From Tetracentron sinense (taxonomy: Eukaryota; Streptophyta; Magnoliopsida; Trochodendrales; Trochodendraceae), in the NCBI GenBank assembly GCA_015143295.1, contig CM026571.1, positions 30,036,505 to 30,100,504 of the forward strand: 64,000 nt of DNA. Direction: 5' to 3'. The notes beneath the pieces are model-generated. The model was not told where the DNA came from and ran no database searches. It saw only the letters and a list, made by a program, of their open reading frames with translations. Positions 1 to 64,000 of the stretch are shown piece after piece. A program made the translations under genes and the position numbers. How positions within the stretch are numbered: the stretch's first letter is position 1; every line of letters starts with the position of its first letter.

Positions 1-145
1 TGTCTTACTAATCTGCTTCAAGCATCTTTTTTGGCTTACCGAATTCTCCCTTCAACGTCCTTGCAAGGCCATGTTGACCTAGGATGTCCTTTACCCTCCT
101 TTGCCACAAATTAAAACCACCCCTTTTCGATCAAACTTTTTCATA
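1..145 (-). pseudogene. Copia gag N-terminal fragment, broken
   Basis: Read on the minus strand, this stretch encodes residues such as LWQRRVKDILGQHGLA followed by a lysine-rich segment and a stop near position 8. This matches the N-terminal region of Ty1/Copia gag, where FDGKG..W..W is normally followed by a basic helix. The FDRKG part lies one frame away from the rest, so there is a frameshift near position 128. It sits just inside the LTR and primer-binding site at 191-825, as expected for gag. The rest of the element is outside the window. Confidence 0.72.
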
Positions 146-190
146 GAAAGTTGCCCAGAATTTTTCAAAAGCATTGAAAATAATTAACCT

Positions 191-205
191 AGAGCTCTTA
201 TACCA
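191..205 (-). other. LTR-retrotransposon primer-binding site (tRNA-Met type)
   Basis: The minus strand reads TGGTATAAGAGCTC two bases after the LTR end. It is one base away from the TGGTATCAGAGC primer-binding site that most plant Copia elements pair with initiator tRNA-Met. This fixes the element's orientation as minus. Confidence 0.72.
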
Positions 206-207
206 GT

Positions 208-825
208 TGTTGGGAGATCACCAATAGAACAAGTCCTGAAGGAAAAGATAAACAAGCATACACACAAAGAAAAACAATAAAGAGAACACGAGAATTTACG
301 TGGTTTGATAATAATCTGCCTATGACCACGGGTCAAGATCCGATTACTTCTTTATTGTTCAGAGAAACCTTGAGAAACTAGTACAAGAAACACTCTCTCC
401 CCTCAGATTAAATCCCAACTCAAGCCCAGAGACCCTTGTACACTTCTCTCAAATCACCTTCTTAATGAACCCAAAGAAGAATCCGTATCTCCTTCCCTTA
501 AACCTTTCTATCAACTTTCTCCAAGCCCTAAAGTGTTTAATCCCTTTCTACTATCTCCACATTGAAACCCTAAACCTATAAGCACATATCTATTGGCCTA
601 CATCAGAGTCCTAAACAATTAGAAAGTCTCCAACTTGCGCAACTTACCAAATATGGGTTAAAAAACCTTGTTCCACAAAAACTAGTCGACTGACCTTACG
701 AACCGTTCGACCGACTTGGTTGCCTTGGATACTCGAATTGCGACCCATGAGTTTTGACTGACAATGGTCGACCGGTTTGCAATTTCGGTCGACCGACTTC
801 CCTAGTTTGAGCCACACCTTCAACA
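208..825 (-). mobile_element. Copia 5' LTR at the left window edge
   Basis: On the minus strand the LTR starts TGTTGAAGG at 825 and ends CTCCCAACA at 208, so it has TG...CA ends and a 5-bp inverted TGTTG/CAACA terminus. The primer-binding site and gag follow immediately to the left. The LTR interior contains several GGTCGACCG-type palindromic words (about 680-800). Another LTR with the same kind of words is near 43140-43260. Only one flank is in the window, so the target duplication cannot be tested. Confidence 0.75.
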
Positions 826-3108
826 ATGTATTGTTGTTTAGTCATATTTAGTCATTTACAATTATATGTGCAGTAAGTAATGCAATATTCATTTAATTTG
901 GAGACTCTTTTAGACACAAGGATTTACACTGCATTAATGCACAAAATAATATATATGTTTCTTCAGTATTGCACTTCAATTGTTGGTTCTATTAATTACC
1001 TACTAAAAGGCTTTTTTTATGCTACTATTCTCATTTAATATCTAAAATTCACCGCTATTCGGTATGCCATGTAGAAAGAAGAATTTCAGCATACAGCATA
1101 TGCCACAAATGCTTATGTGACGATAGGACCATTGTGGAACCAAGTATTGCAAGGCAAGTAATTTGTCTCTTAAACTGGATACAATTGAGATACTCGTGAA
1201 TAGTATATGATAAATAGTAGTTTTGCAGACTGCTATTTCACTCTTTTCCTATTTGCACCTCATAATTGTTACCAAGGGTAGTCTAATAGATCTTTTATTG
1301 TAATGATGAGCCACCTAATGGGAAACCATGGGTTGTGGGGTGTTTTTGTTTTAAGATAATCATCTCATGGATCCCATATACTGGCTATAGTTGTTGCATG
1401 AATTTTCATAATGGGACCCTTCATTCAACATGTCCTGCATAGGAAATCTATTGTACCAAAAGTTTACTCAATTTGATCATTGTATCTACTTCCATCTGTC
1501 AACATTCTTTTGGACTGTAGGGATAAAATGGTGCATTGTCTACATAACTTTTATAGCCCAGATGGTGAAGGTCCATATGATAAAATCTGTTGGTGCAAGA
1601 GATCCAAGTGGGAACATCAGACACTGGGTTTCGTTCCTTGGGTATTATAGCCCCTTTATTAAGGTTCATAAGAGAAATATATGGTGGATTGTCTCTAAAC
1701 AAGTTCATCGATCAGATGATTAAGATCAATGGAAAAGGTCAATTGTTGGTGCAGGAGATCTAGATGGTAACCATCAGATAGCGGGTTTCATCCCTTTGGT
1801 CTTATAGCCCTCGATTTAGGTTTGTAAACGACATTGTTGTACTTGTACATCAGATGCGCATACATAGAAATAAACCTACAATTAAATATATCCACTGATA
1901 GGCTCTTGTTGGTGAAATCTACTCTTATGAATGACTAACCATCTGATTTCGATCTTTTTAGGACCCTTCCATGATCATTTAAGGAAAGACATTGGACAAT
2001 CTGATCTGGATATTTGCTTTACAGTTTGATGTGGGACAAAATAGGGTGTCCTTAATTTTGAAATTTTAGATTTCTCAAGTAATATATTAAGACTATTTAA
2101 AGTTCAGAATTTAACCCTAAATAATCAATTTAACTCTAGAAAAAAAATCCCTAAATATAATGATCTCAATAAAATACTAGAATTTTCCAAATCAATCTAG
2201 ATAAAATTTAGGGTTTTTGAATCATATCTCAAATCTACAAAGTTAACCCAACTAATCACTAACATCAAGTTAGAAACAATTTTAGGCTTTGAGAAATCTT
2301 CAACTTCTCTAAGTATTGCTTTAATCCATGTTCAATTGCTCCCAATATCAAATTAATTGAATTTTCAGAGTTATGTCAGAATGGAAAATTTTCCTGAATC
2401 TCCACATTTAATCCAAATTAAATCAAAATAATCTCAACTTCACTTGGCATAACTCTAATCCGATGGACAGGGAGTAGGGATGACACCAATCAGATACCCT
2501 ATCTTTCCTTTGCCCTTGATGTATAACATTGTTGATTGTGACCAAGCCAAAAAATTAGTTTCATCTAATTTTACTGTAGACCTGACCCCATACTTCCTCA
2601 TTCAGAGGGTCATTTGAGGATCGACTAATCTCTGAATAATCCATCAAGCTTCACCCAAGGCTAATATGCACAAATTAGGTCTATAAAAGCTACCACTAAT
2701 CTTCAACACACCAAAAAAACTCCAAATTAGGGTTCCACAACCCTATCTCCACTCAACGGAATAAGGAGAGGGCTTAAATAATTAAAAAACAGCACCACAA
2801 TATCTCAACATATCATCTCAGATTTGTTTATCGATACAAGTATCAAGTTTAATTTTACAAAAAAACTCAAAAAATATACCCAGAAATAGTAAAACAGTAA
2901 GGTCATAGGGGAAAACATTTCACCGGGTCCTCAATTTCTTCGTGAAATTTGTTTCAGACAATCCACAATTTTCATGTGGTCCAATCAATACTAGTTTGAC
3001 CCTCCAACAACTTCCCTATCAATCACACCAAACAATTTTTCCACAAACTGGTTTTCCTAAAATTTTCAAAGAAATTCATAAAAAACACATCTCCAAGCTC
3101 CAAAAAGT
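826..3108. other. Intergenic stretch, no gene recognised
   Basis: AT-rich sequence with many stops in all frames. The open frame around 1430-1723 has no recognisable protein features and overlaps a diverged duplication (1588-1654 and 1744-1810). The last part (about 2700-3108) together with 4467-4590 appears to have been contiguous before the hAT insertion at 3117, and may be the leader of an LTR element. Confidence 0.5.
1588..1810 (+). repeat. Diverged direct duplication, about 67 bp, 156 bp apart
   Basis: Positions 1588-1654 and 1744-1810 share the same word order: TGTTGGTGCA, GAGATC, AACCATCAGA-like, GGGTTTC, then TTATAGCCC. Substitutions are scattered, so the duplication is old. Confidence 0.6.
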
Positions 3109-3116
3109 CCCATAAA

Positions 3117-4458
3117 CATGGAATCAGATATCGACGATATATCACCGATAACTGTCGATATCACAGTGAATCGACACATCTATAGGTCCGCAGGATTTTT
3201 TTTACATGACATCGACGATATCGAGGATATATCATTGATATCGTGCAATATCGACTGATATATGTGTTTTTAAAAAAAAATTTAAGGCTTTGCCTTAGGG
3301 TATGAGAGTGAAGTTCATTGCCTCACTTATTTACATAAAATATCATTTAAGTAGATGGTGCATTTACGTAAGATATTTCTTTGTAAATAAGGAGAATTTC
3401 AACTTTCAAACGATAAGGTATTTCTCAAATCTTAAAATTTCATAAATTCTACCATATCAAAATATTACTAAAATTGATAAGTCCGGCGAAAAAAGTCATA
3501 TTTTACTCTTCAAAAATATTTTCATCTACATGACCAAAAAGTCAACTAATAGTTCAGCAGAAAAAAGACTTAGATTCAAGCTTTACGAAAAAAAATTAAA
3601 CATATTATGGGTACCCTCCATTTTAAATACTCCAAAATTTAAATTCCAAAAGTATCATATAGATATGTTTTTGGGTATGAGTCATATGTATATGAGTATG
3701 AGGGTGTACAGCCTTATGTGGCAGTGTCAATGACAATTGTGCTCTTAGGAACATAGTTATGCACAACCAGAGGGTCAATATCAATTTAGATATGTTTCTG
3801 GGTATGAGCCACATACATATGGGTGTAGAGGTGAAAACATAATGTGCCAGTACCAGTGATAGTTATGCTTCAGTATGCACAGTATCCACCGATGGGCGTG
3901 TTGCTACATTTTGGACCAGATGACTACCAGCGTTATGTACTTAAGTATACATTAATGTTCCATAATATGATGAGTTGGGCACAATATTGTCCAAATATGG
4001 ATAACCAGTATTATCTCCAACCTAGTCCGTACAGAGATGACTCCGAGCCTTTGCATAACTCCTTTTGGTTTTGATTGTAGTTCTTAGGGTGGATTGGATA
4101 ACTATTATGTATGTTTGTATTGTTATGAATTTTATGAATTATAAATATATGATTCATTAAGAAATGAATGAAATATTTTATGTAAGTTAATGATGAATAT
4201 GAATCAATTATACATTGTCGTTAACATACATCTTTTCTCCCTTTACATTGTATCTCTCATGTACATTGTTTTTTTTTTAAAAAAATAGTTTTATTCTCAA
4301 ATATGTATTAACATCTATTTTAACATATCTTGAAGTTTCATCGAAAAATTTCATGTTTTGCCACATTTTTTCAAAAATCTCCATTAAATGAAATATCCCT
4401 GAAAAATATTTATCTCACCGGTGCGACATGTCGTGCGATATCGACATTTAGAACATTG
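3117..4458 (+). mobile_element. hAT-type DNA transposon, copy A, with 8-bp target duplication
   Basis: The element is bounded by a perfect 8-bp direct repeat, CCCATAAA, at 3109-3116 and 4459-4466, the size typical of hAT. Its ends begin with CA and are imperfect inverted repeats: CATGGAATCAGATATCGACG on the left, and CAATGTTCTAAATGTCGATA read inward from the right. Both ends are rich in GATATCGACGATAT-like words. An open frame at 3844-4074 (76 residues, Tyr/Pro/Gln-rich, ending SFWF) looks like the tail of a transposase-like protein, but no catalytic domain is visible. A second copy in the opposite orientation is at 56673-58040. It lacks roughly 3862-4045 of this copy. Likely non-autonomous. 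Confidence 0.8.
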
Positions 4459-4591
4459 CCCATAAAGATTACATCAATTCTCTACAAATGATGATCTATT
4501 ATCTGGTAAAGAAAATCAGATCTGGCATATTGCTACGGTGGCAGTTTGTGGAACTCAAACTTTGTGCTTGAACTCCCTTAGTGGATACAAT

Positions 4592-4801
4592 GCTCTGATA
4601 CCAAGTTGGGGTTTAGATCTAGGGTTTTATGGATTAGGGTTTTGGAGAAAGAGGAGAAAGAAGAAGAAGAGAAGAGATTAGGATAAGATTAAAGAGATTA
4701 ATGATCTCTCTCTAATTCATTTATTATATACTCTACTAATAAAGAGATATACATGAAACACCCAAAATTCCCCTGCTATAGTACATGAGAAGTATTCTAC
4801 A
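4592..4801 (-). mobile_element. Short Copia-type LTR with primer-binding site
   Basis: The minus strand has a perfect TGGTATCAGAGC primer-binding site at 4603-4592. It is preceded by an LTR-like stretch of about 195 bp (4801 to 4607) that starts TGTAGAATAC, ends CCCCA, and carries the CT-rich and AAACCCTA words common in short Copia LTRs. The internal region runs left into the hAT insertion. The outer LTR border is a best guess. Confidence 0.6.
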
Positions 4802-4943
4802 AGATGTTCTGCATATTGTTCTGGAAAAATTCATTTGTGACATAAATATTAAAAAGCAACAACCCATGGTTTGGCTTTGAAATAGGAGTAAGATTTTTAT
4901 AATGTTATTTGTCACTCTGATCCATAATATTAAGGAAAATAAT

Positions 4944-4973
4944 CACCTCCTCGGTTTATGACACGAGGAGGTG
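4944..4973. repeat. Perfect 10-bp stem hairpin
   Basis: CACCTCCTCG (4944-4953) is followed by a 10-nt loop and its exact reverse complement (4964-4973). Function unknown; it may be part of a small foldback element together with the hairpin at 5163-5204. Confidence 0.7.
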
Positions 4974-5162
4974 CGTCTCGAGTCCCCTTTTAATGCCACG
5001 TGTCGCCCTTTTAACTCAATTTAATTGTGGTTAAGATTCACTCGCTCCTAGGGTTATCCATCTACCCTTGGTTTTTAGAAAAATAAATATTTTTTTTAAC
5101 CCCATGAGTTTAAAAAAATGAACTAGAGTTCATGAAAGATGAGTTGGCTTTGTGAGAGCGAG

Positions 5163-5204
5163 GAGCAATAGTTCGCTCCTCGCTAGTGGAGCGAACTATT
5201 GCTC
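5163..5204. repeat. Perfect 16-bp stem hairpin
   Basis: GAGCAATAGTTCGCTC (5163-5178) and its exact reverse complement (5189-5204) flank a 10-nt loop. The flanking GCGAG/CTCGC words can add alternative pairing. It lies about 400 bp upstream of the first visible HRDC-gene exon. Confidence 0.8.
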
Positions 5205-5602
5205 AATATTTAAAGGCTCTCCAGCGTGTTTTATCAAAGATTGTTGTTTTGCCTTGACTGCAATATGTGTTCCCTTTAGATCGGAGACACTCTAAGGATA
5301 TCCAAGCTTGTTTGTGTCAAACTATACTTCAAGTACAAATGCAGATACTGGGGAATCCCACTATATATTCATTATAAAAACTTATTTTATCTTCATACAT
5401 CATGCATTACTTATCTCGGTGTTCTGTTCTGTTCAGAGAAGGAATCGTTTTTCTTTGGATTGCTGCATAAATCAATGTGAAGATGCTAGGACAAAGCACT
5501 AGGATATTTTATGAGTTCTTTATATTTTTTAGTATGCTATGCATACTATTTGCTTTCATGCTATGCTTAATGCATTTCTAACTTTTATCATGTTACATAC
5601 AG

Positions 5603-5817
5603 GGAAGAAGACAATTAGGCTTGAGATTTCCACCAGACAGAAGAGTACTACGGGCAACATAGCCAAACGCAGTCTAACATTATCAGGTTTGGAGTCTAAG
5701 CTCGACGAGCTGCGGGAAGAACTCTCTTCCATTCATGGAGGAATATTTCCTCACGCTGTCTTGTCCACTCAACAGATCAGCCTGTTGAGTACTCAGAAAC
5801 CAACTTCAATTGAACAG
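5603..5817 (+). CDS. HRDC-domain exon of a RecQ-helicase-type gene (internal exon)
   Basis: This exon encodes a serine/threonine-rich linker and then the first two thirds of an HRDC domain: LDELREELSSIHGGIFPH, a VLS turn, and KPTSIEQ. It fits the HRDC pattern L..LR.EL....G..P..VLS...L.....KPTSIEQL. HRDC domains in RecQ-family helicases help bind DNA at the end of the helicase core. The acceptor (TACAG at 5598-5602) and donor (CAG/GTAAGT at 5817/5818) are good, and the reading frame passes in phase 0 to the exon at 9598. The helicase core and all upstream exons are not recognisable in the window, where transposons occupy the space to the left. The gene could be a RecQ-like SIM or other RecQ paralogue, or a truncated copy. 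I am confident of the domain, less of the family member. Confidence 0.72.
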
Positions 5818-5842
5818 GTAAGTACCCAACGCCTTTTTTTTT

Positions 5843-5864
5843 GGGGGGGGGGGGGGGGGGGGGG
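5843..5864 (+). repeat. Run of 22 guanines
   Basis: A T9 run is followed directly by G22 and then (TG)n, 25 nt downstream of the splice donor at 5818. A run this long can form G-quadruplexes on the transcript. It is also a site where sequencing or assembly can miscount bases. Confidence 0.9.
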
Positions 5865-7170
5865 TGTGTGTGTCAGCTGCATGAATCCTATTCCGCCATT
5901 CCTTTCCAGAGTCATATCTCTTATATCATGAGATTTCAAATAATTTCTTGCTAGTTCTATCCATGTCTGCCACCCTCTTGTCCTTTTGGAGTCTTCAAGA
6001 TAATCTAGAGTCTGTGATATCGAGATTATCAACAGGCCTTTTACCAATTGTTATGATCTCAATTATTAGTACCCAAAATCCAGGGTTGCTCAAAACACAC
6101 GGGAAGCACAAAAAACCTTAATATTAAAGGTAGACATGGATACCCAAAATCAGAAATATTAAATACCACCAATGAGAATACTCACCTCTATTCAATGGTA
6201 CTATGGAGAAAAGGTAGACCACCATCACCAGTAAAAACTCTGCAACACTATCAAACCTTGAACTCACCAAGATTGATTAGGTGTCTTTAACTCACCAAGA
6301 AGATAACCCACCCATACACACCAATGGTCGAACACCTTAAGAAAACTCCTCACATTCTTCTAAAGGTTGTGAAGAAAAATCTTCTTCCATATGGGTATAT
6401 ACCCATTTTGGAGTGTCTCTCCTACTACAATAGCCCTCTCCTTATTTTATTACAATCATAAGTCTAAGACTTCATCTCATAGTAGTAAAAATTTACTTTC
6501 CTAACCTAATGATAACCCTTGTCCTTGTGTAAAAATAACAAATTATCATTCGATTTTGATATTTCCACCGCTAGAAACACAACGCCTAATACCTAGTGGT
6601 GTGGCATCACTTAACCCTGATTAGATGCGACTTACACGCGCACAACAATTTGTGTGCATACACAATAATACTAATGAAAATTTATGATTTTGTAGCGATT
6701 TCCAACAGCCTCCTTTAAATCAAAATTTTAGACACCACAGCTTTATCTTCTTTGATGCTACCATTTCGATTGCCAATTTTTTCGATCTTCCCAACTTCTT
6801 CATGATCTTCAATCAATCGTCTCTCTCACCTCTTGAGACCTTTTGGCTAGAACACATCATTATCTTACCTTGTAAGTCATCGGGACTGTAGCATCACTCC
6901 AGCTTCTATTGTCCACCTCATGCAGAAGACCATACATAGTCCACAACTGAATCAAATTCTCTCACACCCTTCTGCAGTTTTTTTTCTTATGGTCATGCAT
7001 CTGGTCACCTTTTCCTTAGATGATCTGGTCTCTGATCTCCCTCTTGAATTATCTGGTCAGGCCTGATCGTCGAATTTGGACGTCATCTATCATCACCATG
7101 GCTCTCAATAGCCCTCCTTTGAAACTTCTGACTTTAATCTTGAATCAAAGCCCTCAATCAGACCAATAAA

Positions 7171-7183
7171 TTCTGATACCATT
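7171..7183 (-). other. Degenerate LTR primer-binding-like site in the HRDC intron
   Basis: The minus strand reads TGGTATCAGAAT next to TCTCACA, an LTR-end arrangement (LTR would extend right from about 7184). The partner LTR and coding domains were not found, so this is only a hint of an old LTR element. Confidence 0.4.
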
Positions 7184-8859
7184 TGTGAGAAATCAGAGAC
7201 TCCGACAAGCTTTTACCTAGCATCCAAACACCACTGGTGTTGTTATAGGTCTTCATTGCACATTACCAAACCATCTCAAACGGCTCTCTCTTATTGTCAC
7301 CTATGAGAATTAATCTTTGGTTTCTCTCTTGCGCTGATTTTAAATTTGTCCTTACCAGTCTTTCCACTTATCCATCTTTATATTCCCATCTCAGGAAAAA
7401 TTTTAAACTTCGGTTGTGGTATAAATTTCAGCCCTTCAGGAAGTGGAAGCATTATGTGGAATTTATGGAAGTCAATGAAAATATTGTGAAAGTTGTAGAC
7501 TTGTAGTACTTGGAAACACTATGGACCATAGAAACATGCATTTACTCTAAAAAATTGCATTGAAAAAAATAATTGTACACACTAAAAACACATCCTTTAA
7601 CAAAAAATAATCATTCAGGTGACCTAAGTTGTGCATGTCTAAAGCTTTAGAAGTCAAAGTTATACATAATACATGGTCTATAATCATGCTTAATAAGTAA
7701 TTAATCCCCTAGAAATATAATATGGACACGTCACATGACTCATATCTACAAAAATCTGTAATGTGCCTCGATATTCACTTTTATTTTTTGAATCTGATTA
7801 CGGATTTTGGAGTTATGATTGAAAAGTTTGAAATAGGGTGTCAAAAAGTCAGGTTGGGTTGAAAAAGGCAAACTCGAACCTAATTCCTGACTCCTCAATT
7901 GGTACCCGCCCACCCAATCCATTTAAAATAGATAAAGAGTGAATTATATTTAACTTATAATAACAATTAACTTAAAAGTAGTACTTAATAAATATATTAA
8001 ATTTATAATGATATAGGAATTAATACGTTAACTTGGCATTAGGACCAATCAGATCCGGGAAGCCCAACTAAAACTTGTCCCAGGTATAAATGGGTTGAGT
8101 AAAGCAAACCTGAATTCTTCCCATGGGTCCAAAACCTTAGACTGAACCTGTAAGTCGGGCGAGTTAATATATTTATTTAGAAATTCCCGCTGTAGCATAA
8201 AATATAGATGCATTTGTTGGCTTTAGGTTCCTGATTTTTTTTGGGTTTTCTTTTGGAGCTTCTTCGTATTTTTTGAATAATAATATAATGTTTTAAAATT
8301 TTAATAATTAAATAGTTTACTAGTTGTAAGTTGTAACTAATCCATTGGATTCTCTAGTCACTAATTATTGACAATGGTATGTAATGAGTTACCTAAAAAT
8401 TTTGATTTGTAATACTTTAACAAATTATGAATAGTTTCTAATATTTTTTAAGGATATATTTAATGAAAAAAATTAATCACTTGTGGTCGGATTTCAGAAT
8501 TAAATAAAAATAGCCTCAAAGATGAAAAACTAGGAAGATCAAGAGTTTCACACCTAATATCAAGATGTTATTGACTGGTCAATAGTTCCATGTATTACCA
8601 ACTAAAACATTTTATTTGTATAACTAAGAAAGTAGCACCTCGTACGAATAATATAAACACACCAAAACATTATGAAATGTTTCAGTGAATATTGTTATAC
8701 AGCAGCTAGATATTGTCAGTGCCCATGGAAAATGACACGTTTCTATGGTATATCAGGTTATGCGTCTATTTTTGTTTTTTAAAACTATGATCTCAAGTAT
8801 GCCCAATCTACAAATGTGTCTATGAATTACCAAAATTCTACTTCATAATGCAGAACCAG

Positions 8860-9380
8860 TTATATTGGTGTCTTATAAATTTTCCTATATATTTGATTAA
8901 TTGTTATATATTTTGGTGACAATACCCCCGAAGCACTTTTTGACTTAAGCCACTCAGCTCTAACCCTATAGGCAATGCCCTCCCTTTCTCCCTCATTTTG
9001 TACAATCGATCCAAGATAATGGAACTGGTTTCTTGGGGGAATCTCTTGGCCATCAATCTTAATTAACACTTCATCCCTGTGAATGTCTTTACTAAAGTTG
9101 ACTGTTATATCATGTCTTGGTCCGGCTTATTTATAAAAAGTTTTTGTTATAGATCATTCATCCAAAATTATGTTTATGCATTGCCTCCCTATTTAGTCTC
9201 AGACTCATCAATCACACCAACCCTAGTTTAAACCCATAGTAACTGGAAACTTGTCTGTCTCTGCATCAGTTCTCACACTACTCATTGTTCTCTCATACAT
9301 GTCCTTAGCGATGTTGATATGTCTGCTTGTGACTCATTTATTTCTCAATACCCACTAGATTCTCTCTCTAGGCACTCCTT
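8860..9380 (-). pseudogene. LINE reverse-transcriptase fragment, antisense in the HRDC intron
   Basis: The minus strand encodes IDGQEIPPRNQFHYLGSIVQ followed by an arginine/tryptophan-containing segment ending SKSASGVL. This matches the region after the YADD box in plant L1-type LINE reverse transcriptases (usual form FRYLGS..). Further upstream on the same strand, 9310-9225 gives INIAKDMYERTMSSVRT and FPVTMGLN, which match the segment before the catalytic box (normally ..FP..GLHQGS). The YADD box itself is lost, and stops and frameshifts separate the pieces. It is a dead, 5'-truncated insertion antisense to the host gene. Confidence 0.75.
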
Positions 9381-9535
9381 TCACTTAGCTTAATCATGTG
9401 GAGATCTATTTTCATCTTTCTAAACTTCTCCATTAGTTGTCCAAGTAAGAAGATAAGTTGGTGTTTTCCTGTTGAAGGAAAAAAGTCCTTTGTGATAGTC
9501 TCCGATGTGATAGTCTCTAGGCACTCCTTTCACTT
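9365..9535 (+). repeat. 22-bp direct repeat, 149 bp apart
   Basis: TCTCTAGGCACTCCTTTCAC (plus TT) occurs exactly at 9365-9386 and 9514-9535, just before the last HRDC-gene exon. It could be a duplication linked to a small insertion between the copies. GATAGTCTC is itself duplicated at 9494-9519. Confidence 0.8.
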
Positions 9536-9597
9536 GGATATTTCCCATGGGCTACCTCTTAGATGGAACTGAGAAACTTCTATGTTGTTTTGTGCAG

Positions 9598-9795
9598 TTG
9601 GAAAACATTATTGGGAAGTTGAAAACAGAGAAGTACGGGAGTAAAATTCTTGAACAGATTCAGAAGTATATAGAGTGCAAGCAGCCCGATGGTGATTTGG
9701 TGAATGAAGAAGGCACCAAAATTAGACCGAAGAAGAGGTTGAAGACTAAAAAAGCTCTTGTTCTCATTGAGAGTAGTGGAGATGAGAAAGACTAG
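9598..9795 (+). CDS. Last exon of the HRDC/RecQ-type gene
   Basis: After the acceptor TTTTGTGCAG, the frame continues from SIEQ into LENIIGKLKTEKYGSKILEQ, completing the HRDC domain. The EKYG..IL..IQKY helix corresponds to the final HRDC helix of RecQ and BLM proteins. A basic segment follows (RPKKRLKTKKA, a possible nuclear localisation signal), then an acidic tail ESSGDEKD and a TAG stop at 9793-9795. The 66-residue exon joins the upstream exon in phase 0, with no sequence lost or gained at the joint. The open frame extends upstream to 9547, but that part lies in the intron. The basic/acidic C-terminus is what a nuclear helicase end would look like. Confidence 0.75.
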   Translation: MENIIGKLKTEKYGSKILEQIQKYIECKQPDGDLVNEEGTKIRPKKRLKTKKALVLIESSGDEKD

Positions 9796-11763
9796 TTACA
9801 GATTAAAAGAATGAAGATCTGAAATTTCTAGATATTTTGATGTATTCATTAATCAGTGTTTATCTTTCACCACTTGGAGACAGATCAGTATCAAAGTATC
9901 TGCTGTTATAAATTAATTGAAAATATATTTACCAATTTTTGCTCAAAACATTTTGAATTTTGGCAGGTGGGGTGAATTAGAAAGATACATTTGGATTATG
10001 TGAAATGCAGAATGCTAGCCCCAATCGGCTCAACCACTAATTGCCCCATAATTTGGAAAAGTTAAATAACATACTGGTTGGAGCCATGATCAAAATGTTG
10101 ACTTTCTCCTTTAAGGGGGGATTAATGGTTGATGCAATTGGGCCTAGCACTCCCCTTTGGTTTAGTGTATTCATTCCAAAAACACTGTTGTAGAAAGGTC
10201 CTTAATTTGGAAAGTTGGTTAATATGCGGGGAAAGAGAATGAATATGCGAAGATTTTACTCATGTAGATTGCACATGCATCCATATATCCGTTAAGACGG
10301 CAAAAACACTTGTTTAATGGGGTCCAACCTAATTGACTTTTAAGTGGATTTTCTAAGTTCCACTATAAAAATTGCCTTCATCCAGTGAAAAATGGTTGAA
10401 TTTCCTAAAAGTGATTAAATTGCCTCGGATAAGTCAACTCCAACAATTTCCTTCTTTTAGGATTGAATCGCCTAAAAGGGATTAAATTGCCTCAAATGAG
10501 CTAATTACTTTAATTTCTTACGAAAGCAGCTGCAACTGGCTTTGGTGGTTTTTATATATATTTTGTTTTTTCAGAAAAATTGGTGAATCGTCAATAGGGA
10601 GTTGGTCCCTGCATCATAGAAGTTGGTGTTTTGGGCATCATATGCCATTACTTGCTAATGAATCTGGCTGTGCACCAACTGTTGCAGCTCGATTTGATGA
10701 GGAGGAGATATAAAAATCTGAAACTTAGCTTTGATGATGATAATAAAGTGCAAAGACTTTATACAAGTGAAAATAAAATAAAAGATTCAATAACAGGACT
10801 CACTCACACTTTGAGAGGAATCACTTTACTCTCACATAAGAGAACTGACTCTATTCTTTCTTAGTAGTAGTAGGCATGGATAAATTTTAAGGCAGTAATC
10901 CGTATAAATATGAAAAGCTAGGTGTTCACCTGGAGTACTGAAAATTATTAGTCAAACCTAGAAAATCTACACTTTTTTTTTTTACTTCTAACAATAGAGA
11001 AGGGAATATTGGGATCACCGGGTCCCAAACAAGCTTAGAACATGGAGGACATCTAGAACTGAACACAGAAAAACTTGGAGTAGCTCTTCTAGAAGAGGAG
11101 AAAACAAATAGTGAACCTCGTCTTCAAAGAGCTTTTATTTAGAGGGAGGCCTTAAAAATGAAAATTTAAACTTTAGTTTAATGATGATGATGATGAAGAA
11201 GCTCAAAGCCTGACAAAAAACCAAAATAAAAGATGGAAAAATACTTGCTCAAATGAGAGGACTCCCCTCAAGAAAAAGAAAAGGTGCACTGTATCGAATT
11301 ACATTGCAAGATCCGATGATCAAATGGGAACACTTGTAGTAAATCGCTCACAAATGGACGAAAACACTTGGGGTGGGTGTTTGCCCTTTTAAATGGAACA
11401 AACCACTCGCATACAGTGGAAATCTCTTGTTTTTTTTTTTTGTTGATTAGGGTGGGTGTTTGCCCTTTTAAATGGAAGAAAACACTCACTTAGAGTGGTA
11501 ATCCCTTATTTTTCTTTAGTTCCATGAATCTAGTTTTCTTGAGTTCCATGAATCTATATCTGTGCACAGATTTCTTTACCTTTGTTTTTACGTTTCATGA
11601 TAGAATATTGGCTAACTTAAAGAAAAACACAAAAGAAATAGCATTTAATGTATTTTTATACACCAATCAGAATGTCGACTCCAAGCTTGTAATTAGCTAG
11701 ACCATCAGAGAATGGAAAAGAAAATGGAGCTCCCTGGTAAGCCTGTGCCCATAAAATATCATG
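9796..11763. other. 3' flank and intergenic DNA, no gene recognised
   Basis: The first 100-200 bases are probably the 3' UTR of the HRDC gene. The frame at 10631-10864 has no recognisable domain. A 28-bp exact repeat lies at 11371-11398 and 11450-11477 (period 79), and a short tandem copy of AGTTCCATGAATCTA lies near 11519-11560. Confidence 0.5.
11371..11477 (+). repeat. 28-bp direct repeat, period 79
   Basis: GGGTGGGTGTTTGCCCTTTT plus AAATGGAA occurs twice, at 11371-11398 and 11450-11477. The flanks are related but diverged, indicating a tandem duplication of about 79 bp. Confidence 0.75.
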
Positions 11764-11908
11764 GAGCCACCGTACACGCAATGGAGTCATAGACAGTCAA
11801 GTGAAATCTAATCAAGAAAATAATTTGATCTATGGACAACATCGTTGTGGTAAAGGTCGTATTATCAGAGGTGCAGTGATATATGCAACTAAGGCATCCT
11901 AACATACC
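11764..11908 (+). pseudogene. rpl2: Plastid-derived rpl2 fragment (NUPT)
   Basis: The + strand encodes [13 protein letters not shown] followed by [14 protein letters not shown], which matches the N-terminal part of plastid ribosomal protein L2 (residues about 12-45; usual form TRNGAVDSQVKSN...). The start codon and the rest of the gene are missing, and the frame breaks after about 45 codons. It abuts a piece of plastid rpoB in the opposite orientation. Those genes are not neighbours in plastid genomes, so at least two pieces were joined at or after insertion. Confidence 0.85.
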
Positions 11909-11924
11909 ATTAGACTTGAACCTT

Positions 11925-12118
11925 GTTTCTATCAGGAAACTTATGAAGTTCTTTCGTCAAACCCTGATCAATTAACCTATAAAATCCCTCAAATTGTATC
12001 TCACTAAACCCGTATTGTAGAAATTCCCTCATTTCTATCTTGGAGCATCTTAAGTTTCCCCCATTTATCGAAAAAAATCCTATTATTGGCTCATTCTTCA
12101 TCGAAGATCGATCTAGCA
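11925..12118 (-). pseudogene. rpoB: Plastid-derived rpoB 5' end fragment (NUPT)
   Basis: On the minus strand, an ATG at 12048 starts MLQDRNEG, which resembles the rpoB start. After a small frameshift the sequence encodes [20 protein letters not shown], the conserved N-terminus of the plastid RNA polymerase beta subunit. Homology stops near codon 40. The 12049-12118 part looks like the plastid sequence just upstream of rpoB. Not functional. Confidence 0.85.
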
Positions 12119-12689
12119 ATGATGTTCCTTGAAAGAAGTTTTTGTGGGCACAAATCTTTTAGTGCTTGCTTAGTTGTAAGCAATTAAACATAGACTTTAC
12201 ACCTTAACTTGGGTATGCGAGCTGCTCTCGTAGTAAGTGTGCACGCGCATGGACTCGGGCCACTTTACACACATGCTTATTGTGACAGTGGTAGTGGCTG
12301 CTGAGTGGCCCATTTATAGGCGCAACTTCCAATGCTACGCATTTTACAGTAGATACCAACACCACTAACTAAAGAGTAGGGTATATATATTAGAAGTTTG
12401 GATTTTTAATGGCATAAGGCAGAGAGAATTTCTAGCTTTGTGTTGTTGTGCCATCAGTCCTAAAGTTGTATAAAAATTGGCCTTTTGCCAAAAAATTTTA
12501 AAACCCGGGTTGAGTTAGCATTAATCATAGAGATTATTACTAACCATCTTGGGTTAATGAGGCACGTGGTCACGATAAAACTTTCAATATTGCAGCGTCT
12601 ACTGTGCGCCACTCCGATCATCACCCCCACTAAAGCCAGCCTTACGTTATCTGAACACCAAACCTAACCCATTGCCTCATGTCTTGATG
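12119..12689. other. No gene recognised
   Basis: I see no coding or repeat signature here, apart from mixed-GC sequence at 12200-12350. Confidence 0.4.
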
Positions 12690-13095
12690 CTTAGGGCTGG
12701 TAAACAAATTGAGCTAGCGAACAGCTCAAGCTTGGCTCATTAAGGTGGCGTTTGGTAACATTAATTTAAATAGGTAGAGTTTATTTGAAAATTGTGCTTA
12801 GTTGAACTTTAGATTGTTAAGTTGAAGGTTAATTGCATGTCTACATCTTTTTGAAGTAGGGGTTTATCTCTAAAGAAAAAAAATAGCTATGAGCTACTTT
12901 TTAAAGTAGAGGTTTTTACCTCTAAAATCTCTACTTAAAAAAAATGTACACACGCAATTACCCTTCGACTTAATAATCTAAAGTCCAATTAAGTAAAATT
13001 TTCAAATAAATTCTACCTATTTAGAATAGTGTTACCAAACACCACCTAAGTGCTTGTTTGAGCTGGTTTATCTCATAAATTCAAGCTCGTTTGGT
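12690..13095. repeat. GAGCT-rich repeat interrupted by a Tourist MITE
   Basis: AGGGCTGGTAAACAAATTGA and AGCTCAAGCTTGGCTCAT to the left of the MITE continue as GTGCTTGTTTGAGCTGG and AAGCTCGTTTGG to its right. This GAGCT/GGCTC repeat belongs to the same kind of family as the fragment at 54650-54812. Confidence 0.55.
12744..13046. mobile_element. Tourist-type MITE (PIF/Harbinger), 303 bp
   Basis: The ends are GGTGGCGTTTGGTAACA and its inverted counterpart TGTTACCAAACACCACC. TAA trinucleotides flank both sides (12741-12743, 13047-13049), which is the PIF/Harbinger target duplication. The inverted repeats run about 95-100 bp inward on each side, so nearly the whole element folds back. It has no coding capacity. 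Confidence 0.88.
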
Positions 13096-13334
13096 TAAGG
13101 ATGTCGTTCAAACGGTAGAACTTCAAACATAATGCCTAAACAAGCATTAAAGAAAGACGTTCATGGCCCATTTTATCCTTTTCCGTATAGTATGATCACT
13201 AAGTCGTCCAGACCAAAAATGTGGTCGTATCTAGTATGTGTTAAAATAAAAGATTATCTGACATTTATATTTTTTTTATATCTTTTTTGGGCAAAAGGCA
13301 TATTTGAATTTTTTTTTTTTTCTTTTGGATATCA

Positions 13335-13445
13335 TTGACCTATGATTAGGGGTTAGTGGTTAGTGTGGGGATTGGAGCTCTTGCAACTCATCGCCCAAGG
13401 GATTAGATCCCGAGACCTCTCACTTGAAAGAGGTCACACCCCACC
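13335..13445 (-). repeat. SINE-like repeat, copy 1
   Basis: This shares the ordered words ATATCATTGACCTA, TGGAGCTCTTGCAACTC and GGGATTAGATCCC with the reverse complement of 16590-16755. The GGATCTAATCCC core resembles a degraded tRNA-type B box. The assignment to SINEs is tentative; the two-copy relationship is clear. Confidence 0.5.
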
Positions 13446-13794
13446 TTTGGAGAGTTGTGATATTATGTACCACATTTAATAACCTCTTAGACCAAAAATA
13501 GTTTTTTTTAATTATTATTAAACGACTTAAAATCAGTTTGACCCATCCTCTATAGATTGTTGTACGTGTAATTTATAGCCATCCAAAAGAGATTCAAATG
13601 GTTTTTTTTTGAGATTATCATATTGGACCTCTTTTAACCTTACAGATCTTTTACATGAGCCCATCCATCTCTCTCTCTCTCTCTCATTTTCTCTCTCATA
13701 TAAAACCCATGTTTATATCTAATATGAGGTATCTAAAGGAATGACCAAAGACAAGATTACAATTTGTTATTTCTTCAAATCCTCTCAAGTGAAA

Positions 13795-13974
13795 GTAATG
13801 TATTTGCTTATGATGGGTTATTGTGATGACTAGTTGTTGTTGTTTATGTAAGCTCATAAGAAAATTTTAAAATTTCTCGTATTTTAGCGGGTAAAGTCTT
13901 CCGCTATGCGTATTTAACGAGTAGACACGCGTCTCATAATCTATTTCTGTAAGGCGCGGGTTCGGGTCGTCACA
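13795..13974 (-). mobile_element. Truncated Gypsy (Tekay-like) LTR end
   Basis: The minus strand begins TGTGACGACCCGAACCCGCG and runs through GCGGAAGACTTTACCCGC, then ATGAGCTTACATAA and AAGCAAATACATTAC. This is collinear with the starts of the LTRs at 23327 and 47331. Homology stops near 13795, so it is only the first 180 bp of an LTR. Confidence 0.75.
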
Positions 13975-14740
13975 GGTAAGGTCAAAAAGGTTGTTTGTGG
14001 TATTTGTAAATGAGTTTGCGATAATTATAAATGGGGTTATAAAATTTTGAGAGAGGTTTTGGTTTGAGGTGGAGGAATATCCCGGTTATGGGTAATACGG
14101 TGTTCTATCTTGAAGATTTGCTTGTGATTAGCAAATCGGTTCCTCTTGGTGGTGGCACTCAGTTCAAAGTGAAGAATGTTATAGCAGTGACTCGAAGTTT
14201 TCACCAAGGTAGAATTTGTTGAGCATGTGGCTCAATCTTCAGGAGAGAGGTTTTGGACAAGTGGCGGCACTAGAGAAGCTTTAGAGTGTATTGGACTTAA
14301 AGGAAAAGAGACACGTGGCCATCATCCTCTTAATTATAATAGAATCATGTTTTATTGTTGGCCATCACATGTTAATTATAGTAGAGTATTGTTTTACGTT
14401 ACACCTCATTTTCCTACCACACAAAATTCAGAGCAAATCCTCTAGTCGGATCCTAATAGAGCAGTGATAGGCGTACTTGGGAAATCCATTTAGAAACCTA
14501 AGGCTGGACCTCATAGCAATGGAATCACAATAATCATGACTACTACGCCTATTTACTTAGAATCATAATTTTTTTAAGGAAAAACATCAACCAATCAAGC
14601 ATATAAGTCTTTTTCCCCATCTAAATGAAAAACCCAAACATTACACCCTCTTTTCTAGGTTGAATCGATAGCAAAGCTAGCGAATATATGTATTTACTTG
14701 TAAAATTATAACATGAACTAACTAGTAGAAGGTATGTACT
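13975..14740. other. No gene recognised
   Basis: The frame at 14227-14445 shows no domain. The region is interspersed AT-rich sequence between LTR pieces. Confidence 0.4.
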
Positions 14741-15853
14741 CTTATTCTTGAGAACCCCCATTTTAAACTCACATTTTAAGACTTGGATTATAACAAAATT
14801 AGATAGGAGAGTGTATTTACCTTTTAAAGATTAACTCTTAGCTTGAGAAATGCCTTAGACACGAAATCTGAGCTTGAAGAAGAAGATTCAGTTGTTCAAA
14901 TTTCCTGAATGTATATTCAACCTTTGTTTTTCTAAACTTTCTGTAACAGCAATTAATTAAAGTAAACATAACATTTCGAAAATCTCTGTAACAGCATTTA
15001 ATAAAATAAATCAGATCATCATTAACTTACTGGAAACAGTAGATCAAGTCGAGAAGAATTCTTTCTTTAAGACAGATTTTGTCTCTCGCATAGGTGCTTA
15101 CGAAAATTCAGACGTCTATCTCCCAGGATAAAGTGATATTTACACAAGCAGAAGAAGCACTACTATCCACTTGTCCAGCGAACCAAAAACTAAGTATATA
15201 TCTCTCTAGAACAGACTTGTATGTATGAGGAATAGAATGCGCAGATCCAGAATTTCGATATTGAATAACTCTGGAGGAGGATTTGTTTATATAGGCAATT
15301 CATGCCTTTTCGGAATAAGTGAAGAGATACCTTTTTAGAACACGTAAGACTTGAACCGGTTCCTGTTCACTCATTTGAACCGCCCAACAGTAACAATAAC
15401 TAATCGGAAAATTAATTTAAAATTTAAATAAATTTTCTCTAAAAAATAAGCGGACACACATATAAGCCCAAGCCCGGCCCGGTTCGGCAGCGGGGCGCGT
15501 GTTGGTTCTACCATGGAGCATGGGCTTACTCCTTCGCAAAATTTGAGTACTCAAGGGCCCAACATAAAGAACCAATCCTTGCTTATATATACCACACAAA
15601 GGATTCATATTTATCCGATGTGGGATTATTCATTATTACCAACTACTCATTGTCATGTTCAAATGACTCACTTTGAATACAATTTCTCATTCACCTATTA
15701 ATGACTTTGATTAACCAAGTACATGAGATTATTGTCCACATGGAGGTGAACACATTCCCACTTGGTCACACCTAAAAAGGTGTGTGAGACCCACATAAAT
15801 TTATGCTCAAAGTTAGCAAAAACTCATGTCTACTAAGTCATTTTCTTCCAACA
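14740..15853 (-). mobile_element. 3' LTR of a minus-strand Copia element (left border uncertain)
   Basis: On the minus strand, the polypurine-like GTAGGGGAT is followed by TGTTGGAAGAAAATGAC, the start of an LTR at 15853. A TATATATAAG promoter-like box lies about 270 bp inside. The element's RNase H end lies directly upstream at 16425-16553. I could not find the left TG/CA border; 14740 is an estimate. Confidence 0.5.
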
Positions 15854-16560
15854 ATCCCCTACATGAATGAAATTTAAGAAACGAAATGCAGCAATATGCA
15901 GAAAACCAGAGAGAGTACATAATAGGAGATATCTTGCATATGATAGGTAGCTTTTGGTCTTGAATCTTCCCTTGTGTAGGACTATCGGATTTACTGGCTA
16001 ATCAATGAACATGATGTCTTAAACTGTTCAGCCGTTATTGTAAACCAAGACAATAGAGTACACATGATATCTCCAAACATAGTTTAGTTCTCATTGTTGT
16101 GTTCATTTTGGCCCTGAACAAGTCTTGGTTTCATGAGTGCTCTAGAGAATTTTTAGTCTAATCAATTCTCATAGAACCGGCTCAGTTCACACTCACGTAG
16201 GTGATTCTTATTAAGAGTATTCTACTATACTCTACTTGGAATTCCAAGATATAAGAAGCATTAATAACATAGTTAATCCTAACACGATGCAGTCATCACT
16301 TTCTCATTACAGAAATGGGTATGTGATATTATCTTCTAAGTGATTAGGTTGAGTCTTACACAACTTTGTTGTCCCTTTGATCCTAGATCTTGGGATCTCC
16401 AGTCAACTAGGTTAGGTTATCATTATGAAGACTCTTAAGTAATAAACTTTAGCCTCATTCCCCTCGATGAGTTACTCACTTGCTCTCTTGATAATCCTTT
16501 GGTTAAAGAATCAGTAATATTATCCTTTGACCTTATGTATTCTAAAGAGATTATGTATCA
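15854..16560 (-). pseudogene. Copia pol 3' end (RNase H tail)
   Basis: The minus strand encodes EYIRSKDNITDSLTKGLSRE and then SNSSRGMRLKFIT with a stop at about 16430. This is the conserved C-terminus of Copia RNase H, which in the family reads ..DNIADPLTK... The 570 bp between this stop and the LTR is the normal untranslated 3' region. Upstream pol is cut off by the repeat at 16590. Confidence 0.75.
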
Positions 16561-16589
16561 TGTATGTACCAAAAATATATAGGGGCCTA

Positions 16590-16755
16590 GGGGGGAGGAC
16601 ACCCTTGCATGAGTGGTAGGGGTGTGGCCTTCCAAGGGTGGAAGTCTGGGGATCTAATCCCCCAAGGGGTAAGAGTTGCAAGAGCTCCACTGCCCCAACT
16701 AACTTCTGACCGGCTGACTCTACTGACGTAGGTCAATGATATCTGGTTCTTGTGG
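16590..16755 (+). repeat. SINE-like repeat, copy 2
   Basis: The sequence has an A-box-like stretch GAGTGGTAGGGGTGTGG and a B-box-like GGGATCTAATCCCCC, spaced as in a tRNA-derived SINE head, with an A-rich end at about 16760. A diverged copy lies on the other strand at 13335-13445. It truncates the Copia element to its left. Confidence 0.45.
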
Positions 16756-17040
16756 GGCCCTTCAAAAAAAAAGGGAAGGCAGCCGGTCAGACTTGGCAGC
16801 ATTGGACTTGCAGCCCACTGCTGCAAAATCTAATGGGGCGCTACCACATCAGCTTTTGCAGTTAATCAGCTTCTGTAAGAATTTTATTTTTAAAAAAATT
16901 AAGAATGTGGTAAAACGTGATTAAGTGCCAAAATCCGCAGCACCCTGTTGCGTGTTTGCAGCCCAGGGCTGCAACGACCATTTTTCTCAAAAACCCCTTA
17001 AAATAGCGAACCAACTGACGCATATTAACCTCACGCTTCT

Positions 17041-17055
17041 CTCTCTCTCTCTCTG
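17041..17055 (+). repeat. CT microsatellite in the 5' leader
   Basis: A (CT)7-8 run lies about 90 bp before the ATG of the membrane-protein gene. CT runs are common in plant 5' UTRs and support a transcribed leader here. Confidence 0.6.
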
Positions 17056-17144
17056 TATTTGTCCAGCATCTGATATCCCAGAATTCGCATCCACGAGATT
17101 GTTGGATTCCGGTGACTCAAACCGGAGAGAGAGCTATATCGGCA

Positions 17145-17498
17145 ATGGAGAAAAGGAAAGACGTTCGAGTATATTTGATATCAGGCCTCTTCTTTGTATG
17201 CATAGTAACTGGCGGAGCCTTCTTGGGGATGTACATTTTCCTCCCGGAAAAGCAATCTATGGCCTGGTTTCCCGTCGCAGGGATGGTCCTGGAGGGAATC
17301 CCATGGCTATTTTGGCTCCTCACTTTCATGTATAGATGCTTTAGCACCGCTACTGCTGCTCCCTCAAGCAGTGCAACAATGGCGGCCACAGCAACCATCG
17401 AATGCCCATTGGATTCTCCTAGCGGTGGACGGCGTGTTCATTTCAGAGCCACTATCGTGATGGGGGCACAAGATGCTCAAGTTGACTGCTCTGTGTGA
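17145..17498 (+). CDS. Small two-helix membrane protein, plant-conserved type
   Basis: The ATG at 17145 opens a 117-residue protein. A basic start MEKRKDVR is followed by a hydrophobic helix at residues 8-32 (VYLISGLFFVCIVTGGAFLG...), a short loop with FLPEKQS, and a second helix at residues 41-63 (WFPVAGMVLEGIPWLFWLLT). An alanine/threonine-rich linker follows, then SPSGGRRVHFRATIVMG near the C-terminus. The GGRRVHF motif after a two-helix hairpin recalls an uncharacterised family of small plant membrane proteins; the function is unknown. The TGA at 17496 is followed by 46 sense codons in the same frame, including SASSNGTVPLLRHDS, up to a second TGA at 17637. The family tail may therefore have been cut by a recent stop, or an AAG/GTAGGC donor at 17583/17584 may be used. 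The gene is convergent with TRS33, about 0.8 kb away. Confidence 0.7.
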   Translation: MEKRKDVRVYLISGLFFVCIVTGGAFLGMYIFLPEKQSMAWFPVAGMVLEGIPWLFWLLTFMYRCFSTATAAPSSSATMAATATIECPLDSPSGGRRVHFRATIVMGAQDAQVDCSV

Positions 17499-17639
17499 GG
17501 CCATTCAGACCCGCCTAGATATTCGCTGAGTGCTTCTTCAAATGGCACAGTTCCTCTCCTCCGGCATGACTCGTGTCGTCAAGGTAGGCTACTCATTGAT
17601 CTTCATTCACCTTTGTCGCCGTTAAGGTTGAGCGATTGA
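17499..17639 (+). other. In-frame open extension after the membrane-protein stop
   Basis: Forty-six codons stay open in the same frame between TGA 17496-17498 and TGA 17637-17639. The start of this stretch (YSLSASSNGTVPLLRHDS) looks like protein rather than random UTR. It could be the remains of a longer C-terminus, or simply 3' UTR. Confidence 0.4.
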
Positions 17640-18179
17640 AACCATGTGGTATAGATGAATAGCCCAACAAGATTTGGAGCCGAGAGGAAATCTCCCCTCA
17701 CTAAGAAATGTGGTTTCCTGCAAATGGAGTATGTAATGCAAATGGGAACGAAAGAAGAATACTCCTATAATTGCTTCTTTGTACGCTGTAATATGAACTA
17801 CAAATGAACACAGTGGAAGCTTTCCAACATCTCACCAAGATTACATCAACAAATCAAAATCATGTCTTCGATTTTCAGTTAGTCGAACACCAGAGTACTA
17901 TGCTCATCAATTGTCATTCTGGCCCACGATACTTTCAGGGTCTACACCCTAGGCTATGGACTCGTGTCTACCCTATCACATTCCATATACATAGCCATCT
18001 TTGACTACTAATTGGAGTGTTACCCACCTTGTACATAGTGTCCATGCAATTATGATTTGGACACAAAAAAAAAGACCCTAGCTTTTAAATTATACAGATG
18101 TTGAGATGCAATGAAACCAAATCATGGTTACATATTTTGATCATCTTGAGTAGCCGAATCCAGAAGTTTTTAATAAAAG
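17640..18179. other. 3' UTRs and short intergenic region
   Basis: This region lies between the convergent membrane-protein and TRS33 genes. The frame at 17804-18004 has no recognisable features. Confidence 0.4.
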
Positions 18180-18185
18180 TTTATT
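18180..18185 (-). terminator. Candidate polyadenylation signal of TRS33
   Basis: AATAAA on the minus strand lies about 100 nt after the TRS33 stop codon, in an AT-rich stretch. This is a suitable near-upstream element for cleavage. Confidence 0.45.
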
Positions 18186-18283
18186 ACACAAAAGAAAAAG
18201 AAATACAAGCAGCACGCTGATCTCGAAACCCCAATCAACATAGCATACAGAATAGGACACTCCCTTTTTTCATGTCTTCCTCA

Positions 18284-18312
18284 TCAGGCCTTTATGCGAA
18301 TCACAAATGAAC
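18284..18312 (-). CDS. TRS33: TRAPP subunit Trs33/TRAPPC6, exon 4
   Basis: After a CAACAG acceptor, the minus strand reads GT TCA TTT GTG ATT CGC and on to TGA. The split T/GT codon from exon 3 makes cysteine, giving C-SFVIRIKA-stop. That is the expected C-terminal beta strand of plant Trs33. The exon codes only eight whole residues, so an open-frame search cannot find it. Confidence 0.85.
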
Positions 18313-19539
18313 CTGTTGATTGATATTTAAAATAAATAATAATTCAAAAAAAATAATAATAAGATACGTAGTAAGTAGGCTCTGTTGTGTATAGATAAAA
18401 AAAAGCACAACTTGAGCTTGTGGACCAACCAACAGATATATGTACTCTACAGGCTGTAGTGTGTACGGACCAAAAAAAACACAGCTTGAGCTGCATGTTG
18501 TGGACCAACCAACGGAGATGGGCACCACTACACTAGAGTTCTAAACACACTTCAAATATGAACAAGTTCAACTTATCAGAGATGATGTAGGAAATCCACA
18601 GATTCTCTACAGGTCCACGAATGACAGGAAAATAGCATATTTTCAGAATACATTGCAATATCTACGCTGAGATTCATGGGAATAAAGAACAGAGAACAGG
18701 ACTGGGAATCAAAAAAGAACTAGAAACACACTTGGGAAACATTGAACAAAGATAATTGCCCGAAAATTGCCCGAAATTAGCGATGTGGATGGAAACCCAG
18801 TGTAGTCACTGGTGATATTGGTATTCTTAACAAAGAAAATGATAAGCTATTGTCGCAGTTTAATGCTTAATATGATGTAGTAGTCTAGGACATGGTGCAT
18901 GTTCTAATAAATCTGCATATTCCAACCAACTAAACATACCTAGGGGCTCTGGCTCACAGATCAACTGGACAGACTCTAGCTACCCAGTCAATTGCATTCC
19001 TAATGAAGTACACATTTGCACCAAGACAATAATCTCATCTAACAGATTTTTGCACAGTCCAGTTGGGAGATTAGGATGGCCAGAAGATCTCCGAGACGGT
19101 TCCATTGATTGGATGGTACATGTGGATCAAAGTATAATTATTCTTTGGGCTTAAATTATTCCAATTTCAGAAACAGGGCTCAGGAGATGAGGGAAGAAGC
19201 AGTCCTCCCTGCTTGCACCAGATAGGTTACAAAAATGACGACGGAGAACCAGTCATGCCAAGGAGATCTCCTAAGTCAAAAATCAAACAGACCGGATGAA
19301 CATAATTTATAACTCAACAACGGATTTCTTTCTTGACCGTTCACCATGTTTCTCTTGACATAAAAAGGGTAAGATAGATTGAATTATGAGAATCATCTGA
19401 GTGGGTCAGGTTTTTGGCCTAGTTCACTTCTAAATGATGCATAATCTGTGCGTGCGTAAAACAGGTAAAAGGAAGGCTTCTTCCTGTCATCTCGTAATCA
19501 TACAAGTAATGCTAAAACATACAGAAAGCTGTAACTCAC
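18313..19539 (-). other. TRS33 intron 3 (1.2 kb)
   Basis: The donor is T/GTGAGT at 19539 and the acceptor is CAG at 18313-18315. It contains a diverged direct repeat with GTGGACCAACCAAC at about 18420 and 18500. I found no other gene. Confidence 0.7.
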
Positions 19540-19771
19540 ATGCAGGGAGGTTGGATATGTCAGCAGAAACTGCACAAGGGATTCCCAAATTTGAAAGTGC
19601 TCCCCTTATGATCCCACATGGGAAGTAGAGATGCATGCTCGTGGCTTGTGTTGACTTGTTCTCAGCAGTAGCCACAGAAGGATCTTGAGATGAATCTGTG
19701 TTTGCTGTGGATGGATCACTTGACATGCGTGTAAGCCATCGGAACCGATTATCTTGCAAGACAAAAGTACC
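19540..19771 (-). CDS. TRS33: TRAPP subunit Trs33/TRAPPC6, exon 3
   Basis: The acceptor TTGCAG is followed by GGT ACT TTT GTC, giving GTFVLQDNRFRWLTRMSSDP. After a variable serine/threonine linker (residues about 110-135) comes MHLYFPCGIIRGALSNLGIP and then CAVSADISNLPA. These are the core Trs33/Bet3-fold strands and helix. The FPCGIIRGAL.NLG segment contributes the conserved hydrophobic core of TRAPP small subunits. The exon has 77 whole codons plus one base; the donor is T/GTGAGT. The linker is the least conserved part of the family, and its length here is normal. Confidence 0.9.
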
Positions 19772-19851
19772 CTGCAAGACGAACATACATGAGTTTGTTA
19801 ACATCTAAGAAATACATACTGTTTCCATGCAACTTAGATTCTAGGACTTAC

Positions 19852-19969
19852 TCTATGGTTAGTCTTCAGGTTGTCTATCTGTTTCTTGAAGAGCTCTGAC
19901 CAGAAATCCTTGCAAATGAACTTGATGGCCTCTAGATGATCACTGAACCGAGGCCGCTCCATGGTATAC
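19852..19969 (-). CDS. TRS33: TRAPP subunit Trs33/TRAPPC6, exon 2
   Basis: After a TTGCCAG acceptor the exon starts with the last base of the split Arg codon. It encodes [20 protein letters not shown] and then [19 protein letters not shown], ending at AGA/GTAAGT. The DFW..LF.KQIDNL.TN.. helix is a hallmark of Trs33/TRAPPC6 and faces its partner subunit in the complex. Intron 2, between exons 2 and 3, is only 80 bp, in contrast to the 14.2 kb intron 1. Confidence 0.9.
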
Positions 19970-20187
19970 CTGGCAACAAGTAAAATCCGGGTGTAGCTCA
20001 CGTAAAGTTTGTTATTATTGTCTTGTATCTAATCTTCAAGCAAGTCTTCAAAGCCAAAGATAACCAAAACTTGTAAGCTATAATAAAGAATAAACACATT
20101 CTCATTTAATTGCTTTTCCTTGGAAAATTAGGAAATAAAGGCGACTCTGTTATCAGGATTTAAAGTTACAACTGAGCTAGGTGCAAG

Positions 20188-20267
20188 CATAGTCACCAAG
20201 TACGGGTACGGGTATTAAACGTCAATGATACGTTCGGGAAGTACGGGAAGTTAAAAATAATAATAAA

Positions 20268-20315
<48 letters not shown>

Positions 20316-20936
20316 TTTAACTCATAATTTAAGCTTACACAGTTGCAAAACAAAGGTAACCACACAAGATTTAAACTACACAGATGCAAAGGATAAGGAG
20401 GAATACCCCTCCCCAATATGTATATAAACTGATTAACTCATATATCCCTAGACATGAAGCTCCCAAAAGCATCACAAGATGGTTTACGTGTTAAAAGAAT
20501 TCTGCGTATGAAAAATGAGTGACTCTTGGGTAGAATCGAAGCTAGTCTCTTCTAGTCCTAGTTAAGGAGATAAACTAGACATTGAAGATGAATAATCCAA
20601 GAGAGAGAGAGAGAAAGACTTATCATTGCCGGAGAGAGGTTCCACCGGAGAGCAGCCAAGTGCGAGACGAGAGAGCTGAGACTTGAGACCAGAACGAGAG
20701 ACGAGGTATTGACGTTTTGCCCTAACACATCGTCTCGTAATTCGTAAAACACGTTTTAACCTTCTTTTTTAAAAAAAAAAGAAGTTTTAAACGCGTATAA
20801 AACGGAGTACGCGTTTAAAACGCGTTTAAAACGTATTTTAAAGTTTAAAACGGCAAACAAGTTTAAAACGGAATTTAAAACGGTGACCCCCTCCAAAAGT
20901 TTTAAACGCGTTTTAAACGGGTACTTTGTGACTATG
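20188..20936. mobile_element. hAT element, 749 bp, with TTTAAAACG repeats
   Basis: The left end is CATAGTCACCAAGTACGGGT and the inverted right end is CATAGTCACAAAGTACCCGT. Flanking 8-mers GGTGCAAG (20180-20187) and AGTGCAAG (20937-20944) differ at one base, consistent with an old hAT target duplication. The interior has an (AT)20 run and many TTTAAAACG/GCGTTTTAAA words near the right end. A related, diverged copy is at 31990-32349. Confidence 0.8.
20273..20311. repeat. (AT)n microsatellite
   Basis: About 19-20 uninterrupted AT units lie inside the hAT element. This is a likely length-variable site. Confidence 0.9.
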
Positions 20937-22489
20937 AGTGCAAGAGGCCAAGTTATCTCAGTGTCTAGGGGATACTGATGTGGTTCTAAAAGGAGCTGAT
21001 TGAGGCCTGAGTCCTAGTTATCTTCAAATGAAATATGGCAATGACTTTGCTGAGTTGGTCCCAAGTTGGCCAAATACAACTCATACCTGTGTCGTTGTTG
21101 GCCGGATCACACGTTGAAACCATCTTTTGAGCTTGGATGGGATCTGATTCTTTATGTTTTGGAAAATACTTGTTAAATGTTGACTGAGACTAATGATCCA
21201 GAAGTAGACGAAGGGCAGCGTCTAATCAATGCTGCTCCGAAGGCTTCAAGCTGCAAAGGTTTGTGAAAGCTGAGATGCAGATTTACTGCAATGCCACGAA
21301 AAAAGGGGGCCAGTTCAGCAGATACGGATGACAATGATGAATATGCAGCTACTACACACAACAACTCGAAAGGCTTGGTTACTTCTAACTCTTTCTGTAT
21401 CAAACACCAAAAAATGAGTGATTCTTGCTAGCTACTACTTTCTCTCAGAAGTAGCCTTTCCGACAAAATTCCTATTATTCGCCTCCTTCCATGAAATCCA
21501 ACAAACCGCCACAGGAACCAAACGCAAAAAAATCATACTCCAGTTGCCAGGGACTCAGCAAGCCAACCCAAAAACTCTCCGCTAGACTCCGTCACTCCGA
21601 GGGAAAAGGGAAAACCCTATGGAAATCCCAACAACCCAATTATGGTGCCCCGCACCTTTGAACTGAATCTACAATATATAGGCAAGTGATAAAATGTCTA
21701 CCCATTCTACGTGCATAATACAAATATATTTGGCATCCTCCAACCCTATGCATAAGATAATCAACCGTGAGGATCTTATCAAGACTCGTCATTCAAAGGA
21801 CAAAGGATATGTTATTTGGATACCCACTTCTCTAGATCAGACAGTTTGGGAAGCTTAGACAAGATATATCCATGGAGGCTAAGTAAAAAGATTTGATTGA
21901 AAGTACTCCTTTCATCTCTATTGACCAAACTCTTTTTCCCTTCAACCGTCGGATTGACGGCTGAGCTGCTCCAATAATTTGATGGTACATCTAATTCCTA
22001 GTAATTCACATCCATTCTTAACATTGGACCCCAAACAAGATTGCCTGAAACAGCAATCTGTATCTTTTCTTCTCTGCCTACTACCCATTTGAATATAGCC
22101 CCAAAATCGAACTTCAAAGGCCTAAAACAACATCAACCATCATTCCAGAAACTAATCTCCCCAACCGATCCTACCTTGAAGCAAATGTGTTTGGAAAACA
22201 AAGTTTATAGCTTCAAAATACCCTTCCAGTCCACACTACCACCCATAGCTACCTCCACCCTCTTACTACCCTATGAGACCTAAACTTCCCCACTACTATC
22301 ACCCTTCGCCACATGTTTTCCCCTTCCTCTCCAAACCTCCACCCAACTTACTCAAAAGATCTTATTTTCATCTCCTTCAACACTCACACACCTATAGTAA
22401 CAAAGTTCTCTATTTTTTTAAAAATTCCCAAATAACACGCGACTTTTTCGTCGAACAATTAATTCTCGCACTATTCACAATTTTTTGAA
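20937..22489. other. Part of TRS33 intron 1, nothing recognised
   Basis: No domain, RNA gene or bounded repeat is visible. The frames at 21173, 22041 and 22273 look like chance frames in C-rich or AT-rich sequence. Confidence 0.4.
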
Positions 22490-22846
22490 AAAATCAACTT
22501 TTTCAAAAAGTCGCAAATTTTACAAATTATTCATGACGTTTAGAAAAAGTTCCAAATAAATATCTAATCTATAGAATATGATTGTTTATAATTTAATAAT
22601 TAGTAATCTTATTTTTCCTATCTTACCCGATGTTTTACCAATTTATTTTCAAATTTTGTCAATTTTTCCTAGATAAATAATTCTCGAACTCCGACTTGGT
22701 ATTACTTTCTCTTTATAATTATTAAATTTATTTTTTAATTGTTAACATTTTTTTTTCAAAATTTTCCTGACTTTGCCAAATTTACTCTCTTTTTTCCAAA
22801 CTAGACGCCTACCGAATTATTTCCGAACCCCGACTTTGTTACTATG
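22490..22846. repeat. AT-rich repeat ending in a hAT-like terminus
   Basis: The right end, read inward, is CATAGTAACAAAGTCGGGGT, close to the ends of 31190-31363 (CATAGTGACTAAGTC). The left part (CTTTTTCAAAAAGTCG and following) resembles 63880-64000. The left border and target duplication are not clear. Confidence 0.45.
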
Positions 22847-24519
22847 ATAGCCAAACCTCCTTCCTCTTACGAGTTACGGCCTACAGACACTCTTCCAATC
22901 AACCATATGATACTTCCTTACGTCGTCCCTTCGTCCGAAGAAAATACCCTTGACTGTTTGTTCTATCACATCAGCCACGGACCATAAAAAAATGAAAAGG
23001 GATACATAGTAATTCAAAATGTTCGATAATGAATTACTTATGAAAGTGTTCTACCCTCTTTTTTATAACAACCCCAACTTCCAAGAAGGAAGTCTTTTCT
23101 TTACTTAACTCACCAACAAAGTTGCAGGAAAGCTATGTACAAGGTGAGAAGCTTGCTTCCCAGGAAGCTCGTTTCCCATACTCGCTTCCGTAGAAGCTCA
23201 TTTCCATCATGTCTTATTTAGTGATAAAATAGGATATGTATGTAGAAAGTGATTGGATAGACTCAAGTTTAAAACCTAGGGTATAGATCTTGAGCAAGTA
23301 TCATTTGATTGAAACCTATGACACCTAGTTCTCCTAAGGAAATCATGTTCCGAGACACGTGCCGGTCGTCAATGACACACAGCGGAAGACTTTACCCGCA
23401 AAAATGTGGGAATTTTAAACTTTTTTTATGAGCTTACATAAGCAATAACAATTGGTCATCACGATAACCCATTATAAGCAAATGCGTTACCTCACTGGCT
23501 ACAGTAGTCCTTACTTTTAGTGTCATAACTACACCGATATACCTCCAGACTCTAAAGTGTAACTCCTTATCAATTGGTAACCGCTTCAGAATCTGAAGAC
23601 ATAAAATAAGATGTGAGTCATAGAGCCCAGCAAAATCCACAGCCCATCTAAACTATTTTCCACATAATAACATTCATCAATAATGATATAGTAGTACAAT
23701 ACAATTCTCATATTATAATAATATCGTAATTCGTGACCCGAGATCACTCAAGGCTATCTCACCTTATTCGAGCTTCCTAACCTCAAAATTGTCAAATTCA
23801 TCCAGTCATTGTCCACGACACCAAGTTACCGTTTCAGATAACCGCTCACGCTTTATCCTTGAGTCCACAGACTCGATTAACTGGGCCTTCGCCCGTGTAC
23901 AACCTCTATCCATGAGTCCACAGACTCAATTATCAACCAATCGGGACTTCTCCCGATTATCACCAATCATTAGGTATGTCGACCTAATTAATCCTTAAAT
24001 CATCATATTCTACACATAACCCGAGTCTTCACCCGATAACTACCAGGAACAAAACTTCTGACACATCACACTCTGTCAGGAACCACACCTCTGACACTTT
24101 ATATTTTCCCTCTATAGGAACACCGACACACACACAATCACATTTGTCAGGAAACACATCTGATCGCCAGCATACACATCTGATTGCCAGGATACACATC
24201 TGATCAGCCATGATACAAATCTGATAGCCAGGAAACTCATCCAACCTGTCAGGAAAATGAAACTCATCTGACAAGCCAGGGACGCACATCTGACCAACAG
24301 GAAACACCTGACCATCAAGAAACACCTGTTTATCAAGTACACATCTGACATATCACTCTGTTAGGCATAACACCTCTGACGTGACACCCTTGTCAGGAAA
24401 CACATCTGATTACCAGGAACGCATCTGACCTGCCAGGAATAACACATCTGACATGCCAGGAACACCCATCTAATAACCAAGAAACACATCCTACACCTCT
24501 GACATCAAATCCTGTCAGA

Positions 24520-24722
24520 CAAAACACATCTGACATTAACCTCTGTCAGGCATAACACCTTTGACATTAACCTCTGCCAGGCATAACACCTTTGACACTA
24601 ACCTCTGTCAGGCACAACACCTCTGACATCAAATCCTGTCAGGCAAAACACATCTAACATTAACCTCTGTCAGGCACAACACTTCCGACATCAAATCCTG
24701 TCAGGCACAACACCTCTGACAG
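24520..24722 (+). repeat. 31-bp minisatellite inside the Gypsy LTR
   Basis: About six to seven tandem units of 31 bp, each with ACACCTCTGACAT and CCTGTCAGGC, fill this block. Looser copies of CATCTGAC and CAGGAA words extend left to about 24040. It decays gradually from the core outward. Confidence 0.8.
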
Positions 24723-25172
24723 CTACCATCATATATCATCACAACCTCTGTTGAGTGTATACCTGCCGACATAGGCCAATGCCCCCTCAAGGTAACATCA
24801 TTGAGTTCGTAAACTCAATACATCACTGGGTCCATAGACCCCAATCCAACCTTGAGCCCATGGCCCAATGTCGTCTTAACTCTCCCGACTATCGGTCACG
24901 GAGGAACCCGGGCTCATAATAGATACCGCATCTCCGGACCTAGCCAAAGAGGGACCACAGACAACATTTCACGTAGGTTAGGTTTTCTAACCATAGGAAA
25001 TCCCCAATTATTCAGGCCCTGCTTGAATAAGGCCTCACACCCGTGGACTAAGTCCTAGGGTATACCGTTCCGGTGTGGAACGTTACCCGGCCGATGGACC
25101 ATTCCATCACCTTACCATGTCCCAACAACATCACATCATACACAAAGGTTGTCCCGAGGTAGGACTTTTACT

Positions 25173-25420
25173 AGGCCAATGGACCCTACCATTGCCTTTA
25201 AAACATCACATCATATCAGATTCGTTCCGATAGGAAACTTAACCAGGCCAATGGACCTACCATTGCCTTAAAACAAACATCACATCATACAAGAGTAGTT
25301 CCGATAGGGAACTTAACCAGGCCAATGGACCTGCCATTGCCTTAAAACAAACATCACATCATACAAGAGTAGTTCCGATAGGGAACTTAACCAGGCCAAT
25401 GGATCCTACCATTGCCTTAC
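25173..25420 (+). repeat. 74-bp tandem repeat inside the Gypsy LTR
   Basis: AGGCCAATGG starts units at about 25173, 25244, 25319 and 25393, so the periods are 71, 75 and 74. Units two to four are nearly identical, including TTCCGATAGGGAACTTAACC. Confidence 0.85.
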
Positions 25421-25979
25421 AATGTCAAAATCACATCACACATATAGAAGCCCAGTCAGGCTCTCATAACTTCCTGCGATCGATTGCACTTCCCCTACGA
25501 TTTATCGCAAATCACACTGAGCCTAAATTCCGAGCTAGAAACAGCCCGAAACTGAGGGCTCCGTCCCTCTGCTCCATTTTCACTCTCATCCATCCCATCC
25601 ATACATCATTCATAAAGTCTCCGACCTTTTTCCATCCACACATAATATCACCAAACTATTCCACATAAATAAAGTAGTTTAAATAAGGGAAAAGAGAAGA
25701 GATGGAGAGGGATTTTACTTCTTTTGCGTTTTTCGAGACGTCTGGGGGCAAAACAGACACTACCAACGCATTCGGGAAAAAGATCAACGCCCAAGGTGAA
25801 GCTCCTCGCCTTCAAACCTGATTTTCCACAAATTTATCAAACACTCAACTAATCAACCTCAGTTAAGGACCCATAAAAGCATAATTTTATTCTATTAAAA
25901 TTCTGGGTCGTTACACTCGCTTCTCACTTTTGATTTGATTCTCGTTTTTGCTTCTCGCTTTGGTAACTATGCCCACCAA

Positions 25980-27587
25980 GACAACAACAAAATCCCAAGA
26001 TGCTTTGGGGCGATACTTAGGCCCAAGAGGAAGGCCTAGCATAAGGAAAATGCCCTAACTTACACCCCAAGTGGCTAGCAAGTTCGCCATGTTTGTTACA
26101 TTCCCAACGTCAAAGATTTTACTTTTACTAAAATTAATTTTTAATCTGTCTCAAAACATCTCGACAAACATTTGAGATATCTCAACTAGGAATGAGAGGT
26201 ATCATAAAGAATCAAGGTATCATTCACAAACTATAGGTGAGATACAATTGGACCGGCGGGCTGCCAGCCTCCCACTCTAAATCCATTAATTACCACGTCT
26301 TCGGCTTTGGTAATGAGTTTACTCAAAGCTTCATAACTATGATGAATGAGAATGGAGAAAGAGGATTTTCTTGCCTCAAACCTGGAAAATTCCTAAAGAA
26401 ACCTGCTGGAGTGCCATTAATGAGGATAGAGAAGGAAGTAGTAGAGTAACAAGCACGGATCCACCTTTTTCCACTTAACGTGAAACCATATCCGATGAAG
26501 CATATACTCCAAGCACAAGCACCAAGTCGGAGTTTGGGAATTATTTGGCTAGGAAAAACATTTGAAAAAACCGTTGAAATGTGATAATTTGGGGAAAATC
26601 AGGAAAATGTCCAAAAATATAAAAAATAAAATTACAAATACATCTTGCTTTGCTCTTCCTTTCGATTCTCTAACCTGGCCAATCAACCATAGAAGACTAA
26701 GTAGAGTGTAAATGCTTCACTCATTCCAGCAATTGGAATGGGCCGAAAGAGAGGGAGGTACCAGTGGGGAGTTTTGTGAACAAATCCCCCTATTTAATTT
26801 TATTTTTTAGTATTATAGGACAACCATCCTTCCCATGCACTGTTCCGCTAATTCTAATTTATATCTCAAGATTTTCAGGAGGCTACAAAGATGGATAATA
26901 TATGAAGTTTAGCATAGATGAGCAGGAGAAACAACTACAATATTTACTCAATGTTTCAAACACCTATGAGAAGTTCTGCATAAAAGGATTGAAAAAATAC
27001 AGAATGTAGCTTGACGAATGTTGTGGGGTTCAGTTGCACCATTAGTTCTTTGGTAAGAGAACAACAACCACTAAAATTTGAGGCTTAGGAACACAAGAGT
27101 TCAGATTCAAAGAAAGGGTGGAAACGTAAATGTAAGAAAAAATAGGGTGACCGAAGAAATACGGATGAACTAGGGATCGAGTCAATAAATCTATATATAA
27201 TCTACTTGCTGATCATTGAATTACGTTGCAACATTCTTCCGATAAGATCAGAATTCTTATTGGATCTACTTACTAATCATGATAAAGTTGTTCTAGTAGT
27301 TGATTATCCATTCATTCAGGATCTTAAACATAGTTTGTGCTAGAATCTGAGCAAAATCGTGAGCCTATGCATTGATTCCAAAACCAAGACTATAAACAAA
27401 GCAACAAAGGTGTAGCCGTGTAGGTAGAAACCATTATCATTGCATATCATGCTCTGAAAGACCAGTCCAATATCCTTATCAGTGTTGCCAAACTATCTTC
27501 AGTTCCAAGTCATTTTTGAATAATAGAGCTCTAATTTGGTTAGAGAGGTCATTGCCGATAAAGTCGGAGCAACTATGAACTATCTCT
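25980..27587. other. Part of TRS33 intron 1, no gene recognised
   Basis: The frame at 26237-26449 has no domain. No bounded repeat was found. This is AT-rich DNA between the split hAT element and the Copia element. Confidence 0.4.
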
Positions 27588-27770
27588 GTTGATATATGTA
27601 ATATCGGGGGTATACATGTAAAAGGGCATATATGTAATGTTCTCTCTTAATATAAGATGCTAGTAGGGTTCTCTATCCCTAACTGAGCAATTTACCCTAA
27701 TCTCTCTTCTTCTTCTCTTTTCTCTCTTTCACTTCTCTAAACCCTAAATCCTCAAAACTCATTCTCCAAC
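27588..27770 (+). mobile_element. Copia 5' LTR
   Basis: It starts TGTTGATATATGTAATATCG, contains CT-rich and AAACCCTAAATCC words, and ends near CTCCAACT. A degraded primer-binding region follows, then gag at 28344. The layout mirrors the minus-strand LTR at 4607-4801, but the sequences are only loosely alike. Confidence 0.55.
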
Positions 27771-28343
27771 TTCGTACCAGTATCACAACAAAGGAAGAAG
27801 AAGCTTGTTAAAACCAGAAGCAAGCACCAAAGGAAGAAGACACACTAGTGACGTCACCAGCCGTACGGCTGACATCAACGATATAGCCTAGGATGCTCCT
27901 TGGGGTACTCTGAAGGTATTTTTTTTTAGAGAGGTTGATTTTAGAGGATTTTTTAATCCTATTTCATGTTATTTAGATAAATATTGATGAAATTACAATG
28001 ATTTGAAGAAAAAATACATAAAAGTTCCATTAAAAATATTGTTTCGGTTCAGAATTTTTTCCGCATGAATGGGTTGTTGTTCCCGCAGGTTATTGGTCAT
28101 GGTTGGGCCGTTTTTTTTATAAGAACATATTCAACCTGTTTTTTCTCCATTTGGATGAGTTTTTAAGTAGTTGTGAAGTTTTTAGAGGCCCTATTCACTT
28201 CAGTTTTTTTGCTGTTAAAGGGTTTTTTATGCCCTATTTGCTTATAACAACTTAGGTCCTCTTTTTTTGGTAAACTTCATACCATTGGATCTTTTGTTGA
28301 AGAGATATTGATTGATCGGTAGTTTGCTACTTGAGTTTTTTCT

Positions 28344-30729
28344 TTGGATGCTAAAGTTCTTACTCCATCGGCTCTTTCTAACTCAGTTGTCCACTCTATC
28401 ACCAATATTAAATTCAATGGTGATAATTTTCTTGCGTGGCGATACTCGGTTGAGCTTTATATTAGGGTTGTTCTAAGATGGGGTATCTTGATGGTAAGAC
28501 CCTACAGATGGAGACAAAGTATTTATGAGATTGCTAAGTGGAAGGTCGAGAATTGCATTATTTTGGGCTGGTTGTTTAATTCTATGGAGCCTCAAATTGC
28601 CATGGAATACATTTTCTATAAGAATTTTCATGAGCTTCGAGATGCTCTTGTTCATACTTATGTCTTAGTAGAGAATGATGCTCGGATTTATCAACTTACT
28701 CGTGAGATTGCTCACTTTCGATAAGGGGATGTCTATCTCAGATTATTTTGGGGCTCTCCAGCGTCATTGAGAAGAATTGAGTCATTATGAGCCTCTTTCT
28801 GAATTGTCCGATGCTTTTGCCAAGGTTATAACGAAGCGAATTGAGAGTCATCGCATTTATGATTTCTTGGGTGGTCTTCGGGTCAAACTCGAGTAGTTGT
28901 GTACTCAGACACTTGCCACATCTCCTCTACCCTCTCTTCAATCTATGTGTACTCCACTGTGTTTGGTGAGGAACGTCACCGGGCTGTTATGTCTTCAAGC
29001 ACCACTCCTATGCCCCATCCAGACCATACCGCGTTTGCCACCGATTTCCACTCTGCTGCATGCCATGGTAGTGGGGTTGATAGGGGTCGTCGTGGCGTTC
29101 GAGGTTGTTGCAGACTTACTACTCCTTGTGCTCACTGTGGTATAGTTGGACATGATAGTGATCATTGTCATCGTCTGCATGGCTATCCCAAGAGTTACCA
29201 GTCTCGCTCTACTGCTCACTTTACTACAACTCCTGCTATTGATCCTCCGTCCTTCTCAGTTGTTGCGAGTGTATCCTTTGGAGTCCATGAGAGCCCAAGT
29301 TGCGGAGATGATCTGAGCTGAGTTCCGTCTCCAGAGTGATTCTCCTAATATTGCTGCTTCATCTGCCACAAGTATCCATGCTCACTCAGCATATGCCGTC
29401 ACTACATCGTCTTCTCCTAGCTGGGTTATTGATTCCAGAGCTACTGATCATATGATTGGGGTTATTCCATTATTCACCTCCATCGCCTACTACCAAGGTT
29501 CGCTTGACTGATGGTTCTGTTACTCCGGTTTTAGGACATACTTGTATCTCCATCTCTCTTTATTTCATGTTTTACATCTTCCTCATTTATCTTCTAACCT
29601 TCTTTCAGCTAGTAGTTTTATTATCAAACCTAATTATTGTGCTATGTTTTATCATTCTCATCGTCTCTTTCAGGACCTGACTACGAGGAGGATTGTTGGC
29701 TCGACACTGATTATGCTCCTGATCGTGTCTCCTCTACTGCTGCTACTGTTTTTGTTTTTCCCTTTTTTTTGTTGATGCTACTCTTGATACTTATTATTTA
29801 TGGCATGCCAAGCTTGGGCATGTTGGATCTAAGACTTTATGTTCTTTGATTTCTATTTTAGTAAACTTTATTTATCATCTACTTTTCAATGTGATACTTG
29901 TGAGCTTACTAAACATGTTCGTACTGGTTATCCTCACATGCATAGATATCATTCTATTTTTCAATTAGTTCATTTTGATATTTGGGGATCATCTCTTGTT
30001 CCCTCAAGTGATGGTTTTCGTTATAATGTTACTTTTATTGATGATTACGTTCGGGCTACTTAGGTTTACCTTCTTAAGTCTAAGGATGAGGTGTTTTCTA
30101 AATTTCAGGAATTGCATGCTATGATTGTTACCCAATTTAGTGGTCTTATTAAGACCTTTTGTTCTGATAATGGTGGTGAGTATCTCTCTGCTCCTTTTGT
30201 CCAGTTTCTTCAAACTTATGGTGTTGCTCATCAGCTTACCTGTCTTTACACTCCTCAACAAAATAGCGTTGCTGAGTGCAAGAATCATCATTTTGTCGGT
30301 GTCACTCGTTCTTTATTGTGAGACATGCAAGTGCCTAAGCCTTATTGGTCTATGGCTCTTCTCACTGTCTGTTTTCTCATCAATCAGACACCTTCTCGCA
30401 TTCTTGATGGCCTCTCAACATATCAGCTTCTTTGCCCTCAGCTTCCTATTTTTCTCATTGAGCCACGGGTATTTAGTTGTACCTACTTTGTCCAGGATCT
30501 TTGTCCAAGTCATAAAAAATTGGATGATAATAGATGTATCTTTGTTGTTTACTCTAGCATCTCTAAAGGCTATCGATGTTATGACCCCCAGTCTCGTCGT
30601 TTCTTTGTCTCTCTGGATGTTACTTTTTTCGAGACAGTTCATTATTTCTCTCATGCTCTTATTGTGCCTCCTGTCTCTGTCTTTACCTACTGTTTCTCCT
30701 ATCTCTATTCCTTTACCTATTAGTCTATT
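28344..30729 (+). pseudogene. Decayed Copia gag-integrase, reverse transcriptase missing
   Basis: In order: gag (ITNIKFNGDNFLAWRYSVEL near 28410, then a helical region to 28720), a zinc-knuckle-like stretch near 29120-29175 (CAHCG...GH...C), a protease-like WVIDS near 29420, a pre-integrase CDTCELTKHVRTGYP at about 29900, and the integrase core. The integrase core keeps FDIWGSS (first Asp), FCSDNGGEY (second Asp) and TPQQNSVAECKNHH (Glu). Stops and frameshifts interrupt it at least at 28722, 28894, 30061 and 30319. The sequence breaks off after the integrase C-terminal region (FVSLDVTFFETVHYF), where the miniature LTR element begins. No reverse transcriptase, RNase H or 3' LTR follows. It lies antisense in TRS33 intron 1. 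Confidence 0.85.
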
Positions 30730-31043
30730 TGATGCAGGAGCATCCACATTGGGGTAGGGTGGCATACGGGGTGGGGCCCATTAAGAGGTGGCCCATGGGG
30801 TAGGGCCCGCTGAGGTGGGGTGGCCCACGAGGTAGGGTGACCCATGGGGTAGGGCCAACTTGGGGGTCTCGACCAGGTTGCCTAGGCTATAAGATAAAGG
30901 GGTTTAATCTCAAGCTCCCATCAGTCACGACTTTTGTGGAGTATTGGTTAAGTTCCTGCATCAAATGATATCAGAGCAGGTATCGGGTTCGAGTCTCCTC
31001 ACCGGTGTGGGTGGATGATGCAGAAGCATCTCCACATTGGGCC
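30730..31043 (+). mobile_element. Miniature LTR element (TRIM-like)
   Basis: A 234-bp repeat unit, 30730-30963, starts TGATGCAGGA and ends TCCTGCATCA, a perfect 10-bp inverted terminus. Two bases later comes TGATATCAGAGC, a primer-binding site one base off the tRNA-Met type. After only about 52 bp of internal sequence, a second LTR start, TGATGCAGAAGCATC, appears at 31016 and is cut off at about 31043. A complete element this small would be a terminal-repeat retrotransposon in miniature. GGTGGGGTGGCCC-type G-rich repeats fill the first LTR. Confidence 0.7.
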
Positions 31044-31187
31044 GACGTGGTCGTGGCGTTCGAGGTTGTGGCAAACTTATTACTCCTTGTACTCACTGTG
31101 GTATAGTGAGGCATGATCGTGATCATTATTATCATCTGCATGGCTATCCCGAGAGTTACCAGCCTCACTCTGCTACTCACTTTACCC
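31044..31187 (+). pseudogene. Second copy of the Copia gag zinc-knuckle region
   Basis: This 144-bp stretch is collinear with about 29085-29225 of the Copia pseudogene. Both share CGTGGCGTTCGAGGTTG, ACTCACTGTGGTATAGT and TGCATGGCTATCCC. It is fused directly to the truncated second LTR of the miniature element. It may be captured or template-switched gag sequence, or part of a second Copia copy. Confidence 0.8.
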
Positions 31188-31363
31188 CGAATTTCCCAAA
31201 CTATTCTTGAATTTGGCAAAAAAACTACTACTTTTATATTTTTTTTAATTAAATTGTTCAATTTATTTTTATAATTATTAATTATTTTTTCCTGATTTTT
31301 TTCGAATTATCTCCGAACTTGATCCCTTTCAAATTATTTCCAAAATTTGACTTAGTCACTATG
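31188..31363. repeat. AT-rich fragment with hAT-like right end
   Basis: It ends CTTAGTCACTATG; read inward this is CATAGTGACTAAGTC. The interior shares GAATTATYTCCGAAC-type words with 22800-22846. The left border is lost at the gag fragment. Confidence 0.4.
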
Positions 31364-31989
31364 TTAGAAACCTGAAAAACTTATGAATACACATTAAAGT
31401 TGATAAATAATTGTAATTCAATTTAGTTTCTAAACCTATTTCAATATACAATTGATGAACTCAATGTTTTTACAATACTAAATCAATATGTGAAGAGGAG
31501 ATGAATAGTTAAATAAATTTTAATTTATGAAATACTATTAGGAAATTATTTAAATGTTTAATATTACTAAAAAGCTCTCATGGGCATAATATACTAATAA
31601 TAAAATTATTAGAATAAAAAATTATAATTTATAATAAGTTTAATGGTAACCACACTCTAATAATAAAATAATTATTTATAATAAGGTTTTTTTTTATCGA
31701 TAAGCAAGGGAGTATATTAATCAGAAAGAATGTACAAGCAGAAATTACAGTACAATGCAAAGTTTACAGCGGCGTAAACCAAAGGTAACTAAAATAGCAT
31801 CATCCCAACACATCACCTAGATCCATCCCGCCATTACAAATGGAGACGCATTCAAAGATCAAAATGCAAATTCAAGCCTGAATAGTAGAAATAGGAGATG
31901 AGGAATTGTCAAAGACTCTCCAATTTCTTTGATGCCATATTGACCATGATATGGCCCTGGTAGAACCCTTAAAATCGCCCTCTTGGCAC
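31364..31989. other. AT-rich intron segment, nothing recognised
   Basis: Very AT-rich up to 31700. I see no coding or bounded repeat. Confidence 0.4.
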
Positions 31990-32349
31990 CATAGTTACCA
32001 AACACTCATATGATACCCATATAATATTTTTAGAGAGTGTTCTCGTTTAAAACTGCGTGTTTTTACCGTGTTACGAATTATACCCGTATTGCTTTATAAT
32101 ACTCATTTAATACATGAATTACGTATTAAACGCGTACAATATGCATATTTTTGCCGTACTTTTACCGTGTTAAACGCATATTTCATATTAAATGATTATT
32201 ATTAGTTAATATTAGGAGTTTTATTTATTTATAATTATTAATTATTTTTAAATTATCCCGTTCTTTTGCTGTGTTTTTGCCGTATAACACCCGTACTTCC
32301 CGAACGGATCATTGCTGTATTATACCCGTACCTGTACTTGGTAACTATG
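31990..32349. mobile_element. hAT-type MITE related to the one at 20188
   Basis: The ends are CATAGTTACCAAACACTC and, read inward from the right, CATAGTTACCAAGTACAGGT. Shared words with 20188-20936 include GTACTTCCCGAACG (inverse) and runs of TTAAACGCGT. The flanking 8-mers do not match, so no target duplication is visible. Confidence 0.6.
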
Positions 32350-34154
32350 ATCCCCATGAGATGATTGTGCATATATAATAACTCATTATTAATGATTTCT
32401 TCTAAATGATTTGGGTTCCTCATATGACGTTTTTTCTTTCTTCTTTATACTTTAGCCTTTGGGTAATTCCATTGGCTTCAATATATATACATATATAATT
32501 AAGCTAACCACGTTGGCATGCAAAAGAAATAAGGGATGTGTTATCAATAGAATCCACCACATGCCATTAGTCCACAACTAAACAATCTACAATATCAGAT
32601 TGGTAGATCCTCAAATTTTACGAGTGGAAGATCACAACTCAAAGAGATGAACGAGCGGATCTAGACCTTCCAAGCTTACCAGCAGTTAAAAGGAGTGTAA
32701 ATCATCAAACAGTCCTCCGACTTGTACAAGAGAAATTATTGATGGCTCAACCAATAAAATTTTGTCCAACCTGAAAATTTAATAATTAGGATTCGATTCT
32801 ACTGCCGACAAAGTCTATTCAGTTCTATCTTTGGGGAGGTCCGGCCAAAGATTCATGTGATACCCTCCTTTAGACTAAATCCTCACTAGACCTGATCTTA
32901 CCCGGGGATAAACCCAAAGTCCAAACCACCTTAATGCCCCAATTATGGTTACAAGCCCACGTTACTGAGCTCAGCTAAAGGACTCATTTGCACAAAAGAA
33001 ATGTAAAATTGATGAGAATCCATAAGCAATTTTGCACACTATTTAACATGAGTTTACTAATGGTTCAAAGGTGAGAGATAAGGTTTGATGGCTACAACTA
33101 GATCATGAGAATTTTGGACTAATGTTGAAATCCAAAAGGAGGTACATGGTCTGGATTGATGAAACCCCCAAAACTCCTTTTTTTTTTTTAAATTAAGAGA
33201 CTAGTATTTTTAAACATCTACAATGAATATGTAATTATGAAAAAAAAACAGATTCTCAACCTTGAATAGATAAATAGGTTTAGTCATTTGTCCTTTCAAA
33301 GTGTAAGCCTTCTATGCTAATTTGGGGCAAGAGGGGTCAAGCCGTCAGGCGGCCAGGACATAGACTTGCTCACATAAATTCTAATCAAACCAAGTTACCA
33401 GATTATACTCAAGTATGAGAGGTCTATTCAACTTTTCTTCGGAAGAATGTTATAGCTTTTTTCTTTATTTCTTGCAGCTTTGCAAATACATGCTCAAGAA
33501 AGAAAATATTGCAAGAATTATCATAGAAGGTTCAAAATTACAACCATCAAAGATCAGCACAAAGTAAAGCACTGATCAGAAATTTCATTAATCAGTTAAA
33601 CAATTTAAGAGCAAGTCATTCTAGTCTATCAATCAAGTTATGAAATAACACATACCCAAGCAAACCAAATATAATATAGAAATCATCATACAAATATAAT
33701 GAAACCTGAGGGCATGTAAGAGCCAAAAGAATTCTCTACTACTGAAAGCAGCTTAATCATTACCACTATTATTTCTTAATATAGGTATTAGGTGTTTTTC
33801 AGAGATGATTGAATTTAAGATTGTTGTATAAATTTGATAATCCAATTCCAGAATCGACTGTAATTCAAAAAGAGACGTGAACAGATTTAACAGAACCCAA
33901 TAATGAGTCAAAAAAAAAAACTATCACTGTAATGTACCATTGCAGACTCTGATTTTAACAACGGATTGAATATGATTCCTCTTTCAAAACAACATGAATG
34001 CTAACACAGTAATCCAGATTTTTATCTCTCAATTTTAGTAAAATAGTAAGTGAAGTTATGGAGTTGGCAATAAAGACACCTCGAGGAAAAAGAAAGCATT
34101 AGGGTTTGAGATCTGAAAGAGAAAATGCAGAAGGGAATTAGGGTTTGAAAATAC
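32350..34154. other. TRS33 intron 1, gene-proximal part
   Basis: No transposon ends or coding domains are recognised. This may be original intron sequence next to exon 1. Confidence 0.4.
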
Positions 34155-34305
34155 CTCTCGGAGAGCTGGAGACCGACCTGGTAGCCGATGGCCTCGATTC
34201 TACGGGCGGCGAGATCAGGCTTGTTCACATAGAATCGGTTGCAGTACGCCGATACCATCTCTATGATCACACTGTCCACGCAGCTCTCTGACACCTCCCT
34301 CCCCA

Positions 34306-34306
<1 letters not shown>
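34155..34306 (-). CDS. TRS33: TRAPP subunit Trs33/TRAPPC6, exon 1 (start codon)
   Basis: Trs33/TRAPPC6 is a small subunit of the TRAPP complex. This complex tethers vesicles and activates Rab/Ypt GTPases at the Golgi. The minus-strand ATG at 34306 starts MGREVSESCVDSVIIEMVSA and then YCNRFYVNKPDLAARRIEAIGYQVGLQLSER, the well-conserved plant N-terminus. The exon ends GAGAG/GTATTT with a split Arg codon. Joining 152 + 118 + 232 + 29 nt gives 531 nt, an intact 176-residue protein with no internal stop. That is the normal length for plant Trs33, so the gene looks functional despite its 14.2 kb first intron. Upstream is a (GA)16-like leader. Confidence 0.92.

Positions 34307-34308
<2 letters not shown>

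Positions 34309-34340
<32 letters not shown>
34309..34340. promoter_or_regulatory. (CT/GA)16 in the TRS33 5' leader
   Basis: An uninterrupted CT run (GA on the gene strand) starts 3 bp upstream of the TRS33 ATG. GA/CT runs in plant 5' UTRs are common and can bind GAGA-binding (BBR/BPC) factors. Its closeness to the start codon is unusual. Confidence 0.65.
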
Positions 34341-34345
<5 letters not shown>

Positions 34346-34956
34346 GGGTTTTCTTTTCTGTTTGGGACCAAATTTGGGTTATAATGAATTGATAAGTCCT
34401 ATGACCTATGCAAGAGATCGAATCACAGCCAATTACGATTGGATTCGAGGAGAGTTCAATTGCACCCACAAGTCACCATGTGTCCCCGTTAATCCCAGTT
34501 AACTCTGGTTAAGATTCACTAACCTTTAGGGTTTAATAATCTTAGGATGATTCATCTTCCTAAAGGCTTCCACTCCAGGCTGCTGAGGTGGGTGGACATC
34601 AACATGTCTCCCATGCCTTGCCTGGCATGATGTCATGAAGGCAATCTGCTGAGTATTGTCGTGGTAAGGGTCTCCATGATATGGCTCATATCTGGCTAAC
34701 GACTACCTTCTAGAGTGTCCCCGTCAGTCAACTTCCCCCTCCATTTCTATTCCTCTCCGCATGACGATATCCTAATGCAATCATAAACTGTACATCTTTT
34801 AGATGAAAATATACCTCTTTTTAATTTTAGAAAAATAGTTTTTGGGGGGCATACATTGAATCCCAAGAACTGATTAAGATTCTAATTGATTTTATTCAAT
34901 GAAGGTAGGAATAACAATCACCTTTGCGACTTTGAAATTGTTAAGTCAAATCTACA
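34341..34956. other. TRS33 promoter region and intergenic DNA
   Basis: It contains TTTAGGGTTTAAT (34525-34540), a telobox-like word common in promoters of housekeeping genes. I saw no gene here. Confidence 0.4.
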
Positions 34957-34961
34957 TTAGA

Positions 34962-36979
34962 ATAGTACTCGCAAAACTTCACAAGTGTCGAGTCTCCTGT
35001 CGATTCACACGAACCTTCTTTTTCCTTTAAAGTTTTCTCTAATGGAAGTTAATGGTCTTTCCAAATATCCAGCTCTATGAATCTTATATAAAAGATCCAA
35101 TCATTATTCTTCAAGATGGGTTCTTGATCTCTTATTGATATTCAAAACTATAACACAAGAGAACAAGAATAAAGGGGCAACGGGGATGACCGTACACTCC
35201 AAGAAAGGGAGAGAGAGGGGCGCGAGTTTATGAGGAGAGGAGAGAGTGATATAAAAAAAATTATGGAATTTTTAATTACCCCCACAATGGGGGACGTCCT
35301 CCCTTATTTATAAATTCATCTTGGATCTTGACCTTATCCTAATCCAATTAGGATATCATCAATTTGTTTCTTTTTTTATTTCCCCATAATTAATTAGGAT
35401 TAATCAAAATAGAAACTAATCTTATCCATTAGTAACCAACTAACCATATTTTTATCCTAATCCAATTAGGATTCCTTGATTAGCAAGAAACTAATATAAT
35501 CCTTGTCCAACAAGGAATCTTTAATTAGTAACTAACTCTAACTAACTAACTAACCTTATCCAATAAGGATATTAGTTATTTAGAAACTAATTAAATAAAT
35601 AATAACAATTATTATTTCTTCCATGAAGTGGGCGTCCCACCCTAGGTGGGCCCCACTCCACACGCCCCCAATGAGTTCTAAACCCTTTTAGTCACTTTAC
35701 TTGATCTTTTATCATATTCCCCAATGGGTCCTACCCATTTAGTTTTTTTCACATCTAATATGATTCCACCTTTTTAAAGCTTCATTATACCATATAGTGA
35801 TTACTTAGAAAAATTAATTAATTTAATTAATAATTAAATTAAATACTTTAAGAAGGTCCTTGTGTGTGGGATCTAAAGGGATCTCCTATTTCCGGTTGTG
35901 GGACCAAGTACTCAACCTTTTGGCTAAAGCATTGTTACTATGAAACACATTTCCTATACTCCATTAGGATTATAGAATTTTATCTATATCCCTGGACTTC
36001 CACCAATCACAATTAATGTCCATTAACACAATGTGATTAACCTCCAAAAATTAGAGAATTGCTTGTAAATATCATCTCACAATATATTTACAAATAAATC
36101 CTTCCACATTCCGATGTCACTTGTAAGCTTCCGGGATTGGAACAATTCCACTATCTAGTCCCTAGCTTATGAATAGAACCCTTTCTCATGATTACTTTTT
36201 CATTGAACTGAACCTCCAAAACACTTTTGAAGAAACATTAGAAAAGAACTGACATGAATATTTATATATACTTTTTCATATTGAAAATATCAACTTCGAT
36301 AAAGACCATTTTACTGAAAAGCACTAGTACTGGATTTAACAGTTCAGTTCAACAAGTATCACCTAAATATCATTATCTCCAATTAAGGAGTTGTGGATTC
36401 CTTATTGAGTGTTTACACACTTCTCCAAACATTGTGTACATGACCCAACGTACCCAGAGTTAGTCCTGTGTATTGGACATTGCCGATTGGCACATTAAAG
36501 CCATATAGACAGATGTCTGAAAAGATGTTAACCTCTCAGGTCTAAGGACAATTTGTCAAATGGATAACCCTAATACAATCTGATAGTGTATTCCATAGGG
36601 TATCCACTAGTGACCCCGTTCAGTATTATGTATTTGCTACATATACTCACATGTTAGTCAAGAGTCACCACTCTCTGTGAATGAGATTCATCACATTATC
36701 TCATAGAACTATACATGTGCAAGCCATGATGAAGTACGGCGCTCAACCAGTACTATAGAGGCTTCGAACAATATTAGGTTTACAAGGAACCGAAAAATCA
36801 TATCTCCTCGCAACCTTTGCATGATTTTCCTGCAATGTTACCTATGGAACTTTATGTCTTCATCATATGAGACAGTAATTAATATAAATACCCTTTATAG
36901 TTGGTTGTGTGAATATGATGTTTATCTAATCAACATAGAAAAGTCTCTTATTGGCTTTCGAGGGCATATATGTCCAACA
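34962..36979 (-). mobile_element. Solo LTR, about 2.0 kb, copy 1 (TSD TTAGA)
   Basis: Flanked by TTAGA on both sides (34957-34961, 36980-36984). Its right end, read on the minus strand, starts TGTTGGACATATATGCCCTC. It is collinear over its full length with 40527-42527, for example GTCGATTCACACGAACCTTC near the left end and GGGATCTAAAGGGATCTCCT in the middle. No internal domain or partner LTR adjoins it. The left end is about 10-14 bp shorter than in copy 2. Confidence 0.75.
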
Positions 36980-37129
36980 TTAGAAACAAGTCCAACAATA
37001 AGGCCAACTTCCACTTAATCTTAGAATCATAGACTTGATGTTGCTTTCCTATTTTGGACCAATTATGTTATTCCTAACTCAATGTCTTAGCCCTAAGGAC
37101 TCTAATGCTTTTGTTCTGATATCACCTCT
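36980..37129 (-). other. LTR-element leader with degraded primer-binding site
   Basis: The minus strand reads TGATATCAGAAC at about 37125-37114, one or two bases off the tRNA-Met primer-binding site, directly next to the LTR at 37130. The internal region is cut by the solo LTR at 34962-36979. Confidence 0.55.
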
Positions 37130-39285
37130 ATAACGACTCTAAAACTTCTCACCTTGGTCATAATGGGACTTTAGGTCTGCTACATTACTTGTCTTTGCTT
37201 AACTTCGATGATAGAAGGCAATAACAAGATAACATTTCTTCCAAAATAACAACTATAAAATTTCTCAATATAAACAACTATCCTGTAAATCATGAGACCA
37301 ATATGAACATAGTCTAAAATCTGGATCAACCACCATAATCCTCACCAAACTCTGTCTAAAGCAACATCCACAAAAGTATGATACAATGACAATACCATAT
37401 GCACATGTTCAATATCAGTTCATGCAACAGTTGTACAATCAATGACAGTATCATATAACGGTAATATAATCAATAACAATGCATATGACAGTAACATGAT
37501 CAGAGTGCACGAAAAGCATGCGAACATCACATGTCATTACCTTGACTCGTGTACTTGTGTGACACATGGACTTGTACAATGAATATCATACATGCTTGTT
37601 TCTCATGAGATATCATTTTAGGTCTTTGGTCATATCCATGGAGGTGCATCGATGGTAGCATAAGCCTCCAAATGCTCTTGTTGACCCAATGTCCATGATG
37701 CATTATTCAGGACTTGAAATCATATCCATAGAGAGCAAACACGATTTCCCGACGCTCCTTGAAATTTGTGTACTTGTATTATTGGACTGTAAATTCATGC
37801 ACTTGTATTCTTAGACTTGAAATTCATGAACTTGTATCATTGGACTTGAAATTCATGCACTTGTATCCTTGTTCTTGCCATTGTATTTCATTGCCAGAGT
37901 CTTTGTACTTGTATTTCAATATCCATACAATGTCCATGACATGCTTGTGTACCTGTTATGCTTGTTTGTAACAACCACACATGTGAACTTGTGCTTGAGT
38001 ATCATAATTAACATTCGAGCTCGGTCAACTTCTTAGATTCTGATTTTCTACCAAGAAACTCCGTCAAGGTGCATCTACCTGATTAAAGAATTCCCGATAT
38101 GGAGGACATCCTCTAAATGTTGGCCTACCCAAATACCGATCACCATATAGTATAGATATGACATAATTTATCATGGCAATCACCGTTAACTTATTATCAT
38201 AATTTCACATTTCTATAACATGAGCAATAATAACCATAACACATTCTCATTCTCAACATCACATTTATTCACAAAAATCTGTTTCCTTCAATATGAACAC
38301 CACTTTTCATTTCATAATGCTACACAACTACCACAATTCAATACAATCTCCGCGTGACAGTTCCTAAACTCCATTCCATACATACAAACCACTTAGCACA
38401 TGTTTTATCAATGTAGAAGAAGAATCCAACTCTACAACATTCATAAAACCACGATAAATCCATTTTTCAAGCATAAAATCACTCATTTCCCTAATGTTAA
38501 TCAATGGATGCAACATCTAGCAATTAAATCCAACCATCTCATACAATTAGTGTTCAAGCATTTAAAGTCATCACTAGAGATAGATTAAAAAGGACATCTA
38601 CTTCATTTCATGCTCAAGTTCATTAATCCATACATCATCATGTAGGTTTCTTGGAAAATCCATAGATATTCTTACCTAAGAATGCAAAACAGTAAAATTG
38701 AGCTAGATTAGATAGGATATCGACCTTAGGGATTGTTCCCTTTGATCCAAGTCAAGGAGGGCTTTAGGAATGATCTCCAAGCTTTTCTTCATTTCTCCAA
38801 GCAATCTCTTTAGAAACCTTAGGGTTTTCCCTTTCCTTAGCAAAATTGGGTAAAAAGATCTTAGAATCCCTTAAACCTTGGAAATGACGTCCTATTTATA
38901 ATCTTAGAGTGTAAAACCCTCAAAATCCACACTTTACACATTTAAAAAAAAAAATTGTCAGCGACACTTTCATTCAAACGAAATTTTGCCATTTCGAATG
39001 GAAATGGCTGCTGAAATTTATTTTTGAGAGGTTTTCCTGGCTTCGTTCGAACGAATGAGATTTTCGTTCAAACAAAAATCTCAGGATTGTTGATTTTTGC
39101 CTTTCTTCTAACTTGGCTTCGACCACTTGGGCTTAAATACATTTTAAACATTAAAAATACATTTTTAAGGTTAACAATCCATCAATGTCATTTATGTACA
39201 AGTGTCATGACCTACAACTTGGTTTTTGACCAAAATTCCTTTGATTGATTTAGGATTTACAATAGTGAAGTCTGGGACTCTGCAC
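37130..39285 (-). mobile_element. Gypsy (Tekay-like) LTR, about 2.2 kb
   Basis: The left border is TATAACGACTCTAAAAC next to a primer-binding-like site, and the right border is about TGGGACTCTGCA (39285). This TATAACGACTC...GACTCTGCA arrangement matches the TGTAACGACCC-type ends of plant Tekay/Del LTRs. The interior has CTTGTATT-type short repeats (37780-37960). The right border is approximate, and no target duplication was found. Confidence 0.55.
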
Positions 39286-42200
39286 ACTCCATCCATTCTT
39301 TTATTCGATTAAAGTTAAACTTTTGAGTTATATCGTGCGTCTTCTCTACTAAGGACCTAACCGGGCATTCCCTTGCGACTTTGAATAGAACAAATTGTTC
39401 ACACTCTCGGCTATGTTCGAGGTTACAATTTCATATCTTGTCGCGCTCCAAAATCCTATTGTTTGTCAAATAGGACTTTGGACCTATGACACTGCATTCC
39501 ATATCCATTTAAGAAGATATAAGGCATACTTAATGTGAAAGTGAAAATTTCTTCAATAATATAATCCTTGGATTAAGAAAACATCAATAATCCGATGACA
39601 TAATGACCAACTAAAGATAAATAATCCGATCACCCATTGTGATCTCAACTCTCAAGTATAAGCTTAAAACCTAAGCAACACCCTTAATTATGCCTTATTC
39701 ATCTTTTTAAATTGAAATAAAACCACTAACTAATAATGGATTAATAGTAGTCACCTTCGAGTTCTTCTTGATACGCTTCCTTAATCCAAGGCATGAGGGC
39801 ACTACCTGAAACTACCAACATAAAAGTATAACTAAGTAAACGAAACCTCAATGCATATAAAGTACAGTTAACAATATAACATATCATATTATGTAGTTCC
39901 ATACTTTACATAATCAGAGTACGAAAAAACATGTGAGCAATATTCATATCATCATTCTGTGCAAGGCTTGTGATACTTGTGCATATGCATGAAAAGTCAT
40001 AACAGTAACGTGTCAGTTCCCATGTCCATACCAAGGTTCCAAGGTCCATGTCAGTATAGGTTTCATACCAGATTTCCATACCGAGGTCCATGCCAATGTT
40101 TATACCAGATTTCCAATAACAAGGTCCATACCAGAGTTACGTTTTCTAGACTCATGTCCTTAACAACTTACCATGCCGTGAATAATGTGTTTGAGTGTTA
40201 TGATTAAGTTTCATTTAGGTTATCCCTTAGATTCCGATATTTCACCTTTGAAACCACACTATAGTCACCCATATAATTATAGTTATAGAATTCTAGTTAT
40301 GAATATCATCCCCTAAGTATTTACCATTTTGAAATTCAACCACCATACATACCTAATTAATCATAATTTAGCACATGAAAATCATTCCAATAATATTTAC
40401 CATTCATATAGGTTATCATTGAAAGACATGAATATAAAAATTTTTGAATCACGATTTTTAATTCAAACTTGATTTTGATCTAATCAAAATCTTCCAAAGG
40501 GTCATCTTGTGATCATATTAAATCATGGTGTGAGAAACCATACTTACAAAGTTTCTCAAGTGTAAAGTCTCTTGTCGATTCACACGAACCTTCTTTGAAT
40601 CTCGAAAGTTTTTCTCCAACGGAAGCTATTCCGATCAATGCTCTTTAATATTTTCTTCTTTTTCTTTGATCCAATAATGCTTCTTGATCATTAAAGATTC
40701 AATCTTGATGTAGAAAGAACCAGCCTTGATTATCAAATAACTATTCTTGATCTTCAATGAATTGTTATTGATTTTCTTCAAGATCAAAAACCAAACAAAT
40801 GAAGAATTTAGGAGAGGTGGCCGTACACCCCTAAAGGGGAGAGAGAAAGAGACTTCAATAATCATATATGGACGTTCCACTATAGGGGTCATTATATAAA
40901 CACCCTATATTACTAACTTGTAGCTCAAGTCAAACTCCTATTTCTAAATTATAATTCAATTAGAACTCTCTTTAATTCTATAATGGTAATTCCTAATCCA
41001 ATTAGGATTTAATCAAAATAGAAACTCACATTTTCTATTCCATATTTAATAGGAAACAATTAGTAACAAACTAATTCATCCCCTATTTAATAGGAAATCA
41101 TTAATTAGTAATCAACTAATCTATTTCCTACTTTGTAGGAGATAATGAATTAGTAACTAATTAATTAGATAATGAAACAATGAAGTTGGCGTCCCACCCT
41201 AGGTGGGATCCACAATCTCATGCCCTTTTTTGTGTATAACATCTCATGTTGTCACCTTTTGATCTTTATCAAAATCCAATATGGGTCCTACCCATTTGAT
41301 TAATCACATCTTATGTGATTTCACCTATAAAAGCTTCACTATACCATATAGTGAATTACACGGAAAAATTAATTAATTTAATTCTAAATTAAATTAAAAG
41401 CCTAGAGAAGGTCCTAGTGTGTGGGATCTAAAGGGATCTCCTATTTCCGATTATGGGACCAATTGCTTAATCACCTTTAAGGTGTACCTTTGTTGCTAGG
41501 AAGCACTTTCCAATAATTCCTTAGGATCATAGAATGCTATCTAAGTCATTGGACTTCCACTAATCACAATAATGTTCATTAACACATTGTGATCAACCTC
41601 CAAAAATTAGAGAATTGCTTGCAAGTGCTATCTCACAATTTATTTACAAATAAATCATTCCACAATCCGATATCACATATAAGGTTCCGGGATTTGAATA
41701 AGTCCTTTGTCTAGTCCCTAGCTTATGAATAGAACTCTTTCTCATGAATACTTTTTCATTGAACTGAACTTCCAAAACACTTTTGAATAAACATTAGAAA
41801 ATAACTGACATATACATATACTTTTCTTTATTAAAAATATCAACTTCGATAAAGACCATTTTACTGAAAAAAACCAGTACTGGATATAGAGTTCAGTTCA
41901 ACAAGTATCACCTTAATATCATTATCTCCAATTAAGGAATAGTGGATTTGTTATTGAGTGTTCACACATTTCTCCAAAACACTGTGTACATGACCCAACG
42001 TACCCGGAGTTAGTTTTGAGTATTGGACATTACTGATTGACACATCAAAGTCATATAGACAGATGTTTGAGAAGATGTTAATCTCTCAAGTCTAAGGATA
42101 ATTTATCGAATGGATTTAACCCTAATACAATCTGACAGTGTATTCCATAGGATATCCACTAGTGACCCTGTTCAGTAGTATGTACTTACTACACTCACAT

Positions 42201-43434
42201 GCTAGTTAAGAGTCAACACTCTCTGTGAATGAGATTCATCACACTATCTTATAGAATTACACATGTGCAAGCCAAGATGAAATACGACGCCCAACCAGTA
42301 CTCTAGAGGCTTAGAACATTATTAGGTTTATAAGGAATTGGAAAATCATATCTCCTCGCAACCTTTACATGATTTCCCTACAATGTTACCTATGAAATAT
42401 TATGTCATCATCAAATGAGACATTAACGATTATAAATACCCTTTATATATAGTTGCGTGAATGTGATGCTTCTCTAATCAACATAGAAAAGTCTTATATT
42501 GGCTTTCGAGGGCATATATGTCCAACAATCATATTCAAATCATATAAACATGATTATCAACAACAAGGTATAACTACTCTAAAAATCACCATTCCAAAAT
42601 TACAGTTTCATAACCTTAAATCCATCATCATAAATCCATGACCACAATTTCATCATCATCAATCAGTAGCCATATAATAACTCTCATGATTATTATCAAT
42701 TTAACACTATCATCGTATTCACCCTTAATACATACCAAAACGTGAATCCATCCCCTTTCCATCATGCAAGATCATATCATTCTCTTAAAATCATTCAAAA
42801 CCACTTACAAGCATATTCAGATCTTATTGATTAAATAGTTCTATCATAGCATCATTAAAATTACAGTATATGATACCTTTTGAATCGCTTCACTACGATT
42901 TATCACTTGAGAATGCTCTTGGAAGCGATCTCCAAGCTCCTTTTTTTTCTCCTTGGAATAAAACCCATTTCAAAAGCTTAGGTCAATCTCTAAGATTTCT
43001 CAGCCTCTTAGAATGTTAAAAACCTCAATCCTCACGAGTTTATGGTCTTTATATAGGCCAAGGAGTCCTTAGAGACTTCTAATTCTCAGAAATTCGAATT
43101 TTAAAGTGTTTTCTGGGCAAAACACTAACAGGTGGTTGACAGGGTTAGAGGGCCGGTTGACCGGATGAGGTCTGTCGATCGGGCAATCAACCGGATGTGC
43201 TTGGGAGGCTACTATTTTTGAATTTATGCACTTTTCTTACTAGTCGGTCAACCGGCTTGCTCTGCTCTCGATTATTTTGCTATTTTTCTTCTTCCTAATC
43301 TTTGATTATTATTCATACAACATCCACAACATAAACATAAATATTTAATTTAAGTGTTTTGACACATAATTAAATGTCTCATTCAATTTGCACAAAGTTC
43401 AATACTTGAAGTTTTTTTTTAGGGTCTCTACACA
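39286..43434. mobile_element. Second Gypsy-like LTR region, interrupted by a solo LTR
   Basis: The sequence on both sides of the solo LTR at 40527-42527 reads as one LTR-like unit. It ends AGGGTCTCTACA at 43434, inside MULE coding sequence, and contains GCGATCTCCAAGCT in the same relative place as the LTR at 37130-39285. The left border was not found. The 43140-43260 part is rich in GGTCAACCGG words. Treat it as a probable LTR remnant. Confidence 0.42.
40527..42527 (-). mobile_element. Solo LTR, 2.0 kb, copy 2 (TSD ATCAT)
   Basis: Perfect 5-bp duplication ATCAT at 40522-40526 and 42528-42532. It is the same family as 34962-36979. Read on the minus strand it starts TGTTGGACATATATGCCCTC and ends about TCTCACACC(A). 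The two copies carry different target duplications, so they are separate insertions and not the two ends of one element. Confidence 0.82.
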
Positions 43435-43439
43435 TCACT

Positions 43440-45690
43440 TCACCGTATCGTAAGAATTTGCCAATTTCTGGCTTGCAATCCCACTTAGAAATTCATGTGC
43501 TTGTTGATTCATCTATGAAAGGATAGTCATGAACTCATAAAACTTTGAATGTCTAAAAGCCTTTACTGCTAGACAACAAAGGGCTTCACACTCTCATTCT
43601 TACAGATATTGTGTATGTTCGTGGAAATGTGATATGCACAGTATGCATGAAATGCTTTTGGGAATACTAGAGGAGCTTTGGTTAACAATGACGGGTATCT
43701 ATATGAGATAATCACCAAACCTTCAAGTGACCCCAATGACTCTTTCAAATTAATCAAAAACCATTCCCAAGAGGTATCATTCTCCTTTTCATCCAGTTCA
43801 AAGGCTATTGGTAACAAATTATTGTTCTTATCAAGAGCAACTGCAATGGATAATAACCCCTTATGCTTTCCTTTCAAGTATGTAGCATTAAACGTTAACT
43901 TTCTATAAAGAAGTTCGGAACGTATTAAGTACCACACCAATTGCCCAAAAAGCTTATGTTAAGACCCCATTAACTGGATCTGAATGCACTGTATTTACTA
44001 TAACCGAGTTACACTTCTTAAGTTTGTGGAAATAAATGGGAAGATTCGCGTATGATGTGTTAAATGATCCTTTAACCTTCTCTATCACAATTTCCCGAGT
44101 TTTCCACACTTTCTTGTAATTGGGTTTGACCTCGAACTTGTGCCAGATATCATTTACGATCTGCCTTGGATTGTACACATCATGACCCTCAATATCTGAT
44201 AAAACGTAATCGCTCAATACTCAGTTTCTTGTTTGCATATTGTCTTCTCCATTAGGTGTATCGCAAGAGTGTATCCCCGCGTAGCTCTTTATCTTGAATT
44301 AAACAGAAGCATGAACTCTCGATGCATGTAATAACCATTTAAAATTTTGTCTCATACATTGCAAAGTGTATCGCTTCTTATATGAACGAATGACCTTGAA
44401 TTGGAAGTTATTGCGCGTCGCGTACTTATGAATAACAATCTGCAACCGCTTATTGTCTTTAAAACTTTGACCAAGGTCGAATACCGTCTCATCATGCAAC
44501 CCGAATTCAACATTAGAACCTTTATCGTGCACCGGTAAATCTTCGAACTGTGCACTCTCACAAGGGTTGTGAGTCGACTCCTTACCTCCTCTAACTGGGT
44601 CAGAGGATGACTTTTAGCCCTACAAAACAACATCCATCATATTTTTGTTTAGGCAAATAAGGCATCTGAATTTAAGAAAATAATTTTTTAGTAAGATCAT
44701 GTTTGTACCTTAAGCTAGGCAAGTTGTTGAGATTGACTTGTGCATAGACAATACATGTAGGAATGACATCATTCATAGCGCTATCTATTGAATTTATGTC
44801 CTCTCTAAATGGGGTAATTTGAGACATGTCAGACCTATAAAAATGGTAAATATTAGTGTAGGTGATAAAATTGTCCATACATACAACATATATATGAAAA
44901 TGAGGTCAATTTTGGTACCTGGACATAGGCCAGTGGATGATGAGAAGTTGTGAATCAACATCACTTGTAGAGACTGCAATATTCTTAGCGGCATCTATCG
45001 ATTTGATGGTCTCTATCGATGCAACACCTTCTACACTCATGAATGTCCCCATAAGCAAATTCCATGATGGACTCGCGTTTGATAGGAAGATTGTCTTATT
45101 TTATATTTGCGAACCTTTCTGAAATGCCCTCGGAAGAAACATCCAACCCTCTAACAACTTTGGTGCAGGCATTAGGTGTGGACATTCGTCTATTATATTA
45201 GTCACCCTTTTGAAATGCTCTCAGATGCAAAATCCTGCTCTCCGACAACTTCGGTGGAGACATCTCTTGCTTGAAAACATGTTTAACTCGACCTTCATAT
45301 ATTATTTCCACATTCCTTATGTACAAGGGAAGGAAAATATCTTTTTTTCTTAATGATATAAAGAAATGTTGACAACCCATCGTCGTTGCAAATGTCAATT
45401 GGTGGAATTGGATTCGTGGAAGGGAAAAAAGACTGCAATCTAATATCAAAATCGTGTGGGTTGGAGTAGGTGAGTCGATAAACCTTGGCCAAGAGCTGCT
45501 TGTGCATGATGTTTAAATCTACTAGTAGACATCGAGTCGTTCCACCTCGAAACTGGATACCTTCAACACTGTTTTCAAACCTTTCACCACCACCCACAAC
45601 CCATTTTCCATCATAGCAACAAGTTAGTGATACTTTTGGCATTTTTCGACACTTCTGACACCATCGTCTATGTAAGAAACATTGCATTTG
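43440..45690 (-). pseudogene. Mutator-like (MULE) transposase, decayed
   Basis: Read on the minus strand from 45690 leftward. First, an N-terminal PB1-like region (CYDGKWVVGG, FRGGTTRCLLVDLNIMHK, DIRLQSFFPS). Next, the plug domain near 44530-44300 (FDLGQSFKDNKRLQIVIHKY, FKVIRSYKKRYTLQC). Then the pre-catalytic region at 44217-43954 (YKKVWKTREIVIEKVKGSF). Finally the MULE core at 43900-43570 (LKGKHKGLLSIAVALD, ENDTSWEWFL, FHAYCAYHI). MULE cores usually read DGTFLKG and SDRHPSI. Here these are NATYLKG and SYRYPSL, so both aspartates of the DDE triad are changed. Several frameshifts separate the pieces, and an LTR-like sequence cuts it at 43434. Its terminal inverted repeat is at 46430-46795. 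Confidence 0.85.
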
Positions 45691-45929
45691 TTAGACATCG
45701 AACAAGTATTTGTAAGATTATATTAAAAACATCATATCTGTTAGATATTGCACAAGGATTTGTTAGATAGTTATAAAAAAAATTATTTTATCGATGGATT
45801 ATAAGAAACTGAAAATTATGGACTTTTTTAGCTTTTTAAAAATGATTGATTGTGTTCATTTTTCTGGAGAGTTTTTAAATTTTTTCCTGGAGTTTGTCAG
45901 AATATATCAATATTGGTTACAGGAAACTG

Positions 45930-46270
45930 AAAATTATGGGTGTTGCACTTCATATCAATACTAAAATGAGCTCTATCGATACCCATATCGATCCATTAAT
46001 TGTTCGCGAGTTATGTGGTTTTCCTATATCGATATAGGGCAATACAATGTCGATCCATATCAATACCAATATCGATCCATGAAATGGTCTCGGGATCGAT
46101 ATAGGGTATGACAGGGTCAATCCCTATCGATCTCGAAAAAACTCTCGGGATGTGGTTTTCCTATATCAATATAGGGCATTACAAGGTCGATCCCTATCAA
46201 TACACATATCGATCCTTGATATGCTCTGGTGTTCTGTTGTTGCCTATATCGACCAGATCGAGACTACTTG
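45930..46270. repeat. ATCGAT-rich subterminal array of MULE 1
   Basis: Two units of about 75 bp start at about 46012 and 46148. Each contains ATGTGGTTTTCCTATATC, ATATAGGGCA and ATATCGATCC; a third partial unit lies between them. Words such as TATCGATACCCATATCGAT recur. The array lies between the transposase gene and its terminal inverted repeat, a usual place for transposase-binding or regulatory repeats. Confidence 0.7.
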
Positions 46271-46429
46271 ACTGTAAGATTGACCTGATCAATCCTACTG
46301 GTCTGTGTTTTTTTTTTCTCTGGTGGGAAAGGTTTTGGTCAATATCAATCTTGAATACTCATTCTAAAAACACCCTAAAATACCGAACAATCTTTATTTA
46401 CAAGGTGTATGAACAATAACGATAAATAA

Positions 46430-46795
46430 AACTCAAACATACTTTTCTAGGTTATATTAAAAATAGATTTCTTCTTATAAAATCACACAATAAGAAGAAG
46501 AAGAGTGGAGTTTCGTGAGAAAACAAGTTGAATGGAGTGAGGAGTTCGCCGAAAGGAAGGTTCTCTTATGCATGTCGAAGGAAGGTTTTCTCATGCACGT
46601 AGGTAACCATCTTTCCCACCATCTATTTTATAAAACTAAAGAAACAATTGTTTAAGTGTTGGTGGTAGTGGAAGGGTGTTTTAGACTTTTTATAACAATG
46701 AATTATGGGAAAATAGTCATAAGGGCATTATGAGGAGTTTTTAAAATGTGAGTATTTTGAGAACAAGGGAAAACTATAGGGGAACCCCCCCCCCC
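46430..46795. repeat. Long terminal inverted repeat of MULE 1
   Basis: This arm is the diverged reverse complement of about 46886-47215. Shared words are GTGGTAGTGGAAGG, TAGACTTTTTATA, ATTTTGAGAACAA and AAACTATAGGGG. The outer end runs into C11 (46785-46795) and has lost its last bases. Confidence 0.7.
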
Positions 46796-47330
46796 AAAAG
46801 AAAATAAAAAATAAAAAAATAAAAGGACCAATAAGGTTGACGAGTATAATCTATTTGATTATACCTTTGCCATGGCCCTTTTAGGGTTTTTCCCTAGTTG
46901 CCCCTATAGTTTGAGGTTGTTCTCAAAATATCCACCTTTTAAAAACTTTTCCCATAAGAGACTTATGATTTTTTTCCTATAATATCTTATTTATGAAAAG
47001 TCTGAAACACCCCTTCCACTACCACAAACACTTTAAATGATAGTTTTGAAAGAAGAAGAAGTGAAAAGGAGGGATTTACATATGTGCGCATGAGATTGGG
47101 AAAGCTTCCTACTCTCCTCATCTTCCCATCTCATGAAGCTCCTCACTCTTTTCTCATTTCCTTTAATGAATGTTTTTGGTATAAATTATCTTGAAAAAAG
47201 AAAAAATTGCAAAAATCCACAAAAAACTAAGTTTTCTGCATGAAGGATCGATACTGGTTGATACATATGGACGAAACACCAGCTCAATACCCATATCGAT
47301 ACGTATTGATACCCATATCGACACCTATCG

Positions 47331-50214
47331 TGTGACGTCTCGAACCCGCGCCTAGGGAATCAAGTTCCGAGACTCGCATTCGTTCGTCAAATCACGCAAG
47401 CGGAAGACTTTACCCGCGAAAATGCGGGAATTTAAACATTTATCAGATGCTTCCAAAAAGCAAATAACACTTGTCATCACAATAGCCATCATACAAACCA
47501 TATAACTGTATTATTTACATCAAGTCTGTTTTACAAAAGTATGCGCCTCTATCACGCCAGATACAGTTTGTACATGCTTCCAAAATGTCCAGTTGGACTT
47601 TTCACTTATTGGTCAGCAGCTCCGAGATCTGCTGACATAAAAAGTTAGTGAGCTATGAAGCCCAATAAAACCACAATCCTTCTAAACTATTTTTCACATA
47701 ATAACACGCATCAATAATGATATAATAAACAATTCAATTTGCATGTTACAATAAAATAGAACAGTATATAATAAACTGTGACCCAAGGTCACTTAGAGTT
47801 ACGTCACCCTAACCGAGGTTCCCGACCTCACATTACTTTCCAATTATGAGGTTCAATTATGAATGTATTCATATTACCAAGTTATCATTTCAATCATCAA
47901 TCATGTTTCATTTCGAGTCCTGAGACTCTATTAATTGGCCACAACTCACAAATGTCCAGCTTAAAGTTTCTAAATCATAACCATAATACATTGAGTCATT
48001 TAGATTCACACACCCTGTTCTGGCTTTCACCCGAATATGACCAAATCTTGGGCATACCAACCCAACTTATCTGGAATCCGACAATTCCATACCGAACCCT
48101 GAGTACATTAACTTAGACAATTACACCAACCCTAAGTATACCGACTCAGACCACTTCGTATCCGAAACTTACACACACAACATGTGCATTCACCCAATAA
48201 GGACAATACTTTTCCATTCAACTGACTGGCAACATCTACCTTGTATTCGCCCCCATCGCCCTGTGTATCAGTCAAGAAGGAACCCCGACCAACCTGCCTA
48301 CCGTCATCTTCTAGCTAGTCTACGGAGGAACCCCGACATCTATACCAATGCCGACATCTCCTGACGTTCCACCAAGAAAGGACCCCGATAGACACGGTGC
48401 CGACATCTTCTAACCCACCCAGAGAGGAACCCCGGACTATACACTATCTGATGTTCAGCCACTTTAAACTCCCTAAGACTCCGACATCTCCCAACTATCA
48501 GTCACAGAGGAACCACGGGTCATGTAGGACACCGCCACTCCTGACCTAGTCCAAGAGGCACCACGGACGACCTAGACAAACACTGACATCTCCCGACTAT
48601 TAGTCACGGAGGAACCCCGGGCCTTACTGGACACCGTCTCTCCTGACCTAGTCAAAGAGGAACCACAGACTATACTTAACCCTGGTTAGATTTTCTAACC
48701 ACAGGTTAACCCAAGTCTCGCTTGATTAACTGAAATACTTGGTCCTCGCGCCCATGAACCAAATCCGGTAACACACCGTCCCGTTAGGGAACGTTTCCAG
48801 GCTAATGTACATGTCCATAACCTTATACGACCTGCAAAACAACTTTTTGTCATCCTAAAGTGACGATACAATTTATCCGAGACCCGATCTGGGCTCCCCG
48901 AAGATCCACAAAAATCACAAAATCACATAGGGGCCTCCGACCCTTTTTCCATTCACGCCATTCATATAGTGAGTCTAAATCTGGGGTTTTGAGACCCGAG
49001 ACCAAGGGCTACACCCCTCTACTCATTTTTCAAGCGCATCCAACCCTTCTACACATCACATAAGGGTCTCCGACCCTTTTTCATTCACGCCAACAAACAT
49101 GTACATACTTCACATAAAAGAATATAGCAAAATAAGGGAAAAAAAATAAGAAAAGAAAGGGGTTTTACCTGTTTCACGCGTTTCGAGGTCTCGCAGGTAA
49201 AAACGGATGTCGCCAACGCGTTTCCTACGACGATCAACCCCGGGTAGAGCGCATGCCACTTTTTCTCTATACCCTTTTTTTTCTCTCTCTACACGTAAAT
49301 CGAGACGTTGGGAAAAGAAACTACGTCACCAGCGTGTCGGGAACGTCGAAAAACCCCAAGGGGACCTCATTTTCCCTTTCTCTTTCCTCTTTCTCTCTCT
49401 TCCTTTCTCTCTCCTCACTTTCTCTATCTAAAATATTATGTGGCATAACCTCCCCACCTCCCCCTGTTTACAGAACGTGAGAAATGGGGAAGACTGACCT
49501 CCATTATATAGATAAGGTCATGTGCTATGCACATGAACATAATAAATGGTCCCGTTGACCAAGTCAATGGTTTGACAGTTTGACTATTTTTTCACTTTCT
49601 CTCGTGTATACGGCCTCCGTAGTCCTACTTAATGAAATCCAATTTTGACGAAATTTTAGGTGACCGAACTTGGGATAATCCGACACCCGCTGTAAAAATT
49701 TTGAGAAGAAATACTGAGTTTTGACAGCTGCACTTTAGTCCAGACAAAAATTACAAAACCCACTAATTTTCTGATTTCAAACACAAAATACGTTGTCGTT
49801 TCTTCATATGAGACAATTAACTGCCGAAACGACAGACGGTCGTCTCACGATTGACCAACACACTGTGGTACCAGCCGCACAGATTTCTATTAGAATCCCA
49901 ACAATTATGGAGTCCCACTAAATTCCGGAAAAATCTGAAATTTCCTGGTTTTCTCGATTTTCTTACATTTAAGACTCTCGCGGTCTTGCGAATCGATACA
50001 CGATGGAACTGGAACGATAGGTGATCTTCCAGATAGTCGACCCGCACATTGTGCACGATTTTCGAGAAAAAACACTGAAGTTTTATCAGTACAATCCAAT
50101 CCTAAACAAAACCCTTTTTTTTTTATATCAATTTAACACATAATTAACTACTTAACCTCCATTAAGGACCCATAAACACATAAATTTATTATATTAAAAT
50201 TTCGGGTCATTACA
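47331..50214 (+). mobile_element. Gypsy (Tekay-like) solo LTR, 2.9 kb (TSD TATCG)
   Basis: It starts TGTGACGTCTCGAACCCGCG and ends TTTCGGGTCATTACA. TATCG flanks it on both sides (47326-47330, 50215-50219). No coding sequence or second LTR is present, so the element collapsed to a solo LTR. Start and end are collinear with 23327-25915, and the start with 13795-13974 on the other strand. The middle has diverged GAGGAACCCCG repeats (48270-48680). Confidence 0.85.
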
Positions 50215-50219
50215 TATCG

Positions 50220-50640
50220 ACCCATATCGATACCCAATGGTAGAACTTGTTTTGGCAATTAATTTTGATCTAGAAGTCCAATTGACTATTATAATATATG
50301 AATTCGAGGTAGCTTAACGAGACAAATTCTGGTTGCATTGCAAAAGTGGTTATTCGACGCTCAGATTCCCATTTTGAGGTCGTTCTGAGGATTTTCTAAT
50401 CACTTTTTTCAGTTCTAGTGGCATTTTCATAATTGTTGCCTCCACTAACTATACATATCAATACACATATATACATATCGATACACCTATCGATACAACA
50501 CATGGTAGATACACCCTGTATCAATAATATCGATACATATTGATACAAGTTGTCTTCAACCTTAGAACACAACCGGTATCGATACGAAGTATCAACCTGA
50601 CTTATTGAGTATCGATCCACACTGTAAATAATTCGAAATG
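50220..50640. repeat. ATCGATA-rich subterminal array of MULE 2
   Basis: Dense words such as TATCGATACA, ATATCGATACATATTGATAC and GTATCGATAC, mainly at 50450-50630. With 47240-47330 it flanks the nested solo LTR. It matches the array type of MULE 1 at 45930-46270. Confidence 0.65.
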
Positions 50641-50947
50641 TAAAGAAAACACGTGTAAATCATCTAACATTGGATTTAAGGTTTAAAATCATATTTTGCA
50701 ATTATTATAATTATTTTTCTTTAGGTTAAATTGATTAATTTGTTTAAAAATACAACAAACCCAAAAAATAGGTGTTTTTCTTTCGTTAATGGCATTCTCT
50801 CACAATTGTGATTAATAGTTTAGCATAACGAAGCTTTCTTGTGGAAATCTCAACCCAAACTATAGGTAAAGAAATATTTGGCGAACTCCTTCCATTAATG
50901 GCGTTCTCACCGTAATATGAAGAGATCTCTCAATGGTTGATAACTGT

Positions 50948-51443
50948 AGGGCTGTCAATGGACCGGATCATGATCCGGATCCGATCCGATTAGCCGGACT
51001 TTGGACCCTATATGTGATCCGTCGGATCGGGTTCAGATCGGATCGGTGGAATCCGATTATAATCGGATCGGATCTGGATATAGGGTGATCCGATCCGATT
51101 AAAATCCAATCCGATAATAATAATAATTTTTAATTATTTTAAATATATTATTTAGATTTTCTATGTATAAAATATTAATTTTTAAAAAAATTAACATTAA
51201 TTAGTATTAATTATGGTATTATTAGATTTTTTATTATTAAAATAGATTTTTTTAAAAAAAAATAACCTTACTCGGATCGGATCGGATCGGATTCGGATTG
51301 GACGATATATAATCGGATCGGATTCAGATCGGTTACTTCATGATCCGACGGATCTCGGATCGGATTCGGATCAGTCGGATTCTTAATCGGATCGGATTCG
51401 GATCTAGGCAGATCCGGTCCGAATCCGATCCGTTGACAGCCCT
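50948..51443. mobile_element. GATCGGATC-rich hAT-type MITE, about 500 bp
   Basis: The terminal inverted repeat is AGGGCTGTCAATGGACCGGA / AGGGCTGTCAACGGATCGGA (right end read inward). TTGATAA flanks both sides (50937-50943 and 51445-51451). Both arms are packed with GGATCGGATC-like palindromes around an AT-rich centre. It has no coding capacity and sits in the right arm of MULE 2. Confidence 0.75.
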
Positions 51444-51613
51444 CTTGATAAGGAATGGTGTTTGTCCGGGGCATTGGGAGAAGGGTTTTTATTAGGTGGG
51501 TATTTTGAGAACTAACTCAAACTACGGGGGGCAATCAGGGAAAAACCGCCGTTGCCCAACAGACTACATAACGCATGTACCCATCTTTCGATCTTCAGAC
51601 AAATATTAGCTGG

Positions 51614-51648
51614 AGGGAGAGAGAGAGAGAGAGACTGAGAGAGAGAGG
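51614..51648 (+). promoter_or_regulatory. GA-rich 5' leader of the BRIP-type gene
   Basis: GAGAGAGAGAGAGAGACTGAGAGAGAGAG runs directly up to the ATG at 51649, like the GA leader of TRS33. Only about 100 bp separate the ATG from the MULE 2 end. Confidence 0.55.
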
Positions 51649-52103
51649 ATGGAAGAAGCAAACGCTTTGACTCCGCAACAGAAGCAATTGTTGATGCAAC
51701 AGCAGCAGCAACAACAGCTCCTTCTCTTACAACACTACCAGCAAAAACAACAACAGCAGCATCAACAACAACAACAACAACAACAACAAGCCATCTCTCG
51801 TTTTCCATCCAACATCGATGCTCATTTACGACCTCAAGGACTTCACCGTCCAATCAATCAACCACAACAGCAACAGCAACAACAACAATCACCAAATCCT
51901 AACCCTAACCCTAACCCTAATCCTAATCCGATCCAGCAGCAACAAAACCCTAACTCTAATCAGCAGCAGCAGCAGCAGCAGCAACAGAAGGCGAGTCGAC
52001 AAGGGCATCAGGCGGAGCTCGAAATGGCTTACCAGGACGCCTGGCGCGTCTGCCATCCTGACATCAAGCGCCCTTTCTCCTCCCTTGAAGATGCTTGCGA
52101 AAG
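51649..52103 (+). CDS. GLTSCR1/BRIP-type SWI/SNF subunit, exon 1
   Basis: The ATG at 51649 opens a 151-residue exon. Residues 1-115 are a low-complexity region of polyQ tracts with a (PN)n stretch in the middle. They lead into HQAELEMAYQDAWRVCHPDI and KRPFSSLEDACER. This AYQDAWRVCHPD.KRPFSSLEDACER block is the start of the GLTSCR1-like conserved domain of plant BRIP-type proteins, accessory subunits of BRM-containing SWI/SNF chromatin remodellers. The exon ends GAAAG/GTGCGT with a split Arg codon, where the family continues with a leucine-rich LLPYH segment. No following exon was found down to 64000, so either intron 1 is longer than 11.9 kb or the copy is truncated. The (PN)n is encoded by telomere-like CCCTAA repeats. 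Confidence 0.75.
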
Positions 52104-54640
52104 GTGCGTTCTCTCTTGACTTTCTTGAGATTCGTTAGGGTTTCATTCATTTGTTCCTTTTCTTTTTTTAGTGAGAATCCTGATATTATTCTCCCAGGTT
52201 TCTGCTTCAATTTGCGGTTGTGTTGTTTGTTTTCTTTTGCTTTATTGATACATTTTGCTTGAAATTTGGTTGATACGTTTGAAATGGACACTGATAAACT
52301 GTTCATGCCTCGAGCAATCTTCTCAACAGAAAATTTTGAATTGCATGTGATCACGCTTTAAAGGTTTGAAGAGGCTTTTGTAAAATCGTATTAACTGATC
52401 AACAGGGATTACCATATTTTGGGTGCATCACTTTTATAAATTGAAAGAACAATACTGCGCTCAAGAATGCAAAAATATTTGTAAACGTTGGTTTAAACAG
52501 TTCAACTTGATATAAGTTTGCCACTTGGACGATACCTGTTCACTAGTACCACTGATCTGCCTATTTTGAATAATAGCTGAGGGATTCCAATTAAATAAAA
52601 GGTGAGGGATAGAGTTGACTGATACAAATGACTGATGTTTAAACAGTCCAGTTTGATTTCAGTTTGCCACTCGAACAATACCCATTCACTAGTCCCACTG
52701 ATCTATCCATTTTGAATAATAGGCGAGGGATAGAGTTCTAGATAGGCCACTGATAAGGTGGCACTGTGATAGGGCTCTCCAACACCACATCAACTGCATA
52801 GTGGAGATAGTAAATGAACCCCATTTTTGTGTGTCTTTATTTTGAATCATATGTTGTTGATTTACTCTTTTTGGCCATTTTGTAGTACTTATCTAGACCA
52901 TCTTCCATTTTTGTGATGCTATTCTAGACCATATAATTTGAGATTTATCATTTTGTTATTGATAGCGACCCCTTAACCAGTTTTTCCATGCACTCATTTT
53001 GGAATTTCGAAGTTTCTTATGCTTTGATTTGGAATGAAATATTCCTTGTTTTCCAAAATAATCCTTTATGATATCTTTTAGAAAAAAGTAAGGTTATGTG
53101 ATATTGAAGTACAGATCTCAAGATATACTTGTTAATAAATAATAACTTGGGTTTGTGATAATTTGTAGAAAGGAATATTACCAATCAAAAGGGAAAAAAA
53201 AGTGGAATATTAGAGGAAGTCAATTAGCTAGTAGCTTCTCCAATTGGGATAATGGAAAAGTGTGTTGCTCAACCTGATGAGGGATGCTTTTATTTTACTC
53301 ACCGGAAAAGAAAAAAACAAGTAAGCAAACAACAAAGAAGAAGACCAAGGGAGAGAAAGTGTCACTGACTACCAACCTTTTTTGGCAACGAAAGAATCAA
53401 CAATCTTGCTGGTCTATCTAGAAATAAATCCAAAGGGATGTCCTTCAAAATGGAACCAAGTTCATCACCAGAAACTAAGTAACTAGAGCGTCAAGCAAGA
53501 GCACCAAATTTAAATATATCTTTGGGTTCATGGCACTTGAAGAGTGCCTAATACAGGTAATGATTCGAAATTATATAAGTCAATTATTTTTTTGGATGGC
53601 ATAAGTCAACTTGATAGATGGTCCTCCGAGCATTCACAAGTCACCATTAAGACAAATGACATACATGTATTAGTAGGCCTCACAAAATACAATAATTAAA
53701 ATTAGATTATTTGCCAAGTGTAAGTCAACATTGTTAGTGCATGGCTATATCCCAATCGTCCATCCCATGCTTGGGACGTTGAAAATATATCTTTCCCAGT
53801 GGGAGTGTAGTAATCAATTAAGGCTTAATGATTGTACAAGTCTAGCGTTAATATTTTTTTTAAGGAAAGTGCATTAGACTCAGTCAAAGAATGACATATC
53901 TTGTGATTAGCTGTACAGTAGGCATCCTTTTTAAAACTACATTTTCATGGCAATTTTTCTCTCAATGTGAAATTGCGTTTTGAGAGTGAGAATGTCACCC
54001 ATACCTAGCGGTTTTGGTTACTAAGGGTGAACTAAACCCCATGAATTTGGGTTCCAACTAGTTATTCTTTTCTCTTCCTATGGCGAAGATGAGGAAGCAT
54101 ATACCATAAGTTATGGTAGGCCTCGCATAATTCCATTTCTGACACCAAAAATTTGGTGTGCTGCTCATAGCTTGATCAGCCTTTTCACCTCTCATCGAGA
54201 CCTATGGGCGAGCCACGATGTATAGCTCAATGTTGGTGGCTTTGGATGAGAGATCCTCAAAAGTGATGGGAGACACTCCATGTAATTGGATAGCAATCTT
54301 AATTCTAAGATTAGCGATTCACATCTTAACAGCCCTAGGCTGGTTGATATTACTGTGAACAATGAAGACTAAGGTTCATCCATCTCTGGATTTACCGGGT
54401 TCTAGCTAGTTTGGGTGAGCTCTGGCATTCCCACTTTCTTTGAGTAGAATAGAATTGCATTAGGAGCATCTCTATAATAGAAAGGATACAAAAGATGATA
54501 TTCTATAATGGGAAGGTATAACTATTACCCTTTCAAATTGATGCGGGTGATCAACAGGCAAAAGTTTGCGAACAACGAAAGAATTATGACAGTCGTCATA
54601 GCCTTCATAAGAATATCTGGTATCTAATCTTGTGACACCA
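52104..54640. other. Putative BRIP intron 1, first part, no exon recognised
   Basis: A GGATTACCATATTTTGG stretch after CAACAG (52405) faintly recalls the expected next exon (LPY), but the frame does not fit. An approximate direct repeat with TTTGCCACTTGGACGATACC/TTTGCCACTCGAACAATACC lies at about 52516 and 52668. No genes otherwise. Confidence 0.45.
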
Positions 54641-54649
54641 CATGTGGAA

Positions 54650-54812
54650 GAGAAATAATCGCTCGTTGCTTGTGTTTGGCTTGATTAACAAACAAGCTCA
54701 ATTATTTAGCTCGGCTCAGCTCAACGAGCTTAAATACCCAACTCAAGCTCGGCTCATTTCGAGACGAATCGAGCCAGCTCACAAGCTACTCGGCTCATTG
54801 ACAACCCTACTG
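54650..54812. repeat. GAGCT-rich repeat fragment
   Basis: Words GCTCGGCTCAGCTC, AACTCAAGCTCGGCTCATT and a TTGACAACCCTACT end (read inward AGTAGGGTTGTCAATGAGCC). Same type as 12690-13095. It may be a hAT-type MITE with the left end lost. Confidence 0.5.
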
Positions 54813-54889
54813 GGGATGGCCCCAGGCATTATTGTGCACAATCTCAAAAGTAATAGTATAACGAGAAGCACTAAGAAAAAAGGCATACA

Positions 54890-55758
54890 TTTACTCATTT
54901 ACTCAGGGTTGGGTCAGTAGTTTGGGTCCCTAGATTTAGGCGACCTTTGCAGGATTGGGAGGTGTTTTGCTAGCCTAATGGAGCATGTAGAGTCGGTGGT
55001 TCCAAAACCTAATGCTAGGGATACCCGAGAGTGGTTCAAGGACAACAAAGGTCGGTTTATTGTTAGATCCTTCTTGCGGGCCTGAAGTAATTATCCCCAC
55101 TTAGCTTCCCCTGTTAGAGTGGTGGGACATGCAGGCATGCCATCCACGATATCCTTTTTTCTTTGTACAACTTTTTTGGATAAAATCTTGATCGTTGATC
55201 ATCTTGCAGATGCTAGATCATCCTAAATAAATGCGTGTTATGCCTTACAGCGGAGGAATCGGTCAATCATTTGTTCTTGCACTGCCCCTTTATGTCTATC
55301 CTCTGGGGCTACTACTTCTAGCTTTTTTTTTGGAGCTGCATGGGATTTTCCCTATTCTTTCTAGAGCTTCTTATTTTATTGGCAGTTGGGCTCTTTCGGT
55401 CCTCGTTTGGATCATTTGTGTGCGCTCCTCCCAAGGGCTATATCGTGGTCTATTTGGAAAGAGCGAAACAAACGGATTTTCGAGGACACCTCTCTCTTCC
55501 TACGGATTGCATGATTAAGAGGGTTTGTCAGCTCCTTGTAGACTGGTTCTCTATCAAAGGAGCAACTTCTGGATATGAGGCATTAGAGTTCCCTGCCTAA
55601 CAAGTGTTGTCTTCATTGCAGTTTGTGGTGCATGTGGTTATAGTATGCTTTTTCTAGCACTTGTAATCTTTCTTTGTTTCTTCCGGTTCACTCTTTGTGA
55701 ATCCATGTACCTCTTTTAGAATTTTTTAATGAAATTTTTGTGTACCTCTAAAAAAAAA
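54890..55758 (+). pseudogene. LINE 3' end with zinc-binding (zf-RVT) domain and A tail
   Basis: One frame near 55225-55310 gives NKCVLCLTAEESVNHLFLHC and then PF, the C..C...H...C pattern of the zinc-binding domain after plant LINE reverse transcriptases. Further on, WSIWKERNKRIFEDTSL (about 55450-55500, another frame) is the usual conserved block near the LINE C-terminus. The copy ends at TTGTGTACCTCT followed by A9 (55750-55758). It is 5'-truncated, with at least one frameshift and in-frame stops. Confidence 0.78.
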
Positions 55759-55778
55759 TAACATGAAGAACAAGAAAC

Positions 55779-56448
55779 CAATGTAGTCAAGGCGTCCAGG
55801 TGACGCCTAGGCAATTAGGCCTGGCTAGGTGAGGCGTTGCCTAGGCGATAAAATAATTACATTATATATATATATATATTATATTAAATGTATGTAATAT
55901 TAATATATACATATATTACATAAATAATAGATATATAATTAGTTTGAAGTTTTCTAACTTTTAAGGTGGTTTTGAGGACTTTGGATTTTGCTTTTAAAGT
56001 TTAAATGCACCAAATATTAGCCTATATCCTAAGATAGTGCTTTTAAACTTTAAAAGAGGGTTTTAAAATGGGGTTAAGCTATATAACCTTAGTTTTTAAA
56101 AAGAAAAAAAATATTAACCTTTATTTTCTTAAGCTTCACCATGGTTAAAGCCTAAAGGGGTATTAAAAGGGACACGTGGACACGAGTACACGACATTTGA
56201 CTACATAGTCAAATGCGTGGTGGGCTAATCACTGGTCACTGTCCTTTTAAAATAGGGTTTAAAATGATATTTTTTTTAATAGGGTTTTAAAGGAGGGTCT
56301 TAAAAGATGAGAAGTGGTTTTGTATGGACCGCCTAGGCGACCGCCCAACGCCTAGATCCCTAGATGTCCCCTAGTGACTTTCGCCTGCCTAGAGGGGCGC
56401 CTAGGTAGTTGAGCCCCAAAACGCCTAGGCGGCGCCTTGACTACACTG
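55779..56448. mobile_element. hAT MITE, 670 bp, GCCTAGGCG-rich
   Basis: The ends are CAATGTAGTCAAGGCG and CAGTGTAGTCAAGGCG (right read inward). Target duplication CAAGAAAC (55771-55778) / CGAGAAAC (56449-56456), one mismatch. Both subterminal regions are packed with GCCTAGGCG palindromes. The interior is AT-rich and non-coding. It sits 20 bp after the LINE A tail. Confidence 0.82.
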
Positions 56449-56672
56449 CGAGAAACACCAAGTGAAAATTTAATGATTTATTAATTTTCAATTTGTCCAA
56501 TAAAATTCCAGAGGAAAACAAATGCGATAATCAATTAGAGTGTGGCTGACCAAGGTGGAAATGCCAAAGTTTCCACAATTTACTAGCTTGACTATGCTTC
56601 TAGTCACAAGCAGTTGGAGCCTTTAGTTTGAAAGAAATACTAGGTTCTTTGAAGGGTTTGAGTGCTTAGTGC

Positions 56673-58040
56673 CAATGTTCTAAATGTCGATATCGCTTGA
56701 CATGTTGAGCCGCGGAAAAAAGATATATCTTTTATCGGTAATTTTTGGAAAAAAATGGGGCAAAACATGAATTTTGCATTGGAACTTCAGGAAATGTTAA
56801 AATAGATGTTAATAATCCGTTGAGAATAAAATATTTATAAAAACAACAATATGCATAAGAGATGCAATGGGAAGGGGGCAAAGATGTGCATTGACGACAC
56901 AATGTATGATTGATCTATATTCCTAAATCATAACTAAATACATAAAATGTTTCATTCATTTCTTAATTAATGATAAATTTATAATTCATAAAATTCATAA
57001 CAATACAAACATATATAATAATAATAATTCAACCCACCCCAAGAACTATAATCAAAACCAAAAGGAGTTACGCAAAGGCTCCATTGTCACCGACACTGCT
57101 AAATGAGGCTGTACACCTTTATACCCATATGGATGTGACTCATACACAAAAACATATCCATATGAATATTGGCCCTTTGGCTGTGCATAGCTATGTTCCT
57201 GAGAGCACAATTTTCACTGACACAACTAGATAAGACTAACCCCCATACTCATATTCATACGACTCATACCTAAAAATATATCAATATGATTTTTTTGGAA
57301 ATTTAAATTTGGGGGTATTTTAAATAGAGGGTACCCATAATATGTTTTTTTTAAAAAAGCTTGAATGTAAAGTCGTTTTCTGTTGAATTGTTAATTGATT
57401 TTTTGATTATGTAGATGAAAATATGTTTGAAGACTAAAATATGAGACTTTTCACCGAACGTTTGAGTTTTAGTAATATTTAGATATGTTAGAATTTATAA
57501 AATTTTAAGTTTGAGAATACATTAGCATTTGTAAGTCGAAATTTTGATATAATCCCTAAAAGGCGCTAAAAAGTGGATTTTGTTTTTGAAGTGAAAAGTT
57601 GACTTTTTATTCTTTATGAATTTGGATATAAGATAATATTTATTGAATTCACATGAGGTGTAACTTAAAACCATTTACTTAAATGATATTTAATATAAAT
57701 AAGTTGTAAACAAGATTTGACTATGTTTTATAGCTTAAAAACCAACATTCCCAAGAATATCGCACAATATCGACGACATATCGTCGATATTGTGCGATAT
57801 GGTGTAAAATTTATAACAACCCATTCAAATATGTTGGGGTGGTGCAATATTGACATATATTGTTGACATTTCATTCAATGTCCATGACTTATAACATATA
57901 TCGGAAATATCAAACGATATATCGAACATATTGGGCAATATATCGGGGATATTTTGTAAGAAAAAAAATACATTTAAAAGATATTTTTTACCCTGTGATA
58001 TTGGGATATATCGGAAATATCGAGGATATTTCAAACTATG
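56673..58040 (-). mobile_element. hAT-type DNA transposon, copy B
   Basis: Perfect 8-bp duplication CTTAGTGC at 56665-56672 and 58041-58048. The ends are CAATGTTCTAAATGTCGATA and CATAGTTTGAAATATCCTCG (read inward). It is the inverted counterpart of 3117-4458, sharing for example CCAAAAGGAGTTACGCAAAG and CATATTATGGGTACCC in reverse. It lacks the part matching about 3862-4045 of copy A but has a longer ATATCG-rich end. Confidence 0.85.
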
Positions 58041-58218
58041 CTTAGTGCAGACCATCTGCTCATCGGTAGGGGGCTTATTTGCAGTTGGTCCTCCACTTTA
58101 CCTAAGTTTGCAGATGTCACTCCTTCAAACTTTTGGTATAGATGGAATTGGTTTATTATTTGTTGATGGCGTAAAATGAGAAAATTGACACGTGGAGTAT
58201 TTGATTTGAATGAGCTGG

Positions 58219-58302
58219 ATATTTCTACTAAATGGATGACACGTGGATTGTGTGTGCATATATATATATTTCTACTAAATGGATGACACGTGGATTGTGT
58301 GT
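58219..58302 (+). repeat. Tandem duplication, period about 46 bp
   Basis: TATTTCTACTAAATGGATGA followed by CACGTGGATTGTGTGTG occurs twice (about 58219-58256 and 58265-58302), with (TA)n runs after each copy. The copies are almost identical, so the duplication is recent. Confidence 0.8.
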
Positions 58303-59811
58303 GTGTATATATATATATATATAGTGTCAACAAATCAATATTTTTGAGATATTCTGATTCAATGGGGTGTCAAGCTTTCAAAAGGTGTTTTAGTCTTTTA
58401 ATGCTTTTTTGATGATCCATTAAAAGATAAATCTTGAATTAATATTGTAACGTAACACCCTTCTGATGATTTACTCAAGAATAGGTCTTGATCTAATGGC
58501 GTGACAAGTTCTGTTACGAATTGTTGATGAAAAAGCTTGCAGGATTCTCACTTCATGAAAGCTCAAGGTGGTTTAGTGATTAAAGTCTTGCTTTCCCCTT
58601 TAAGGATTCAGTGGAATTTGATCACCATGAACCCTAAGTAGTCTTTGTTAAGGGGATAAGGTATGGATTGTCCTCCCCGTGGGAATGGGCGTGTGTTCCC
58701 CCCCATTACTTATTCCAGTAGCATGGATTACTCTAGGCTGACAATTAGGAGGGTTCTGGGATGTTACTTGCCCCATTTCCTTGTGGGCTATTGGAGAGTG
58801 TGGCCTCCATAGTCCCATTCTTAAACGGTCTTATGGTTTGAGCCTGACGACGGATACAACTTCCGCCCTGGAGGTGGTGCCTCGTCTGACACTTATGATC
58901 TCCTATAGGCTATAGGACAAGATATCATGAAAGTGTATGGCCCATCGGCATGGTATGATGATTGATGTTTTGGGGGAGGATGATGAGTTGTGGTTTGGAG
59001 GACCTAAAAGGAGTTTGTTAAATTGGTAAGCTCTTCAGACAGTTATTCCCTCTTTAACCTTTGAAAAATCTACTTGAAAAGTTGTTTAGGTCATAACAAC
59101 TTAAAGGAGTTAATTATAACTTAAGTTAGTTATAATTGACAAATGAGTTGACATTTCCCTAACAAAATTCGATTCCCTGTGACACATTCAGTTACAGTGG
59201 TTATGTATTCAGTTATTGACAGCTGAATCTTAGCTGTGGTCTCACCAAAAAAAATCTATAAATAGAGGTGACATCATAAGATTGGGGGATGATTCTAATT
59301 CTGATTTCGAAAGATTGAAAGAGAAGTTATTCATGTCAAGAGAGATATCAATGAATTTCTCTAGGAACTGTCATTTCACTGTATTATCTTCATCGCTCTT
59401 TTCCTTCTCCTTCTGAATCATGGTTTCATCATTCTTTTCTCTGTTCTTCATTTGTTTCACCATCTGTTTGGGAATTCGGTCTAGAACAGTCTGGATATCG
59501 GATTTAGGCTAGGCTGGCAGGAATCCCATTAAATCTGACTTTAAATTTCAATCCAACCCCTCCGTTGATCTTTTTCTTGTTGAAATCAATTTCACCCTCT
59601 TACATTATTATTATTATTATTAAGTTTTGAGACCTTTGGGTGTGGGTGGGCAAGTATATCTCATCTCTCCCCTTTTTTGTATAGTTATTTTTCTCAATTG
59701 ATGAAATTTTCACTTAGTTACCTATAACAAATGTCATCAGCTGAAGCAGAAAAAAAAGAAGCGGGAGTAATAGAGCTATCTAAATCCAACAAGAAGAGGT
59801 GGCCTTTCCTT
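58303..59811. other. Intergenic or intronic DNA, SINE-like patch, no gene
   Basis: 58555-58625 has an A-box-like GGTGGTTTAGTGATTAAAG and a weak B-box-like GGAATTTGATCACC. This could be a SINE head, but there is no second copy to compare. The frame at 59731-59925 lies partly over the antisense Copia remnant and looks like chance. Confidence 0.35.
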
Positions 59812-60110
59812 CTACCCTTCATAAATACTTCCCCCATTGCTAGATCCTGCACAAAAGACAATTATGAAAAAACCCATAGAAATGAGGTCAACAGACAACT
59901 TAGGCCCATGGAAGACACCAGTTAGGGTAATTGTATGATGCTGAGAAGTAGAAAAAATAATGATCCAACAAAAAGAGATAAGTGACTGGGCTCCATCTAC
60001 AATAGAGATGACTTGATTACTTTTGTATGGTTTAACATAATTAAGGTAAGAGACAATACCTGTCATATGGTTGGATGCACTGGAATCAAAGAATCAAGTA
60101 GACCTAAGAG
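59812..60110 (-). pseudogene. Copia protease region remnant
   Basis: The minus strand reads FFDSSASNHMTG and then VISIVDGAQ and LTGVFHGPKLSVDLISM. This is the Copia protease/pre-integrase pattern (DSGAS.HMTG ... I.DG ... L..V..VP.L..NLLS). The catalytic DSGA has become DSSA, and in-frame stops are present. It continues the gag remnant to the right, separated by a hAT insertion. Confidence 0.75.
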
Positions 60111-60242
60111 ATGTATCTGTTAGTCCAACCGCTAACAAGGTCTGGAAGATGTGCTTGATCATTTAAGGAGTAAGGGGCAGTAGGTGGAGTTCCTGGTTAT
60201 CGGCTGCAATCATGCAAGCCTTTCTTTTGACCTTCTTCCTGC

Positions 60243-60582
60243 CATCTTTACCAAACTGAGAAGCGGGAAGCGAGGCTCAAAAAATTCTTAGGAAACGGGA
60301 AGTGTGAAATATATATTAATGCCTCATTCCCATTATATTAGGATGACTAATCACGCTTTAAATTTTATCTTACATGAGATAATTTGGGTGTCATACTACC
60401 TTAGGTTTCAATCTAACGATATTTGTGTAGGATCTATGTCATAAGTTTTAGACTCAGGTCTATCTCATTACTTCCTAGATATATAGCTCCCTTTGACCAC
60501 TAAATGAGACTTGATGGAAGCAAGCGGAAGCGAGTCTGGGAAACGAGCTTCCGACCTTGGACATAGCTTCCCGACAACTATG
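60243..60582. mobile_element. hAT element, 340 bp, inside Copia gag
   Basis: Perfect 8-bp target duplication CTTCCTGC at 60235-60242 and 60583-60590. The ends are CATCTTTACCAAACTGAGAA and CATAGTTGTCGGGAAGCTAT (read inward). In reverse orientation it is collinear with the left part of the hAT at 23117. Removing it restores a continuous Copia gag/protease sequence. Confidence 0.85.
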
Positions 60583-60590
60583 CTTCCTGC

Positions 60591-60950
60591 ATTCCTGAAT
60601 GGTGTCTATGGGTCTCGCAAAACCCACATATAGGGTTGTCCTTTCAGGTTGTAACGAGGCGACTGAACTTCTTACACCCATAACATTGTACGCGAGACAT
60701 GTCACATTTTCTAGGTGCTAGTGAAGAGGCTAATAGAACCGTATTTGAAGAACCGGGAGATTGTTTTACAATAATTAAGGTCTTGATCATCTGCTCCTCT
60801 GCTAGTAGATCACACATCACAACATTCAAGGCTGGGATCTGATTGCGATTAAGTAACGTTGCTCGCAATTTCATAACTTTCATCCCCGACTCCCCTTCAA
60901 ATTGCATCTTGTATATATAGTGAATTTTATTTTATTTGTTCTTAATTTTT
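60591..60950 (-). pseudogene. Copia gag C-terminus with zinc knuckle
   Basis: The minus strand encodes RATLLNRNQIPALNVVMCDL, LLAEEQMIKTLIIVKQSPGS and PRKCDMSRVQCYGCKKF. This matches the C-terminal part of plant Copia gag leading into the CCHC zinc knuckle (CYGCKKFGH....C). A frameshift breaks the knuckle after CKKF. With 59812-60110 it is one decayed element split by the hAT at 60243. Confidence 0.8.
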
Positions 60951-62105
60951 GTATGTGTATTAGGGTCTATTTTAGCATTTCCAAAATTTCACTGAATTAT
61001 TCCATGTATCATATGTACCCCTCTATTCCCCTCGAATGACGATAATTCTGTCATTTCAAAAATATCTTGGCATATATATACCTCGATATCAACATGTGAA
61101 ACCTTGGCCCTACTAAGAGACTACTCAATGTGGACAAATGGAATGGGGAGGGAGAGGATGTTGCTACTCCTTGTGCTTTTAGGAAAGCAATGACCCATTT
61201 AAAGAAAAAAGAAGTTGGTGACCCAAGCAAAGAACTGAGAAGGACGCAGAAGGAACCTTTGTCTATGTTCTACATTTTCCACCTAAACAGATTCTTTTCA
61301 ACAAATAAACGAAGAAGATCCATTTTACATGGTTGTGTGCCTTTTAAATGTCAATTTTGCAAGGACCCCACTTCTAGCCTGGAATTAATGCATTTATTTG
61401 CTATCAAGGCACTGTTGAGAATTATCCTACATTGGACAAAAGCGCTTGGTATAGGAGGAAGGATGGACATCGTTACTGTATTTTAACCTTGAAGCAAATA
61501 TTTCAACTAGGATTTTGTTCATGCTTTCCGCTAAACTTATTTATCTAATATATCTTCTGTTTGTGGCTCCTTGTTTCGTTTGGACTAAAGCAATAAAAGT
61601 GGTGTAGACACTTTTCTCCAAGGTGGCTTTCTTGTGGAAGTCTTGTCATAATCTGCATGAAATTGTTTCTTATTATGTCCCAACATTTCTTTACATGCAA
61701 TTGGATATCCATTCGCTGGCCTTATCCTCTCCCAAAGTTTTGAGCACATCATCTTCGTCGAAAGGTCTCTACATGTCCTCTCTCTTGCACTGTTACTTTT
61801 TCTTAAGAGTATATCCATTATAAGCAAGGTAGTAGTTGTGAGTGGGCATATCATTAGTGCCATCTCCCTCTCTCTTGATTAGTAAATTATGAATGCATTA
61901 ATGAAAAGAGGTGTACAAGGGTATAAACAAGATCAACCTCTATGCGGCAAGGAAAATAACAGGTATTCTAGTGAAGTGGAAAGATTAACCTCCATCAGAC
62001 TTTACAATGGTCATTGTGAAGGATTTCTAGTGACTCAACCTCGATCAACATGGGAAATTATAGGCGTTCAACGAGACAACTGAATTCTTCCAAGCCAGGG
62101 GGAGT
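60951..62105. other. No gene recognised; LTR-element 3' end hint
   Basis: The frames at 61130-61486 and 61585-61863 show no known domain. CCAAGCCAGGGGGAGTTGATG at 62090-62110 looks like a Gypsy polypurine tract followed by an LTR start (TGATGGTGG), but the LTR is cut by the MITE at 62253. Confidence 0.35.
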
Positions 62106-62252
62106 TGATGGTGGTGTCAACCCCTAAGGTCTGAAACATAACAGCCAGGGCCCAGGGGTCTGGGACAGCCAATGACATTACATGAGATCACTGAATGGGT
62201 CCATGTCACAAGAAGACCCACCTGGTGGGTCTCATGATTTTTGAGTAGCTAA

Positions 62253-62610
62253 GGCCCCGTTTGGTTGCACTTCCGTTTTCTGTTTTTAAAAACAAAAATT
62301 TGAAATTTTTTACACCAAACATGTTTGGTAAACATGTTTCTGTTTTTAAAAATGGATTTTGCTAGCCCCAGTCGCAAGCCTTCCACAGACGCAACATGGT
62401 GGCCACAAATGTCAAACTTTTTCTGTTTTCTAATTTTTTAATGTGTTAAAATATGAAACAACTCCACGTGATAGGCTAATCTTGCGTCTGTGGAACCTTT
62501 TGGAGTAAATGCGACTGGGGATGGCACTCCTCTTTAAAAATTAGTTACAATTTTTGAAAATCAAGGTAACAAAAATTTTCTGTTACCTCTGTTTTTGAAA
62601 ACAAAAAAGG
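62253..62610. mobile_element. Tourist-like MITE, right end replaced by CCA satellite
   Basis: TAA (62250-62252) is followed by GGCCCCGTTTGGTTGCACTT, the classic PIF/Harbinger Tourist start. GTTTTTAAAAACAAAAA and the matching CTGTTTTTGAAAACAAAAAA near 62590 indicate the two arms. The expected right end CCAAACGGGGCC is absent: the arm dissolves into the CCA-rich array at about 62610. A second MITE is nested at 62359-62527. Confidence 0.6.
62359..62527. mobile_element. Small nested MITE
   Basis: The ends GCTAGCCCCAGTCGCA and GCCATCCCCAGTCGCA (right read inward) continue inward with CTTCCACAGACGCAA / GGTTCCACAGACGCAA. The arms are about 40 bp. Target duplication unclear. Confidence 0.6.
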
Positions 62611-62619
62611 AAAACACAG

Positions 62620-63060
62620 ACCCACCACCATCCACCCACCATCACCACCACCCACAACCACCACCACACCACCACCACCACCCACAATCACAATACTACC
62701 ACCACGACAATACCACCACCATGATCACCATCACTACCGCCACCCTCACCACCACCACCACCACCACCACCACCACCACCACCACCACCCACCCACAACC
62801 ACCACCACACCACCACTACTACTACACCACTACCACTACCACTACCCCTACCACTACCACTACACCACTACCCACCACCCACAATCGCCTCCACTACCAC
62901 CACCACCACCACCCACAATCGCCTCCACTACCACCACCACCACCACCCACCCACCCACCCACCCACCCACCCACCCACCAGTCCACCACTACCACCACCA
63001 CCACCACACCACCACCCACCACCACACCACACCACACCCACCACCACCACCACCCACCAA
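62620..63060 (+). repeat. CCA/CCAC-rich satellite, about 440 bp
   Basis: A compound array of (CCA)n, (CCAC)n and (ACT)n, almost purely pyrimidine plus A, with internal higher-order copies such as ATCGCCTCCACTACC at about 62885 and 62922. The open frame through it (Thr/His/Pro-only protein) is a by-product of the repeat, not a gene. Confidence 0.85.
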
Positions 63061-63128
63061 CACACTATAAGAAAGTTTCTTGGCTCAAAGAGTTCTTTGT
63101 AGTAGGAACATAGGTTTTACTTTTAGCC

Positions 63129-63320
63129 AATGTTTTAAAAGGTGTGCGAGACCTATGTCTCGAGATGAAGGTTAAGGAAAATGCCTTGAGACTCAACATT
63201 GAGGCTTAAATATTATGAGGCTTATGCCTCAAAGTATGAGATTCACATGAGGGGAAGTAGGGAATGCCTCACGCATATAGGCTCGCTTTATGCGCAAGGC
63301 ATGTGCCTTATGCATTGAGC
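63129..63320 (+). repeat. hAT-like MITE end, AGGCTT/GCCTCA-rich
   Basis: It starts CAATGTTTTAAAAGGTGTGC, similar to the CAATG ends at 55779 and 56673. It has many GAGGCTT, GCCTCA and TATGCGCAAGGC words typical of this MITE type. The right end is not visible. Confidence 0.45.
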
Positions 63321-64000
63321 AAAGATAGGGTTCTAGCCACATAACATATGGCTTATAATTTGTTATGTTCTCGTTTCCTTTTTATTTCTTTGGGGATGTT
63401 GTAACTATTTGTTGGAATCCAAATCCGTTGCAAGAAATGATGACTGGCCCTCATCTATCTTTGAATAACTATATGAATAAAAAAAGTAAATTTTATTTCA
63501 GCTTTTGCTTGCCTCTGTTTTTTTTTTTTTTTTGTGATGGTTGAATAATTTATCTACTTTACACATTACTCTTTTCTGAATCCACAAAATGAGGGAGCAT
63601 GAGGCGAGGTCCTGATACATGAATTCACAAAATGAGGAAGCGTGAGTTGAGTTAAATTTCTAGAAGAGTCAAGCATTTCAAATTCTTAATTAGGAAAGTT
63701 TAGTTGCTGTCGTTGCACTCATCTATATCGTATTCATGTATAGCTCCGAATTCTACACGTGAGATGAATTATTTTGTTCTTTTTGTTGCTCAGATCATGA
63801 TAACAAAATTGACTTTTGTTTTTCATTAAACGATTAATTCATGAAGTAATTACGTTTTAAATTTTTTTTTTTTTACCTTTTCAAAAAGTCGTGAATTTTG
63901 CAAATTGAATGCAGATTGTTCACGATGTTTTAAAAAGTTCCCGAATAATGTAAAATATATTTTGAAAACTTAAAAACTTTTTATTCATCACTTGATCGAC
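63321..64000. other. Right window edge, AT-rich repeat
   Basis: 63880-64000 (CTTTTTCAAAAAGTCGTGAA, CACGATGTTTTAAAAAGTTC) resembles 22490-22560 in TRS33 intron 1. No gene was recognised. Confidence 0.45.

What the first reader, a model, noticed from the sequence alone, without database searches (positions are those of the whole stretch)
18284..34306. Intact TRS33 gene stretched by a 14.2 kb transposon-built first intron
Four exons with consensus splice sites join into an uninterrupted 176-residue Trs33/TRAPPC6, yet intron 1 holds at least five transposons, some nested inside others. Intron 2 is only 80 bp. Exon 4 codes just eight whole residues. A housekeeping trafficking gene that tolerates this load raises questions about splicing accuracy, intronic heterochromatin (IBM2/EDM2-type protection) and alternative polyadenylation.
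Basis: partly seen in the sequence, partly recalled or inferred. Interest (0 to 1): 0.72.

Follow-up and report, generated by a model that had tools for sequence, protein, structure and literature searches.

The report
Plant TRS33 gene with transposon-filled intron
An intact plant gene for a standard membrane-traffic protein carries a 14-kb first intron about half filled with old, mostly broken transposons, which looks ordinary for a large plant genome: a neighbouring gene has an even longer first intron.

Summary
Four GT-AG exons on the minus strand join into an open 176-residue TRS33/TRAPPC6 (Pfam TRAPP 1.3e-42), and homology to TRAPPC6B runs across all three junctions. Intron 1 is 14,185 bp; 7,298 bp, tentative pieces included, are assigned to mobile elements: CATAGT-ended MITEs, an LTR-like block, a Copia remnant. 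Four elements are well supported; nesting only partly. New: the window copy is the only intact TRS33 among six matches in the 1.16-Gb assembly. A copy on C1 lacks exon 1 and most of exon 4 and is frameshifted; C22 holds a decayed exon 1. C1 also shows the empty site of the MITE at 20188-20936, so that insertion followed the duplication. The neighbouring GLTSCR1-like gene has a 23.4-kb first intron, and TE-filled long introns in transcribed plant genes are in print, so this is ordinary: a new member of a known kind. Splicing, expression and chromatin could not be tested. Residual oddity: seven exact MITE-end motifs in the intron against three in 169.8 kb elsewhere.

The parts
34155..34306 (-). 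TRS33 exon 1 (coding part, ATG at 34306)
19970..34154 (-). Intron 1, 14,185 bp, GT..AG
19852..19969 (-). TRS33 exon 2
19772..19851 (-). Intron 2, 80 bp
19540..19771 (-). TRS33 exon 3
18313..19539 (-). Intron 3, 1,227 bp
18284..18312 (-). TRS33 exon 4: end of a split codon, eight residues and the stop
   Evidence: AATAAA at 18185 downstream
20188..20936 (.). hAT-like MITE, TIR CATAGTCACC, target duplication GTGCAAG
   Evidence: empty site in the C1 copy
22393..22846 (.). Probable MITE of the same TIR family (ends match at 13 of the first 14 bp, no target duplication found)
23319..25915 (-). LTR-like block (TGTAACGACCC end at 25915), with 31- and 74-bp tandem repeats; no Pfam match in the two pieces scanned
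   Evidence: diverged copy at about 47330-50214 with TATCG on both sides
23132..25971 (.). Possible older MITE-like element holding the LTR-like block (relative near 60255-60570, minus)
   Evidence: right end weak
28335..30720 (+). Broken Copia-type remnant: gag, gag-pre-integrase, integrase and SH3-like pieces in several frames, opposite to the gene
31047..31185 (+). Second copy of 139 nt of the Copia gag region (88% to 29086-29224), after a GC-rich stretch 30737-31045
31990..32349 (.). MITE, TIR CATAGTTACCAA, copy with the same ends in L007

Best explanation
This is the only intact TRS33 gene found in the plant's assembly, coding the shared TRAPP subunit Trs33/TRAPPC6. An existing first intron grew to 14.2 kb as small hAT-like MITEs, an LTR-like element and a Copia element landed in it and decayed. 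The pre-mRNA is most likely spliced by the ordinary spliceosome, exon 1 to exon 2 over 14 kb, giving a normal 176-residue protein. Shown: intact gene structure, mobile-element identity of several blocks, one insertion ordered in time by an empty site, no second intact copy among the assembly matches. Inferred: that it is transcribed and spliced so, and that the TEs lie in silenced intronic chromatin.
For: Open joined frame with GT-AG sites; homology across all junctions; TRAPP 1.3e-42. Six genome matches: three are exons 1-3 of this gene, two belong to the C1 copy, one to C22. The C1 copy has indels of -6 and +2 in exon 2 and of -10, -9, -2 and +3 in exon 3, lacks the exon 4 acceptor and most of exon 4, and shows no exon 1 in about 30 kb upstream. 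C22 holds exon 1 alone with two stops. Empty site. TE evidence. A neighbour's 23,404-bp first intron suggests that long introns are normal here.
Against: No transcript, methylation or protein data were available. Donor 1 (GAG|GTATTT) and acceptor 3 (A-rich, ATCAATCAACAG) look weaker than the consensus that I recall. About half of the intron is unassigned. The assembly may be incomplete, and the genome search scores only the best candidates. The comparison with other introns of this genome rests on one other gene.
Confidence: 0.88

Rival explanations
1. The intronic TEs form heterochromatin, and full-length TRS33 mRNA depends on an IBM2/EDM2-type system; without it, transcripts end early in intron 1. 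(This adds to the best explanation rather than excluding it.)
For: Position fits: heterochromatic introns in rice are longer and biased to promoter-proximal positions, and OsIBM2 regulates such genes (PMC7145194, abstract and first part of Results). 12 AATAAA motifs lie on the gene strand in intron 1.
Against: AATAAA density equals the window average (12 in 14.2 kb, 53 in 64 kb). [quoted passage not shown] Nothing here measures methylation.
Confidence: 0.35
2. The gene model is a computational join: exon 1 and exons 2-4 belong to separate transcripts, or a misassembly brought them together.
For: 14 kb lies between exons 1 and 2, and elsewhere in the assembly exon 1 (C22) and exons 2-3 (C1) occur apart.
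Against: Exon 1 ends in a GT donor in phase with exon 2, giving the LSER|YT junction that aligns to TRAPPC6B without a gap. Both separate copies are broken. No N in the window.
Confidence: 0.03
3. Oppositely oriented MITE ends at 20188-20247 and 32290-32349 pair in the pre-mRNA, loop out 12 kb and bring the splice sites close.
For: 60-nt arms, 88% complementary, predicted duplex -90.0 kcal/mol against -43.2 for the best of about 4,000 random 60-mer pairs from the two ends of the intron. The same idea is proposed for large mammalian introns (PMC2773006, abstract).
Against: About 45% of random 14.2-kb stretches of this window hold at least one of its nine inverted pairs at E up to 1e-8, this pair included, so presence is no sign of selection; duplex energies of the other eight were not computed. 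The C1 copy lacks the MITE at 20188, so the arm is probably not ancestral. No probing data.
Confidence: 0.06

Closest known systems
Arabidopsis TRS33 (At3g05000) / TRAPPC6A, TRAPPC6B / yeast Trs33
   Same: TRAPP family; residues 35-174 of the window protein align to TRAPPC6B. At3g05000 is listed as TRS33 in PMC4871884 (passages)
   Different: A stretch of 18 residues in the window protein has no counterpart in TRAPPC6B, and residues 1-34 are not aligned; the Arabidopsis sequence and gene structure were not compared here
Long LTR-containing introns of Chloranthus and magnoliids (PMC8626473; passages seen)
   Same: Ordinary genes, coding lengths kept, introns lengthened by retroelements; the paper's example is a TFIID subunit gene
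   Different: Here MITEs contribute at least as many assigned elements as retroelements; species not identified
Genes with intronic heterochromatin under IBM2 in rice (PMC7145194; abstract and first part of Results)
   Same: Long, TE-containing, promoter-proximal intron
   Different: Chromatin state and IBM2 dependence not tested here
Long-intron genes of Picea glauca (PMC4108047; abstract and section list)
   Same: One or a few long introns per gene with repeats, conserved exons
   Different: This genome is 1.16 Gb, far smaller than a conifer's (recalled)

Membership tests
TRS33/TRAPPC6 (TRAPP subunit) | TRAPP domain over the full profile | tested here: met
   PF04051 E=1.3e-42, profile 4-154 of 154
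TRS33/TRAPPC6 (TRAPP subunit) | Closer to TRAPPC6/Trs33 than to TRAPPC5/Trs31 | tested here: met
   Of 11 PDB sequences matched, the best six (70-134 bits) are two TRAPPC6B, one TRAPPC6A, one Trs33 and two under other names (GEO08327p1, R32611_2); TRAPPC5 and Trs31 score 22-25 bits
TRS33/TRAPPC6 (TRAPP subunit) | Assembles in TRAPP | not testable with these tools
   No experiment
TE-expanded long plant intron | Intron of many kb with much recognisable mobile DNA, exons intact | tested here: met
   14,185 bp, about 51% assigned including tentative pieces
TE-expanded long plant intron | Insertion shown by an empty site | tested here: met
   One element: C1 lacks 20188-20936 and has one, diverged, copy of the target; not shown for the others
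hAT-type MITE (20188-20936) | Short TIRs, 5-8 bp target duplication, no coding capacity | tested here: met
   TIRs match at 15 of the first 16 bp; 7-bp exact or 8-bp one-mismatch duplication; longest stop-to-stop frames there 71-85 codons, not scanned with Pfam. hAT by duplication length is recalled; no transposase seen
hAT-type MITE (31990-32349) | Target-site duplication | tested here: not met
   None of 4 bp or more found with ends shifted up to 3 bp, though the ends are shared with the L007 copy
Ty1/copia retrotransposon (28335-30720) | gag and integrase pieces in copia order | tested here: met
   SH3_retrovirus 2.8e-16 above its cut-off; rve 6e-7 and gag_pre-integrs 8.7e-5 below theirs; gag match 0.012; 2 of 8 pieces without a match
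Ty1/copia retrotransposon (28335-30720) | Paired LTRs and reverse transcriptase | tested here: not met
   No LTR pair in the self-comparison; no RT among the 8 pieces scanned of those listed for this region, so a remnant; not every piece was scanned
IBM2/EDM2-regulated gene | CHG methylation and H3K9me2 in the intron, 3' end loss without IBM2/EDM2 | not testable with these tools
   No epigenomic data

The most novel reading that the evidence does not exclude
Intron 1 is a hot spot for one MITE family (seven exact TIR motifs in 14.2 kb against none in the other 49.8 kb of the window and three in 120 kb from other loci), and an oppositely oriented pair of its ends near the two intron ends forms a 60-nt RNA bridge that shortens the splice distance from 14 kb to about 2 kb, so that some insertions help to splice the long intron that TEs created.
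Probability: 0.06. Interest if true: 0.55.

Novelty: new member of a known kind. Interest (0 to 1): 0.2.

Why it matters
It is a clean example of how a plant keeps its only intact copy of a trafficking gene while transposons lengthen an intron, with a broken duplicate that lets at least one insertion be ordered in time. It does not change the general picture: long TE-filled introns are already documented in transcribed plant genes. If the MITE-bridge reading were true it would give a plant test of the proposal made for mammalian repeats.

Tried and rejected
A macro-transposon spanning 20188-32349 (its two ends are 88% complementary over 60 nt): rejected, because the target duplication belongs to 20188-20936 and the flanks printed show, by eye, none for 20188 with 32349. 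A duplicated exon 4 at 17784-17831 (tblastn E=0.037): rejected as chance; the best local DNA match is 10 bp and no AG stands before it. Backsplicing of exons 2-3 through intron 1/intron 3 repeats: only three weak matches, at the A/T-rich end of intron 3. Rfam and tRNA scans of the window: nothing. Bacterial promoter/terminator scan of 34100-34700: nothing, and not made for plants. A TRAPP-family control (intron lengths of Bet3, Trs31 and others through PF04051) and genome copy numbers of two MITEs and of the LTR-like block could not be run: the genome search did not complete. Paper searches gave context; I make no claim that this gene is absent from print.
Full report
OBSERVATION. The four exons on the minus strand were joined from the window DNA: 531 nt, 176 residues, no internal stop, all introns GT-AG, phases 2, 0 and 1. 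Intron lengths are 14,185, 80 and 1,227 bp. The protein matches Pfam TRAPP over nearly the whole profile (E=1.3e-42). Against PDB chains its best match is TRAPPC6B (2cfh_C, E=5.6e-38; human by recall), with residues 35-174 aligned; the three splice junctions fall in stretches aligned without a nearby gap. An AATAAA lies at 18185, about 0.1 kb past the stop.

IS IT THE ONLY COPY? The window lies at C21:30036505-30100504 of a 1,161,278,568-bp assembly in 1,479 contigs. A six-frame search with the protein gave six matches: three are exons 1-3 of this gene, two lie side by side on C1, one on C22. The C1 copy is part of a duplicated segment: relatives of the gene at 17144-17478 and of GLTSCR1 exon 1 lie within the same 10 kb, in changed order. 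It keeps exons 2 and 3 with introns, but exon 2 has a 6-bp deletion and a 2-bp insertion, exon 3 has deletions of 10, 9 and 2 bp and a 3-bp insertion, the exon 4 acceptor and most of exon 4 are missing, and no exon 1 is seen in about 30 kb upstream. The C22 copy is exon 1 alone, with two stops in the match, and no exon 2-4 in the 40 kb around it.

WHAT FILLS INTRON 1. (a) 20188-20936: TIRs CATAGTCACCAAGTAC / CATAGTCACAAAGTAC, flanked by GTGCAAG on both sides. The C1 copy aligns to the intron on both sides of this element but lacks it and has the target once, in a diverged form. The simplest reading is an empty site: the element inserted after the duplication, into an intron that already existed; a clean loss from C1 is not excluded. 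(b) 22393-22846: TIRs only, no target duplication. (c) 23319-25915: a block ending TGTAACGACCC on the minus strand, with tandem repeats. A diverged copy (66-79% in the four main collinear pieces) at about 47330-50214 is flanked, by eye, by TATCG on both sides. The window block itself has no clear target duplication. (d) Around it, a MITE-like element: the left 187 bp match an element at about 60255-60570 (score 83, shuffle maximum 28), the right 56 bp only weakly (18.5, maximum 16), and the joined flanks did not align as one. (e) 28335-30720: Copia pieces in copia order, broken over several frames, opposite to the gene. SH3_retrovirus is above its curated cut-off; rve and gag_pre-integrase are below theirs; two of eight pieces had no match. 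Five other intron pieces scanned had no match above a cut-off. 139 nt of the gag region recur at 31047-31185 (88%). No paired LTRs were seen. (f) 31990-32349: TIRs, and a 78% copy over all 360 bp in L007, but no target duplication. (g) A lone TIR motif at 31352-31363. Together with tentative pieces this is 7,298 of 14,185 bp. In the 120 kb of L007-L018, (b), (c) and (e) had no match.

HOW UNUSUAL? The GLTSCR1-like gene at about 51610 (Pfam GLTSCR1 6.6e-6, just below its cut-off) has its exon 1 donor at 52104. No continuation was found in 74 downstream plus-strand ORF pieces scanned with Pfam (four pieces from the simple-repeat stretch, of the 78 listed, were left out). A recalled plant probe found the next exon about 11.5 kb past the window end (92% over 113 residues), with acceptor GCAG at window coordinates 75504-75507: a first intron of 23,404 bp. 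So of two genes here with a measured first intron, TRS33's is the shorter; a wider control could not be run. In print, over 10% of rice genes carry intronic heterochromatin, biased to promoter-proximal introns (PMC7145194, abstract and first part of Results); Chloranthus and six magnoliids have average introns of 1.3-3.7 kb in 2,184 orthologues, with LTRs as the main contributor in Chloranthus (PMC8626473, passages); Picea genes have one or a few long introns with repeats (PMC4108047, abstract); pine genes with introns of 85 and 106 kb holding TEs are described (PMC7602945, passages).

MECHANISM. Most likely, TRS33 is spliced as usual over 14 kb. Chromatin protection of the IBM2/EDM2 type is plausible by position but untested. 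AATAAA motifs on the gene strand are not enriched (12 in the intron, 53 in 64 kb). The oppositely oriented MITE ends at 20188-20247 and 32290-32349 would form a -90.0 kcal/mol duplex against -43.2 for the best of about 4,000 random pairs. But 45% of random 14.2-kb stretches of this window hold at least one of its nine inverted pairs at E up to 1e-8, this pair included, and the arm at 20188 is probably a late insertion. I therefore rate a bridge at 6%.

RESIDUAL ODDITY. The exact TIR motif CATAGTNACNAA occurs seven times in the window, all seven in intron 1, and three times in 120 kb from other loci. With one mismatch allowed there are 15 matches in the window, nine of them in intron 1, against 6.0 expected for the whole window by shuffling. 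The motif was chosen from the intron, and the seven ends make at most five elements, so significance is overstated; still, the intron looks like a local nest of one MITE family.

LIMITS. No transcript or chromatin data, species not named, genome-wide controls not run because the genome search did not complete.

Noticed in passing
51610-52103, continuing at window coordinate 75508 (L016): GLTSCR1-like gene on the + strand with a 23.4-kb first intron running past the window end (next exon found with a recalled probe).
   Followed up: yes
34418-34541: Repeat 112 bp upstream of the TRS33 ATG, with 13 matches (32-124 bp, E up to 1e-4) in the 120 kb of L007-L018: the TRS33 promoter or 5' leader may be TE-derived.
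   Followed up: partly
35479-36979 and 41059-42527: Direct repeats of about 1.5 kb, 82% identical, 4.1 kb apart, both ending AGGGCATATATGTCCAACA: possibly the LTR pair of an element about 1.2 kb upstream of the TRS33 ATG.
   Followed up: partly
43572-43958 (-): Piece of a MULE transposase (PF10551 2.8e-14).
   Followed up: no
20188-32349: Seven exact CATAGTNACNAA TIR motifs inside intron 1, none elsewhere in the window, three in 120 kb of other loci.
   Followed up: partly
C1:11257534-11266749 (L004, L010): Duplicated segment with a dead TRS33 copy and relatives of two neighbouring genes in changed gene order; a rearrangement may have cut through intron 1.
   Followed up: partly
17145-17498 (+): Open frame for a small protein, partly hydrophobic by eye, convergent with TRS33; no Pfam match above a cut-off, DNA about 75% identical to a stretch on C1.
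   Followed up: no
62622-63063: CCA-type microsatellite of about 440 bp.
   Followed up: no
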